Source: Tubiluchus corallicola (lineage: Eukaryota; Priapulida; Priapulimorpha; Priapulimorphida; Tubiluchidae). Taken from it: a DNA stretch of 64,000 nucleotides. Shown one piece after another: positions 1 through 64,000 of this stretch. The position numbers and the translations under genes are program-made. The DNA is taken from NCBI GenBank assembly GCA_030141605.1, contig JAQGDQ010000070.1, positions 222,001-286,000 of the forward strand, given 5' to 3'. Within the stretch, counting starts at the first letter, position 1. The number at the start of each line of letters is the position of its first letter. The notes beneath the pieces are model-generated. The model was not told the DNA's origin and ran no database searches. It was given only the letters and a program-made list of their open reading frames with translations.

Positions 1-2170
1 ACTGAGTCGACGGACATGCTAACTTTTCGGTGAAGCCTCATTATTGAATATAGATAATAACAAATCTTTGATTAACTAGTTTTACTCCGTTTTTGAGGTT
101 ACTCAATTCTGGGACGGTTATTGACTTAACCATGAAAAAACAGGCGCATACAATGACTAATAAAAGGCATTAGGTTCTTTCATTAGATGTGCATGCATGT
201 TTTGATTTACGCCCTCCTGCGGATACGGTTTCACTCTTTTTCCGGATTTTAACGATTCGCTGAAGACAAATTGTTTGAATTTGCTACGTTTGTTTACAAG
301 TCGTCTATCGATTTCTTCTCCCTATCATTTTAGTAATTGATCAGGCCATCAATCTTACTCAGCTTGTAGTCGATGATAGGTTGAATTCTCGCAAAAACGA
401 CGCACCGATCTGCTTCATTAACACGACGACTTTGGCATGCAACTGTCTCTAGACGAAGTTTTCCACCCACTTGTAGAGAGAAGAATGGAAGAAGAGGAAG
501 ACTGAAAAGAAAGAGGTTTCTTGAGGTCAGTCAAGCTTTTGCGTGATTGTGAGAACTGTTGCCAGATAAAGCCAAGTTGCCAAAGGAAGATTAATGTTGT
601 TCAATTCACAAACGCGTGGTTCTTGAAAAACACGTTGTTCAAAAGCTAGATTTAAGAATGCGATTGGCCTGTCCAAAATATCTTGAAAATTTAAAAAATT
701 TAGTGTTTCGTCTTATTTTCACTATCTTAATCGGGAATGCGCCAGTAAAATGGCTTCCAATGTCCCCCAACTAGCTTCAGTAGACAGTTGAGGATCGTTT
801 TTGTTACTGTGGCAGTGAATTGTTCCCCCATCTGAGGGTATATTGTGTAACTGTCTGATTAAAGGCGTCTTATATACGCATCTTGTGTCAGTAGCCTGGC
901 TGTGCACTGCGTCAGTGCGGGATAATGTTACACAATATATCCTAATTAACGAACCCTGCATCCTTGTGGTAACAACTATAGAGGTCGAATTAATAAGTGA
1001 AACTAGATGTCTTTCTAGTAGTGCTCCCCCGATGTTTTGAACAAAGCTTAAAATTAAGTAAAATTACTTTTGCTGCCATGTTATTTAGTTACTAATTCTT
1101 ATTCTGCCATTAGTTGGAAATTGGCCTGGAGACATTTGGTCTGTATTTGAAACTGTTATCATACATTATGCATGAACTGGGACATATGACGCGCCACCTG
1201 TTGACTGACCAGAGACTTTTTTGTTGCGCTTGTAGGCACGGGCTTGGTACCTTTTTGTAAATTTGGAAAAGTATTTTACTCTCGTAATTTCGTTATTCAT
1301 TTATCTGCATAAACTTCCCATTCTCGATATAAAACAGATTTGATATAATTTTTCTTCTTACTTTGATAGCTGCTTTATCCTAGAAGCAATTTTGTGTAAG
1401 GTCTTTCCTTTTTGGTAACGCACCATAAACAGTTGCCTAAGCTTTTTTAAAGTACATATGTCTGTTAAAAGTTGTACGATATTAAAAACCAATGCTTTTA
1501 ATTTCATTGTTATCAACAATTTTTTGTGTATGACATATATCGTTTTGGTCTCTCTCTCTAATGTTATTTCTACTATGTAAATAATTTCAACATATTTTTT
1601 TCTTTTCACTGTTTTTTACATATAGATCGTATTCTTAGTTTTTTATTTATTTGTCTTAATATAAATCGTTAGTTTATTAACCCATTGCTATAGCAGTGAA
1701 ATGTTCTTGGAAAGGGGATTACTAAGATTACTCAGAGATTGAGCATCTAACTGTAATGTCATCGAACTAGAAACGGCAACTTACTAGAATCAACATTCTC
1801 CCTTTAGCGGATAATAATACCAATTGTGCAGTCGACATTGGCCGTTTCTTTGTTTTAACCTGCTATTCTCTGCTGGAGGGTACACATACAGTACGCTGGA
1901 GGGTACACATACAGTATATACTACATGCAGATTAGTCTTGCAGTCGCCATATTTGACGAAGTACTACCGTTGTGCCATCGTGGTGTTTTGTTCGTAGTTT
2001 GCACCTATGAGCAAAGTCATAAGTTATAAGAAACTGCTTGAGAAATTGTTCATCAAAATAATAATTTTTGCCATTTGAAATCGTAACATATGGGTTACCT
2101 TCCGTTTCTTTTTTCAAGTCTTGTTGGTTGTTGTTGCACAAAAAATATCAAGAACTTTTTTTACTATTTC
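1..2170. other. No gene recognised
   Basis: AT-rich sequence in which only short chance reading frames are present. A 22-23 base direct repeat (GGAGGGTACACATACAGTA) occurs twice near 1876-1918. No exon homologous to RYK or any other family was recognised. Confidence 0.5.
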
Positions 2171-2178
2171 TCAAAGGA

Positions 2179-2545
2179 GGGTGACCGGTAATAAGGTCAC
2201 ACGAAAAGTCACAGAAAAAAAATCACACAGTTAATTTTTGGTGGCCGGAAAAAGTCACAATTTTGGCTGGGAAAGATAATCAAATAAAAATATTCTAGTC
2301 ATTTAAAATTTATTTGTGTTTAAGTACCATACATAATTAAAGTAATAAAGCAGAAACTATTTTAAATCAGTTATTAACGCGCAATATATGACTTGTACAT
2401 ATTGACAACACTGCAATATGTCACTATAACATAACTATATGTTGGCATTACATGTATCTAAAAAATTCGCGTTTTGTTCAATATCTTAGGTTTAGGGTTA
2501 TTTCTTTTTTCCTGTGACAATTTTCTGTCACCTTTTTAGCTGGAT
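2179..2545. repeat. Fold-back dispersed repeat, copy 1
   Basis: The copy begins with GTGACCGGTAATAAGGTCAC and ends around TAGGGTTATTTCTTTTTTCC TGTGAC. Sequence near the left end (GTCACAGAAAAAA) is roughly inverted at the right end (TTTTTTCCTGTGAC). Both ends recur at 13331-13535. This copy has about 190 extra bases in the middle (about 2285-2480). No coding capacity, so it resembles a non-autonomous MITE or fold-back element. Confidence 0.6.
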
Positions 2546-5500
2546 TCTCCTTAAGTTGGGGTTTTTAAACACACAGTTCTTGGTTGACGCGCGACCGCCA
2601 GACGGCACTCAGACTTAGCAAAAATGTCTTTGTCTGGAGTGTCTTTCGGGCTTTTAAGACACTGTCCTGTTGGTAATTAGTTTTCGTGCGGAAACTTTTT
2701 CTGCTCTATGATGAAAAGGGTGGATTTTCTAAAAAAAAAGAGCTTTACCATATGCCACAGCGTTTAACGGTGTTTTCGTAAATTTTATGACATTTATGTC
2801 GGCTCGAGGATAGTTGCCATCTGCTTACAGTCAGTTGACGTTAAACTATCTATCTACTAATTCGCAAGTAAAGATCACGATGCTAAAGATCCGCCACCAA
2901 CCGGTAGTATGGAGTCACCCGCCTACAGTGAATTACTTCGAAGAATGGCCTGTTGTTTCGTCATCTGATACTTGGTCGAGATGACAAAGGCTCCTTATTA
3001 GGAAGCCTTGCCCCTCACACTAACAGCCTATTAACTTAGAAAGACAAAAATAATTTGTCATTGACGGGGATTGTTTATGTAATAAAACATGAAGAAGAAT
3101 CGGATGCTTAAAGGAAAAATGAGACGCGTAAATAGACAATGTGAGAAAGTGTGGGGAAAGAAAACTACATAAGTGGGTATTAGAATATGTGAGTGATATA
3201 TTTCGGTTTTACTGAAGCAAATTTCGATTTATCGGAAACTTTATTTACAGTTAACGGGTCCGTAATCCTTTTACATACATTCTGTATGTACTCAGCACAC
3301 GAGTAATTTAAATCATCATACAATATCTGTAAACCAAACTACCTGGTAATGTTGATTTTCTAATTCGTATAATTGATATAAAGGTCTTGATTCTCAAGTC
3401 CATAAATGTGGGTAATTTTATAGTGTAGCGTATACATCCGATCCCATAATTTCCTGCATACTTGGCTTCATCTAAATGGCTTCTCTGTTGCCTGTAATTA
3501 AGTGTTGGATAAGGTCCTTTTCATACCAACCCTTCTGCGCCCACAAGTGAAACGGCAAACAATTAAAAGCGCGCCTAATTGACTTTGCCTGTTCTGCCAT
3601 GCAGAGTTGAAGTTGCAGCAGCAAGATTTCAGCCATCTTGAGGGAGTCACTAGCCTCGTAATTTGATTCACCCTCCCGGGTCTGACTCGGATTACATTAT
3701 CGTGTTTGCGTGACCTATGCTTACGTGGTAACGAACGGTTATCTGATCGCAGATGTCCAGATAGTTTCCGGACAGCCCACTAGGGGTTTGATCTTGCTGC
3801 AGACAGTCTTGCTGGCATGTTATCTGGCTTCTATAGAAACCTACACAGAATTTCGATATCTTGTCACAGGAAAGGTGTACTTGTGTTTAATAGCTGTGGA
3901 CTTGTGGTTGAAAGGCCAGAGAGACTAAGGTCGTAGCATGACATTTTGTTGTTCTTTTGTCCCTCTCAAGTACACCTCAAAAACAAAAGGTCACAGTGAA
4001 AGACAATTTGACAATAAATGGGTATAACTCATATAAATTGGTAAAACATGTATGAGATCTTAAAAACTAAGAAAAAGCTCAACATTACAAGAACACTGTT
4101 TGACACTTCGAAATATGAATTATCGCTAAGGTAGACATTCAAAGCCCCTTACGTATCAGAATTAGTATTGTTCAAGATCTGTAAATCAAAAGGCTCGTAT
4201 GGTAACTCTAAAACATCCTCAGCCCCACAATTCATACCCCAACCTCAACCCACGTCTTTCAGAGCTTGTAGGGGTGTGGATTGTGAAGGTTTTTAGAACC
4301 AGTCGTGTCACTGTTGGGGCCTTTAGTTTAGGTCTCGACCATGTTTCAGTCAGCAAGGCTGACTTGTTGATTCCGCTCTGATTACAGCTGATCTGTTGTG
4401 TGTTTGGAAATGGTCGTAGTAAATTAGACCACATCCCGAAAACATGTATTCAATCAACTTTAGGCAACAATCCGGGAAATTGATGTCACCCACAATCAGC
4501 GATTCGATCAGTAACCCTTTCAACGTTCTGCTTTGACATTGTGTGGGTTTATTGTGCTGTTTTAGCGCATGGTTACTGGAAAGCGTCTTAGGTGACAGTT
4601 TAAATTTATTTACAAAAACGCAAGATCAGCAATGACAGATAATTTCCAACGTTTAACACGCAGCAAAGGTCGATGTGCTTCACCAAAAGATTGATCCCTA
4701 TTGTTATTGGCACTTTTTAGGCTAAATTTTCTGAAGTCTTTCTATTCCCTGTCTCTCTTTTTCTTTTTCTGTCTCTATCTCCCCTCCTCGTCCCCTCTTT
4801 CTCTTCCCCGGATCTCTATCCCTCATTTTCTTTGTTTTTCATCGCTCCCTTCAAAGCCGTGCTCGTAAAATTTCATGCCATTAAGAATGCCGTTAGTTTC
4901 ATGATCCTACAGTCGGCCCTATAAACGCAATTACAATCTAGTAGAGAGTGCAGTGACCATTAGCACTGTTACAGCTTCCAATCCCATTTACACTCGCGCG
5001 AATGTGATACCGCACTTGAACGCCAGGAGGCGCAGTTCTTTGTATCACTACCCCGTTTCCGCTATGTTTCTGAAGCCATACGTCCTCTAATCCGCCGTGT
5101 GGTGCTGTGTTTGTTTAAAGACTCACTATTTTATGCCTCATGCATATTGCATGTCTAAATGCCACATGCTCTGTCTAAACTTTGTGTATACACATTGCCT
5201 CTTTCTCTCACAGCTTTTTTTATTGACGTAAAATACGTCTTGCCACGAATAGCTTATTTTTTGTGCCCGTCATTCTGGCAGCTCGTTGAATTCAAGATTT
5301 CCCAGTACATGTATTTATGAACTCAGAAATTTCGACTAGAACAGGAAATCAACTGTTCGATTGTTTTCTAGCCAGCTCCCGACTGTTGCTGGCTTCAGTG
5401 TGACGTACCGTACTATTGATATATTTGGCCAGGCCAGGTTGCCCTTGAAAATGATCTTGTGCATGTTTTTATACAGGTGTTGCATATTGAGACAGGTGAA

Positions 5501-7987
5501 TGATGGTACAGACGCGGCATTAGGGTTGACAGTTAGTATTTTTATGCAGTTGTTCAGAACTCTGCAAGAGAGAATCGGGCACTTAGCGTCAAGTCTAACC
5601 AAATGCAAATAATTGTAACAGTATCGGTAATTGGGAAGGGGTAGGATACAAGGTTAAGGCAATAAAACAAAGTTTGTTTCAATGTGTCATTGTTTAAAGG
5701 TATGATTTCTGTTTTCAATTTTTTAACAATTAAACTGCACCGACAAAACTATTGCCGCTTCCGAAATGTTTTATAATTTTGCACTTGGCGGCTCTTTTGC
5801 ATCCAGAAGTCCTGTCGGTCAAGAGGTGAAATAAGTGCACTGGACATGCGAATCCGGAGAAATGCGAAACCACTGGCTATTTTTCTTCCCTTTAGCCTTC
5901 CTTTATTCACTGTCGGGTCGATTGTGCTTTAGAGGATGCCGACATGTCTTCTTGTCGTGTCGGCATGATAACATTAGCTATTTGTCAACCATTAACCGCA
6001 GTGAATGCCGGGAAGGGTCTAGTCCATTTACGAGGACACGGACACCATGTTTGCTTATCATCAGTGGTTTCGTGCGCTGGATGGAAGCTCTTTGTTCTCA
6101 GTAACCCAGAAACAGCTCTTATCCTGCTTCTGTTGATTCAGTGTTATAGTTCGGTGTTACATATACATGTATGTATATGTGTGTGTCGTAAAGACGCATG
6201 TGCAAACAGCGCCTAATTGTATACAAAATATAAATGTATATCCTCGAATAAAATTTAGCGATATAAGTTTGAATATTGGGGCTAGAAAATACTTTGTTTT
6301 TTCTTTAATGAAGTTAGGTGAACTCAAAAAAGATATGTAGTGAATCTTTGGACAAATTTTCAGTTAGATCGCTTCCTTCTGTAACTTCCAATAGCTTCAC
6401 TAATAACGCTTCTCTTGTAAGGCTCACAATGTACTTTCACAATGCTTTTGTAAATTGTTGGGAAGTTTTCTTTGTGAAATAGCCATGGTTTTTTCTTAGA
6501 AAATTGAGAAACAAGATGTTTGCAAATATAAGCAAACATTTTATAAAAGTTTATTGTCGTATAAGTAGCGTGATTTGTTGGTCTACGGACAAGACATAAA
6601 AATAGCGGTCTGGAGAGCATCGAGGACTAACATACGAGGCTTCGTTCCTTAATAATGTTTACAAATGCGACCTCAGTCTTTAAGAAAAATACAAGTAGAG
6701 ATTGTAAGAAAAAAACCTGGATTGCACTTATAGATAGTCGAAACTATGAATGTATTGTATAAATGGCGTCGTGCTGAGTCAGCAACTTGGTATCAGCTTA
6801 GCGCAACTAAATGCAGCATTTATGGCGATGATGGAAACGTGTAGCAGATAAAATACTTAAATGTGTACGAGACTTGTCGCTATTTTCTTTGTTTCGCGCA
6901 TAGTCACTCATTATAGGTGTTTACTTAGGGCTAATTGAGCGTTGTTTTTTTGTGCAATTTGATAACGTTTCTGTTCCACTGAGCGCATTGATTTGTTATA
7001 ATGTAGCTAAATATTGCTAGTACGAATCATAGCGTAGAATTATGTATGCGTATATTTTTTGCTTAAATTCTGCTAAGTTACTACGACTAAATTTTAGAAG
7101 GTGGACTAATTCCTACGCAAATAATACTAGTACCTGTAAAGACACTTTCGCGGTACTGTAAATAATTAATATCGCGTAAGGGCGTTTAGTTACAATTAGG
7201 CATATGCATAATTGAAAATATAATGAATAATTTTGTGTAGGCTACGCCAATTGCTGCTTCATGTCGGCAACGTTCGTAAATATGGGAACTGAAGCAGACA
7301 GAGATGTTTTAATTAGCCTGCTAGACTTGTTATTCCACGTGTATGACGATGTTCTTTACAAACTATTGCATAAGACTCATTCACATTTAGAATTTTAGAT
7401 CTGTCCTGCACAGGAAGTGATCATTGGCGTTCAGTTATAGTACAAAATCCAGTTCGTAGTAGGTGTCGTACAAAAAAGTGATCATTTGAGTTCAGGCACA
7501 GTACAAGTTGTAATTTGTAGTAAGTTACTGTACAACATTATCGAGTTATGAGAGTGTAGTATCAGGCACCTCTCTGGGGAGTATATTAGGGCTTTTTTAT
7601 TTGTATTGCTTGTTAATGATTCGCCAGAAGTCTTGTACATTTTCATCTGTATTTTTCTGAGACTGGGAATGACAAGAACGTAGCCTTTAAACGACGAACA
7701 ACAAATATGCTGTACAGCATACGTTTGTGTATAAATAAACCGGTGCTTTTTTGAAGTCGACCTAGGAGTAAGGGACTTTCGCTTTCTTTGACTACGCTAA
7801 AGCAAAACAAACGCCAAACCGGCGTGTTTATGGCGGTAAAGCATTTAACGACATCAAGCTGATTTGTGAGTCTTGTTCTAATCAAATGGCTTCCTGCTTA
7901 ATTAACTCTCGCTGCAGCTGCGGTAGCCTTGCTTATAAACATCTGTTTAACACTCGTCACATTGACATGTGGCAACAGAATCATCTC
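2546..7987. other. No gene recognised
   Basis: AT-rich, apparently non-coding. It has a pyrimidine-rich tract at about 4736-4850 and a loose 60-base direct repeat at about 7410-7540 (GTGATCATT...GTTCAG...GTACAA). Reading frames of up to about 90 codons show no family signature. Confidence 0.5.
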
Positions 7988-8470
7988 AATTTTTTTCATA
8001 TCACGCAGAACCTTTGCATTTTTTCATATGACACAGTACCCTTTCCAATTTTTCATATCACACAGTACCCTTTCCAATTTTTCATATCACACAGTACCCT
8101 TTCCAATTTTTCATATCACACAGAATCTTTTTCAGTTTTTTCATATCACACACAATCTTTCCAATTTTTTCATATCACGCAGAACCTTTCCAATTTTTAA
8201 ATATCACACAGAACTTCTCCAATTTTTTCATATCACACAGTACCGTTTCCAATTTTTTCATATCCCACAGTACCGTTTCCAATTTTTCGTATCACACAGA
8301 ATCTTTTTCAATGTTTTCATATCACACACAATCTTTCCAATTTTTTATATCACACACAAAACCTTTTCCAATTTTTAAATATCACACAGAACCCTTCCCC
8401 ATTGTTTCGTATCACGCAAGAACCCTTTTCAATTTTTTCATATCACACAGATGACAAACCCTTTCCATTT
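7988..8470. repeat. Minisatellite, 29-31 bp unit, about 16 copies
   Basis: The core TTTTTCATATCACACAG plus a variable (A)(A/C)CCTTTCCAA segment is repeated with spacing 29-31. Local variants are CATATCACGCAG, AAATATCACACAG and TATCCCACAG. Because the period shifts around multiples of three, two overlapping open frames (7886-8200 and 7929-8378) encode FHITQ-like repeats; I regard these as by-products. Confidence 0.9.
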
Positions 8471-10552
8471 TTTTTCAATAATTGATTTTAAGGTTGTATA
8501 ACACCGATCAGTAAGCCAACTAATTTTAAAGTTTCCTCAATGTCATTGATTTGACCTTGGTGTGCGTCTGAGGTCACGCCATGCTATTGACCTTGGAGGC
8601 ACGTAGCCTAACTGGTCCACGACTGACGGCTTCATATTCTTTTTTGATGTGAATCCTCACAGGTTCATAACCTCAAAGGTTCTTGAAGCCAGCCGCTTGA
8701 AGCGAGCGTGAGCTTGAGTACGCCTGAAGCTATATTATTGAGACGATTTTGCCAAGTTACTACATTTGTATTAAATGGTTTTTGAAGCTGAATCGTCACT
8801 GTATTGATAACTGTGAGTGACCGTTTGTGAAGCCAAACTCTTCCCGACATTTTGGATGTTTTCGGCTCAGTTCATGCTGATGACGTATGCACACATGTAT
8901 AAATATATTATTATAGATTGCTTCCTGTGACAACTTTTGTAGCCAAAACCAAGCTAAATTGCGGGCGATTTTAATTAATAAAACTTCGGAAATTGTAGAA
9001 TACTGCTGACCTTGTATGCGTGGCGTCCATGGCGAGAGGACGTCCGATTTTTGCCGAGGGCACGCGTAAGTGTGTCTGCAATCACCGGGAAATGTTTGCT
9101 GGGTTTCATGTATCTATTTAGCGTAGGTTTTTAGAATGAAGAGTTGCCTGAGTGAAAACCAACACAGCCACAGATGGTCCATGTCTTGTTGCATGTCATG
9201 TAAACACGTACCATATGCAGCAGATTTCGTACGTCCTATGCTAGCGCGCTGCTCCTCTCACTATGTGGACGAATGCGCAATCCTGCTGTTCGTCCTTGAT
9301 GGGGGTTGAGGTCGAGGACACCGAGGTTGTGGATTTTGAGTTTAAACATAACGAGTGTGCGGGCACAACGTTAGATATTTAGCTGTATTTTCGGTTTTTA
9401 GCTTTTTCACACGATGAAAACGCCCATACTTTTGTGAACTCTCATTTTGATTATCAACAGCATATATTGCTCCCAGTTAATTGATCTAATTACTACAAAT
9501 TTTGCCACAGTTCACATTTACTCGCAGTGGTATGAATGTAGTATCCAGTAATACGGAAATCACTAAATTAGTAACTTTGGTAAAAAATTGAAATATTTTT
9601 TTCATGTGCATGCATATTTGAAAAAACTACTCAAAAAGAAACTTTTACAGATTATAGATACTGATAGTTGATTTTTCTTTTTCTGCATCACATTTTAATG
9701 CGTATATTGATTTTAGATATGTTTTTAATATACTATATTCATCACATTTTTATAGCTAGATTTAATGAAGTATTTGGCAACGAATAAAAAAATAAATTTT
9801 GTTAATTGTGTTTTTTCAAATAAGTGTTAAACTTCATTGTCCCCTACATGTCAAGTAATATCACACAGGCTTATTTTAAAGTATGTAATTAATTTTAATC
9901 GCCTAACTATAATTGTGTTTATGTGCCCAGGTATTTTATGTATTTTGTGAAATGTAAAATAAATTATTAAAAATGAGCACAGTAACGAGTCCCTGAATAC
10001 TGCCATTCTTTCGCTTGTTAAATGACCACTTACCAATAATAACGGCTTGTGTTATAAGCTTCAGTGCATCACTGTCAGAATGTCCCACTGATTTTCGCGA
10101 GTGTAGTTCTGCACTGATACGCAAAAACATAGTTTTGATAAACATATTAAAGCTACATAAAAGGTATGTTGCATTTTCAAAACGTTTACAGTGTCTATTC
10201 TTCCGCTATGTATGTTACCATCGTCAATGTGTAAATGTCAAAACATCTCGCAGTACATGCAACGTAAACAATCCTCCGTTACTTCTGCTGCTTAAAAATT
10301 TTCATAACAACTACTTTATTTGCCACTGTACTACACTTTTTCCCACTGGGCACAATATTTGTAGTCTCTCCCTCTTTTAGTTACAAACACTAACTGACTA
10401 ACAAGATGTTGTTATAGACTATTTAAAGTGATGACATGTAATGTACTATATAGTAGCATCACTTTGAGTAATAAAATGCATAGCTTTTTAACTAAGGAGC
10501 TATACAGTCGCTTATGCCATGCATGTGTCTGTAATCTTTTGCACTCAGACAT
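8471..10552. other. No gene recognised
   Basis: Mostly AT-rich. A locally CpG-dense patch at about 9010-9070 contains CCATGGCGAG and a strong GTAAGT word. See findings. No homology recognised. Confidence 0.4.
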
Positions 10553-10703
10553 GAGTTTTCTCTCGCAAGTTATTGCAGACAAGCATTACCGCGCGTGCAG
10601 ACTAGAGAGTTTTCCTCCGCAAGTTCTCTATGAGAGTCCTCGCTATGAATAATGCCGTCTGCAGTAACTTGCGAGAGTAAACTCTCTAGTCTGAACGCGT
10701 CAT
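10553..10703. repeat. Composite inverted repeat (two competing hairpins)
   Basis: Arm 10592-10625 is complementary to 10666-10699 (29 of 34 positions, loop 40). Arm 10561-10580 is complementary to 10657-10676 (19 of 20). The two pairings share 10666-10676, so they exclude each other. Key words are TCTCGCAAGTTATTGCAGAC and AGACTAGAGAGTTT. It is probably a small MITE or a nested fold-back element. Confidence 0.75.
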
Positions 10704-12311
10704 TAAAATTGCGACGACTGTTAAAGACTATCTAATGATTTTGTATTTTTCCTTATTGCATGACTTTTTAGTTTATGAGCACATGTTATTATGATATACT
10801 GTAACATGTAAACTCATTACGCATGCATGATACCTAATTATTGGCTTATTCTTTCACAGGTAGCAATAAAGCAGGTGCATATTTCAACACATTTCAGCAT
10901 CCTCTTGACTCTGTGCATGCTTTTATTAGTGAGTCTCCTCTGATCCACGTTAAACTATTAACGTCCTCGCTGAAAGCAATGGCATAATTTATGGTCCTTG
11001 TTCCAAGCGTATATATTACCTGTAATTGCTTTTACTTGCTGACTACGAAACCTTTCTGACAGGTGTATATTGTTTATAATAGTTGCACTTCTACTGACAA
11101 GTGAATTATTACATCATTAAGCCCCTAGTTAAGCGCCAATACATATGCTGGACAAGTATCAAATTCTCTGTGGCATATTTTTGTGAAAATGTTTGCCTGG
11201 CTGTAATAGAGTTGGTTCACGGTAAGTTTATGGATCGTGAGATAGCATTTAGTTAATAGTAAGAATGTAACAGAGTAAATAGACTGAAACTGTTCTTTTC
11301 TTTTATTTTTTTACTGTTTTCTTATAGAAATGTTAATTCTTAACGAGGATTCAAACTGATAATTTCAGCCTATTTTGTTTTCTGCCTAGTATATTTAACT
11401 CTGGTCTGTAGCGTTCGATCTTCAGCTTCAGTATTCATGGCCAGCGAGACATATCAGCTAAGCTGGGCCACCTCAAGGTTCTATTTTTGGTCCTCTGCTA
11501 TATGAACATTAACATTAAGGTTTATTTTTTGGTTGTTTTACCACAAGATTTTCTAGAGTTTAATCTATGCACGTCTTTTTTGTCTTTCTTGCCTGATGTT
11601 AGGATTGCCAGATATTCACTTCCCAAGAAATCAGTTGCCTTGAATTTATCTGTTTTGGGTTTGCCAGTGAGCGTGTTATATTCTTCACAACTGAACCGTA
11701 CCGTGTGTACAGAGTACAGATATCTAGAACAACCACTTGATTCAGTTCGCTTTATAGTGTTATTAGTGTTTTGCATCAGTTAAAAATATATTTTAGTAAT
11801 GTTTTAGTTTATGGTTTCCTTTACTTCAACTTTATTTCGAACTTATGTTGTCCCGTGGGCGCTATATATTTCTTGCTCTTTCTTATACAAGCTTGAAACG
11901 TTTTTACGAACTCTGTGGGGATATATTTTCGGAAAATACATTTTCCTCGTGCTGCCGGTATGAGAGTCGTGTGTGATGAAGAAACGGTAAAAGTGTGCTT
12001 GCTGAGTGCTGTGAGCGTTTGGCGATGATGATGAAACGATTTGGCGCGCTTGCTGATTTTACAGTAATAATTAGTAATTAGGTGCAGAACGTAGCGCTTC
12101 TTCATAAGCCTTTATAGTCTGGCAGATTCGTTACAAAAATTACAGAATGAATAAAATTTAGCCAAATTGATGCATTTAACTATAAAACTAGTGTAGACCC
12201 TCCTTAGTAAAGAAATGCTGCAACTTAGTTTTAACACAACTCAACACGCGTTAGGACGGCTTTCATTTCGCTAATTATTTTCTTTTCCCTTCACTTTATT
12301 TTTTCAAGGTA

Positions 12312-12312
<1 letters not shown>
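10704..12312. other. No gene recognised
   Basis: AT-rich. The open stretch before the GTAAGT at 11221 was inspected as a possible RYK first exon and rejected. Nothing else is recognisable. Confidence 0.4.

Positions 12313-12344
<32 letters not shown>
12313..12344. repeat. (TA)n microsatellite
   Basis: An uninterrupted alternating T/A run of about 30 bases. Confidence 0.95.
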
Positions 12345-12347
<3 letters not shown>

Positions 12348-13330
12348 TTCTTTATTTGTCATAAAAATGGTTCACTCATTATAATAAAATTGAGTAAGCC
12401 TCAGCGTAATGTTAAAATAACCACACTGTTCAAGACAAATGCGTCCAGTGCATACTAAAAAAACTAAAGTGCAAAACCATATACAATAAATGAACATTTA
12501 TAGTATAATGTCCCTTAGGTATTTTACTACACATAATTATGTTGCTTAGTCTTTTACTATACATAAATCTCTTACTACTTGGGAAGCTCTCTGGTTGTGT
12601 CTTGTAGCATTCCAATACCTAAACCTGTAAATGGTAAAAAAACTGCACGGCAAATATAACATTGCTGACACGCAGTCAAGACGCTTTCTTTGCCCTCGTT
12701 TCCAGCATTCAGCACCCTTAATGGACAGATTTATTTGTGCAAAGAATTAACGGACTTAATCAAACGGGTTGTTATGTGTGGACATACAAGCTCGTATTTG
12801 ACATCTTAATTCCGAACTGTCTATCCCGGCGCTTCTAAATGCGTTTTTCTGTTTGTCTGCAAACTCAGCACGTCTTTGTGGATTGTCCTGCGAATCAACT
12901 TGTTATTTGCTCGCCACCTTACTTTTCCTCAGACACACACTTAGTGCGCTTTGCTAAACTTGCAAATGCATATTGATGACGGGCACTGGCTCGGGCTTTT
13001 AAAATCCCATTAAAATCTCATCCAGCTATGGGATTATGTTTAGAAAGCAATATCTCAAATCTGTGTTGCTCAAAGGATTGTGTTACGAATGAAAAGACAG
13101 AGTTTTACTTTACGCGACATCTGGAGGGGTGTGTTTATTGTAACATTTTTGGTCTCTTTCATCAAGGGAGTGGGAGAGTCGTTGGGACATTTGTCCTGTT
13201 TTGTCGTAACCGTTTCCACGATTTGTCTATTTTATAATCATTGCAGCTTTCTTAATTGATGTCAGTTTTCATACAATTTTTCACTTGCATTTTTCAATAG
13301 AAGGGTCACGCTTGTCACTGTGCATTTTGT

Positions 13331-13535
13331 GGGTGACCGGTAATAAAGTCACAGGAAAAAGTCACGGAAAATGTCACGATTTTGGCTAGGAAAATTACTA
13401 GAAAAAAGTCACAATTAGTTTTAATAGGGGTAAAGGTTAAGGTTAGAGTTTAGGTTAGGGTTATTTCTTTTTTCCTGTGCCTTTTTTCAGGTAACTTTTT
13501 CTTGTGAGTTTTTTACGTGTTACTTTTTGGCTTGG
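13331..13535. repeat. Fold-back dispersed repeat, copy 2
   Basis: This copy shares the GTGACCGGTAATAA left end and the right-end TAGGGTTATTTC word with the element at 2179. Its interior is rich in GTCAC(A/G)GAAAA motifs on the left and TTTTTTCCTGTG on the right, so it could fold on itself. Telomere-like TTAGGG words occur inside (GGTTAAGGTTAGAGTTTAGG) but are not tandem. Confidence 0.6.
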
Positions 13536-13848
13536 ATTTCGATTGTGTTCAGGCTCGTTTTGACTGTGTTTTACTAGCTAAGCTGTATCTTTCTTGTGAT
13601 GTATGTTTGTTGTCTGTTTGTCGTCTAAGTTAACAATACTCAATAAATGATATAGTCATTTTTTCTATTCGAAACTTAAATTAACTCGACAAATTATTAC
13701 GCTAATATAAATTAAAACCACTTTAATCACATGCAGTGGTTATGCAAGTCTAATATAATGAAAACCAATCTAGTTAATCCTTTCTAATTTGCTAACACAT
13801 GCACCACTGCATTCACTTGAAGCATAGCCCGCCTCACTTGACCCGAAT

Positions 13849-13858
13849 TCTCGCGAGA
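13849..13858. promoter_or_regulatory. TCTCGCGAGA palindrome (CGCG/BANP-type element)
   Basis: An exact TCTCGCGAGA stands in an otherwise AT-rich, CpG-poor region and is followed by further CpGs (CTCGCCCTTGCGTCG). In vertebrates this palindrome is a promoter element bound by BANP. Its use in this organism is inference. Confidence 0.3.
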
Positions 13859-13859
13859 T

Positions 13860-16800
13860 CTCGCCCTTGCGTCGCATTGATCATCCAACATTGTCCAAGT
13901 TCGTCAATTGAATGACAATGGCAATATTAAATAATGTTGTCTCACAGGCTTCACTCGATTATGGTTTATGCATTATAATGGTTAGTTTAAGCTGACTCAT
14001 ACAGCCTATTGATGTTCACTGTTATCAGTAATTCCATTACTTATGCCTATCTGAGTAATGCTTGTATATTGTAGCAAACCCTTGATGCTGTCTACTCCAG
14101 AATTTAAATTTAAATTGATATATTCATGAACCACGTATTGCCATGTGCGGCTGTCCTTGACATGGGCTACAGAAACATCTGCAGAAAATTTTGTCAATTC
14201 AAAATGTTCCCAAACCTTGAAAGAATTCACGTTTTTAGTTTCTGCAGTCCATAGCATCTTTGTGTCTTAGTGAATCTATAACGTAATATTGTTTGTTGAA
14301 AAACTGTGTAAATTGTATCGTATTGGAAATAGTGTTGTTAAAAGCTGAACGATGTGTAAGTGGTTACTGCAAATTTTGATTTTGAATCTCAGATTTTATT
14401 TGGTAAGTCTGTTAGAGAGTAGAGAGGTCACTTTTTCGTTCTTAATTTCTTATTGTCCCATCATCAAGTTAACCAATTAGTCTTCTAGTTTTACTGCATA
14501 ATATTTAGTATTGAGAGGAAATTTTATCAGAATTTTTTAATTTATTTGGTAGATTAAACTACTACTAGTAAGTTTTGTTGCTTTTTCTGTATTATCTCAT
14601 TATCTGTTCATCCAGTTTTTCAGATTGCTAATCTTTTTTAAGCAAATTTATTATTTAAATCGTTGGTGCAGCGAGCGTGATACAAGCCCTGTGCAAAAAA
14701 GAAAAGCTTGACGACTTTCACTTAGTTAATTGTGTTGTGTTTTTTGGAACTCATTTGTTGCCATGAATGGTGCATTTTTCTTCAAACTGTCCAATGGATG
14801 ATCTTTTTAATTAGCTACCATCAGATGCTTGAAAGGTAAGCGAATTAATGGTTTTTGTTTTATAAATAATGCATTTGGTTAACGAAGGCCAGACTTAATT
14901 AGTTTGTTGTAATTAATGAGAGCTACTTCACTGTATTTGTTGGTATAACATAGGACTCAAGATGTTATTGTTTGTATTTTGATATAAATTTTTTATATTG
15001 AATTGCTTATACACATATTGCAATTATTAAAAGCGTTATTATTAAGTAACATAAGTATTTAATTACAGTCTTTTAAGTTGTTAACATTGAAAAAGAATAA
15101 AGATTGACTTGGTAAAGATTATCTTTACCAGTTGCATTGAGAAAAGATTTAAGTTTGAAATTATATTGTTTTTGTTAAATATTGTTATCTCTAGAAAATT
15201 TAAAATAGCCATCAACAGGTATATCACACTCTTTTCCTTTTAATTTTTATTTTCAGAATCAAGATTCAGCATCTGCTTTAACTGAAATTGCAGTTCTTCA
15301 GTAAACAAGATGAAATGCATTTGGCAGCAAATGAAAAGCTACACAGCTAATTCCCAACAATAAAGCAAGCTGTGCTAATAGGCACTTCAACATCCAAGCC
15401 GCATAGAGTACAGATGGTACACAGACCCCCTCACATGGCCTGCCACAAAAGAGCCAGTGAACAAATACAGGGACGCAACCTGCCGACAAAGGCTCGCCTT
15501 ATTATCTCACATGAGATGATTATTGTAGTGCCTTTCTTAAAAAAATAATTAACTTCCTTGCAAGAAGCAACAGTTTATGTGTGCCTTGTTAATCATCATA
15601 CTAACCATTGCAAAGTCTGCTGGATTAAGGATTATGAGTCTTTGTTGATGGCTAAGAGATATGTTGAAAAGAACTGGGCAGATTTGTCATCAAGTACAAG
15701 TAACAGAAAGAAGCTTTAAGCCATTTGTCTTATATAACTGAGCTTCTATATCTTACAGACATTTATATGAAAGCTGCTTGTGTTTTGGAACTGATAAGCA
15801 GTTTAGATTTGTCTGAAGGGCATTTTGCTACTTTTATTTGTGAAATGTATCAAACTGCTCCCACCAACTCTTATCAAACCTGCAAAGCCGCTGTGCAAGG
15901 CACTGTAGTCAATTCTCGAGGGATGCTTTTATCGGAGGAGCTATAAGTGCCGCCATTTTTGTGAATGAGCTTCTTAATATCACTGATATCAGACTCTTCA
16001 CAGCAGCGTTTCCACTATAAACAACCAGCTTTTCTTTCCAGCTGCAATTTGCTTAGAAGAGAAGAACCGTTATCGCGCGGAGAAGCAGCGTACTTTTTCC
16101 AGGCAATTTCAACAATTCGAATTCCTGAATAGAATTGTTTTGCTTCTCAAAAGACTGGCTTCGCTTCTAAATTGCCTTGTCTCTTGTTGAGAAAATCTGA
16201 ACTTTTTTTGCTTCAGAGGAACAATTACATCAAATGCAGTCGTATTTTTGCTGTTAATCGTATCATTGTTATTATTTCATGTTTGACGAAATAAAAAAAA
16301 CTGATGTAGAAATTGCACTACATGTTAGAGCAATTTGCTTGATTACAAGTACAGCTACTTGTTAGTATAATTTTATTAAGTATGCGTTTTGTCAGGACTA
16401 CACTTAAATATTCTGGTATGTATTTAAATCTTAGCTTTTGTAAGTTGTGGCGTCAGTTGTGTGCTAAGATAGTGCTATTTGTTCTTTTGTTTGCTGTATT
16501 CCTTGATTCTATTCACTTTTCCTTGTCCAATGTATTGCAATAATACTAAATCTCATAACAGTTTCCATACCATCATGATCACCTTTAATGGCGTCAGATC
16601 ATATAAGTCATCACGCCTGAACAATTAATCTTCTGTGTTTTATGAAAGGGTCTGAACTCGGCTTTGATTTTAGCATAATGGGTTTTAAGTCATTATGGTA
16701 TAAATGTTCCATGAGGTTTGATTTATGAATCTAAGAGGTGAAACTCAAAGGCATTAAAGGTGTGTTCCAGGTGCATGGTTATGGTAGTGTGAATGGCAGT

Positions 16801-18600
16801 GCCCAAGTGAAAGACAACAGAAATTTAACCAAATTTTTTTTGAATATTATTTCTAGTGTAAAAGTCAGATACATTATCACAAAATTTCACTTGATTAAAA
16901 AATAATTCTATCACAAAATATTATTAATGGAATATAATACTTGAAAGGTGTGAAAAGTTGTTTTTATTTTCCCGGTTAGGCTATCCATTCTTCCTTTTTA
17001 TTTTTTAACTTAATTCTGTTTATTTATATCATTTGTGAATGCTTATTATACTTATATCCTTCAAAGTGCAACAAATCATGTGCAAAACTGATATAAAGTT
17101 TTTCTGTGTTTTCATATTAAAATCATTTGACAATAAATAAATCTGTAATAAATCTAGAATCATAAAGCTGGAAAATGGTGTGACAATAGCACACACATGC
17201 AGCTTTGTGTTCTCAAACCCCGTAAATCAACGCAAACGAGAACTAAGTTGAAAACTGTGCACAACACAATTGAATTTCGCTTTTGCCATGGCGGCACAGT
17301 CAAACGTTTTAGCGCATTACTTACGAGCCGCTGCGATTGTAATCTCGACAATAAATTCTTTAAAGAAAACTGGAATTAATCAGCAGGTAACATTCATGGG
17401 CTTTTAGAACGGTCGTCTAATGCTGTTTCTGTTTTGGGAAAATATATACAGATTAGGAAAGCACAAAGTAGTTTCACGGCCCCAGGCACTGCCAAGTTTG
17501 ACTGCACACACGTTAGTAATAGACTTGACTGACCTAAGGTGATAAAAATTGATAATATATTTTCTTTCGGTTTATTTTAAAAAAAACATACATTAGGGAG
17601 GTTCTGTATTAACAAAGTGCTGCAGTTATTACTCTTCAAGTAATTCCAGCAACTAAATAACACTTTTCACGGAGAGCGTCAGTATTGTATAATTTGATAA
17701 ATGAATAGGCCTAACTGAATAATTGCAACATTAGTAATTAAATATGATACCTTCGAAATAATTATGAAGTACATATCAATAACCTTATGAAGTACATATC
17801 AATTAAATATAATTAAACCTATTATATATTGATTATAAAAAATAATTGATTTCAAATTTACACAAATTCATGATAAAGTGTTGTGTTGCTTCTGTTTGTG
17901 CACGAGATAATACCCATTGTCACATGTAACGAAATTACTTTATGTGGATCTGACAGTTACAAAACGCAAATTTTGCTACTCAAACAAATGAAATTATTGT
18001 TTTATGGGACTATCAAATGCAGTGCAGGAAATTGCATTGCAACTTTATCGACTTCACAGTCATAATCATCAAAATGATAATTGAGTTAAGCCACACAAAT
18101 GTCATTCAGGATATTCCTGACACCTGCATATAATTCTACATTTTATAATAATGCAACATACAATTTTGCAGTCATTACATAACATATTATAGACCTTGAT
18201 AAATAAATTTTTAATGAAATAGTAATATTTGTTTCAGCTATATGAGTAATGATGGTTATGCAATGCACAGAAAAACAACGTTAAATTTGAATAATTTAAT
18301 TTGAAATTAATTCAAGTTACCTAGTAGTAAAATAGTAAAAATAGACTAAACAATATTTCAGTTTAGCATTAAAATCCTATAAACCTTTGCCCAATACAGA
18401 TTTAACCAAAAATATTTTGTGGTTATTCATTCCTAGCAAGAGTAATGACACTAATAATGGAATTCAGATAAAGAAAATTAACAAGACTAGATTAGTTTTA
18501 AAGTTTACAGTAAGACTAGTTCTTTCAAGAGCATATTTGAATCAGAGAAAAGCATGGTGTGTGTGCTTCCTTTCACTTGTTCTAATTTAAATCTTCAGTA
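13860..18600. other. No gene recognised
   Basis: AT-rich DNA. A frame at 15725-15946 (73 codons) reads plausibly but has no family signature. Splice-like words occur at 14836 (AAAG|GTAAGC) and 15257 (TTTTCAG), without coding support. A direct repeat ATGAAGTACATATCAAT lies near 17765-17803. Confidence 0.4.
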
Positions 18601-18659
18601 TTTATAAACTAATAAAACGTTCTCTTTCCCTGTCTCCCCTACTCACACATGCACGCATG

Positions 18660-18738
18660 CACACACACACACACACACACAGACGCACGCACGCACGCAC
18701 GCACGCACGCACCCACGCACACAGTGTGTCCTCTTTCC

Positions 18739-18800
<62 letters not shown>
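18660..18800. repeat. Compound microsatellite (AC)n-(ACGC)n-(TC)n
   Basis: Consecutive tracts: AC dinucleotides 18660-18681, ACGC tetranucleotides to about 18710, then CTGT and TC dinucleotides 18730-18800. Reading frames through them on both strands are low-complexity artefacts. Confidence 0.95.
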
Positions 18801-18801
<1 letters not shown>

Positions 18802-21800
18802 CATCTCCCTCTCTCTTTCTCAAACCCACCTTTTCCCCTGCATATACTACATGTCACGTCTCTTATTCGCGCCTCACTAATGCCTGCCCTTAGTAATTAA
18901 ATTGCCTCGACATTCTATTGATTTTGTGACATTTGTGAAATAATTAAAATGGCAACTGAGATGAGTTCAGTGAGATATTCCACACACAATCCAATCAAGT
19001 TTGTGTTATTTAATCAAATCCACTCAGCATCACATAGGAAAAAACTGGATTTTCTTCTTGCAACGTAGTCAAATATTTGGGTCAAAATTTTACTTCTTTT
19101 TAATTAGAGAAAAAATGGATAAAAACATTAAAGATCGTCTACCTGACCCTGCATGAATGGTATTTTTTTAAATTACATAACACCTTACATTACATTACAT
19201 TAGTATTATTATAATATGTTCACTAGCAGAATTTAATACATTGCATTTTTGAAATGGCATTTAGTAGATAGATAAAACAGACATTTAATGTGCAGATCAT
19301 TGGCTGTCACTACTCTTATAAAATTGAGAGTGTTAGTACATTCCTAAAACATGAAAGGAGTAGCACAGATCAGCTTAAACTACCTGTGTGTTATGGCATT
19401 GTAGCAAAGATCATAAGACCCTGAATGTAGCAATAATTCAAGAATTGTGTTCTTGACATTTAGGCAGAGAAGGAAGTTAATGTCTTGAAGCTGAAATATG
19501 TTTCTTTTGTTTTCATATATTTGCCACAACTGGTTCCCATACCGGTGCAAAGGTTACACTCGCACCACATTCAGATAATGGTGCTCTGAAGCCTATAGAC
19601 ATGCTATGAGCAGATATGGCAGTGTGGCAGCTGACAGAGTTATAGTCACTGCCTTCCTTTCTGACCGAATCTTTCTCTTTGGCTGTAGATTAAACTAGCT
19701 GCTGGACATCTGACTTGAAGGGGAGTGAATGTTAACTTCATACAAATTTGTAGCGAACATTAAAATTGGATAGAAACGATTTGTACTGTTAATAATATTC
19801 AAACCGATTGGAAGATCGTGAAACAAATTCGTGACATTTGTGGCAATGTTAAAAATTAAAGCAGGGTGGCCAAACATGCATATTTTTAAATTTCTCACTG
19901 CTGGCCAACAGTCTGCCTGTAAGCTCAGCAATTCGGTGTCCACGATTCTTCCATTCTCACCACCCACAACGAGGAATGTCAAAATTGCACGGTAGGATTG
20001 TAGGATTGTATGGTGTACATTCAGCTTGTAATAACCACCCTTATATCTTTGTTAATTCCGCCTTTGCAGGCAAATTGGTGATTATTTCAATTCTGGTTTT
20101 ATCCTGCCAGCAAAATGGGCAATAAAACGGCCTTCTTTAATAAGATATTGCAACCATTGCGCAATTGTTGTAAGACGAGCCGTGAAACCCTAACCGATTC
20201 ACCTGGGAAAAATCATCTTTGGATTTTTACTGTTTGTTGAAGTTTCCTATGATGAAACAACCTGAAAAGTTTTATGGTTTTTAACTTTACGTTGCAGCAG
20301 TTCGTATGTGTTGGCGCAGCCTTATTGCACCCTGCAGATTTCTCACTGATCTTCCTAATGCGAAAATAAACCATTTTGTGGGAAAATTTAGCTAGCAGGT
20401 GAAACTTAGGGGATGAGTGCAAGAATCATTCATCGATTGAAGAAGTTGGAGCAAGTGTCTGACTGGAAATGTGGAGGGAGAACAAAAATAACTAGGGAAA
20501 TGAGAAAGAAACAAGAATCACAAAGGAGTTATTCCACTTCACAAACATAATAAAACAAATTGCAAAGTACGTCGGATTATCTCGAAAAGGTCTGTTGTCA
20601 CTAAGTGATAGATTCTCTCGGTGCCGATGTATGTACAAATTGTTTCGCAAACATCCTTTGTTAAATAGGCATCATTGGTGATGACGACAGTGAGCAGTAT
20701 GCCTAATTATAGTTGTACTGTGGCAATGACGACAGTGAGTAATGGGTTGTCGGGAATGTCTGTGAAATTCAGAGAAACGAGCATACACACCTGGTCTACC
20801 CATCTAACATCTTGACATTTCAGCTATAGAATTACCCGCCATGATTTATTGTCACGTGACATGTCGATATATTAACCGTTCGCAATGGTTTTCCATATTG
20901 CCTCAAGCAAGGTATAGATTCTATGGGAAATCTTATGCCTCTTACACAATAACGTCTGTCATGAGAAGATTGACTGTCCTTGTCTATATCTGTGCTTGTC
21001 AGCTGGATTTGGACAGGTATTCATTTACAAGCGACAAACTTAACGAGGCGTTAGACAACCTTCACCAATATTCGGTAATGATCAAATTTAATAGTAGGTG
21101 ATAGAAATAGTCCTAAGCTTCCGGAAGATCAGGTCAGAACGAACTTAAGAATATTCAGACTGGGGCAGGCATATAAGAAACCATTGTCAGCAAAATTTCT
21201 TGTCCTCAAGATTAATGAGCACTCATTGTAATGGGCCAGAGAGAGAAGGCTAAGATGAATACATGTCCCGAGTATCAGACTTAATACGTGTCTAATAAGC
21301 TAGTGATGAAAAATAGTCATTCTTCTTTTATATAGTGTACTTGTCAGTATGTAAATCCATCAGGATATACCTATAAATTTATGAAAAAAAATTGTGATAA
21401 AAAGCTTAACCCCATTATTGCAAGATGATATTTGTGCAATATAGTTAATCCATCTTTAAAGCTCTTCAGATTGGAGTTTGCAAGTTGATGGGTATTTTGG
21501 GTGAGACATTTTCTTATCCATACTTGCATTTTTTCGCCTGTGGATAGCTGTCTTATGTGTCTTCTATGACTTTAATTAGCATGACCTTCGCATTGGCTGT
21601 GTTGATCTGTATGTATATATAGGATGTAATATTTATATCGTATTATTGTAAGTATTTTATTGATCTTGTTAATTTGTGTTGAAATTATTGATACGTGAAA
21701 TAAGATCAGACGTACTGATTTCGTGGTATTGATTTGTTTTGTAGCGGTTCTTTGTTTAGTAGACAATCTTCATTCCTCAACCAATCAAATACGGTTGACA

Positions 21801-24142
21801 AAATTGCCTCGCATTGCTGATTTATTCTATTTACAGAAGAAATCACCCGTATTGCCCTCAGGTAAAGTTGTTTATTGAATCTGGTGAAAAAGGAAGTAGC
21901 ATGTTCGCCATTTCCGGTTTGTAATTTTCCGCAATTGCTCATTTTGAACCAACGACAAAAATGGTGGGGGTTGTGAGCAGCTGTGTAAGACTGTTTTTTG
22001 TCAGGATAGCCATGCCATTGGATTTTGCATAGAGGCCAGATGAGTTTGTTTGTCGAAATTCTCAGTAGGATATCTATTCAAATTCGTTTTAAAAACCTGG
22101 CCAAGTATTTGATCACTATGTCCTGATTTAACTTTTTGTGCTTTGTTTTGTTTCGTGAAATATTGAAATCACATATTGATGCGTGTGTGAGATACATCAC
22201 ACGTTTGGTGCATCACACGTAAAAATGTCAGTTAAATGCACAAGTTGTTTGCAAATTTAGTTAAATATTCATAAATAAATACAATTGACATATCTGATAT
22301 ATAGATACATTATCAGTGGCTGCTGAGGTCTTGATTCTCTGTGACACATTCGTAAAGTCCTGTGTGAGGAGAATTCCCGCATTATATTAAATCAGTTTAA
22401 CCACAAGACAGCTAATCTAGCAGCTGTAATCTTCCTTGCTATCTGAGAGCAACCTTAGGTGAAAAGTGTGTATTGTGTTGTATGTACATTGTGGTTCAGG
22501 CACGTATATATAGCTCGCAGACATTCTAACCGGTAAATCCATTAAGAAGCTGATACTTGGCTTCTCTCCCTGAAGTGCAGTGCTTGATGATTGTGCCGCA
22601 TGGCTTCAAAGGATCAGAGACATCGATCTCTTGCCGTAATTTGCTGTGAAACGTCACCGGAGGATCGCGCTGGTTTTTGTCGCATCATAAGGTGTAAACG
22701 AGCACGAGTTGTGCCACGTCCCAGTTCTGAAAGTGCCTGTCCAAAAGGTTGGCTTTTTACTGAAAGCATGATTTCCGCCATCTTGAAATAACTGTCTACA
22801 TATAGTGACGTTAAAAGTATTTTTATAGGATTTTTAATATAAATTTACATTTATAAATTGTTTGTGGTTTTGAATATGCTTTTGTAAAATTATAAACATT
22901 GCAATTATTATTTGTATATTTTATGATTTATGCTGAAAAAAGCGGTAATATAATTTAGTGTAACATTTAACTGTCATGAGTCATGATTTTCTAGCACGAA
23001 TTTTGCGCCTAAGCTATTGCGCAAAATTAAAAGATTCTGGTGCAGAACATATAAGAAAGAAAACGCAGTTTGACATCACATTCTTTTCAATACTATTTCA
23101 GCAACGAATATAATGTGAAGCCTTAAATTAATAAAATAACTGTAAACTTACCACTTTCCAACTGTTATTGTTAACACTGATTCTGTATCCTGAACGTTTT
23201 GAAAACGTTTTATAGAATGGTGTGGAAGACTATTTTGGCATGATCAGTACAATCCAGTTATACAATCTAGATTCTTGGAAATTGATTATAAATGCATTAT
23301 CATGAGGAAAATGTATACATTATATAAACATATTTTGTTTGTAAAGATTCTTGTCTAGGTAGAAAATACTCTACCCCGGGGTGGACTGTATTGATCTAGA
23401 TCTATGCAAACAGTCACGTAGCCAGAAAGCCCACTACTGGTAGTGAACTTTTCGTACCCGCGACTATCTCCCGCGTATATAGTTTCAGAAGGTAGCCACT
23501 AGCCAGGCACTCGTTGCATGCAGGGGCGCTAACACTGTATTAATGACACAGTCAAAAGGTCTGCATGTAGTGTAAATAGGTCAAAGTTATTAAAAGTGTG
23601 AAAGGGCTCAAGAAGTCCAGGACGCGTCATGTATCTTCTCTTCGATGTAAACGAGGCGTTTAGTGAACGCGACATGTAATTACATCTTTTTTTCTACTTG
23701 TTTTAATCGTCGTTCGTGATGTTTTCTTATTCTTTGCACACACATCTTTTTACATTGATTACATAGTTGATAATTATTGCTGCAGAATTTTGAAGACCTT
23801 GGCTTCATCCATCACCGGGATTATCAAAACGTTCTGCGAAATTATCGTTTATTCGCGTTTATAAGTCGTTTAATTAAGAGCATAATTAGATGTCGTAATG
23901 AGATTATTGGGGAAATATTGAGACGCAGTACATCTCAGAAACACATCAATCAAGTCATGTTAGTTGATTAAATTGATCCGCAGTATTTAATATTTCCGAT
24001 AACGTAGCATGATTATTTTTAAAATTGTTAGTATTTTCAACTGTGTGAATGGGTAGTTAGCGGAATTTATAATATGATAATTGATGGGTCATGTATACCT
24101 ACCACAGTACTGACTACTGACGCAGTTCACCATGTGTAATAA
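18801..24142. other. No gene recognised
   Basis: AT-rich. Reading frames at 20841-21101 (86 codons), 22591-22791 and 23777-23971 have ordinary composition but no domain I recognise, and no clear flanking splice sites. They are left uncalled. Confidence 0.4.
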
Positions 24143-25460
24143 GTCGTAGAATCTTGTACAGTATTACTTATAAGTCATAGAATCTTGTACAGTATTACTT
24201 ATAAGTCATGGAATCTTGTAGAGTATTACTTATAAGTCATGGATCTTGTACAGTATTACTTATAAGTCGTAGAATCTTGTACAGTATTACTTATAAGTCA
24301 TAGAATCTTGTACAGTATTACTTATAAGTCATAGAATCTTGTACAGTATTACTTATAAGTCATGGATCTTGTACAGTATTACTTATAAGTCATAGAATCT
24401 TGTACAGTATTACTTATAAGTCATAGAATCTTGTACAGTATTACTTATAAGTCATGGATCTTGTACAGTATTACTTATAAGTCGTAGAATCTTGTACAGT
24501 ATTACTTATAAGTCATAGAATCTTGTACAGTATTACTTATAAGTCGTAGAATCTTGTACAGTATTACTTATAAGTCATAGATCTTGTACAGTATTACTTA
24601 TAAGTCATAGAATCTTGTACAGTATTACTTATAAGTCGTAGAATCTTGTACAGTATTACTTATAAGTCATAGATCTTGTACAGTATTACTTATCAGTCGT
24701 AGAATCTTGTACAGTATTACTTATAAGTCGTAGAATCTTGTACAGTATTACTTATAAGTCATAGATCTTGTACAGTATTACTTATCAGTCGTAGAATCTT
24801 GTACAGTATTACTTATAAGTCGTAGAATCTTGTACAGTATTACTTATAAGTCATAGATCTTGTACAGTATTACTTATCAGTCGTAGAATCTTGTACAGTA
24901 TTACTTATAAGTCGTAGAATCTTGTACAGTATTACTTATAAGTCATAGATCTTGTACAGTATTACTTATCAGTCGTAGAATCTTGTACAGTATTACTTAT
25001 AAGTCGTAGAATCTTGTACAGTATTACTTATAAGTCATAGATCTTGTACAGTATTACTTATCAGTCGTAGAATCTTGTACAGTATTACTTATAAGTCGTA
25101 GAATCTTGTACAGTATTACTTATAAGTCATAGAATATTGTACAGTATTACTTATCAGTCGTAGAATCTTGTACAGTATTACTTATAAGTCGTAGAATCTT
25201 GTACAGTATTACTTATAAGTCATAGATCTTGTACAGTATTACTTATCAGTCGTAGAATCTTGTACAGTATTACTTATCAGTCGTAGAATCTTGTACAGTA
25301 TTACTTATCAGTCGTAGAATCTTGTACAGTATTACTTATAAGTCATAGAATCTTGTACAGTATTACTTATAAGTCATAGAATCTTGTGCAGTATTACTTA
25401 TAAGTCATAGAATCTTGTACAGTATTACTTATTAGTCATAGAATCTTGTAGAGTATTACT
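24143..25460. repeat. Satellite array of 30/31 bp units, about 43 copies, with 92 bp higher-order repeat
   Basis: The monomer starts GTC(G/A)TAGAATCTTGTACA and continues GTATTACTTATAA. The 31-base form alternates with a 30-base form that lacks one A (TAGATC). From about 24666 to 25219 a three-monomer pattern (30+31+31 = 92) repeats, with CATAGATC units starting at 24666, 24758, 24850, 24942 and 25034. In that pattern the junction after the 30-base unit is TTATCAG rather than TTATAAG. The perfect palindrome ACTTATAAGT occurs at most junctions, and TGTACA in most monomers. Confidence 0.97.
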
Positions 25461-27176
25461 TTTTATTGTACTTTGTAAGTTTTATAAATATTGTTGTAGC
25501 TGCTATGAGTATAGTCAATGTAGACAACGCATAGTAAATCTACAAAACTTTTTCGTAAGATTATGGAGTCTCCAAACTTTTTAATTGCGACTTGGCAGCC
25601 TTTGTACACTATATTTATAGAAATGTTTGATGTTAAAGAATTTTGGTCTGAGTTCCACCGGCTATGTGTATTTAAGTTTAAATGTCATTTAAATAGTTCT
25701 TATGATGCAGCTTAACAACTAATGCCTAACTTGCATCTTTTTTCATTCTCAACTATAGTTCGTAGTTTAACATTTTTGACAGTCTGTCGTCGTCATATTT
25801 CAACACGTCACTAAAAGCTTGGTTGATGTCAATAAAATTCCATTTAGCTGGACTAACCAGAAAATTCTCACGAAATTCGTGTTTTGACTATAAAAAAGTT
25901 AAAGACGCCATGGTTTCGTGGATAATACGGGAAACCTTATACTTATTCCAAACTGCTTGGCAAACTTTGTCACTGCGTATAATCCGCTGGTCGTTAAAAG
26001 TGCTTTTAGTAAAATTGAAACTGCGTTGAATGTTGTTGATCGAGCTGCGATATTCAATATCAGTTTGATAAAATCTTCTTGTAAAGTTAGCTGAGGCGAA
26101 ACCGAGTGCTGCTTTCATTGCGAACGTCATTTTTGTGATTGGTATCTACGGGGTGGCCAGAAATGTATATACGGCCATTAAGTTGGGATAGTTTCGCGAA
26201 AATTTTAGTTCCTTGTAGCTCTGAAAGAACCAGCTTCTGTAAATATCTGGTGTCCGAGTCTGGCGGCTCCGGAATTGAAAAAGATAAGTCTCTTTCTCGC
26301 TGCAGCTTGCTGTTGTAATAAATAAATGCTTTAGTAATAGCAAGTTTTATTTGTGTCCGCCTTAATCCTTAAGCGTAAAAGATTTAAGATTTTAGATTTA
26401 AGTTTTTAGACCTCTGAGCTAAACAGAAGAAAGTTCGTTCAGTTTTAGATTCATTATTTGGTACCATGCGATGTGCAGTCATCCTTGGCTGAGATTTGTC
26501 AGTTATAAAAACTTTTTCTAGTGACGCTGTATTATGCTAATCGCGCACATATTTTAACGTAAGGGTGACAGTTTCTCCTGCACATTTGAACTTCTCAAAT
26601 TTGCTCTTCCCCTTATCGCCACGTGTTGATTGGCGTTCGTTATTGATTCCTATTGTCTATAGTTTACACGCTAATAACCCGATTTTGAGGTCTTTTTAAG
26701 AAAAAAAGTGACTTTCCTCCTAAAATTTATACTTTCTGCTGATGAATCAATGTCTAATATGTCAGTGTTTTCATCATCCTACGCGTTTATTTTAAACGTT
26801 AAACTTGCTGTTGGGAAACTATTTTTCTTGCTAGCTCTTCAAAAGTTAAACAGAGCGTAGCACTAATTCAATAATATCTCAATCTCGAACCTGGAAGAGT
26901 TAAATTCGAGGGAACTCGATCCATTAATGCAATCCCGCTATAATAATATCTGATCAAATTTCCGCAAGTGATTCTGGGATATATGAATATTATTAAGCAG
27001 CTAAGTTGCGTGTTGGGAATTTTCATCTTTATTTACTGTTCATTTACATGCAGCGATCGCATTCGATTAACAATCGCAGAAATTTGGAAAATATCCTTTT
27101 CCTATTTGATGTGACGCAAATCTTGATTTTCTGCAAAAAGTTTTTCGTATGTGGAATTTTATCAATGCAACTTATT
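25461..27176. other. No gene recognised
   Basis: AT-rich flank between the satellite and the duplication next to RYK. Nothing recognised. Confidence 0.4.
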
Positions 27177-27440
27177 ATAAAAACTATGAAGCGTTTGATG
27201 AATGAATAAATAATGATTTTTATTGCACATTCAGAAAAATCCATGCATATCCCTCTTCGCTATGCTAAATTAGCGCATTTTTTAGGCTTGATATTAGTAA
27301 TTATTAGTGATATTAAAAACTATGAAGCCCTTGGAAGAATAAATAAGTATTTTTTCTCATTCATCCAGAAGAATCCTTGCATATCCCCTTTCGCTATCCT
27401 TGTTTAGCGCATGTTTTAGGCTTGATATTAGTAATGGCAC
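27177..27440. repeat. Tandem duplication, period 138 bp
   Basis: Two copies of a block start with AAAACTATGAAG (27177 and 27315) and share CATGCATATCCC/CTTGCATATCCCC, TTCGCTAT and TTTTAGGCTTGATATTAGTAA. The copies have diverged by scattered substitutions. The array lies just upstream of the tRNA-like element and the first identified RYK exon. Confidence 0.8.
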
Positions 27441-27550
27441 TCCTTACTTACTCGGGTGTAATCAAAATGTGTTGTGTTTTAAAAATTCAGTGTGCAAGTA
27501 GGTGTCATTCCCTCACTCAGAAGTGTTTATTTTTCATGTGGGTAGAAAGT

Positions 27551-27622
27551 GTGTTAGTAGCTCAAATGGCTAGCGCTTGTGATCTGAAATCACAAGATTC
27601 TGGGTTCGAATCTTGACTGGCT
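27551..27622 (+). repeat. tRNA-like element (SINE head or tRNA pseudogene)
   Basis: It has an A-box-like TAGCTCAAATGG and a B box GGTTCGAATCT at tRNA spacing. The anticodon-arm region folds as TGTGA TCTGAAA TCACA, but position 33 is C where U is required. Acceptor and D-arm pairing are poor. This favours a tRNA-derived SINE or decayed tRNA over a functional gene. It sits 78 bases before a RYK exon. Confidence 0.5.
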
Positions 27623-27699
27623 AAACTTTGTCACAGCTTCCTTCGAAATTTGACTTGTGATTATCTTTGAGATGTGCTCAAGTGTGTTATTTTTTGCAG

Positions 27700-27833
27700 G
27701 TATTAAAGGTGAATTATACTACGTGCGAGATGGTGTCATCAATAACTACGCCTTGGACTATCCGATGCCGATACCTCACGATATCTCCAAACTGAATTTT
27801 ACTTGGCAAAACAGACGTAATGAACCACCCGAT
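27700..27833 (+). CDS. RYK: RYK exon a: start of WIF domain
   Basis: The exon follows a TTTTTTGCAG acceptor and begins with the last two bases of a split codon. It encodes [19 protein letters not shown], then SKLNFTWQ and PPD, and ends at a GTAAGA donor in phase 0. This matches the start of the RYK WIF domain (human ELYYVRNDLISHYAL...FTW). NFT is a potential N-glycosylation site. In vertebrate RYK the preceding exon carries the signal peptide; no such exon was found upstream in the window. Confidence 0.93.
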
Positions 27834-30800
27834 GTAAGAATGATTACTCAATGATTACCAATTATTACACAGTGAATAAATAAATAAACGGAATAGACAG
27901 TTGGTATAGGGTTTAGATGTATTAGAATATCTTTTTTTATATTCAATTTGGCCCACGACGAACCAGAAACCAACATTCAACAGAGGGTCCTGTTAACATT
28001 GATGTTAAACTGTTAATCTGATGAAACCTTATTCACTGTAGAGAAAATTACAGACTTCTTGCTCATTTTCCATATATTCTTAACTAACACTTGGACATTT
28101 CAAGAAGTATTTATTTGATGAATGTCTATCAATGGTAGACACGCGTTAAGTTATCAAAAGGTCTGGTAATATCACTAATAACATCTGTTCTTGAATTATA
28201 GAAGATGTTCACTTGTTTCACACATGGTAAAGACTTTTTTTGCTTCAGATGTATTACACGGTGTCAGTGACGCACAACAATCCACAGGCGCTACATCCTC
28301 CAAGACTCTCTCTTTCAAATCAAGGACATGTACCAACTAAACAAGCAGGTAAACATTGAGGAATAAAAAGTTCTTTGCCTAATATATTAGTCTTATGATG
28401 AGTTGTTAGCTAAGTGAATGTTAACTTAACTATGTTAATATTAACATAACTAACTACACCACTAATTATCAAAATGGTTGCATAACTTGCATTGTATTTT
28501 ATTGTAGTCTGACCCATTTTAGTTTTGCTAGGGACTGTAAATATCTTGAAAATATTAACTTTGCTATTAGTTCTTTTATAGGCCCATACAATAACTGTGT
28601 CAGTGGCAGTAGTGTGTGTGTGTGTGTGTGTATGTGTGTGTGTGTGTGTATGTGTATGTGTGTGTGTGTGTGTGTGTGTGCGTGCGTGCGTGCGCGCGCG
28701 CGCGTGTGGGTGAGTGTGTGGATATACAGTCCAAATTTGTTCTATTGTTCAAGGTATCAAGTTTTAAACGGTAAGAAAATTTCACCAATGATCGTTTTTC
28801 TGATTACGTATCCGAATAATAAACTTTTTTATTGCTATTTATCCATCCTTTGTGTAAAGAGCTAAGAGTTGCCTAGTTGTCGAACATTACAATTTCAGCT
28901 GAAGTAGCAAACCTTAGATGCTATTACTGAACTGACACGAGACGTCCTCTTAGTATGAATCATGAAAAGCACTACTACTCTTGATAACCAAGCATTGCGT
29001 CTAACTCACATCTGAATGTGTCCCACCCATAGTCTGCAAAGAGCCAAAAAGTGGACAGTGAAGTCCATGGTGTACCCTGCGCGAGTTCACAAAAGAGAAC
29101 ATTAACATTCTTTCTCTAAAGAGTCCTATGCTTGAGACATCTAGCGGCGTTTATTTGCGTAGAAATTGATGATAATACTCCTTATACTATACTCATTTAT
29201 TTAGTCTACAATTCTATGCTATCAATAGCAGTAACTGTCTGATGAAGTTTGATGTCTGGCATAAATATTTATCATAATAATGATATATACGGGATTTTTC
29301 CCCACTCGCTTAATTATCTCGAAGATGAAAAATGGCAGCCAGAAGTCAAATAGACACAAACTGCGTTTCATGTTTTTCATGGAAATGTGATTTGCATTTA
29401 CATTAAATTTGAGTAATCATATGAAATGGATCATGCCGAGCCATCCATACGAAATTATTACATTTTCTAGTTAAATTGTGTTGAAGGTCGAATAGTTGAT
29501 GCAATATAGTATTCCCGTAAATAAGGTTTTTTTTCAAATTGTCCAATTTTAGCTGGCCAATGTGTTTTATTTCTAAGTTTGTAAAATTGTAAGGATTGTA
29601 AAATTTACAAGTATTGTTGTTACTATGACCATTAAAAGTCATCTATTTAATAAAAAACACGGAGGTCTGTCTTGAAAGCTTAGGCAATGCTAACATTAAC
29701 ATAAAAAGCTACAAAATTATTTTTTGAATCAGTTAATGTGCTTAGTTAGCTAAAATTTTAATTGCGTAATTTCTAGGTTTATAACAAGCTATGATATAAA
29801 AAAAAGTATAATCATTCTGGAGATTTTTTTGAACCGTTTAGGACAGTTTTCTTGAAATATTTTTAGCAAGAATAACATTTATAATGTATTTATTGTGTGT
29901 TTTGGTGTATTTATGTATTTTACTCCACAACACTGATCTTTCGTTCGGTTTTGTACTTGTTGTCATTTCAATAGCTAATCGTGTACTGTTTTTGTCTGAC
30001 ATGTGCTATGACCTCATTACACAAAGAGTTACATTAAATTATCCCATATTTTCTTCTCCGATAACCTCATGTGCGCCTAAGCCAACACAAAGCCTGTTTT
30101 TGCGTGCTATTACCATACCATAATATCAGTGATTTCATCTATGTTAAATCTTGCTGTTCATCAACAAGGCTTAAGGCCTGACAGCTACACTTTGCGCTGT
30201 AATCCTTTAGCTTAGGGAATTTGTTTCATATAGTAACGCAGGTAGCCGTCGCAGTAACTGTGATGAGATACTGTTGACTCTAGAAGATTGTCTCCACAAC
30301 TCATATTAACTCTTTAACCCCTAGAAATCGCCTGTGCCTGCTTTAGTGGTAATTCTAGCGTCATGCTCATGTCAGGGCGGTCGCTGTCTGCCGACTCCGT
30401 GTCTTGTTGGTGGCCATTTGTGCTTCTAGGCGCAGCAGAAGTGGGAGACGAGGACGGGGATGAAGTTGGTGGTGTTAGGGACCCCAGTGTTGCTTGCCGC
30501 GAGGGTTAATTTGCTTCTATGTTCAGTTCATTGTTGAGTTTGTATGTCGTTAACGCTGGAACTGAATCTGTTTGTTCGGTTTGGCGGCTCTAAGGATTAG
30601 ACAGTAAACCATGCAAGCCGTGCATGTGCGCAGCATTAATGAAGGCAGGACCACAAACCATGTATTCCACGTCTCTTGCTTTATAAAACTAATTTCAGGC
30701 GATAAACAGCAATAAATATGATTACAATCTGATAAAGACAAAAAAGCAATATACTAAGTTAGGAAATCTGAAAAATTCTGTGCTCCGCTGGGACTCGAAC

Positions 30801-33800
30801 ACAAGATCTTCTGCTTTCTGGCTGTCATGTTAACCATTACAGTACAGAAGTACTCGGTACATTTGAGGCTCGGTAATTTTCGTTGTAAGCTAATGGAACC
30901 ACTCAAAGTACATTTGTGGTTATTGGAGGTGTGAGGCAAAGTTTTGCAGTGGGAGTGGGACTGAATTTCAAGTATTAGTAAACGTGATTATACGTTTATT
31001 TTCCCTGTGTTAAAGAAATCACAATAATGAATTACTTTACTGCAAGATGATCAGTTGTGTTTAAACAATTTAATGAAGATCAAATTTGTTATGCACTTTG
31101 TTACTAAAACTGCTTGCAGAGCTTATTATACGACTCTTCCATTTAGCAAGCGTATACAACTTCAGGACAGGAATTTAATAATAAACAGAATGGCTTCGTT
31201 ATCCACGTGATCACGTGATACAAGGTATTACTGGGCTTCAGCGAGAATTTCTGCTGACTCTTTTGTACAGTCAATAACCAGCAAGTCTCTGGAAGAGTTA
31301 TTGTGCTGTCCTCCAGTTCTGAAGTACTTCACATAAATTACACTCTCACTGAAACCGTTTTAATCCATGGCTTCATCACTGGTGTGTGACCTTGGAATGC
31401 ACAAGTGATTGGTCAGTGATTGTTGAATGCTTACAAAAGCTCATCATAATTCCATCCACGGCTGCTGCCAGCATCTCGTTCATCTCTAGGCTCCTAGTTT
31501 CCATTAATGATCAGATGACCTGGACTTGACCATGGTGTTGTTGATAAGAAGCAGGTCTGTTTCTTGATGTTGGGAGTGTAGCAGATAATGTTTTTTCTTA
31601 CAGACTCCGGGTTTTTTTTAGTGCTGGACTATCATCGTCTGACCTATGATTAGGCAAACAAATGAACCGATTATTAAAATGTTACTTTTTGCCATTTCTG
31701 TAATTTGTTTAGTTTTTCGATAGCCTATTTTGACATTTTAGCAAGCTCGTAAATATTGAAATTGCTGCTTTTGCGTAACAATAAATTGCAAACTTGAAAG
31801 AGTGGATCAAGATGTTAAGTAGATTTTGATGACTGACTAAATGTTTCATGTTTCATTGCTTTGCTTAATGGATTTCTGCAATAATCTGGACCAAGTTCCA
31901 ACCAGACTGAAGCCCATTTTTGGGAACAAGTCTTCCCTCTTACTCCAGTAAATTTCAGCAAAAGTCGATTCGGTGTTCTTACTGCGTAGCACAAATAGCC
32001 TCTTCTTAAATGTTCAGGGTTATTTGAAATGCGACTAGTGATGGTAAAAAATGGAGTGACAGCAGATGCAGGATGACCTGAATGGGGCGAGTACTCTGAG
32101 TTTTTTTTAAAGAATGAGTGATAGTAGACGTATAATGCTACACAGTCGAAACTAGTTACTCCTTACGTAAACATTATTAATCCCCCCTACACATGGCTCT
32201 CCTGCAGGAAGGGGTTGAAATCCGTCTGAGCGCTTGGATAATTTCCGAATTAGACGGCTTAGGGATTAGACACAATTCGCCAGTTATGGCTTCTTGTTAC
32301 ATCAGCCGTGGCGGTGAAATTCCTCTTTTCTACTGGCTTCTTCTGCGAACTTGCGTCTTGGCGTCGAATATTGTTCGAACCATGATTCATAATGAAAGCG
32401 TCTGCGGCGAACACTAGGGGTGCTTTGTGACGGCATTAAATGATTTCATATTATGTTGCCAATTCATATTTGGCCGCCTTGTCGGTGTATTGATCGGAAG
32501 GCAGGCATTTGTTAAAACTACCAAATGAACTTGATGAAGATTAGGTGATAAATCATTTTAGCGAATTGTTTTTCTCTCACCTTTTTTGAGTGTGTCTACC
32601 CTCGCATTTGTATGATATCTTTAGTAAAAATTTTCACTATATATATTTGTTGAACATCGTAGCGAACCATACTCTTACGAATGGCGTTCACTGTGGCTAA
32701 GATTACTAACACTGCACTTGAAATTTAGCTAGTTGCCATGTGCTTCTTGTAAATACATCACCTTTAAAAATCATAAAAACGGATTTTATATTTCTTTAAA
32801 TAAAAATTTAAAACTATGGTATCAAACGGTGATGTGTTTGCAAAGAGGGTTGCTGTTATTGCATTTATTTACATTGTTATCTAGAGCTGTATTTATTTAC
32901 ATTTTTTGCATAGGCTCATTTTATTTTACTAGGAAAAACTAAGATGTTAGTTTTATGAAGGTGCCAGTAACTAGCTTTATGTTAAAACAAGAATGACACA
33001 TGTTTTTGTGACAGGATTTAAGTCTCTCAAAATTGACGCTAGCCATTTGTGTTGTTCTGATTATCAGCAGCTAACATTTCATTAGCGTTCAGTACTGTTC
33101 AAGCTAGTGCTGTGAGCACTGAGCAATACAGTTCAATGGACGAAACACAAAGTAATCACCATTAGTCACCCATCCAGTTATTAACCTGATCTGCACGAGT
33201 AATCTTGGTGACATTTTAGCATATGTTTTACTTTTGTCAGGTTTTACCGTGGTGCTGCCGTGTACGGGGTTGGTCAGTGCAGAAGTCGAGGTGAACATTC
33301 AGCTGAACGTTAGCATGTTCAGTGCTTCAAACATCACTGTCTTGAACTTCAAGAGACGAAAGTTTTGCTTGGAAGACAGCATAGTCCATGGTGCTGACAC
33401 GAGCATCATCAATGGCTATGGGGATAACATTCACAGTGCTGATCCGAACAATCTCATTAACAGATATAGAGGTAAGGGTATCTTGGTGCTGACACTGGTG
33501 TCCCATTAGTTGAGGTATAGACAGACTGCAATGCTGGTATTATTGTTGTCGATAGACAGACGAAGACAAGCAATTGTTTCTTGTTCTCTGTCTCCTCTCC
33601 TACCTCCTCCTTCCTTCTTTTCTCTTTCTCTCTCTGTCTCTCTCTCTCTCTCTCTTGCTTTCTCTCTCATTCTGACACTCTCTGTTTGTCTCTTTCTCAC
33701 ACACTCTGTCTCTTTTTCTCTCTCCCTCTCTCTTTTATGCACTCTATCCATATTCTCTATGTGATAGTAGTTATTCTACTCTTTTTTCCTTCCCTTAGTG

Positions 33801-36800
33801 TCTGTCTTCAAAATTATGTCAATTGTTTTTCAGCTTTTTGAATCTAATTAAAAGGTTTGTCGTTTTATTTATCCAATTTATTGTTTAGTTTTGGTTAAAC
33901 AAGTTAATTTCTGGATTTAGCATTCATTTTTGTTTACGCTTTTATTTACTAGTACCATACAACCTCCGACTACCAAGAAGAAAATGCATAAATTATTTAA
34001 TCTGCTCATTATGCAAGCACATTTACAACTTAAGCCATTAACACGTTAACTTAGAAACCATCATTTTCCTCCAGCACTTTAATTTGCAATTAATTAATTG
34101 ATTGCTCAAGAGCCGGATTACTGATTTTAATTTTTACGGTCGCGGCTCGTTACAATAAATTGTGGTTAATCATTGTCGTGTTGTTATTTGCATTATGGTG
34201 ATGAGCACCTAATGATGGCGTGCAGTAATGACAGCAGCAAAAACTGACAAAAAAATGAATTTAGCGTTTTCTGTTGAGTGGATCTAGGGTTTTCAGCGTA
34301 AATTCAACATGTAAAGAGTTTAAACTGTAAAATTTGTAGTTTATATATTATAAAATGATGATTTTTGTGTCTGTTCTTTCTGTCATCTCTGAACTTGGTA
34401 TGGTAATATGCTGGTATTAGGCAGGTGTTAAAGATGCTTGTAATGGTAAATTGCAGTTATTCGCTTTTGAAATGAATACACGTGGAACTTTATTGTTTGT
34501 AATGTCTCTGTTGCGTAGACAGTTTGGGTCTTTACTTTAAAATTTTAACTCATTTAAAAAAATATTTTCACTAGTGTCTCAAACCGCCATTATTTATACT
34601 TTCATTTTACTTGCATTTTCTTACGGTTTTCCCTATTAAATTTCCTAATAATAATCAATTTAACAAATTAAAGCCATCAGTTGGCACAAACTAAACAACA
34701 ATTGTTTTCATACTAGTAGTTCTGCAAGGTTTTTGAAAAAGAAGTATGACCATTAATAAACTTTTAACCCAAGTTTTAGCTCGATAACTTGCAGCTGTTC
34801 GATTATCTCATACCCTTTTTTCAGATCTGACAGCGGCAGCCAAAGATGCAGTCATCACCCGATCCAACAACACCAACGTGCTTTACATTGCCATTGGTTG
34901 CGCGTGTGCCCTTATCTTTGTCATTGGCGTTATTGTCACCATTTATTACATCCGGTCACGCAAGCATAATGATCGACTTAGGTGAGAAAAATTTATTATT
35001 AGTGGCCACTGAAAAAATCTACATAAATTCTTACAACTGTCTTTTCTTATTGCTGAAACAGATCTAGCGTTATTATTCAGCTCTAGGGATGGCTTGAATT
35101 TTTTTTTGTTTTTGATTTTGGTTTGACTGATTTTTAATGTACTAAGTAAATTGTGTTAAAATGTAGGGAGTCTTACTGTTCAATCCGCAAATTTTACGGA
35201 ATGGGGGAGGGGGTAATTTAATTTCTAGACAACAAACAGAATGTTTCTACTAAACGCCAGTGTATTTAGTTCGAAATATAATTTTTTTGGGTAGACGATA
35301 TGAATTACTGACCAGTGAATTGTTTGCAGTTTGCAAAAACTAACAATAACAATAAGAATAAACAGTACACAGTTTATTTCACAGACACAAAACTACATAA
35401 GTACAATAAACAATTCGTGCATCAACAAGTAAACACATCTGTAAAAACACAGGGTTCTTTTTAGGTTGATAAAAAGAAAATAATTTATAACAAACAGAAA
35501 TACAAGTTGTATATCACAGTGCAGATTGAAGCATACATTACATCTTAGCAAATTAATTCAAACCTCTTATTTAGAATCAGATGTAGCTGAAATTTTTTGA
35601 ATTTAGTAATTAGCAATTTCTTAACTTCCGTACATCTTGTTTCATTTAAAATGTAAATTGATCGATAGCACATGTGGATGGGAATTCTGGGGAAAATATC
35701 TGACATTTGGCTTAAGAATGCAGTCCTTTCTTGATAATAAACACTGTATTGCATACTGAAATGAAAGTCTTCTTAGCTAATCGTGTTTATTTAGCTTCTT
35801 CATTTTAGATAACTAGTCCTGAACTAAGCAGTTAGCCTTTTCCAAAGAAGTGAAAAAAGTAGAATTAGCGTAAGTCATTGTGCTAAACTCAGTTTATATA
35901 AATGTTACAGATCCAGTAAAAAAGAGTTTGCACAGTCACTTTTCATTTGTATGTAACTCATGCAGCTTATGTCTTTAAAAGTACTTTATTTCATGTAACA
36001 TGAAGTGGCACAAAGTAATTACCCCTTTGCTTTTGTTTATTATATAATTAAATTTTTTTGCCATAATCATTATTGTTATGTTCATTGTTTGTTGTCATGG
36101 TTATATTCGTTTCAGTGAGGTGAGCAGTAGTCATGGTTACAGTAATCATCATCCCCCATTTGGGCGGACGGAGCCATCGAGTGCTCTGCAGACTCCGAGT
36201 ATGAATGCAAGCTATATACGGTTCTCTCCAGTTAGTGATCTAAAGCCTGTAGATCTGCGCACGCAGATAACTGAGATCGCCATAGACAGAAGTCGACTAA
36301 CATTAGCTGAAGTTTTACAAGAAGGTATAGTAGTCGTATATGAGTGTATTTTGTTAACTGTAATAAAGCTAGAATTGTAATTGATCACCTGAGTATCGAA
36401 CATATTTGAGTTCAATGCAAACAAGCTTTTTTAATTCGAATTTGATCTGAACCTAAAATCAAAGATTCGTATAATTTAGTACTTCAGGTACTTAAGTTCC
36501 TTATCATTAAAACGTCTGAAATTTCATGCAATCAGCACAATTTAGCTGTGACTTCTGTGCACAATTTTGAACAAATTATTAGGGTTTTTGCTACAGAACA
36601 GAATGAAATAGTGTGCATGATCTTTGTGCACATGAAAATTGATAGAAAATCTGTGGGTTTGACTTCGATTTGAATTCGAAATCTTAAAATTCGGTTTGAT
36701 TCGAGTTCATAAGTCACAAATTAGATTCGACACGAATTGGTTTACTGGTAGAGAATACCTAATATTCATCTCTTACATTTTATTTTCACTTCTGCATGCT

Positions 36801-39800
36801 TTGTGAATTGACTATGTTTTTATTCGAGTTCATAAGTGACAAATTAGATTCGACACGAATTAGTTTACTGGTAGAGAATACCCAATATTCATCTCTTACA
36901 TTTTATTTTCACTTCTGCATGCTTTGTGAATTAACTGTGTTTTTCATTGTAAACTGACCAGTATTGTAAAGTTTAAAAAAAACTTGCTTTGTTTCATGCG
37001 ATTCTAATAGAGCATCTGTTATATATTTTGTGCATTTCTTGGTCTTTTCTTATCTATTGGTCCTAAGACGATAACCTAGTTAAGGCAATCTTGTGTAAAA
37101 TTATATGTAAATACATTTGCACCCAACTTTGTCATAAATGTATATTTTACTTAGGTACTTTTGGCAAGATATATCATGGCATCTTACTCGGCGATGGCTC
37201 TGATATGGAAATCGAAAACGATGTTTTTGTTAAAACTGTCACAGGTAAAGTTTTCTATTATTTGTTTGTTTTCCTAATCAGAACTTAATTAAAATGAGAT
37301 AAAATTTCTCATTTTGTGTAATGGTCTGCTGTTTCCAAGAAATACAGTTGTTCTTGAAATTGCTCTCATTTAATGTTTGTTTGTTGCATGTGGCTCCATC
37401 TGCAGAAGAAAAACTTAACAATGATGAAATTTCTGATAATAATGTTTCAACGTTACCTGGGCTGCTTCAGTTTTTTTCAGTTTAGGAATTGTTTTGTCGT
37501 TATATTTTAAAAATAACTGTATCCATTGTTACTCAGCCACCAGTAATGATTCATGGTGTAATTGCACTCCATGCATAAATACAAAAAATATGAACTGTAT
37601 CAACTTCTGTTGGTCACCAATCCTATAGGATGTCTTTGATTATCGTACTGTATTGTATTTGCTGTATTGAGTTTACACATGAAGAATCACAGAAGAAAAT
37701 TGTCAAAAGGCATGTTTTTATTTAACGAGTCATATTTCGTTAATTTATTTAGTCTCCAAGGCTTAATGTCTTCCGTAAGGACAGCAAATTTCAAAGCCAG
37801 TTAACATGCGTTATAAACATATTTAGCATCTGTTTCCTTTTTTACTTTTTCTACGTCAAATAATCGAGAATGTCAAAACAATGGCAATACCAGCACTGGG
37901 GTGAAAACACATCCCTATTAGCTGTAATAATTGATATTATAATCAGAATAAGTGACTCAATGGAGATCAAATGACATCTACCTATATTAGGCAGATACCT
38001 ATTTTAACAAGTTATTGCAGGTTTCGTGGCAAAATGTTAGACACTTGGGGTGTTTTTGCACCCATTTCTGGTGACCAACAGTTAATTACAAAGGGCAAAA
38101 TAAACAATAAATTTGTTATTAATTTGTGAAATCATGCTGTCGTTACGTTAATTTATTCAGAAAGATCATTTGTGCTGTTAGTGCCATCTAGTGAAGAGCG
38201 TTTGTGCTGCTAGTGCCATCTAGTAGTAATTAAAAGTACTTTCTTATTTTTAGAACAAGCTTCAGAAGCTCAAGTTAATCTATTTGTCACCGAAAGCTGC
38301 ATGATGCTGGGCCTGTTGCACAACAACGTGCAAACTATCACCGCCATCTGCAGTGAATCGGAGAAAACGCCCATGGCAGTCTTTCCATACGCATCGCACG
38401 GAAACTTGAAAAAGTTTTTACAGAAGTGCAAAGTGCCCTCTAGTGACGGCACGAGTAATCAGGTAGTCAGACCTATGTATGCTGATGGCTATGCTGAGGG
38501 TGCCCATGTGAGTATGCGCAGCTGCTGGGGTGACTTGCAGTGATGGGAAATCGTTTTTTTGGAGAATTGATTAACTAGAATTCTTACTTTTCGAAGATCG
38601 ATGCTGACTTGATCTTTAAGCATCCATTATATAAACACATTATGCAAAATTTATTTAGACCCGGTTTAGCAATGCAGTGTTTTAGCGACCATCTTCTTAG
38701 AGAAGTTTTGAAGCAGTAGAGCTATTGATTATTGGTATTTTCATCTTTTCTCATGACATAAATTACAACTTCACATCCTGATTAATTTTTTTGCGGAAAA
38801 TTAAGCTTTTCTTCTTCTTAAAACTTTGCCTGAATCCAAAAATGTCAGCATTGCAGACTTTCATTTTGTATAACACTATACCACACAATGAATATCCATA
38901 GTGAAGTTTTCAGTCAGTCAAGTTTCCGCACGTGTTACACGTGCCTGCTCAAAGATGGAGCTAATGTGAAGAATGATTATACCACTTGTTCCATGAAATT
39001 CCTAAAACATCGAGAATGTACTTTTTAATGACTGGGCACGTGTTAGCTGAATGTTTCTAGACAATGTTAGAACAAAATTTTTTTTAAATTAATTGATTTT
39101 TTAACTATGCCCTCGATTATCAAAATCTAGAGGTTCAAGCATCGATTTCTCACCACTAATAGCTTGCATGTTTTGCATTTAACTAACCTTCCAGTTTCTG
39201 AACTAATCTTAGCTCAATTACCTCTGCACTGATGCTAAGCTTCAAAAAGTTAATTATGTTTATCTCAAACATTCTTCCCAAAACGTTTTTATTTTATTCA
39301 GGGAAAATGATGAGAAAGAGTTGTTTATACACACAGTAATATGAACTGTACAAAATGTGTTTTGCCTTTACCACCTTTTTAGAAAACCACAGCTGGAAGG
39401 ATTTATAAGTTTCAAATAGTAACATAGAGTCGCTTAGAAATTTCATTAGATGTTGCTGCCATCTACTGGCCAGGTGAAGATTTTTTCAATCAGTAAATAC
39501 ACTGCACGTGCATTTCTGATTATACAAGCAATGTTTGAGACTCAATTAATGTTTAGGATGAAATTGTTTAAAATTCAGTTTGGAAAAGGAGACTAAATGT
39601 TGATCTTGTGCAATAACGTTGTTTGAACAGTCTGTGGAGCTACTGTTTGCAAATGTAAAGGTATTTTTAGAATTAATAAACCACATCAAGACAGATTTAA
39701 AATTGAATTAGGTAGGTGCCACCTGGTATGGCTAACACTGTTGTGCATTGTTCCTACACTTTATTACATTATTCTGAAAACTTTCCTCTCTTTCTTTTTA

Positions 39801-41539
39801 TTTGCTTGCTTGATTTATTTGCTGAATAAAATAAGTGTGTATACTAATAACATAGGAAAATATTAACATAGGAAAATATTCCTCTGTAAAGACTAAATTG
39901 GCCAGTTTAACTGTATAGTTTTTTTACAGAATAAGTTATCAACTCAAGAGCTCGTGCACATGGCAACAGAGATTATACGAGGGGTGCAGTATCTACATAA
40001 AAAGAAAATAATTCATAAAGATTTGGCCACTAGAAACTGCATGTAAGTTCCACCGGAGTTATTTTACGATAGGGTTTGTGGTTTGTGATTATATATATAT
40101 AATAGCTCAGTGAATATGATAAATATAATAGAAAATTAGTTTTTCTGCACTTGTATTAATGGTCGAAGCTTTTAGTTGTTCTCCTTACTTGTGCGATCAT
40201 TGGCACTGTTTGAGAGCGATCTGTATTAAAGAAAGTCATAGGTTTTTATGGTTTGTTGTCACTAATCTGCTTAAATTTTTCTTGTTCACTAAGTTGAAGT
40301 TCCTAACAATGGTTGCTGAACATTATAAAAAGTCAAAACTTTCTATTGGTAAAAGCATTTTCTGTGTTACGGCAACTACACGACAAACACACATTTAAAT
40401 TTACTGTTAGTGATATTCCACTTGTACTGCTACTTTAACTTTTCTAAAAATCATTTCTGTTGCAGAGTGGATCATAATCTACATGTTAAAGTCACAGATA
40501 AAGCTTTAGCCAGGGACCTGTTTCCAAATGATTATCATTGTTTAGGAGACAATGAGAATCGACCAGTGAAATGGCTAGCCATTGAGAGTTTGATAGACAA
40601 GAGATTTTCTCCTGCCAGTGATGTGGTATGAAACCTTGACATTTTTTACACTTCATTTTGAGTCTGGGTGCAACAGTTTTGAGAGAGAGGGATCAAACTA
40701 ATTTATAATTTATCACTTTGAGTAGCTGCTAAAATGCAGATTAAAACTGACTGAGACATTTGCAATACTTTATTTCTGCATCAGAATCAGCCAAATGTAA
40801 GAACAAGACAAACATGAGAATAATGATGTTTTATAACTGGTTTTATTGTTTAGTTCATTATGTACACTGACGTTATTATCTGATTGGTAGTTATTGACAA
40901 GACTGTTTTTGTTTGCAGTGGTCATTCGGTGTGTTGTTATGGGAAATGATGACCCTCGGACAGCAGCCATACCCGGACATCGATCCGTTTGAGATGGCCA
41001 GTTATCTCAGGGAGGGGTACCGTCTGTCTCAGCCGATAAACTGTCCCGACGAACTGTAAGTAGTTCAAATGCGGGGTGCTGTTCTTCAAATCTTTTAATT
41101 GCAAGGCTAAAATCAGTAATGTAATTAAGCAACACAGTTGGTAATTTATGGCACTGTATGCTTGTACGAATCAAAGTGGAATTATATGGTGCAAGATGTT
41201 GGTAACATAAAATTACATTTCTTATCATATTCTTTTTTTTGTTTTTGAACTAACTATCTATGTAACTGTATTCTTGATAACCAGCTGTATATATCTGTTC
41301 TCAACTAAAATGTATTTGTTGCACAGTGGAAAAACTCCGATCAGTAATATTACTGTATGTCACTAATAACTCACTTTTGCATTTGTGTATTAGTATAAAT
41401 AAATGAGAAAATTACTTATTTTTTCAGTTTTGCTGTGATGGCCTGCTGTTGGGCACTCTGTCCAGATGACCGACCAAAGTTCTCACAGTTGCATCAGTGC
41501 TTACAAGACTTTTACGCCCATTTGGGACGTTTTATATGA
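27700..41539 (+). CDS. RYK: RYK/Derailed-like Wnt receptor (atypical receptor tyrosine kinase), 5' end missing
   Basis: Eleven exons (27700-27833, 28249-28348, 33241-33471, 34825-34981, 36116-36324, 37155-37244, 38254-38462, 39930-40042, 40466-40625, 40919-41055, 41428-41539) join in one frame: 549 codons plus TGA. All have AG acceptors and GT donors. Internal intron phases are 0,1,1,2,1,1,0,2,0,2. The product has an extracellular WIF domain, one transmembrane helix, a juxtamembrane region and a C-terminal kinase-like domain, the order of vertebrate RYK and fly Derailed. Family knowledge: RYK binds Wnt ligands at the plasma membrane and acts in axon guidance and planar polarity, and its kinase is regarded as inactive or nearly so. 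Diagnostic strings are [63 protein letters not shown] and [11 protein letters not shown]. The first residue completed is split by the upstream intron (phase 1), so at least one upstream exon with the signal peptide is missing. Confidence 0.96.
28249..28348 (+). CDS. RYK: RYK exon b: WIF domain, central part
   Basis: The acceptor is TGCTTCAG and the donor GTAAAC. The exon encodes [11 protein letters not shown], then [15 protein letters not shown], corresponding to the human stretch around FQVDN...VNISVQGEVPRT. It starts in phase 0 and ends in phase 1. It has no long open frame of its own and was found by following the frame from the neighbouring exons. Confidence 0.88.
28612..28709. repeat. 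(GT)n microsatellite with GCGT/CG interruptions
   Basis: A TG dinucleotide run with TATG interruptions passes into GCGTGCGTGCGCGCGCG. It lies inside a RYK intron. Confidence 0.95.
30781..30854 (-). repeat. tRNA-like element (SINE head or tRNA pseudogene)
   Basis: On the minus strand the sequence reads TGTAATGGTTAACATG (A-box-like) and GTGTTCGAGTCCC (B box), ending CGGAGCA. Acceptor pairing is only partial. Family and tail are not resolved. It lies inside a RYK intron, antisense to the gene. Confidence 0.45.
33241..33471 (+). CDS. RYK: RYK exon c: C-terminal half of WIF domain
   Basis: The exon follows CTTTTGTCAG and ends at GTAAGG. It encodes [20 protein letters not shown], then [20 protein letters not shown] with a following Cys, then a linker. 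The Cys in LPCTG and the Cys after KRRKF match the conserved WIF-domain pair in RYK. The basic KRRK is the family's proposed tetrabasic processing site. NVS and NIT are potential N-glycosylation sites. The preceding intron (28349-33240) is the longest within the identified gene. Confidence 0.95.
33605..33740. repeat. CT-rich microsatellite
   Basis: Dominated by (TC)n with T and A interruptions, inside the RYK intron between exons c and d. Reading frames on both strands here are low-complexity. Confidence 0.9.
33741..34824 (+). other. Rest of RYK intron c-d
   Basis: AT-rich intronic DNA with a polypyrimidine stretch before the exon d acceptor. No other feature was seen. Confidence 0.6.
34825..34981 (+). 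CDS. RYK: RYK exon d: juxtamembrane and transmembrane segment
   Basis: The exon follows CCTTTTTTCAG and ends at GTGAGA in phase 2. It encodes a short extracellular stalk with an NNT sequon, then a hydrophobic helix [20 protein letters not shown] running to TIYYI, then basic IRSRKH as the stop-transfer signal. It corresponds to the RYK single-pass helix. Confidence 0.94.
34982..36115 (+). other. RYK intron d-e
   Basis: AT-rich intronic DNA. No repeat or RNA gene was recognised. Confidence 0.6.
36116..36324 (+). CDS. RYK: RYK exon e: cytoplasmic juxtamembrane region, start of kinase-like domain
   Basis: The exon follows TTCGTTTCAG and ends at GTATAG in phase 1. It is Ser/His/Pro-rich ([12 protein letters not shown]), then has [17 protein letters not shown] and [16 protein letters not shown]. 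The last part aligns with human AISRERITLKDVLQEG and leads into the glycine-rich loop. The Ser-rich stretch is the counterpart of the variable RYK juxtamembrane region. Confidence 0.94.
36700..36945. repeat. Tandem duplication, period 123 bp, inside RYK intron e-f
   Basis: Two near-identical copies start TTCGAGTTCATAAGT at 36700 and 36823 and run to GTGAATT(G/A)ACT(A/G)TG. Only a few substitutions separate them, so the duplication is recent. Confidence 0.92.
37155..37244 (+). CDS. RYK: RYK exon f: glycine loop and beta3 lysine
   Basis: A 90-base exon between TTTTACTTAG and GTAAAG, phases 1 and 1. It encodes [12 protein letters not shown] and NDVFVKTVT. The loop reads QEGTFG: the first glycine of the usual GxGxxG is Gln, as in other RYK proteins. 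The lysine of VFVKTV is the VAIK-equivalent. Confidence 0.95.
37245..38253 (+). other. RYK intron f-g
   Basis: AT-rich. Near its end TAGTGCCATCTAGT is repeated (about 38179-38192 and 38211-38224) within a 33-34 base direct repeat. Nothing else was seen. Confidence 0.6.
38254..38462 (+). CDS. RYK: RYK exon g: kinase N-lobe, with alternative 3' end at 38507
   Basis: The acceptor is ATTTTTAG. The exon encodes [35 protein letters not shown] and [20 protein letters not shown]. This is the alpha-C to hinge region (human DQASEIQV...LTESCKLRGL). Two in-frame donors exist: CAG|GTAGTC at 38462/38463 and CAT|GTGAGT at 38507/38508, 45 bases apart, both phase 0. The proximal one gives a loop length close to human RYK. 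The distal one is the better consensus donor and adds 15 residues ([15 protein letters not shown]). Confidence 0.9.
38508..39929 (+). other. RYK intron g-h
   Basis: AT-rich intronic DNA. ACATAGGAAAATATT is directly repeated at about 39851-39881. No further exon was found. Confidence 0.6.
39930..40042 (+). CDS. RYK: RYK exon h: catalytic-loop exon
   Basis: The exon follows TTTTTTTACAG and ends at GTAAGT in phase 2. It encodes [43 protein letters not shown] replaces the canonical HRDLAARN; the HKD variant is normal for RYK. Confidence 0.95.
40466..40625 (+). CDS. RYK: RYK exon i: degenerate DFG and activation segment
   Basis: The acceptor is TCTGTTGCAG and the donor GTATGA. The exon encodes [52 protein letters not shown]. 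The canonical DFG is DKA here (DNA in human RYK). [18 protein letters not shown] is nearly invariant in the family. The missing Phe-Gly supports a pseudokinase. Confidence 0.96.
40919..41055 (+). CDS. RYK: RYK exon j: kinase C-lobe
   Basis: The exon follows TTTGTTTGCAG and ends at GTAAGT in phase 2. It encodes [40 protein letters not shown] and NCPDE. It is very close to human WAFGVTLWELMTLGQTPYVD...INCPDE. It is also slightly GC-richer than the surrounding introns. Confidence 0.96.
41428..41539 (+). CDS. RYK: RYK terminal coding exon
   Basis: The exon follows TATTTTTTCAG. It encodes [36 protein letters not shown] and TGA. It aligns to human [20 protein letters not shown]...AALGAYV. The protein ends in a short hydrophobic tail (GRFI), comparable in position to the human AYV tail proposed to bind PDZ domains, but it is not a class I PDZ ligand. 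Confidence 0.96.
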
Positions 41540-43640
41540 GTGGTGTCCTCTTCTAAGTGGCCATATTTAATATAAAAATCAAACAAAAGGCTGCAAGTGT
41601 GTTCAGACTAATTCTTTTGTGCCGTTCAGGAAACTGCGACCAAGAATTCAGCACACAAGAGCAGCTGAACCTTCTACAAATGCTGATAGTTGTTGCTAGA
41701 CCAGAACCCATCTCATTGCCAAGGGTCAACTCCTATCCATATCTGCAGATAACATGCAAAAATTCTGTAGTTTTTTGTGCTTGTGATATAGTTACTTAAA
41801 GCTGGATTCTCAATATGTGCTGGACTCTAACTGCTATAGTTGACAAGGTCAAATGTCGTTAGAGTAAGATCTGTCAAAGAACTCACTACTTTATTTCCAA
41901 TGTTGACTATGTGGCATTTACCTCAGTTTGAGGCATTCTAGTTATGGACTCGATAGCGTAAACTAGTGCTCATTTGATGTGTGATCGCCAAGGCATGCAA
42001 TAGTTTTTGAACATCGTCATTTTTGTTTTGCTGTCTGGATGTGCGTTCTAGGTCAGATAAGACTAATGCAAATCCACTATAGTAATATTTGAAAATGGAT
42101 TATTTTCATTGTCTACTGCTGATCATTTTATATCAATTTTGTTTTCAATATGGCAATTAGAGGAATAGTATTTGTAGTTTTTATTTATTGTGTCTATCAT
42201 GGTGCTATCAGTTAATGATGAATCATGTTCCAAAACTTGCAATAATTGTCATCTGCATATTTGAACCATCGTTAGTTTGATTTACGCGTTTTGTCTGAAT
42301 GTAGACAGCAGTATTTGAGCATGTGTGCAAAAATGCCAGCTTCTCAATTTTTAGCACAAATTGTTTGACTAAAAAATGAATCACAGTGTTTTCAATCACT
42401 GCAACACTCGTGTTTCAACATGTAAAAACATTTACTTCCCCAATCTTCCATCTGACTTGTTCATTTCAACATTTTTTTATTCCATAGAGTGCGCAGTCAT
42501 ATTTGTTGCCGTAAGACATTTGTGACGACAATAATGGCAAGTTCTTCCGATGCCTAACGCAGGTTTTCTTTTTCGATCAACCAGTCAATTTTGGAAGCAG
42601 CAACTGTCTTTCAACATGCCTTCCTCTTGGGACACTAAGCCTTTGCTGCTAGTATCAAATTCTAATCCAAGTCCTAATCCATGGAAAACGAGTTAATTAT
42701 TGTAGTTTACATTAAATCTACATTACTGTAGTTTTTTTGAACTTTGTAAGTGATCGAAATTTAGCAGCTCTAGGTTATTTTATTCATTTATTTTGGAGTC
42801 CAGAGCCTAAAAATAAATACATACAAACAGTAAATGATCGAATTGCAATAATACAAATTTGTACGTAAAATACAGTACAAATACTCAGTAAATTATTACT
42901 GAGAACATACGTATTTTAAATTAAAAAAAGCTGCATAGTCATGGATGAAGACACTGAGCTAGGCTAAGTTTTGAGATTTGTGGTTATGCATCAATGAAAT
43001 AACGTTGCAAATTCATGGCACAGATTCTCAGATGCTGTTGTAAGCAGATATGTAATCATTTGATTTTCTTTATTTTCAGTTGGTAGTATTTGAATTAAGT
43101 AACAGCTCGTTCAATTCACCGTTTCATCCATGTAATGTAATATTTATAACGTGAGCACTTATGCTAGTCGTTTTGTAATTTTGTGCATTTTGCTTGTACA
43201 TTTTTGTAAAAAAGATTTTTATTGACGTAGTAACCTTATTGTAAAATTTATGGTTCCAAATCGGAATCGTACATACTGTACACTTAGCCAATAGTGAAAT
43301 TAAAATATCGCCACTGTAGTATTTAATATTATCATAGATTTGTCATGAAAATATAATAATTGTATATCAAATTTTCTTGTTATGTTAATATTTTTTGTTA
43401 TACTTAATAATTTTTTCTCGATAAGCACAACATCGATGAAAACCTACAGCAAATATTTGCTAAATTTTTGACAATTTTCCAGCATGATTTTTCTTGGTAG
43501 AGGTATCGGCACACTCTCGGGTTTTATTGAAACAATGTCATTTTTGGTTCACGTTTACATCATCATAAATGTGTGTAGCGGTGTGCAAGACCAGAAAAAC
43601 ATATTTAGATGGTAAAATTCAGGATTTATTTGCAGATGTC
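41540..43640 (+). other. RYK 3' UTR and downstream flank
   Basis: AT-rich sequence directly after the stop codon. The 80-codon frame at 41557-41799 begins 17 bases after the RYK stop in a different frame and has no family signature, so I take it as 3' UTR. Confidence 0.5.
42812..42817 (+). promoter_or_regulatory. Candidate polyadenylation signal of RYK
   Basis: AATAAA lies about 1.27 kb after the RYK stop, within AT-rich sequence. It is the first AATAAA I noticed after the stop. Another lies at 43685-43690, inside a dispersed repeat. Without transcript data the true 3' end is unknown. Confidence 0.25.
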
Positions 43641-43649
43641 GACATGGGT

Positions 43650-43870
43650 AAGATGTTTAGTTAGGTCTGTGTGTCTGTCTGTACAATAAAGAAGCAAAAT
43701 GGATGAAACTAGAACCACCTAAACTTAGCACAGTGACATGTCCATGCAAGACAAGGAAGTCCACTGTTTTCTGGTTCAAAAGGTCAAGGTCACAAGTCGA
43801 AAATGGCAAAATAAAATTTTGGCTGCAGTGACTTCATGTAAAGGTCATGTAAGTCTGCACCTCTTTTGAT
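43650..43870. repeat. Possible dispersed repeat with GGTCAAGGTCAC-type words
   Basis: Contains ACAATAAAGAAGCAAAATGG, CCTAAACTTAGCACAGTGAC, AAAAGGTCAAGGTCACAAG and TAAAGGTCATG. AAGGTCA-rich dispersed sequence of this style is common in molluscan genomes. That attribution is from memory, and copy number cannot be tested within this window. Confidence 0.3.
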
Positions 43871-45236
43871 TGCCCGCTTTTAAGTTGCTGCTTGAATACT
43901 AACGTAGATCCGATGGCAGTTTTTGTTTCGTCTAGGAAAATGGGTTATTTTTGTTTACTAATCATTTTATTGCAGTGATAATGTCAATTATACCTCAGCT
44001 AATTTGCTGCATGAACTTACAATTTGTGCGCGTCTTTATTCCAAAGCCTTCCATTGTGAATATATAAATCCAACAGTTCGTTGTTACAGTTACAATTTTG
44101 AACTTGTTGATGATTTAGACCTTTCGGTGACCTTTGACCATACTTACTCGGGGACATCCATAGTCTTCTGACAATGTTGCTTACTTAGCTTATTATTTTA
44201 AGATTTTTATTTTTCTGATTTGCATAAATATACATCAAATTATGTAATACATTTCGTAATAGCAATAACAATATTTCGTTGACAAAGGGTTAAGCACAAA
44301 CCGACCTCAATGAGTAGAGTAAGCCTTCACGCCTCCCTCCGTGGCTGTGGCAAGCATCAGTGCAGAGGCAATCTAAATGTTAGTGAATAATTATGTTAAA
44401 AAACGTAGTACGAGAAAATGAGTAATTTTGGCATTAAAAACACGCAGTACAAGTAAATTCAAACTGATGATATTAATATCGCATAGTAAAATTTCCGTAG
44501 TTGATGAAAGTCAGCTAGCAACCACAAATATGCAAAACGTATCGATATCAAAAAAATGCGGTATTTGTGCCAAGCACCAAGTATTTTTTATACAATTTGG
44601 AACACTGCAAGACGGAATCCAGCATTCAGTTGTAGATCCTCCTTCAAGTAAATGGTTGCAGCGAGACCGGAGACTGACTGATTATCAAGGCTAAGCATCT
44701 AAGATGAGTAGAACCGGCAGAGATATCTCAATCACGTTTAAATTTACACGCAACCTCTGCCTAAACAGACTGAAACCACATGGCGAACGAAATTGCACAA
44801 AGTCAAAGCGAGAATGGAAGTGGTTCAGTCTCGTTCACTGACCAGCCTCTGCATCAGTTTCAACATCTTTCCACATGCACGATACCTTATTCACTCAGCC
44901 ATTCACCTCTATCTAACTCCCGATTAAATATAAGAAATAAAACGATTGCTAAAATTAATAGAGTAGATCAGTTCCTCTTCCCCGTTTTTTGATTTATGAA
45001 CTATAGCTGTAACTATTACAGGCATTTCGTCAAAATCCGAGAAGCTAGGGCATGGTTACCAGCACACATTATTCTAATGTTTATATAATCTTTTTATTGG
45101 ACAAATCTAGTCTGTTTTAATCTACTTAGGACAAAAGTTTAATAAAGCACACGTACAACATATATGCTGAAGGGTGAATATAAATTTTTTACCTGCGATG
45201 CAATTATTATGAACGTATGAAGAGGAGGTTTTTGGG
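43871..45236. other. No gene recognised
   Basis: AT-rich. Frames at 44428-44694 and 44780-44992 show no recognisable domain or splice context. Confidence 0.4.
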
Positions 45237-45325
45237 AAAAACGTTTATGCGACTATGATATATCTAAAAATGACGTCTACTGGCTAACGGTATCTGACGT
45301 CTTTAGTGACGTCATAAACGTTTTT
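45237..45325. repeat. Short inverted-repeat element with CRE-like words
   Basis: AAAAACGTTTATG (45237-45249) is exactly inverted as CATAAACGTTTTT (45313-45325). Between the arms lie three TGACGTC words (45271, 45295, 45307); the last is a full TGACGTCA palindrome. Confidence 0.6.
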
Positions 45326-45650
45326 AGTGCATTAAAACGTCTAGCAACAAAATCTTCGTAACCGTTGACATTCAGCAGACAGTTGAAGAAGCTCATGTAA
45401 CTCGTTTCGGTTGAAGTTCTAAAGGAAAAAGAAATATCTGCAGGTAAATATTATGAAATCGTTCCCAAATTCTCTCCATTACAATGGCCAGAAAGGCAGA
45501 AATATCATTTTTATCTTGCTACTTCATTATTCTAGTGAGAACAAGAAAGCTGCAAGAACCTGTATGAATTGGAAAGTGTGGAATACGGTGAGTTCCATGT
45601 TTCCTTGCTTAGCAAAATAGCTAACTTAGTAGCTAGGTTAATAACTTCTC
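45303..45650. repeat. Diverged duplicated segment, copy 1
   Basis: Collinear with 48920-49270. Shared words: TTAGTGA(C/G)GTCATAAACG, AACCGTT, CTAAAG...AAAGAGAT/GAAATATCT, TGGCCAG, TTCTAG, then (G/A)ACAAGAAA(G/A)CTG(C/T)AAGAA. Similarity is roughly 60-70% by eye. The part after TTCTAG looks exon-like: here GAATACG|GTGAGT. See findings. Confidence 0.5.
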
Positions 45651-45960
45651 TCTCTCATTCACAGTTCCTTCCGTGTTTGACCTCTCAACCAAACACTCTT
45701 TTCTCATTATTTGCCTATTGCTCTTTCTTGCCTCCTTTTCTTTCATCTTTTATGATTTTTTTCTGTTTGTAATCTCCCAACCTGTCCATCTTCTCAGCCA
45801 ATCACTTAGTCTCCACTCTCTCCTCCCCTCTTTCTGTTATCCTTCCCGTCTTTCTCTATTCCTTCTTTATTCACAAGCTGTCGGCTTATCAATCATTCTC
45901 CTATTTAAACTACAGTTTCTTCTTTCGCTCCTTCTGTTTCTCTCCCTCTTTCATTCGTTT
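45651..45960. repeat. CT-rich low-complexity tract
   Basis: A loose run of CTTT/CTCC words that opens two overlapping plus-strand frames of low complexity. Not considered coding. Confidence 0.7.
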
Positions 45961-47225
45961 TGCCTGCAAACCAAACTACACAGTTCTTAATCCGCTTCAA
46001 GAATTAATTTTTTGTGTGGAGAATTTAAAATTATAGGAATAAAAATTGAAGCGGTTAAAAATAACAGCTACTTTTCCATGTGCGTATCGACACTGCAAAC
46101 TAAAATTCGTTATTCAATTGTAAGTAGCTTGATAGGAATGATCGATGATAAACCTAGAGCTAAGAGGAGGCGTTGAAACACAGAAGTGTGATCCACCGTT
46201 TCAAATAGGCTGTGAAGACGAACAGTCAAGATCTGTATGACAAAACCACCCGAAATGATTATCAAAGCCGGTGGTCACCTAATCACCTTTTCTAAAAACT
46301 AACTAAAATAACATCTATTTTTGTCTGCACCGGTTTTTTGAGTAGCAGATATTTAGTTTTAACCCTGGTGTATTGGCTTACTTGTATCGAATCTTAAATT
46401 GTAATGACCACTGAAAGGTACAAATTTTACAAGTAAACATTACATTAAGTTCTTAAGTATAATGCGCAAACAGTGTTGCGTCATTTGACAAGTGATGTGA
46501 TTTTCATGACGTAAGAATGCCGTTGCTAGGCGACCGTCAATTATGTCATTTCATTATCGTTGCATTTTTGGAAGAGGAAAGCTGTGTTATTTAAAGCAGC
46601 GATCAAATTTTTAGAACAAATATATAACTGAATCAGTTATAAACAGGACGAATAACTGCAATGTCCAGAGAGGACTAAAAATTGGATGTATATTTCTAGG
46701 GTTTACAATGTTTCTGGGTCCACCAAAGAGATGACCGCTTCGAGCAGGAGTGGTAAGACATCATTTTTCTCAAGAGTGTTCAGCACTTATAATTTCTTAA
46801 TAAAGGTTCCACAATACGTTTCTGGGGTTTACGTTGCATTAACAGCTTCTTTTACAGTTGTAGTCCTCAAGTGAAGATTTGTGAAGAATTGAGACCCACA
46901 GCTGTTGAGATCCACACCACATGGAAAATGTAAGTCTCGTTTCCAATTGCTCATTAAGTATGTTTGTAAATATTTACGCAGCCAGATACACATAGTAAAT
47001 ATAGAACATAAGCTGGTGCCGGCTATCTGCGTTAATGTACCCGTATTTTATCAATATGTTTTTATTAGTATTCCTTAAAAGTAATTTTTATTTTTGCGTT
47101 AAAGGATAGTCTCATTCGTCTTTCTTGACACTCTTTGCAAAATCAATTTTCTTTACCAAAGGCTGCTTCTTTCTGCTTCATTCTATGTGTCATATCCGAT
47201 CCTGTTCTATCAAAATAAAGCTGTT
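45961..47225. other. No gene recognised; candidate promoter-like patch near 46.5 kb
   Basis: Mostly AT-rich. A compact patch at 46507-46534 has TGACGTAA followed by GTTGCTAGGCGAC. A short open stretch then ends at AGGAGTG|GTAAGAC near 46750. No protein family recognised. Confidence 0.3.
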
Positions 47226-48640
47226 CTTACCAGTCACGTGCTTGTCTTGCCATGTGATATCCATTCCTGTCTTGTCTGCTGAATGACGACTGACCAACCC
47301 GTTCCTGTCTTGTCCTGTCCTGTTTTGTTCTGTTCTGTCCTGTACTACCCTGTCCTGCCCTGTCCTGTTCTGTCGTGTCCTGTTCTGTCCTGACCACTCC
47401 TGTTCTGTTATGTTCTGACCTGTCCTGTCCTGTCCAGCCCTGTCCTGTCATATCCTGTCCTGTTTTGTCCTGTGTTGGTTTGTGCCACCTTAATGCATTG
47501 TTGATCTATACTGCTTGGTGTCTGATCTGGTTCAATCTTATCTTGTCTTGTTCTATCCTTTCCTTTCCTGTCCTATCCTTTTTTGCCACGTGCTGTCTAC
47601 TCATGACTGTTTTGCTCTATAACATCTGAGTCTCTAGTTTTGTCCTGTCAGAAAAGGGTTTTGTCGCTTCTCTTGTTCTGTTGTCTCTTGCCTTGTTTTG
47701 ATCTCTCCCGTCCTGTCCCATCCAGGCCTGCTGTGCCTTGTTTTATGTTGTCTGTTATGTCCAGACTTGTTGTGCCCTATCCCGTTCACTCCTTTCTACT
47801 TCATCCTGTCACGTCCTGTCCTATCATGTTATATCTTGTATATATGTTTTGCCCTGTCCTGTAAAATCAAGCTGTCCAGACCAGTCCGTGTCTTGTCTGC
47901 CAAGTGGCCTGTCTTGTGCTGTGCTGCCTTTCCCTATCTTGCCCAGTTCTGTTCTGCCTTGTATAGTCCAGCTTATGCCTTTCCTGCGTAGCCTATCCCG
48001 TGCTGTCCCAGTCTATCCTGCTCAAGTTTGTTGTGCCTGCTTTACACTGATCTATCCTGCACCATCCTTTTGCTCTGCATTGTCTGACTGCTTTAAAACT
48101 AAGCTGTTTTGGCCAAATGCCAAATCTAAAATTAACTTGCCGCGTGCCCTGTCCTGCCTGTCTTGTCCTACTGTATGCAATCCTGTCCTTTTCTGGCCTA
48201 TCTGGCTTATCCTATCCTGTCCTGTCCTATCCCGCCCTGCCCTGCACTGCCCTTCTCCGTCCCATTCTATTATACTGAGACCAACCTTGCCTTGTACCTG
48301 CCCCTTTGCTGTTCCGTCTTTTCATATCCTTCCTATCCTATCCTGCTTATCCCATTGTATGATATCCTCCTTCAGTCCTGTCATGGGCACCCATTCCTAC
48401 TCCATCCTGTCATGTCTTGCCTGGCCCTTTTCTCTGCTCTGTCTTGTCCAGCTCTGTCTTATCCTGTCGTATTTCATCCTGCATCACCCACTCCTGTTCT
48501 TTACTGGCAATTGTCACATCCTCCCCTGGTTTTACTCTTATTCTACCTGTCCAGTCCAACCTGTCCTGGCCAGCCCAGTCTTTTCTACCCACATAGACCA
48601 TCCTGTTAATTCCAGTCTTGTCCTGCATTGTCTTGTCATG
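47226..48640. repeat. Degenerate TCCTG-type pentanucleotide array (1.4 kb)
   Basis: Words such as CCTGTCCTGTCCTGTT, TCTTGTCC and CCTATCCTG dominate, with the best tandem stretches at 47300-47470 and 48215-48240. The composition removes stop codons in some frames and gives a 316-codon plus-strand frame rich in Cys, Leu, Ser and Pro. The decay of the pentamer, not selection, explains this frame. Confidence 0.9.
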
Positions 48641-48749
48641 CCCCATCCTACTCATATAACAAATATTTTTGATCATTTGGGAATTTGAAAATACATCTCA
48701 TACTGCACAATTCATTATTCTTTAAATTAATTTTTAAAACTTAAATCAC

Positions 48750-48830
48750 CACGCATGCACGCACGCACACACACACACATGCATGTATGTATATGTATAT
48801 GTATATGTATGTATATATAACCCAGTCCTG
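48750..48830. repeat. Microsatellite (CACG/CA)n followed by (TATG)n
   Basis: ACGCATGCACGCACGCACAC runs into CA dinucleotides and then TATGTATATG repeats. Confidence 0.9.
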
Positions 48831-48919
48831 TTTTGTTTTCTCCTCCAAGTATCGTCCAACCCAGGTCCTTTATTCTGTGGTGTGCTGTCCTTTGCGTCTT
48901 TGTTGCTAAAGAAATTTAG

Positions 48920-49270
48920 CGTGGTTAGTGAGGTCATAAACGGTTGCTCGTCATAGTTTCTTAACTTTGCGAACCGTTCTGCAGAGATTTAATGAAACCC
49001 ATGCAGGAAGTTAAGTACGTTTTAAGAAAAGTGCTAAAGTTAAAAGAGATTTCTATTTAAATATACTGCAAAAATCTTCAAGTTTCCTTATTGTAACTTG
49101 GCCAGTAATTATGCCTGCGGTGACAAAATTTTTATTCATTTTTTTTGTTTCTAGTACGGACAAGAAAACTGTAAGAAACTTAGTTGCAGAGTGGAGAATG
49201 GTGGAAGTGGAGTATGACAGTTCATGGAACAAGTTTCAGTAATGATTTCTTGCTTGCCACGAAGGTTACC
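48920..49270. repeat. Diverged duplicated segment, copy 2
   Basis: Partner of 45303-45650, same strand and order, about 3.6 kb away. After TTTGTTTCTAG it reads as an open stretch YGQENCKKLSCRVENGG. The other copy gives EQESCKNLYELESVEYG in the corresponding frame. Either a small duplicated exon or a non-coding dispersed repeat. Confidence 0.5.
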
Positions 49271-49877
49271 TAGCAGGTACAGCTTTTTATTCATGAGCAT
49301 CAGCCGCGCGGATTGCCATTCAATTCCCTTTATTTTCAGATAGGGTCTTTTAAAGGCCTGAGATAGGAGCGAAAATGCGTAACATTGAATGAGTCTTAAA
49401 ACTAGAGTCACTAAACTCGCAGGGTAAACACCCGAGCAAGTGGCTCAGGAAATGATGAAGTTAAAAACCACACTCGGCCAGGTATAGCCAGATATAAGCA
49501 CAGTCATGACAATACCCTTGTACATTTGGACTTAAATTTATCCAGTCTGTTAAAAACCTATTCATTTTTCTGCGCAGTGCAATTCGCTGACATTGCCATA
49601 ATCGATGTCCAACTGTTCAGTGACAAAACACAGGTTTCCAGCCAAATAAGATTTTTACTTATATAGACCAAAGCCATTATATTTTTGTACAGTTCAGTAC
49701 ACTACAAACAGGAGTCCGGCACTCATTGGCTATACCTATACTTATCGTGGATGATTGTGACATGACCGGTACTTTGTTAATTTTCAAATTTATTTTCAAA
49801 AATGTCAAGAACTGACAGAGAGTCTTAGCCATGTTCGAATGTATATAACCTTTAGTGAGGGTTATTTTTGGGACGGC

Positions 49878-50439
49878 CATCAGGTTTTCTTAAGGCAATA
49901 TTAATTAGCAAGACTGATCAGATTTAATAAATTTAGTTTTGATAAAATTACTTATCATGTTATATTCATCATTACCATGTCAAGGACCATTTATTGTTAC
50001 ACCACACTGTGTCATGATTATCACACATTTAGATTGTTACTCGTTTACTGACTGTCACTTTTCATGTCAAAATCGAGTTTTTACCAAGCTGTACCCGATG
50101 CTGTTAATCTCAAATGCACAAGCTTATGTGAAAGTCATACCTTCAATTAGGCAACGTGGACAGAAAGAACACTGATGACCTTACACAAGAAAACATTCTC
50201 AGTGTCATAAGATTTCAAGACAAAAGGCACCGATACAGTTGAAAGAGCACCTGCAAAAACCCAAACAACCAGCACTTATGAAGCAATGAAACTTGCCATG
50301 TCTGCTGGAAGATCTTACCGTAATATCATGGAATCATGACCATCTTTCATGACGCCATGATTAGGTTGTCACACATCATTTAGTCAAGTTGTAATTAGAT
50401 AGAATGATAGATATAATAATTTTCACAAAATTTCTGTGT
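49878..50439 (+). repeat. Degenerate partial unit at the left edge of the 1.6 kb array
   Basis: Contains the unit-end words (GGTTTTCTTAAGGCAAT and AGCAAGACTG) and a block C tail reading NAQAYVKVIPSIRQRGQ before stop codons. It is more diverged than the internal units. Confidence 0.7.
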
Positions 50440-51972
50440 CAGCCATCATGTTTTTATTAGGGCAATTAGTTAGCAAGATTGTTGTGATTTTATAAATAAA
50501 GTTTTATCTGATTCATGCATCATCATATCATGGTAGTGACACCACGTCGTGCCATGGTTAGATTGTTACGCACCACTTAGTGAAGTTGTACTAATTATAT
50601 AATTAGATCGTATTACATAGTTGGTCTTAATTAAGTTACTTGTCATATCATGGGTACAGCACAGGTTTTCCTTCTTGAATTACCTGCGAACTATGCAGCT
50701 GAGGCACCCCTTTCCCTCTGTAGCCTCAGGAGAGTGGCACAGAAGATTTTGGTGGACTGAGCTAATGAGCTAGTGGTTTTCTAGAAGATCTCCACTAGAA
50801 CAGTTTGACAAAACATTTATGCAGTACGAAGGAGCCTTGCAATGGCTCATAGGGCGAACTGCAACATATTTTTCAGACTTTGGTGCCTTCCTGAAGCAGC
50901 CATAAAGGCACGTTCTAACTATTGGTGAGTGCTATTTTTTATTAGGTGACACCAACTTGTAGATCGTATTACATAGTTGGTCTTAATTAAGTTACTTGTC
51001 ATATCGCAGGCACGGCACATGTTTTTCTTCTTGAATTACCTGTGAACTGAAGAACTGAGGTGCCCCTTTGCTATGCAGCCTCAGAAAGATAGCTCTTCAG
51101 TGCTTTCTGTGCTTTCTTGTTCCTGGATGGCAATACATAAAAAAGTAGATTTTGGTGGACTGAACCAGTGGACTTGCAGAATACCTGTACAGCATACAAA
51201 AAAAAGTCTTGCAGTGGCAATTTTGGTAAACTGAAACATATTCTTCAGACCTTGTCCACCTGCTGGAGCAGCCATAAAGGTACGGTCTGATATTTGGTGA
51301 GTGCTATTCTGTGATATCTAAGAGTTTGCCAATGTTTTTAACTAGTGAAATGTATTAGTTATCTCTAATATATTTAGTATTAATTGAATTACTCTTCATA
51401 CCACATGTGTAGCATGGGTGCAATAGAGAAGATGAGCTACCCCTGTCCTTCTGCAGCTCCTATCACAGGAGATTTTGGGAGTCAGACCATAAAACTCTTC
51501 CAATCAGACTAAGGAGCAGTACCAAGACGCATTCTGAGGCTCATTAAAAGACGTTTTGCAGTTTTATGTAGTGGCATTTATAGTGAGTTGAAAGCTGTTC
51601 TTCAGATTCTGCCCACTTTCTCCAGCAGCCCAATGAACATTTTTATTGCGATCTACATGCCATTGGAATCTGGTGTTTATCTGACAAAAGAGCTACTGCG
51701 ACCGTGTACTAGATGTTGCATGTTAATATCAAAATGCACAAGCTTCTGTGAAAGTCATACCTGAAATTAGGCAACATGGACAGCAACACTGATGAATTTA
51801 GACAAGTATCCTCTGTGCCATAACATAAATTTATAATGCAGCAGAATTTTTCAAAAGTAAATGAAGAGATATGCAGGTCAAATGGCAGTGATGCAAACAG
51901 TGTTAGGAAAACTCAAACCACCAACCCTCGTGAAACAATATACGTACTAATCTTCATTGGGGTTTCTGACAT
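50440..51972 (+). repeat. Array unit 1
   Basis: The shortest full unit. Block A (about 50660-50930) is the most rearranged in the array. Block B lies at about 51030-51285 and block C at about 51410-51800. The leader lacks the ATTTATCGTT word present in other units. Confidence 0.85.
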
Positions 51973-53604
51973 CAGCCATCAGGGTTTTATTAAGGCAATT
52001 AGTTAGCAAGATTGTTGTGGTTTATGAATAAAGTTTTATTTGAATCATGCATCATCATATCATGGTAGTGACCATTTATCGTTACACCACGTCGTGCCAT
52101 GATTAGATTGTTACGCACCACTTAGTGAAGTTGTACTAATTATATAATTAGATCGTATTACATAGTTGGTCTTAATTAAGTTACTTGTCATATCATGGGT
52201 ACAGCACAGGTTTTTCTTCTTGAATTACCTGTGAACAGGGGAGTTGAGGTGCCCCCTTCCCTCTGTAGCCTCAGGAGAGTGGCTCTTCCATGCTTTCTTC
52301 TTCCCGGATGATGATTCTTTTGCCATAGTAGACTTCAGTACACGGAACTAGAGGTTTTTCTAAAGACTTCCACTGGGACAATGGGACAACTCATTTATGC
52401 AGTCTGAAGGAACCTTGTAGCGGCACTCAGGGTGAACTCCAACATATTTTTCAGACTTTGGTGTCCGGCTGCAGCAGCCCTAAAGGTACGTTCTAAATAT
52501 TGGTGAGTGCTATTTTTTATTATGTGACATCAACTTGTTTTCTAAAGTCATTAATTAGTGAAAGCCAGCAATTATCGCTAATACATTTAGTCTTAATTAT
52601 GAAGCATTTGTCATATCATAGGCACAGCACATGTTTTTCTTCTTGAATTACCTGTGAACAGGAAACTGAGGTGCCCCCTTCGCTATGTAGCCTCAGAAGA
52701 ACGGCTCTTCAGTGCTTTCTTGTTCCTGGATGGCAATACACAAAAAAGAGTAAACTTTGGTGGACTGAACCAGTGGTCTTGCAGAATACCTGTACAGCAT
52801 ACAAAGAAGTCTAGCAGTGGCAATTTTGGTAAACTGAAACATATTCTTCAGACCTTGTCCACCTGCTGGAGCAGACATAAAGGTACGGTCTGATATTTGG
52901 TGAGTGCTATTCTGTGAAATCAAATTGTTTGCCAACGTCTTTAATTAGTGAAAGGTATTAGTTATCTCTAATATATTTAGTATTAATTGAATTACTCTTC
53001 ATACCACATGTGTAGCATGTGTGCTTCTTCTGGAATTATCTGTGAATAGAGAAGATGAGCTACCCCTGTCCTTCTGCAGCTCCTATCACAGGAGATTTTG
53101 GGAGTCAGACCATGTGCCGTACCAGAAAACTCTTCCGATCAGACTAAGGAGCAGTACCAAGATGCATTCTGAGGCACATTGAAAGACTTTTTGCAGTTTT
53201 ATGTAGTGGCATTTATAGTGAGTTGAAAGCTGTTCTTCAGATTCTGCCCACTTTCCCCAGCAGCCCAATGACCATTTTTATTGCGATCTACATGCCATTG
53301 GAATCTGGTGTTAATCAGACAAAAGAGCTACTGCGACCGTGTACTAGATGTTGCATGTTAATATCAAAATGCACAAGCTTCTGTGAAAGTCATACCTGCA
53401 ATTAGGCAACATGGACAGCAACACTGATGAATTTAGATAAGCATCCTCTGTGTCATAACAAATTTATAATGCACCAGAATTTTTCAAAAGTAAATGAAGA
53501 GATATGCAGGTCAAATGGCAGTGATTCAAACAGTGTTAGGAAAACTCAAACCACTAACACTCGTGAAACATATACGTACTAATCTTCATTGGGGTTTCTG
53601 ACAT
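51973..53604 (+). repeat. Array unit 2
   Basis: Blocks at about A 52240-52485, B 52662-52881, C 53050-53424. Block B here is open over 79 codons (52654-52893), ending in KHILQTLSTCWSRHKG before GTACGG. Confidence 0.9.
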
Positions 53605-55223
53605 CAGCCATCAGGGTTTTATTAAAGCAAATAGCAAGATTGTTGTGGTTTATGAATAAAGTTTTATTTGAATCATGCATCATCATATCATGGTAGTGAC
53701 CATTTATCGTTACACCACGTCGTGCCATGATTAGATTGTTACACACCACTTAATGAAGTTGTACTAATTATATAATTAGATCGTATTACATAGTTGGTCT
53801 TAATTAAGTTACTTGTCATATCATGGGTACAGCACAGGTTATTCTTCTTGAATTACCTGTGAACAGGGGAGTTGAGGTGCCCCCTTCCCTCTGTAGCCTC
53901 AGGAGAGTGGCTCTTCCATGCTTTCTTTTTCCTGGATGATGATTCTTTTGCCATAGTAGACTTCAGTACACTGAACTAGAGGTTTTTCTAAAGACCTCCA
54001 CTAGGACAATGGGACAATTCATTTTTGCAGTCTGAAGGAACCATGTAGCGGCACTCAGGGTAAACTGCAACATATTTTTCAGACTTTGGTGTCTGGCTGC
54101 AGCAGCCCTAATGGTACGATCTAACTATTGGTGAGTGCTGTTTTTTATTACGTGACATCAACTTGTTTTCTAAAGTCATTAATTAGTGAAAGCCAGCAAT
54201 TATCGCTAATACATTTAGTCTTAATTGTGAAGCATTTGTCATATCATAGGCACAGCACATGTTTTTCTTCTTGAATTACCTGTGAACAGAAGAATTGAGG
54301 TGCCCCCTTTGCTATGCAGCCTCAGAAGGGTAGCTCTTCAGTGCTTTCTGTGCTTTCTTGTTCTTGGATGTCAATACATAAAAAAGTAGATTTTGGTGGA
54401 CTGAACCAGTGGACTTGCAGAATACCTGTACAGCATACAAAAAAGTCTTGCAGTGGCAATTTTGGTAAACTGAAACATATTCTTCAGACCTTGTCCACCT
54501 GCTGGAGCAGACATAAAGGTAGGGTCTGATATTTGGTGAGTGCTCTTCTGTGATATCTAAGAGTTTGCCAATGTCTTTAATTAGTGAAAGGTATTAGTTA
54601 TCTCTAATATATTCAGTATTAATTGAATTACTCTTCATACCACATGTGTAGCATGTGTGCAATAGAGAAGATGAGCTACCTCTGTCCTTCTGCAGCTCCT
54701 ATCACAGGAGATTTTGGGAGTCAGACCATGTGCCGTACCAGAAAACTCTTCTGATCAGACTAAGGAGCAGTACCAAGATGCATTCTGAGGCACATTAAAA
54801 GACTTTTTGCAGTTTTATGTAGTGGCATTTATAGTGAGTTGAAAGCTGTTCTTCAGATTCTGCCCACTTTCTCCGGCAGCCCAATGACCATTTTTATTGC
54901 GATCTACATGCCATTGGAATCTGGTGTTAATCTAACAAAAGAGCTACTGTGACCGTGTACTAGATGTTGCATGTTAATATCAAAATGCACAAGCTTCTGT
55001 GAAAGTCATACCTGAAATTAGGCAACGCAGACAGCAACACTGATGAATTTAGACAAGTATCCTCTGTGCCATAACATAAATTTATAATGCACCAGAATTT
55101 TTCAAAAGTAAATGAAGAGATATGCAGGTCAAATGGCAGTGATGCAAACAGTGTTAGGAAAACTCAAACCACCAAGACTCGTGAAACAATATACGTACTA
55201 ATCTTCATTGGGGTTTCTGACAT
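53605..55223 (+). repeat. Array unit 3
   Basis: Blocks at about A 53865-54112, B 54290-54520, C 54665-55035. Block B (54314-54529) is open and ends in the same WSRHKG before a GTAGGG instead of GTACGG. Confidence 0.9.
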
Positions 55224-56909
55224 CAGCCATCAGGGTTTTTATTAAGGCAAAATTGTTAGCAAGATTGTTGTGCTTTATGAATAAAATTTTATTTGAATCA
55301 TGCATCATCATGTTATGGTAGTGACCATTTATCGTTACACCACGTCGTGCCATGATTAGATTGTTACGCACCACTTAGTGAAGTTGTACTAATTATATAA
55401 TTAGATCGTATTACATAGTTGCTCTTAATCAAGTTACTTGTCATATCATGGGTACAGCACAGGTTTTCCTTCTTGAATTACCTGTGAACAGGGGAGTTGA
55501 GGTGCCCCCTTCCCTCTGTAGCCTCAGGAGAGTGGCTCTTCCATGCTTTCTTTTTCCTGGATGATGATTCTTTTGCCATAGTAGACTTCAGTGCACTGAA
55601 CTAAAGGTTTTTCTAAAGACCTCCACTAGGACAATGGGAAAACTCATTTATGCAGTCTGAAGGAACCATGTAGCGGCACTCAGGGTAGACTGCAACATAT
55701 TTTTCAGACTTTGGTGTCCAGCTGCAGCAGCCCTAAAGGTACGTTCTAACTATTGGTGAGTGCTATTTTTTATTATGTGACATCAACTTGTTTTCTAAAG
55801 TCATTAATTAGTGAAAGCCAGCAATTATCGCTAATACATTTAGTCTTAATTATGAAGCATTTGTCATATCATAGGCACAGCACATGTTTTACTTCTTGAA
55901 TTACCTGTGAACAGGAAACTGAGGTGCCCCTTCGCTATGTAGCCTCAGAAGAACGGCTTTTCAGTGCTTTCTTGTTCCTGGATGGCAATACACAAAAAAG
56001 AGTAGATTTTGGTGGACTGAACCAGTGGACTTGCAGCAAAACCTGTACAGCATACAAGGAAGTCTTGCAGTGGCAGTTTTGGTAAACTGAAACATATTCT
56101 TCAGACCTTGACCACCTGATGGAGCAGACATAAAAGTATGGTCTGATATTTGGTGAGTGCTATTCTGTGATATCAAATTGTTTGCCAACGTCTTTAATTA
56201 GTGAAAGGTATTAGTTATCTCTAATATATTTAGTATTAATTGAATTACTCTTCATACCACATGTGTAGCATGGGTGCTTCTTCTGGAATTATCTGTGAAT
56301 AGAGAAGATGAGCTACCCCTCTCCTTCTGTAGCTTAGCAGAGCAGCCCTTTAGTCCTTTTAGTTTTTTTTGTTTCCAGATGATGACACCTATATCACAGG
56401 AGATTTGAGAAGTCGGGCCATGTGCTGTAGCAGAAAACTCGTCCAATCAGACTAAGGAGCAAGCACCAAGATGCATTATGAGGCTCATTAAAGACTTTTT
56501 GCGGTTTTATCTAGTTTCATTTATTGTGAGTTGAAAGCTGTTCTTCAAATTCTGCCTACCTTTTTCAGCAGCCCAATGACTATTTTTCTTGTAATCTACT
56601 TTCCACTGAAATCCGCTGTTAATCTGACAAAAGAGCTACTGCAACCATGTACTAGATTCTGCATGTTGATACCAAATGCACAAGCTTCTGCGAAAGACAT
56701 ATCGGAAATTAAGCGACATGGACAGCAACAACAATGATGAAGACGAGCATTCTCTGTGCCATAACTTAAATTGATGATGCAGCAGAATTCTTCAAAACTA
56801 AAGAGATATCCAGGTCAAGTGGCAGTGATGCAAACAGTGTTAGGAAAACTCAACCCGTCAACACTCGTGAAACAATATACGTACTAATCTTCATTGGGGT
56901 TTCTGACTT
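55224..56909 (+). repeat. Array unit 4
   Basis: Blocks at about A 55490-55738, B 55915-56133, C 56303-56737. Block C keeps a longer form with TTTCCAGATGATGACACC that units 1-3 have lost by an internal deletion. Confidence 0.9.
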
Positions 56910-57176
56910 CAGCCATCAATGTTTTATTAAGGCAATTAGTTAGCAAGATTGTTGTGGTTTTATGAATAAAGTTTTATTTGAATCATGCATCATCATATCA
57001 TGGTAGTGACCATTTATCGTTACACCACGTCGTGCCATGATTAGATTGTAACGCACCACTTAGTGTAGTTGTACTAATTGTATAATCAGATCGTATTGCA
57101 TAGTTGGTCTTAATTAAGTTACTTGTCATATCATGGGTACAGCACAGGTTTTTCTTCTTGAATTACCTGTGAACAG

Positions 57177-57423
57177 GGGAGTTGAGGTGCCCCCTTCCCT
57201 CTGTAGCCTCAGGAGAGTGGCTCTTCCATGCTTTCTTTTTCCTGGATGATGATTCTTTTGCCATAGTAGACTTCAGTGCACTGAACTAAAGGTTTTTCTA
57301 AAGACCTCCACTAGGACAATGGGAAAACTCATTTATGCAGTCTGAAGGAACCATGTAGCGGCACTCAGGGTAGACTGCAACATATTTTTCAGACTTTGGT
57401 GTCCAGCTGCAGCAGCCCTAAAG
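57177..57423 (+). pseudogene. Exon-like block A of unit 5
   Basis: The block follows TTTTTCTTCTTGAATTACC TGTGAACAG and ends AAAG|GTACGT. One frame gives EVPPSLCSLRRVALPCFLF. The +1 frame continues DDDSFAIVDFSALN and then meets stops. Near the end it reads RLQHIFQTLVSSCSSPKG. The two frames and internal stops indicate a decayed coding exon. It is homologous to blocks B and C. Confidence 0.5.
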
Positions 57424-57599
57424 GTACGTTCTAACTATTGGTGAGTGCTATTTTTTATTATGTGACATCAACTTGTTTTCTAAAGTCATTAATTAGTGAA
57501 AGCCAGCAATTATCGCTAATACATTTAGTCTTAATTATGAAGCATTTGTCATATCATAGGCACAGCACATGGTTTTCTTCTTGAATTACCTGTGAACAG

Positions 57600-57821
57600 G
57601 AAACTGAGGTGCCCCTTCGCTATGTAGCCTCAGAAGAACGGCTCTTCAGTGCTTTCTTGTTCCCTGGATGGCAATACACAGAAAAGAGCAGATTTTGGTG
57701 GACTGAACCAGTGGTCTTGCAGAAAAACCTGTACAGCATACAAAGAAGTCTTGCAGTGGCAATTTTGGTAAACTGAAACATATTCTTCAGACCTTGACCA
57801 CCTGATGGAGCAGACATAAAG
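57600..57821 (+). pseudogene. Exon-like block B of unit 5
   Basis: The block follows CTTGAATTACCTGTGAACAG and ends AAAG|GTACGG. In units 2 and 3 it can be read across (FGGLNQW, CRIPVQHTKK, KLKHILQTLSTCWSRHKG). In unit 5 and in unit 4 small length changes disrupt the frame. Similar in position and sequence to A (GxLxHIxQTL). Confidence 0.5.
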
Positions 57822-57988
57822 GTACGGTCTGATATTTGGTGAGTGCTATTCTGTGATATCAAATTGTTTGCCAACGTCTTTAATTAGTGAAAGGTATTAG
57901 TTATCTCTAATATTTTTAGTATTAATTGAATTACTTTTCATACCACATGTGTAGCATGGGTGTTTCTTCTGGAATTATCTGTGAATAG

Positions 57989-58424
57989 AGAAGATGAGCT
58001 ACCCCTCTCCTTCTGTAGCTCAGCAGAGCAGCCCTTTAGTCCTTTTAGTTTTTTTTGGTTTCCAGATGATGACACCTATATCACAGGAGATTTGATAAGT
58101 CGGGCCATGTGCTGTAGCAGAAAACTCTTCCAATCAGACTAAGAAGCAAGCACCGAGATGCATTATTAGGCTCATTAAAGACTTTTTGCAGTTTTATTTA
58201 GAGGCATTTATTATGAGTTGAAAGCTGTTCTTCAAATTCTGCCTACCTTTTTCAACAGCCCAATGACTATCTTTCTTGTAATCTACTTTCCACTGAAATC
58301 CGCTGTTAATCTGACAAAAGAGCTACTGCAGCCATGTATTAGACTCTGCATGTTGATACCAAATGCACAAGCTTCTGCGAAAGTCATATCGGAAATTAAG
58401 CGACATGGACAGCCACAACAATGA
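57989..58424 (+). pseudogene. Terminal exon-like block C of unit 5
   Basis: The block follows GGAATTATCTGTGAATAG. The first part reads DELPLSFCSSAEQPFSPFSF then DDDTYITGDLISRAMCCSRK and stops. The second part (58218-58424) reads ELKAVLQILPTF, LTKELLQPCIRLCMLIPNAQ, ASAKVISEIKRHGQ, ending in two stop codons. ELKAVLQILPTF corresponds to KLKHILQTLSTC of block B. There is no donor at the matching place, so C would be a last exon. Confidence 0.5.
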
Positions 58425-58711
58425 TGAACTTTGACGAGCATTCTCTGTGCCATAACTTAAATTGATGATGCAGCAGACATCTTCAAAACAAAAGAGATAT
58501 CCAGGTCAAATGGCAGTGATGCAAACAGTGTTAGGAAAACTCAACCTGTCAACACTCGTGAAACAATATAATCTGGCATGTCTTCTGGAAGATTTTCCAT
58601 AAACACACACCAACAACCCACAAACACAACCACAAAAAAATAGACGTTTTCTGACATCAGCCATCAGGATTTTATTAAGGCAATTATTTAGCAAGATTGT
58701 TGTGGTTTATG

Positions 58712-58717
58712 AATAAA
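58712..58717 (+). promoter_or_regulatory. AATAAA following block C (repeated in each unit)
   Basis: ATGAATAAAGTTTTATTTGA lies about 290 bases after the block C stop. It recurs in each unit (for example about 52027, 53656, 56965). It would suit a polyadenylation signal for a three-exon 3' gene end. Confidence 0.35.
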
Positions 58718-59212
58718 GTTTTATTTGAATCATGCATCATCATCATATCATGGTAGTGACCATTTATCGTAACACCACGTCGTGCCATGATTAGATTGTT
58801 ACGCACCACTTACTGAAGTTGTACTAATTATATAATTAGATCGTATTACACAGTTGGTCTTAATTAAGTTACTTGTCATATCATGGGTACAGCACAGGTT
58901 TTTCTTCTTGAATTACCTGTGAACAGGGGAGTTGAGGTGCCACCTTCCCTCTGTAGCCTCAGGAGAGTGGTTCTTCCATGCTTTCTTCTTCCTGGATGAT
59001 GATTCTTTTGCCATAGTACACTGAATTAGAGGTTTTTCTAAAGACCTCCACTAGGACAATGGGACAACTCATTTATGCGGTCAGAAGAAATCTTGTAGCG
59101 GCACTCAGGGTGAACTGTAACATATTTTTCAGACTTTAGTCTCCGACTGCAGCAGCCCTAGGTACGTTCTAAATATTGGTGAGTGCTATTTTTTATTCCT
59201 TGACATCAACTT

Positions 59213-59700
59213 GACAATAAAAGAACATGACCTAAGGAAAGCCTTTGAGCAGGATGGAATTCCATCTCTCGTCTTTAAAATGTACAAATCTGAACTGTCT
59301 TCTGCACTGGCTAAGCTGCTCAGCGCCAGCGTTGCTATTTTATGTTTTCCGTTTTCCTGGAACATTGGTGTCAGTTACCCCTGCTTTAATAAGGTAATCC
59401 TGAGAATTCTGATCCATCAATTTGCGGCACTACTAGGGTACTGCCAATCATCAGTAAAATCTTTGAAGCCATACTAAATAAGCATTTATTATGTTTCCGA
59501 GACAATAACAACAATCTTCTTGCTCATGTCCAGTATCCACTGCTGACGCGCCAGCCTTACACACATGGATTCTAAATCGTTAATAGAGCCTCAAAGTGTC
59601 AAGATAAGGCTAGAGAAAACTGTCAAGACTAGCCCTTCAAGACTTGACGAAGTCTGTCACAAAGGCCTACTCCACAAACTGCATGTGTGGCAATACGTTG
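59213..59700 (+). mobile_element. Non-LTR retrotransposon fragment: N-terminal part of reverse transcriptase
   Basis: The frame at 59211-59477 has DGIPSLVFKMYKSELSSALA, then a SW-like motif and PCFNKV. A shifted frame continues RVLPIISKIFEAILNKHLL, a strong match to the Jockey/CR1-type RT motif (PISLLPxxSKxxEKxxxxxL), and NNNLLAHVQYP. Another part reads RLDEVCHKGLLHKLH, equivalent to AFDKVWHxGLLxKL. Frameshifts and stops show it is dead. It begins abruptly at the break of the last array unit. Confidence 0.75.
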
Positions 59701-60370
59701 TCTATTTTATATACAATATCTCGTATATATAGTTTTTGTTATACTTTTGATGCCAAAATATGCCCAAATGTCCTGAGGTAGATTTCAGTAGCTTTATTAC
59801 GTTTTATCTGCAAACAAACGAAATAATTGTAAGTAGATTTGTCATGTTTAACGTAATTATTGATATCTAATCGAGTAATATGTATCTGAAAAATTACAAC
59901 ATTGTAACTTAGACGACGATTTTGCAAAAAAATAGAAACCCTTACGTCTTGGCATCTCTTAGCCCTCTCGAAGAGAAAAATATTATTTGAAGGCAACGTA
60001 GCTTATATTGTACATAAAAACAGTACTCGAAACTTGAACATGTACAGGTGAAAATCTGATGTCACCTGAGCATCACACCTGAACAGGACTGGTCACGTCA
60101 CCAATCGCAAAACGTATTTCCGGTTCAAAATTAGAACACCTTGCGCAACGTTCATATCTCATTTTATATAAGATTACATATCTTAAGTTGTCAATAATTG
60201 CAAATTGCAAGTATCTTTATTTATCACCTTTTTTTACAAGACAAACACAATGCATGGTACGATAATATGGTAATATGATATTAAGTGACAAAGTTATTAA
60301 ATGAATAAATTATGAGTCAATGGTGTTCAAGTGATTGGTGAAAGGGTGGCGAAAAACTAAAAGTTACCAA
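59701..60370. other. Sequence interrupting the reverse transcriptase
   Basis: About 0.65 kb separates two RT parts that are normally only about 40 codons apart. AT-rich with no coding signature. It may be a later insertion, or the two parts may be different fragments. Confidence 0.4.
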
Positions 60371-60790
60371 AGTCAACCAGCCTGATTGTGGTTGTTTATA
60401 AGGGCAGTCTTCGTTTGCTTATGAAACAAATGCCACTGTTCCTCAAGGGTCTGCATCAGCTCCTACTTCGTTTTGCTGCGCATTAATTACCAGCCAGATT
60501 CTATACTCTTTATAACCTTGCTAGCTATGCTTGTGATACTACTCAATACTCAGACTACACTATTTATGACAATGTGTCTCTTGGCGACGCCTAAACCAGA
60601 AACTTCTCAAATGTTTGAAAGAGATCTTGAAATGGGCTGCTGGTGTTGTAACTGGCTTGTCACATTTAATGTGATGAAAAGGAGGTGTTCTCGTCATCAT
60701 TGTGCCAGTGTGCTACATCGTCTCTATGTCTTTATCACCGTTCCACGTACAAGGAATTGCAGGGTTGACCACAGATCAGCCTAAACAGAT
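60371..60790 (+). mobile_element. Non-LTR retrotransposon fragment: catalytic and thumb part of reverse transcriptase
   Basis: One frame gives NATVPQGSASAPT (family VPQGSVLGP). In a shifted frame, ASYACDTTQYSDYTIYDN stands where the catalytic YADDT motif is expected; its second metal-binding position region is altered (YACD). A frame at 60473-60784 has DLEMGCWCCNWLVTFNVMK, matching DLxxxxxWxxxWxVxFNxxK. Multiple frameshifts. Most likely the same element as 59213-59700. Confidence 0.72.
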
Positions 60791-63700
60791 TTCAATCTTT
60801 GCAGGTTATAAGGTGAGGCATCAGCTCAGGTGTGACTGCAGTACTTTCGTACAAGGTCGAATGGCTGATTTGAAAATATAAAGCATTGTACCATGATAAT
60901 TACAAGCAAAATACAGATAATCCCACTTCTTCAAGTGGGATATCTAGGTACGATAATTACGTATATAGGTGATAACTATGTTCAATTATTTAGCAGACAA
61001 CTTTACATCATTATTAAAGCCATGTTAACCAGCGCCCAAACTACCTATCTTATCACAAATGAAAGGTAGCTGACTTGATGACTTAGTCAATTGGCTACCC
61101 TATCTCATTGACTTTATATTTACTTTAATAAACACATTTACTATATTTGTATTTACATATTTTTATACATGTATTCGTTCCTGAAATGTCACAGAGAAAA
61201 ATAAACTTGATTTGATTCAATAATGTAAGTGAACATTAAGAAGGTTGATCATCAAAGTACCCCCACAAAATCTACGTTACGCAAAATGGTCTGCACAGTG
61301 CAACATAACATATGTGATTTGCTCACATCTGGGTGATTTTCCCACTTCTTGCAGGGTCTAGAATGCTGTTATTCCAACTTCCATTGATCAAGGCAACAAC
61401 AATGCGAAATCAACGGTGTTCTGCTGTATTGTCTGCAATGAAAAGGCGTGTATAATGGCTGAAATTTTCAAATATTGCCAACATTAACGTGTTTAAAAAT
61501 GCAGAAGCAAGAAGAAGAGTCAGTCATTATTGACAATTGTCTGGTCGCATTAAGAGAACTCTGTGTATATTTAGTTATTAACCATAAAGGGAATGTGATT
61601 GAACAATAGGTACACTAAAGTTTGCTGTTCACATATACGTAATATATAAAACTGTAGGCATATCAATGTCAGAAATAAAACATACAGCATAGATTTTTTA
61701 AAACTCTAAAAGGTTGATTGATTTAACTCAGGATTATAATTTTGACTTGTCTCTTATCATTTATCTCTTATCTGTCTCTTATCTTGAATTATCACTTATA
61801 ATGTGATAACGAAATTACGTGAATTTTATGTTATTCGAATAGTTTCGGCTTCCAATAGTATTGTTAAGTGGCTACTCGAATGTAAAGGATCCGAGTTCGA
61901 ATGTGGAATGCAGATATTTTTGAAACGTTAATTCATTTTATTTAAAAGTAGTCAGGAATTACTGACTAGGATGGTGGCAGGTGTTTTTCATACTTTCATT
62001 TATTACACCTATACCTTTCTCGTTCTTCTACATCTTTACAGATACTAAGAACGACGTCTATGACAAAGGATGCTCCAGATCGATCCTGCTATTGTGTCAC
62101 CTTTTTGAGTCACCGCTACTGTGAGCTTGAAGATCGTATCAAACCCAAGGTGACCTTAAAGTGCTTCATTTATGAAAAAGCCAAGATTTATTATTTGCAG
62201 ACACTAAATGTAGACTATTCATGATTAAATGAATATGCACAAATCAAGAATGATAAATTCATGAGTAAGTTTATTATAACACACAGATCCTGAATAGAAA
62301 GAATGTGTTTTACACAAATTTTAGCTTAGTAACGGCATTAGTGGCTAAATTGATGCAATATTTAAAATTGGATTGTAGAATATGGTTTGCCAGTTAAGCG
62401 GGAGTGGCAAGGTAAATCAAGGACTGTGCCCAAAACCTTTGTGTGATTTGATTACAGCCTGTGTCTTCAAAGTATATAGTCAAGGAGCTGACAGATGTTT
62501 GTAATAACTGTTTGTTGAACCGTAAAACAGAACACAAAAGAGAAAAACTGTATAGTGTATACGCTAAGCATGAAAAAGTAACAGACTACAACAATGCAAA
62601 GAAACCACATGTCTATGGTATAATAGTTCAAGTACATAAACACAGTACAACAAAGTAATATGTTTTATCCTCACCGCTGTCGCGTTTTGTGCGATATTTA
62701 CGTTGAGGTAACAGTGGGAGAAATATTTCAAAATGCGGAAAGGGAGAGGTGGTTATCATTAAAATCGGGAGAATTGGATCGTCTGCCCTACTCCTAACTC
62801 AGGCAAAACATAGTTTTCATGAAATTCAGCTGTAAAGGTTAAGTATTACCCTAATTACTATGCAATGTGCATGTAACCCAGAAAGTAGAAGGTAGTAGTT
62901 TACTAGCAGCACAATTTAATGCGCGGAAGTACTGGGCACACCTATTGTCCATACAGCCTAGATTACAGACGACTTCGTATTATGGTTTTCATACAGTTAC
63001 AGATTGATAAGTAAACAGTGAAACCTCCTTACTTGACGTATTCCAAAATTATTTTTGGCCGTCTGAGATATAATCTGGTGTGACTTGCGTAAATTTAGCG
63101 AGGCAAATTCTGATACAGTACTATAGTAGTATTTGATTTGCGTTTTACCGCATACGCGCGTATGTTGTTCACTGCGCTAGAGATACTTGTGACGTCACAC
63201 CGAAACTAATGCTTATTTTTGCCTGCATTTGTGAGTTTTTAAATATGATATTGTTATCAGCAATGTCTAAACTACATTTTGATACCCAACTATGTTTTGC
63301 CTTCAATGCCGTTTTAAGTTAAAGAAACGTTTTTCATGTACTAAATTATCAAAAGTTAGTTTTTTATTACACGGAAAAACAAAGTTTCGTCCACTAGAAC
63401 CTGAAGTCTGCTACTAGTAGGCGAAACACTGTTTTTTCGTCTAATAAACAGTTAGCAGTTTAATGTGTGGTCTGCCCTTATTTTGCTAACGTGTCAGATC
63501 AATTTTGTTAAGTACCAGGCGGTATGTTCGTGGTCATACTAAATTAAACCTGTACGTTTAATTAAAATCAGCTACTTTGGAAGTTAAAGATAAAGGTGAT
63601 TGCCAGTTAGAGGGTGTTTGGTGGTCAGTTGGTATGCTTGCAAGAATGTTCTGCATTGTTCTGATATTGCAGTTTTGGAAACGTAGGTTATCAGTTCATC

Positions 63701-64000
63701 AAACTTATAAATTGCTACTTGCATAGGCCTCATTTAAGTTCAATATTTTTTCTCTGTGTCTGTTAAGAGTATGTAAGCTCTTGTTTTATATCAGTCTAGG
63801 AATGATGAGCTTATGACAACTTGATCACCTTTGCTGCGTCCGTTTGGGAAATAGGGTAGGAAGAGGTAATGGCAGAAACTTGAAAATATTTAAAATGATT
63901 AGAAATGGAATTGCCGTATTTATTAAATAACTGAGAAGGGTAATTTGAAATTAACTACCTTACGAAGCATTTCTCATCACATACCAAGAGCCACTTGTGA
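60791..64000. other. No gene recognised
   Basis: AT-rich. A B-box-like GAGTTCGAATGTGG at about 61893 has no convincing A box. The 65-codon frame at 62461-62658 is Lys/Asn-rich with no family. No exon of a neighbouring gene was recognised. Confidence 0.4.

Follow-up and report, generated by a model that had tools for sequence, protein, structure and literature searches.

A probable composite satellite-type tandem repeat with exon-like cores and a recurrent 57-bp box in Tubiluchus corallicola

The window analyzed here is a 64,000-nucleotide stretch of contig JAQGDQ010000070.1 (C1525) of the priapulid Tubiluchus corallicola, whose assembly comprises 343.5 Mb in 2,344 contigs. Pfam searches, one scan of which took in 27 of 45 window frames open for 90 aa or more, placed a WIF domain (33156-33506) and tyrosine-kinase pieces (38214-38540 and 40353-40628) on the plus strand, the domain set of Ryk receptors, and we take this gene to be Ryk-like. 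Downstream of these gene pieces (33156-40628) and on the same strand lies a tandem array, delimited by self-BLAST, box matches, and periods (Table 1). Two other repetitive tracts were noted in the window: a 31-bp tandem repeat at 24139-25461 (43 copies with 94% matches; an alternative period of 92 bp gives 97%) and, by eye, a degenerate TCCTG-rich tract at 47303-48700, inside which a 328-aa open frame matched Pfam at chance level only (E 3.4). At its right edge, at 59213, the array adjoins what we judged by eye to be a decayed LINE reverse-transcriptase fragment (59214-59500); the open frame at 59121-59474 had no Pfam match. No Rfam match at gathering score was obtained in the window or at 12 other loci searched for structured RNA.

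Self-BLAST resolved the array into five full S-A-B-C units and a sixth, partial S-A unit, where S denotes the stretch around an AATAAA and a 57-bp box. The periods, measured from AATAAA to AATAAA, are 1532, 1628, 1625, 1685, and 1747. An earlier note on this DNA had described a recent tandem array with three related blocks per unit, and this description holds: the block types (A, n = 6; B, n = 5; C, n = 5) are ∼72-88% identical to one another over pieces, and same-type copies are mostly 93-98% identical. The exceptions are A1 (82-84% to the other A blocks), B1 (89-92%), S1 (86-89%), and C1-3 against C4-5 (86-89%). The core of the array lies where the note had put it, but the left limit had been set too far to the right, with a C-tail piece at 50099-50189 and diverged box remnants at 50322 and 49973. 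Kinship among units is a mosaic, the closest pairs being A4/A5 (98.0%), B2/B5 (97.8%), C1/C3 (96.5%), and C4/C5 (96.2%). The array displays what is expected of a higher-order repeat of the satellite type: long units of related sub-monomers arranged head to tail, with exchange between units.

Table 1. Positions of the array and its parts in the window
Feature	Position	Strand	Remarks
Whole array	49973..59213	+	Includes older, diverged left remnants
57-bp box (S core), unit 2	52059..52115	+	
Other box copies (starts)	∼50527 (shortened), 53687, 55312, 56997, 58747	+	
Block A, copy A2	52198..52485	+	Exon A of the earlier note
Other A blocks	A1 50653-50907, A3 53826-54113, A4 55451-55738, A5 57136-57423, A6 58886-59161	+	
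A-B spacer ("intron")	52486..52620	+	3′ part matches repeat linkers on 3 of 4 contigs tested
Block B, copy B2	52621..52882	+	Sole block open throughout
Other B blocks	B1 51009-51279, B3 54249-54518, B4 55874-56135, B5 57559-57821	+	
B-C spacer ("intron")	52883..53004	+	Linker matches on C596, C1934, C1744, C1525 444.9 kb
Block C with tail, copy C2	53005..53574	+	
Other C blocks	C1 51402-51942, C3 54641-55193, C4 56258-56879, C5 57944-58570	+	
AATAAA after C2	53655..53660	+	
Other AATAAA sites	50495, 52027, 55280, 56965, 58712	+	

The blocks had been read as exons, with A and B bounded by an (A/T)AG acceptor and a GTACG(T/G) donor. We located the A and B blocks through GTGAGTGCT; a separate count of block starts likewise gave six A and five B, so no block was missed for want of this sequence. 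The proposed donor is exact in seven of the 11 blocks but deviates in four (GCACGT in A1, GTACGA in A3, GTAGGG in B3, and GTATGG in B4), and all 11 contain GGTGAGTG, a better donor 17 bp 3′ of it. The GT at the proposed site is nevertheless kept in 10/11 blocks, which we count against a satellite reading. As for the acceptor, four of five B blocks have TAG and B1 has CAG, whereas none of the six A blocks has AG at this position, which reads ATCATGGG; a better acceptor, judged by eye, is a polypyrimidine-YAG within the proposed exons, as in CCCCTTCCCTCTGTAG/CC. All five C blocks are followed by AATAAA, as had been stated. A derivation of this signal from linker sequence was considered but not supported, as the AATAAA region compared with repeat linkers gave p values of 0.10-0.70, which also counts against a satellite reading.

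Three readings of the locus were weighed besides the one that we prefer. The one that survives best, although we consider it unlikely, is that of the earlier note: the 3′ end of a lineage-specific gene, in which one exon was duplicated twice before the whole was amplified, with some copies still working. Related blocks bearing GT and YAG signals fit this reading, as does a peptide motif kept near the same place in A, B, and C. The exact form proposed, (K/R/E)LKxxLQTL, is restricted to B (KLKHILQTL, 5/5), because A has (E/K/R)LQHIFQTL (5/6, with A6 interrupted by a stop) and C has ELKAVLQIL (5/5). Some blocks are open, as had been noted: B2 from the proposed start through the donor, alone among the blocks, and B3 from the YAG onward. 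Against this, none of the six A blocks has a frame open along its full length, so in no unit are A, B, and C all open.

Divergence within the array, compared with A1 and B1 left aside, mostly shows exons evolving no more slowly than their surroundings. Exon divergence was 4.8% for A2-A6 (5.8% from the YAG) against 4.6% upstream and 5.2% after the donor; 5.5-5.9% for B2-B5 against 1.3% in the spacer; 10.3% for C1-C5 against 5.7% in the spacer and 8.8% in the tail; and 6.7% for C4-C5 against 2.2% in the spacer. The order was reversed for C1-C3 (exon 3.1%, spacer 6.6%), which favors the gene-end reading and counts against a satellite origin, and is the only comparison in which exons were slower; neither the open frames nor the purifying selection of a functional multi-exon gene was otherwise found.

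Codon tests were applied to distant blocks (A, B, C, and copies on contig C1820 at 275-278 kb and 698 kb), with seven hand-aligned representatives per segment (nine when segment 2 was first run) chosen among the C1820 copies and the 16 blocks of the window; segment 1 omits A1 and the 275-kb C copy. In the DDDTFAIVD frame of segment 1, pN/pS was 0.52, column shuffles averaging 0.79, with a p value of 0.033 that is uncorrected and thus weak with three frames to choose from. For segment 2 the expected frame gave 0.70 (p = 0.35), higher than one of the alternative frames (0.61, p = 0.17). Counted by codon position, the differences among distant blocks were not significantly uneven in either segment (21/20/31, p = 0.21, and 21/12/18, p = 0.29). 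The neutrality that the dN/dS check of the earlier note would have taken as refuting is thus largely what we see, apart from the faint signal in segment 1. A faint trace of old coding may persist between distant blocks, and a single old protein-coding exon is the probable source of the A, B, and C cores. As ancestry, a triplicated gene end is therefore weakly indicated; as present function it is not supported, since B2 alone is open throughout and the exons are mostly not slower, and the locus is not clearly a working gene today.

Genome searches for an intact parent point the same way. The B2 product matched at least 26 places, 23 in the array and two at 275-278 kb of C1820, the remaining one appearing to be chance (E 0.09, carrying a stop). 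A C-block DNA query matched at least 10 places (six in the array, four on C1820, one of these at E 0.49), and a composite 66-aa query, built partly from a C1820 copy, at least 18 (15 in the array, three on C1820). Relatives of the exon blocks therefore occupy at least three loci, and among the matches listed C1820 is the sole other contig, each match beyond the window at the protein level is interrupted by a stop, and neither the B2-product nor the composite-peptide search returned the intact parent copy for which the earlier note had suggested looking. The match on C1985 was judged to be chance, as no block profile matched there at E 1. The C1820 copy has no AATAAA at the corresponding site, which reads CTAAATTAAG. 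By eye, two pieces of the 698-kb copy on C1820 are separated by the gag-like part of a BEL/Pao-type element (L022 5600-8000, minus strand). The protein searches proposed for the B and C blocks assigned no family: Pfam had no match for the B2 product, only chance-like matches for the C piece (best E 0.054), and none for three further queries, and a PDB search gave nothing better than E 0.38.

Every array unit carries the 57-bp box. Its 22-base heart occurs, with up to two mismatches, at 120 places in the genome including the window array (57 exact), and the reversed control at none. Forty-nine of the 57 exact places lie on seven contigs (C67, C77, C379, C1545, C1797, C1934, and C2115), which we assign to one satellite family, with units of ∼730-800 bp, because the central portion of the unit on C1934 recurs on them, at 84-100% identity and at least 41 places. 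In C67, C77, C379, and C1545, no more than ∼0.3 kb separates the last box from the end of the contig. The end arrays of C1545 (L016) and C379 (L017) score identically, and a single locus may have been assembled as both. The thousands of dispersed copies that would have marked an ordinary satellite or transposon for the earlier note were thus not seen, either for the box heart or for the exon blocks. Since the exon-bearing blocks, with at least three loci, do not show a high copy number, we call the locus satellite-like instead of assigning it to an abundant satellite; the rarity of these blocks is unlike a typical satellite and counts against that origin.

The box was 81.5% identical between copies, against 42.7% and 50.3% for its flanks and 34.7% for shuffles (45 pairs), in a comparison of 10 hand-picked copies out of 127, all retrieved through the box itself. 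The aligner understates flank identity in this comparison, since part of the flank values are lower than those of the shuffles. Comparison inside arrays reveals no clear slowing of the box relative to its flanks. Its divergence was 3.5% in the window array (flanks 4.7% and 4.3%), hardly slower; the C1934 array gave mixed results, 1.6% (flanks 3.7% and 0.5%) and 0.7% (flanks 0.7% and 2.0%). Locus L018 leans toward a slower box (0.0% and 0.8% against 0.5-14.6%), with few rows and mixed outer flanks. This test rests on the window and L012 rows, the groupings for L014, L011, and L016 having mixed repeat types. Both the retrieval of copies by the box and its rate within the array count against a satellite reading.

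A hairpin was considered for the box, two sequences of which folded at z scores of -1.75 and -2.36. The arms paired in 94% of cells (21-60% for slid versions) across 32 of 44 distinct box sequences, with little variation and no two-sided change; the gapped copy C596a, left out of this count, has arms ATCACAG and CCGTGAT, by eye one compensatory change. Exact searches for the 22-mer in prokaryote and viral collections returned 0 and 0, and three pieces of the box sequence occurred in no paper among the open full texts searched.

The spacers also have relatives elsewhere. The 70-bp stretches that precede B and C matched repeat linkers of C596, C1934, and C1744 with z scores of 5.9-9.3 (6/8 tests), and none of eight exon controls exceeded z 0.7. 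Three observations here count against a satellite reading: the C1525 linker failed for both 70-bp pieces, the region upstream of A matched weakly (p = 0.002-0.10), and the whole A-B spacer matched less well (z 5.2, 3.1, 1.7, and 0.7) than the whole B-C spacer (z 7.7, 10.8, and 8.7, the fourth linker giving 1.4). The 3′ part of the B-C spacer matches C596, C1934, and C1744, and the whole spacer and its donor half match C1525 at 444.9 kb; the donor half matched one of four linkers (z 4.8), and that of the A-B spacer had no clear match among the four (best p = 0.028), results that we also count against a satellite reading. Cores start with TCATATCATGG in 6/6 A and 5/6 S, and with TCATATCATAG in 4/5 B. 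By eye, one C1820 box (L009 7647) comes after C-tail sequence, and one at 698 kb (L022 8285) after exon-like sequence, not linker. On this basis, the switch between sub-monomer types would fall at the left box arm.

We therefore favor, as reasonably likely, a satellite-type higher-order repeat, local and in tandem, into which an old exon was taken and which is now decaying; for all its unusual look, the locus is probably an ordinary composite tandem repeat. For this reading we count the mosaic kinship, the recurrent box, the linker homology, the core start common to S and A, the exons that are mostly not slower, and the failure of the searches to return an intact parent. The sub-monomers have linker sequence in common, as seen in the spacers before B and C; one bears the box that recurs in other arrays of the same genome, and the other three bear the A, B, and C cores, which probably go back to one protein-coding exon. 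That exon may have been captured into the repeat framework at the box or a linker and multiplied to three, after which unequal exchange or conversion would have amplified the unit to five full copies and one partial copy. The repeat would now be decaying without clear coding constraint.

Somewhat less probable than the gene end is that the locus is a candidate remnant of a nonautonomous mobile element, for example one that is Helentron-like, the array being its expanded central tandem repeats. The box does occur at scattered sites, singly or in short runs (C596, C1525 at 444.9 kb, C1538, and C1744), and a study of Crassostrea gigas describes Cg_HINE Helentron elements with satellite-like central repeats (PMC7492417), which resemble our case in having such repeats both in short dispersed runs and in arrays. 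We give least credence to the idea that the box, an imperfect palindrome, is under selection as a site of protein binding or recombination where repeat cores are exchanged, whereby satellites of this lineage pick up and amplify host exons as cassettes, this locus being one.

Under the satellite-type reading, the locus cautions that repeats can imitate amplified genes through signals resembling splice and poly(A) sites. The recurrent box and its possible role in exon uptake are the part that deserves a second look: if the box is constrained, it offers a testable case for satellites that switch monomer type and acquire genic DNA.

Gene-derived tandem repeats are known from Stellate/Su(Ste) of Drosophila. 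Our array likewise consists of degenerate gene pieces in tandem amplification, but, unlike in that system, a functional parent gene was not found among the matches listed. The closest parallel is provided by the satellites of Meloidogyne chitwoodi and M. fallax, which are described as having a conserved Box 1 across divergent monomers, coexisting simple and higher-order arrays, and monomer types that in some cases switch precisely at the box (PMC3694981). In our genome, too, a short box is common to divergent repeats (its copies here having been retrieved by the box), simple and higher-order arrays occur together, and monomers appear to change at the box. Box 1 is described there as resembling the CENP-B box (PMC3694981), whereas ours is not CENP-B-like (best match 8/17, equalled by 99.9% of shuffles), and some of the sub-monomers here carry exon-like cores.
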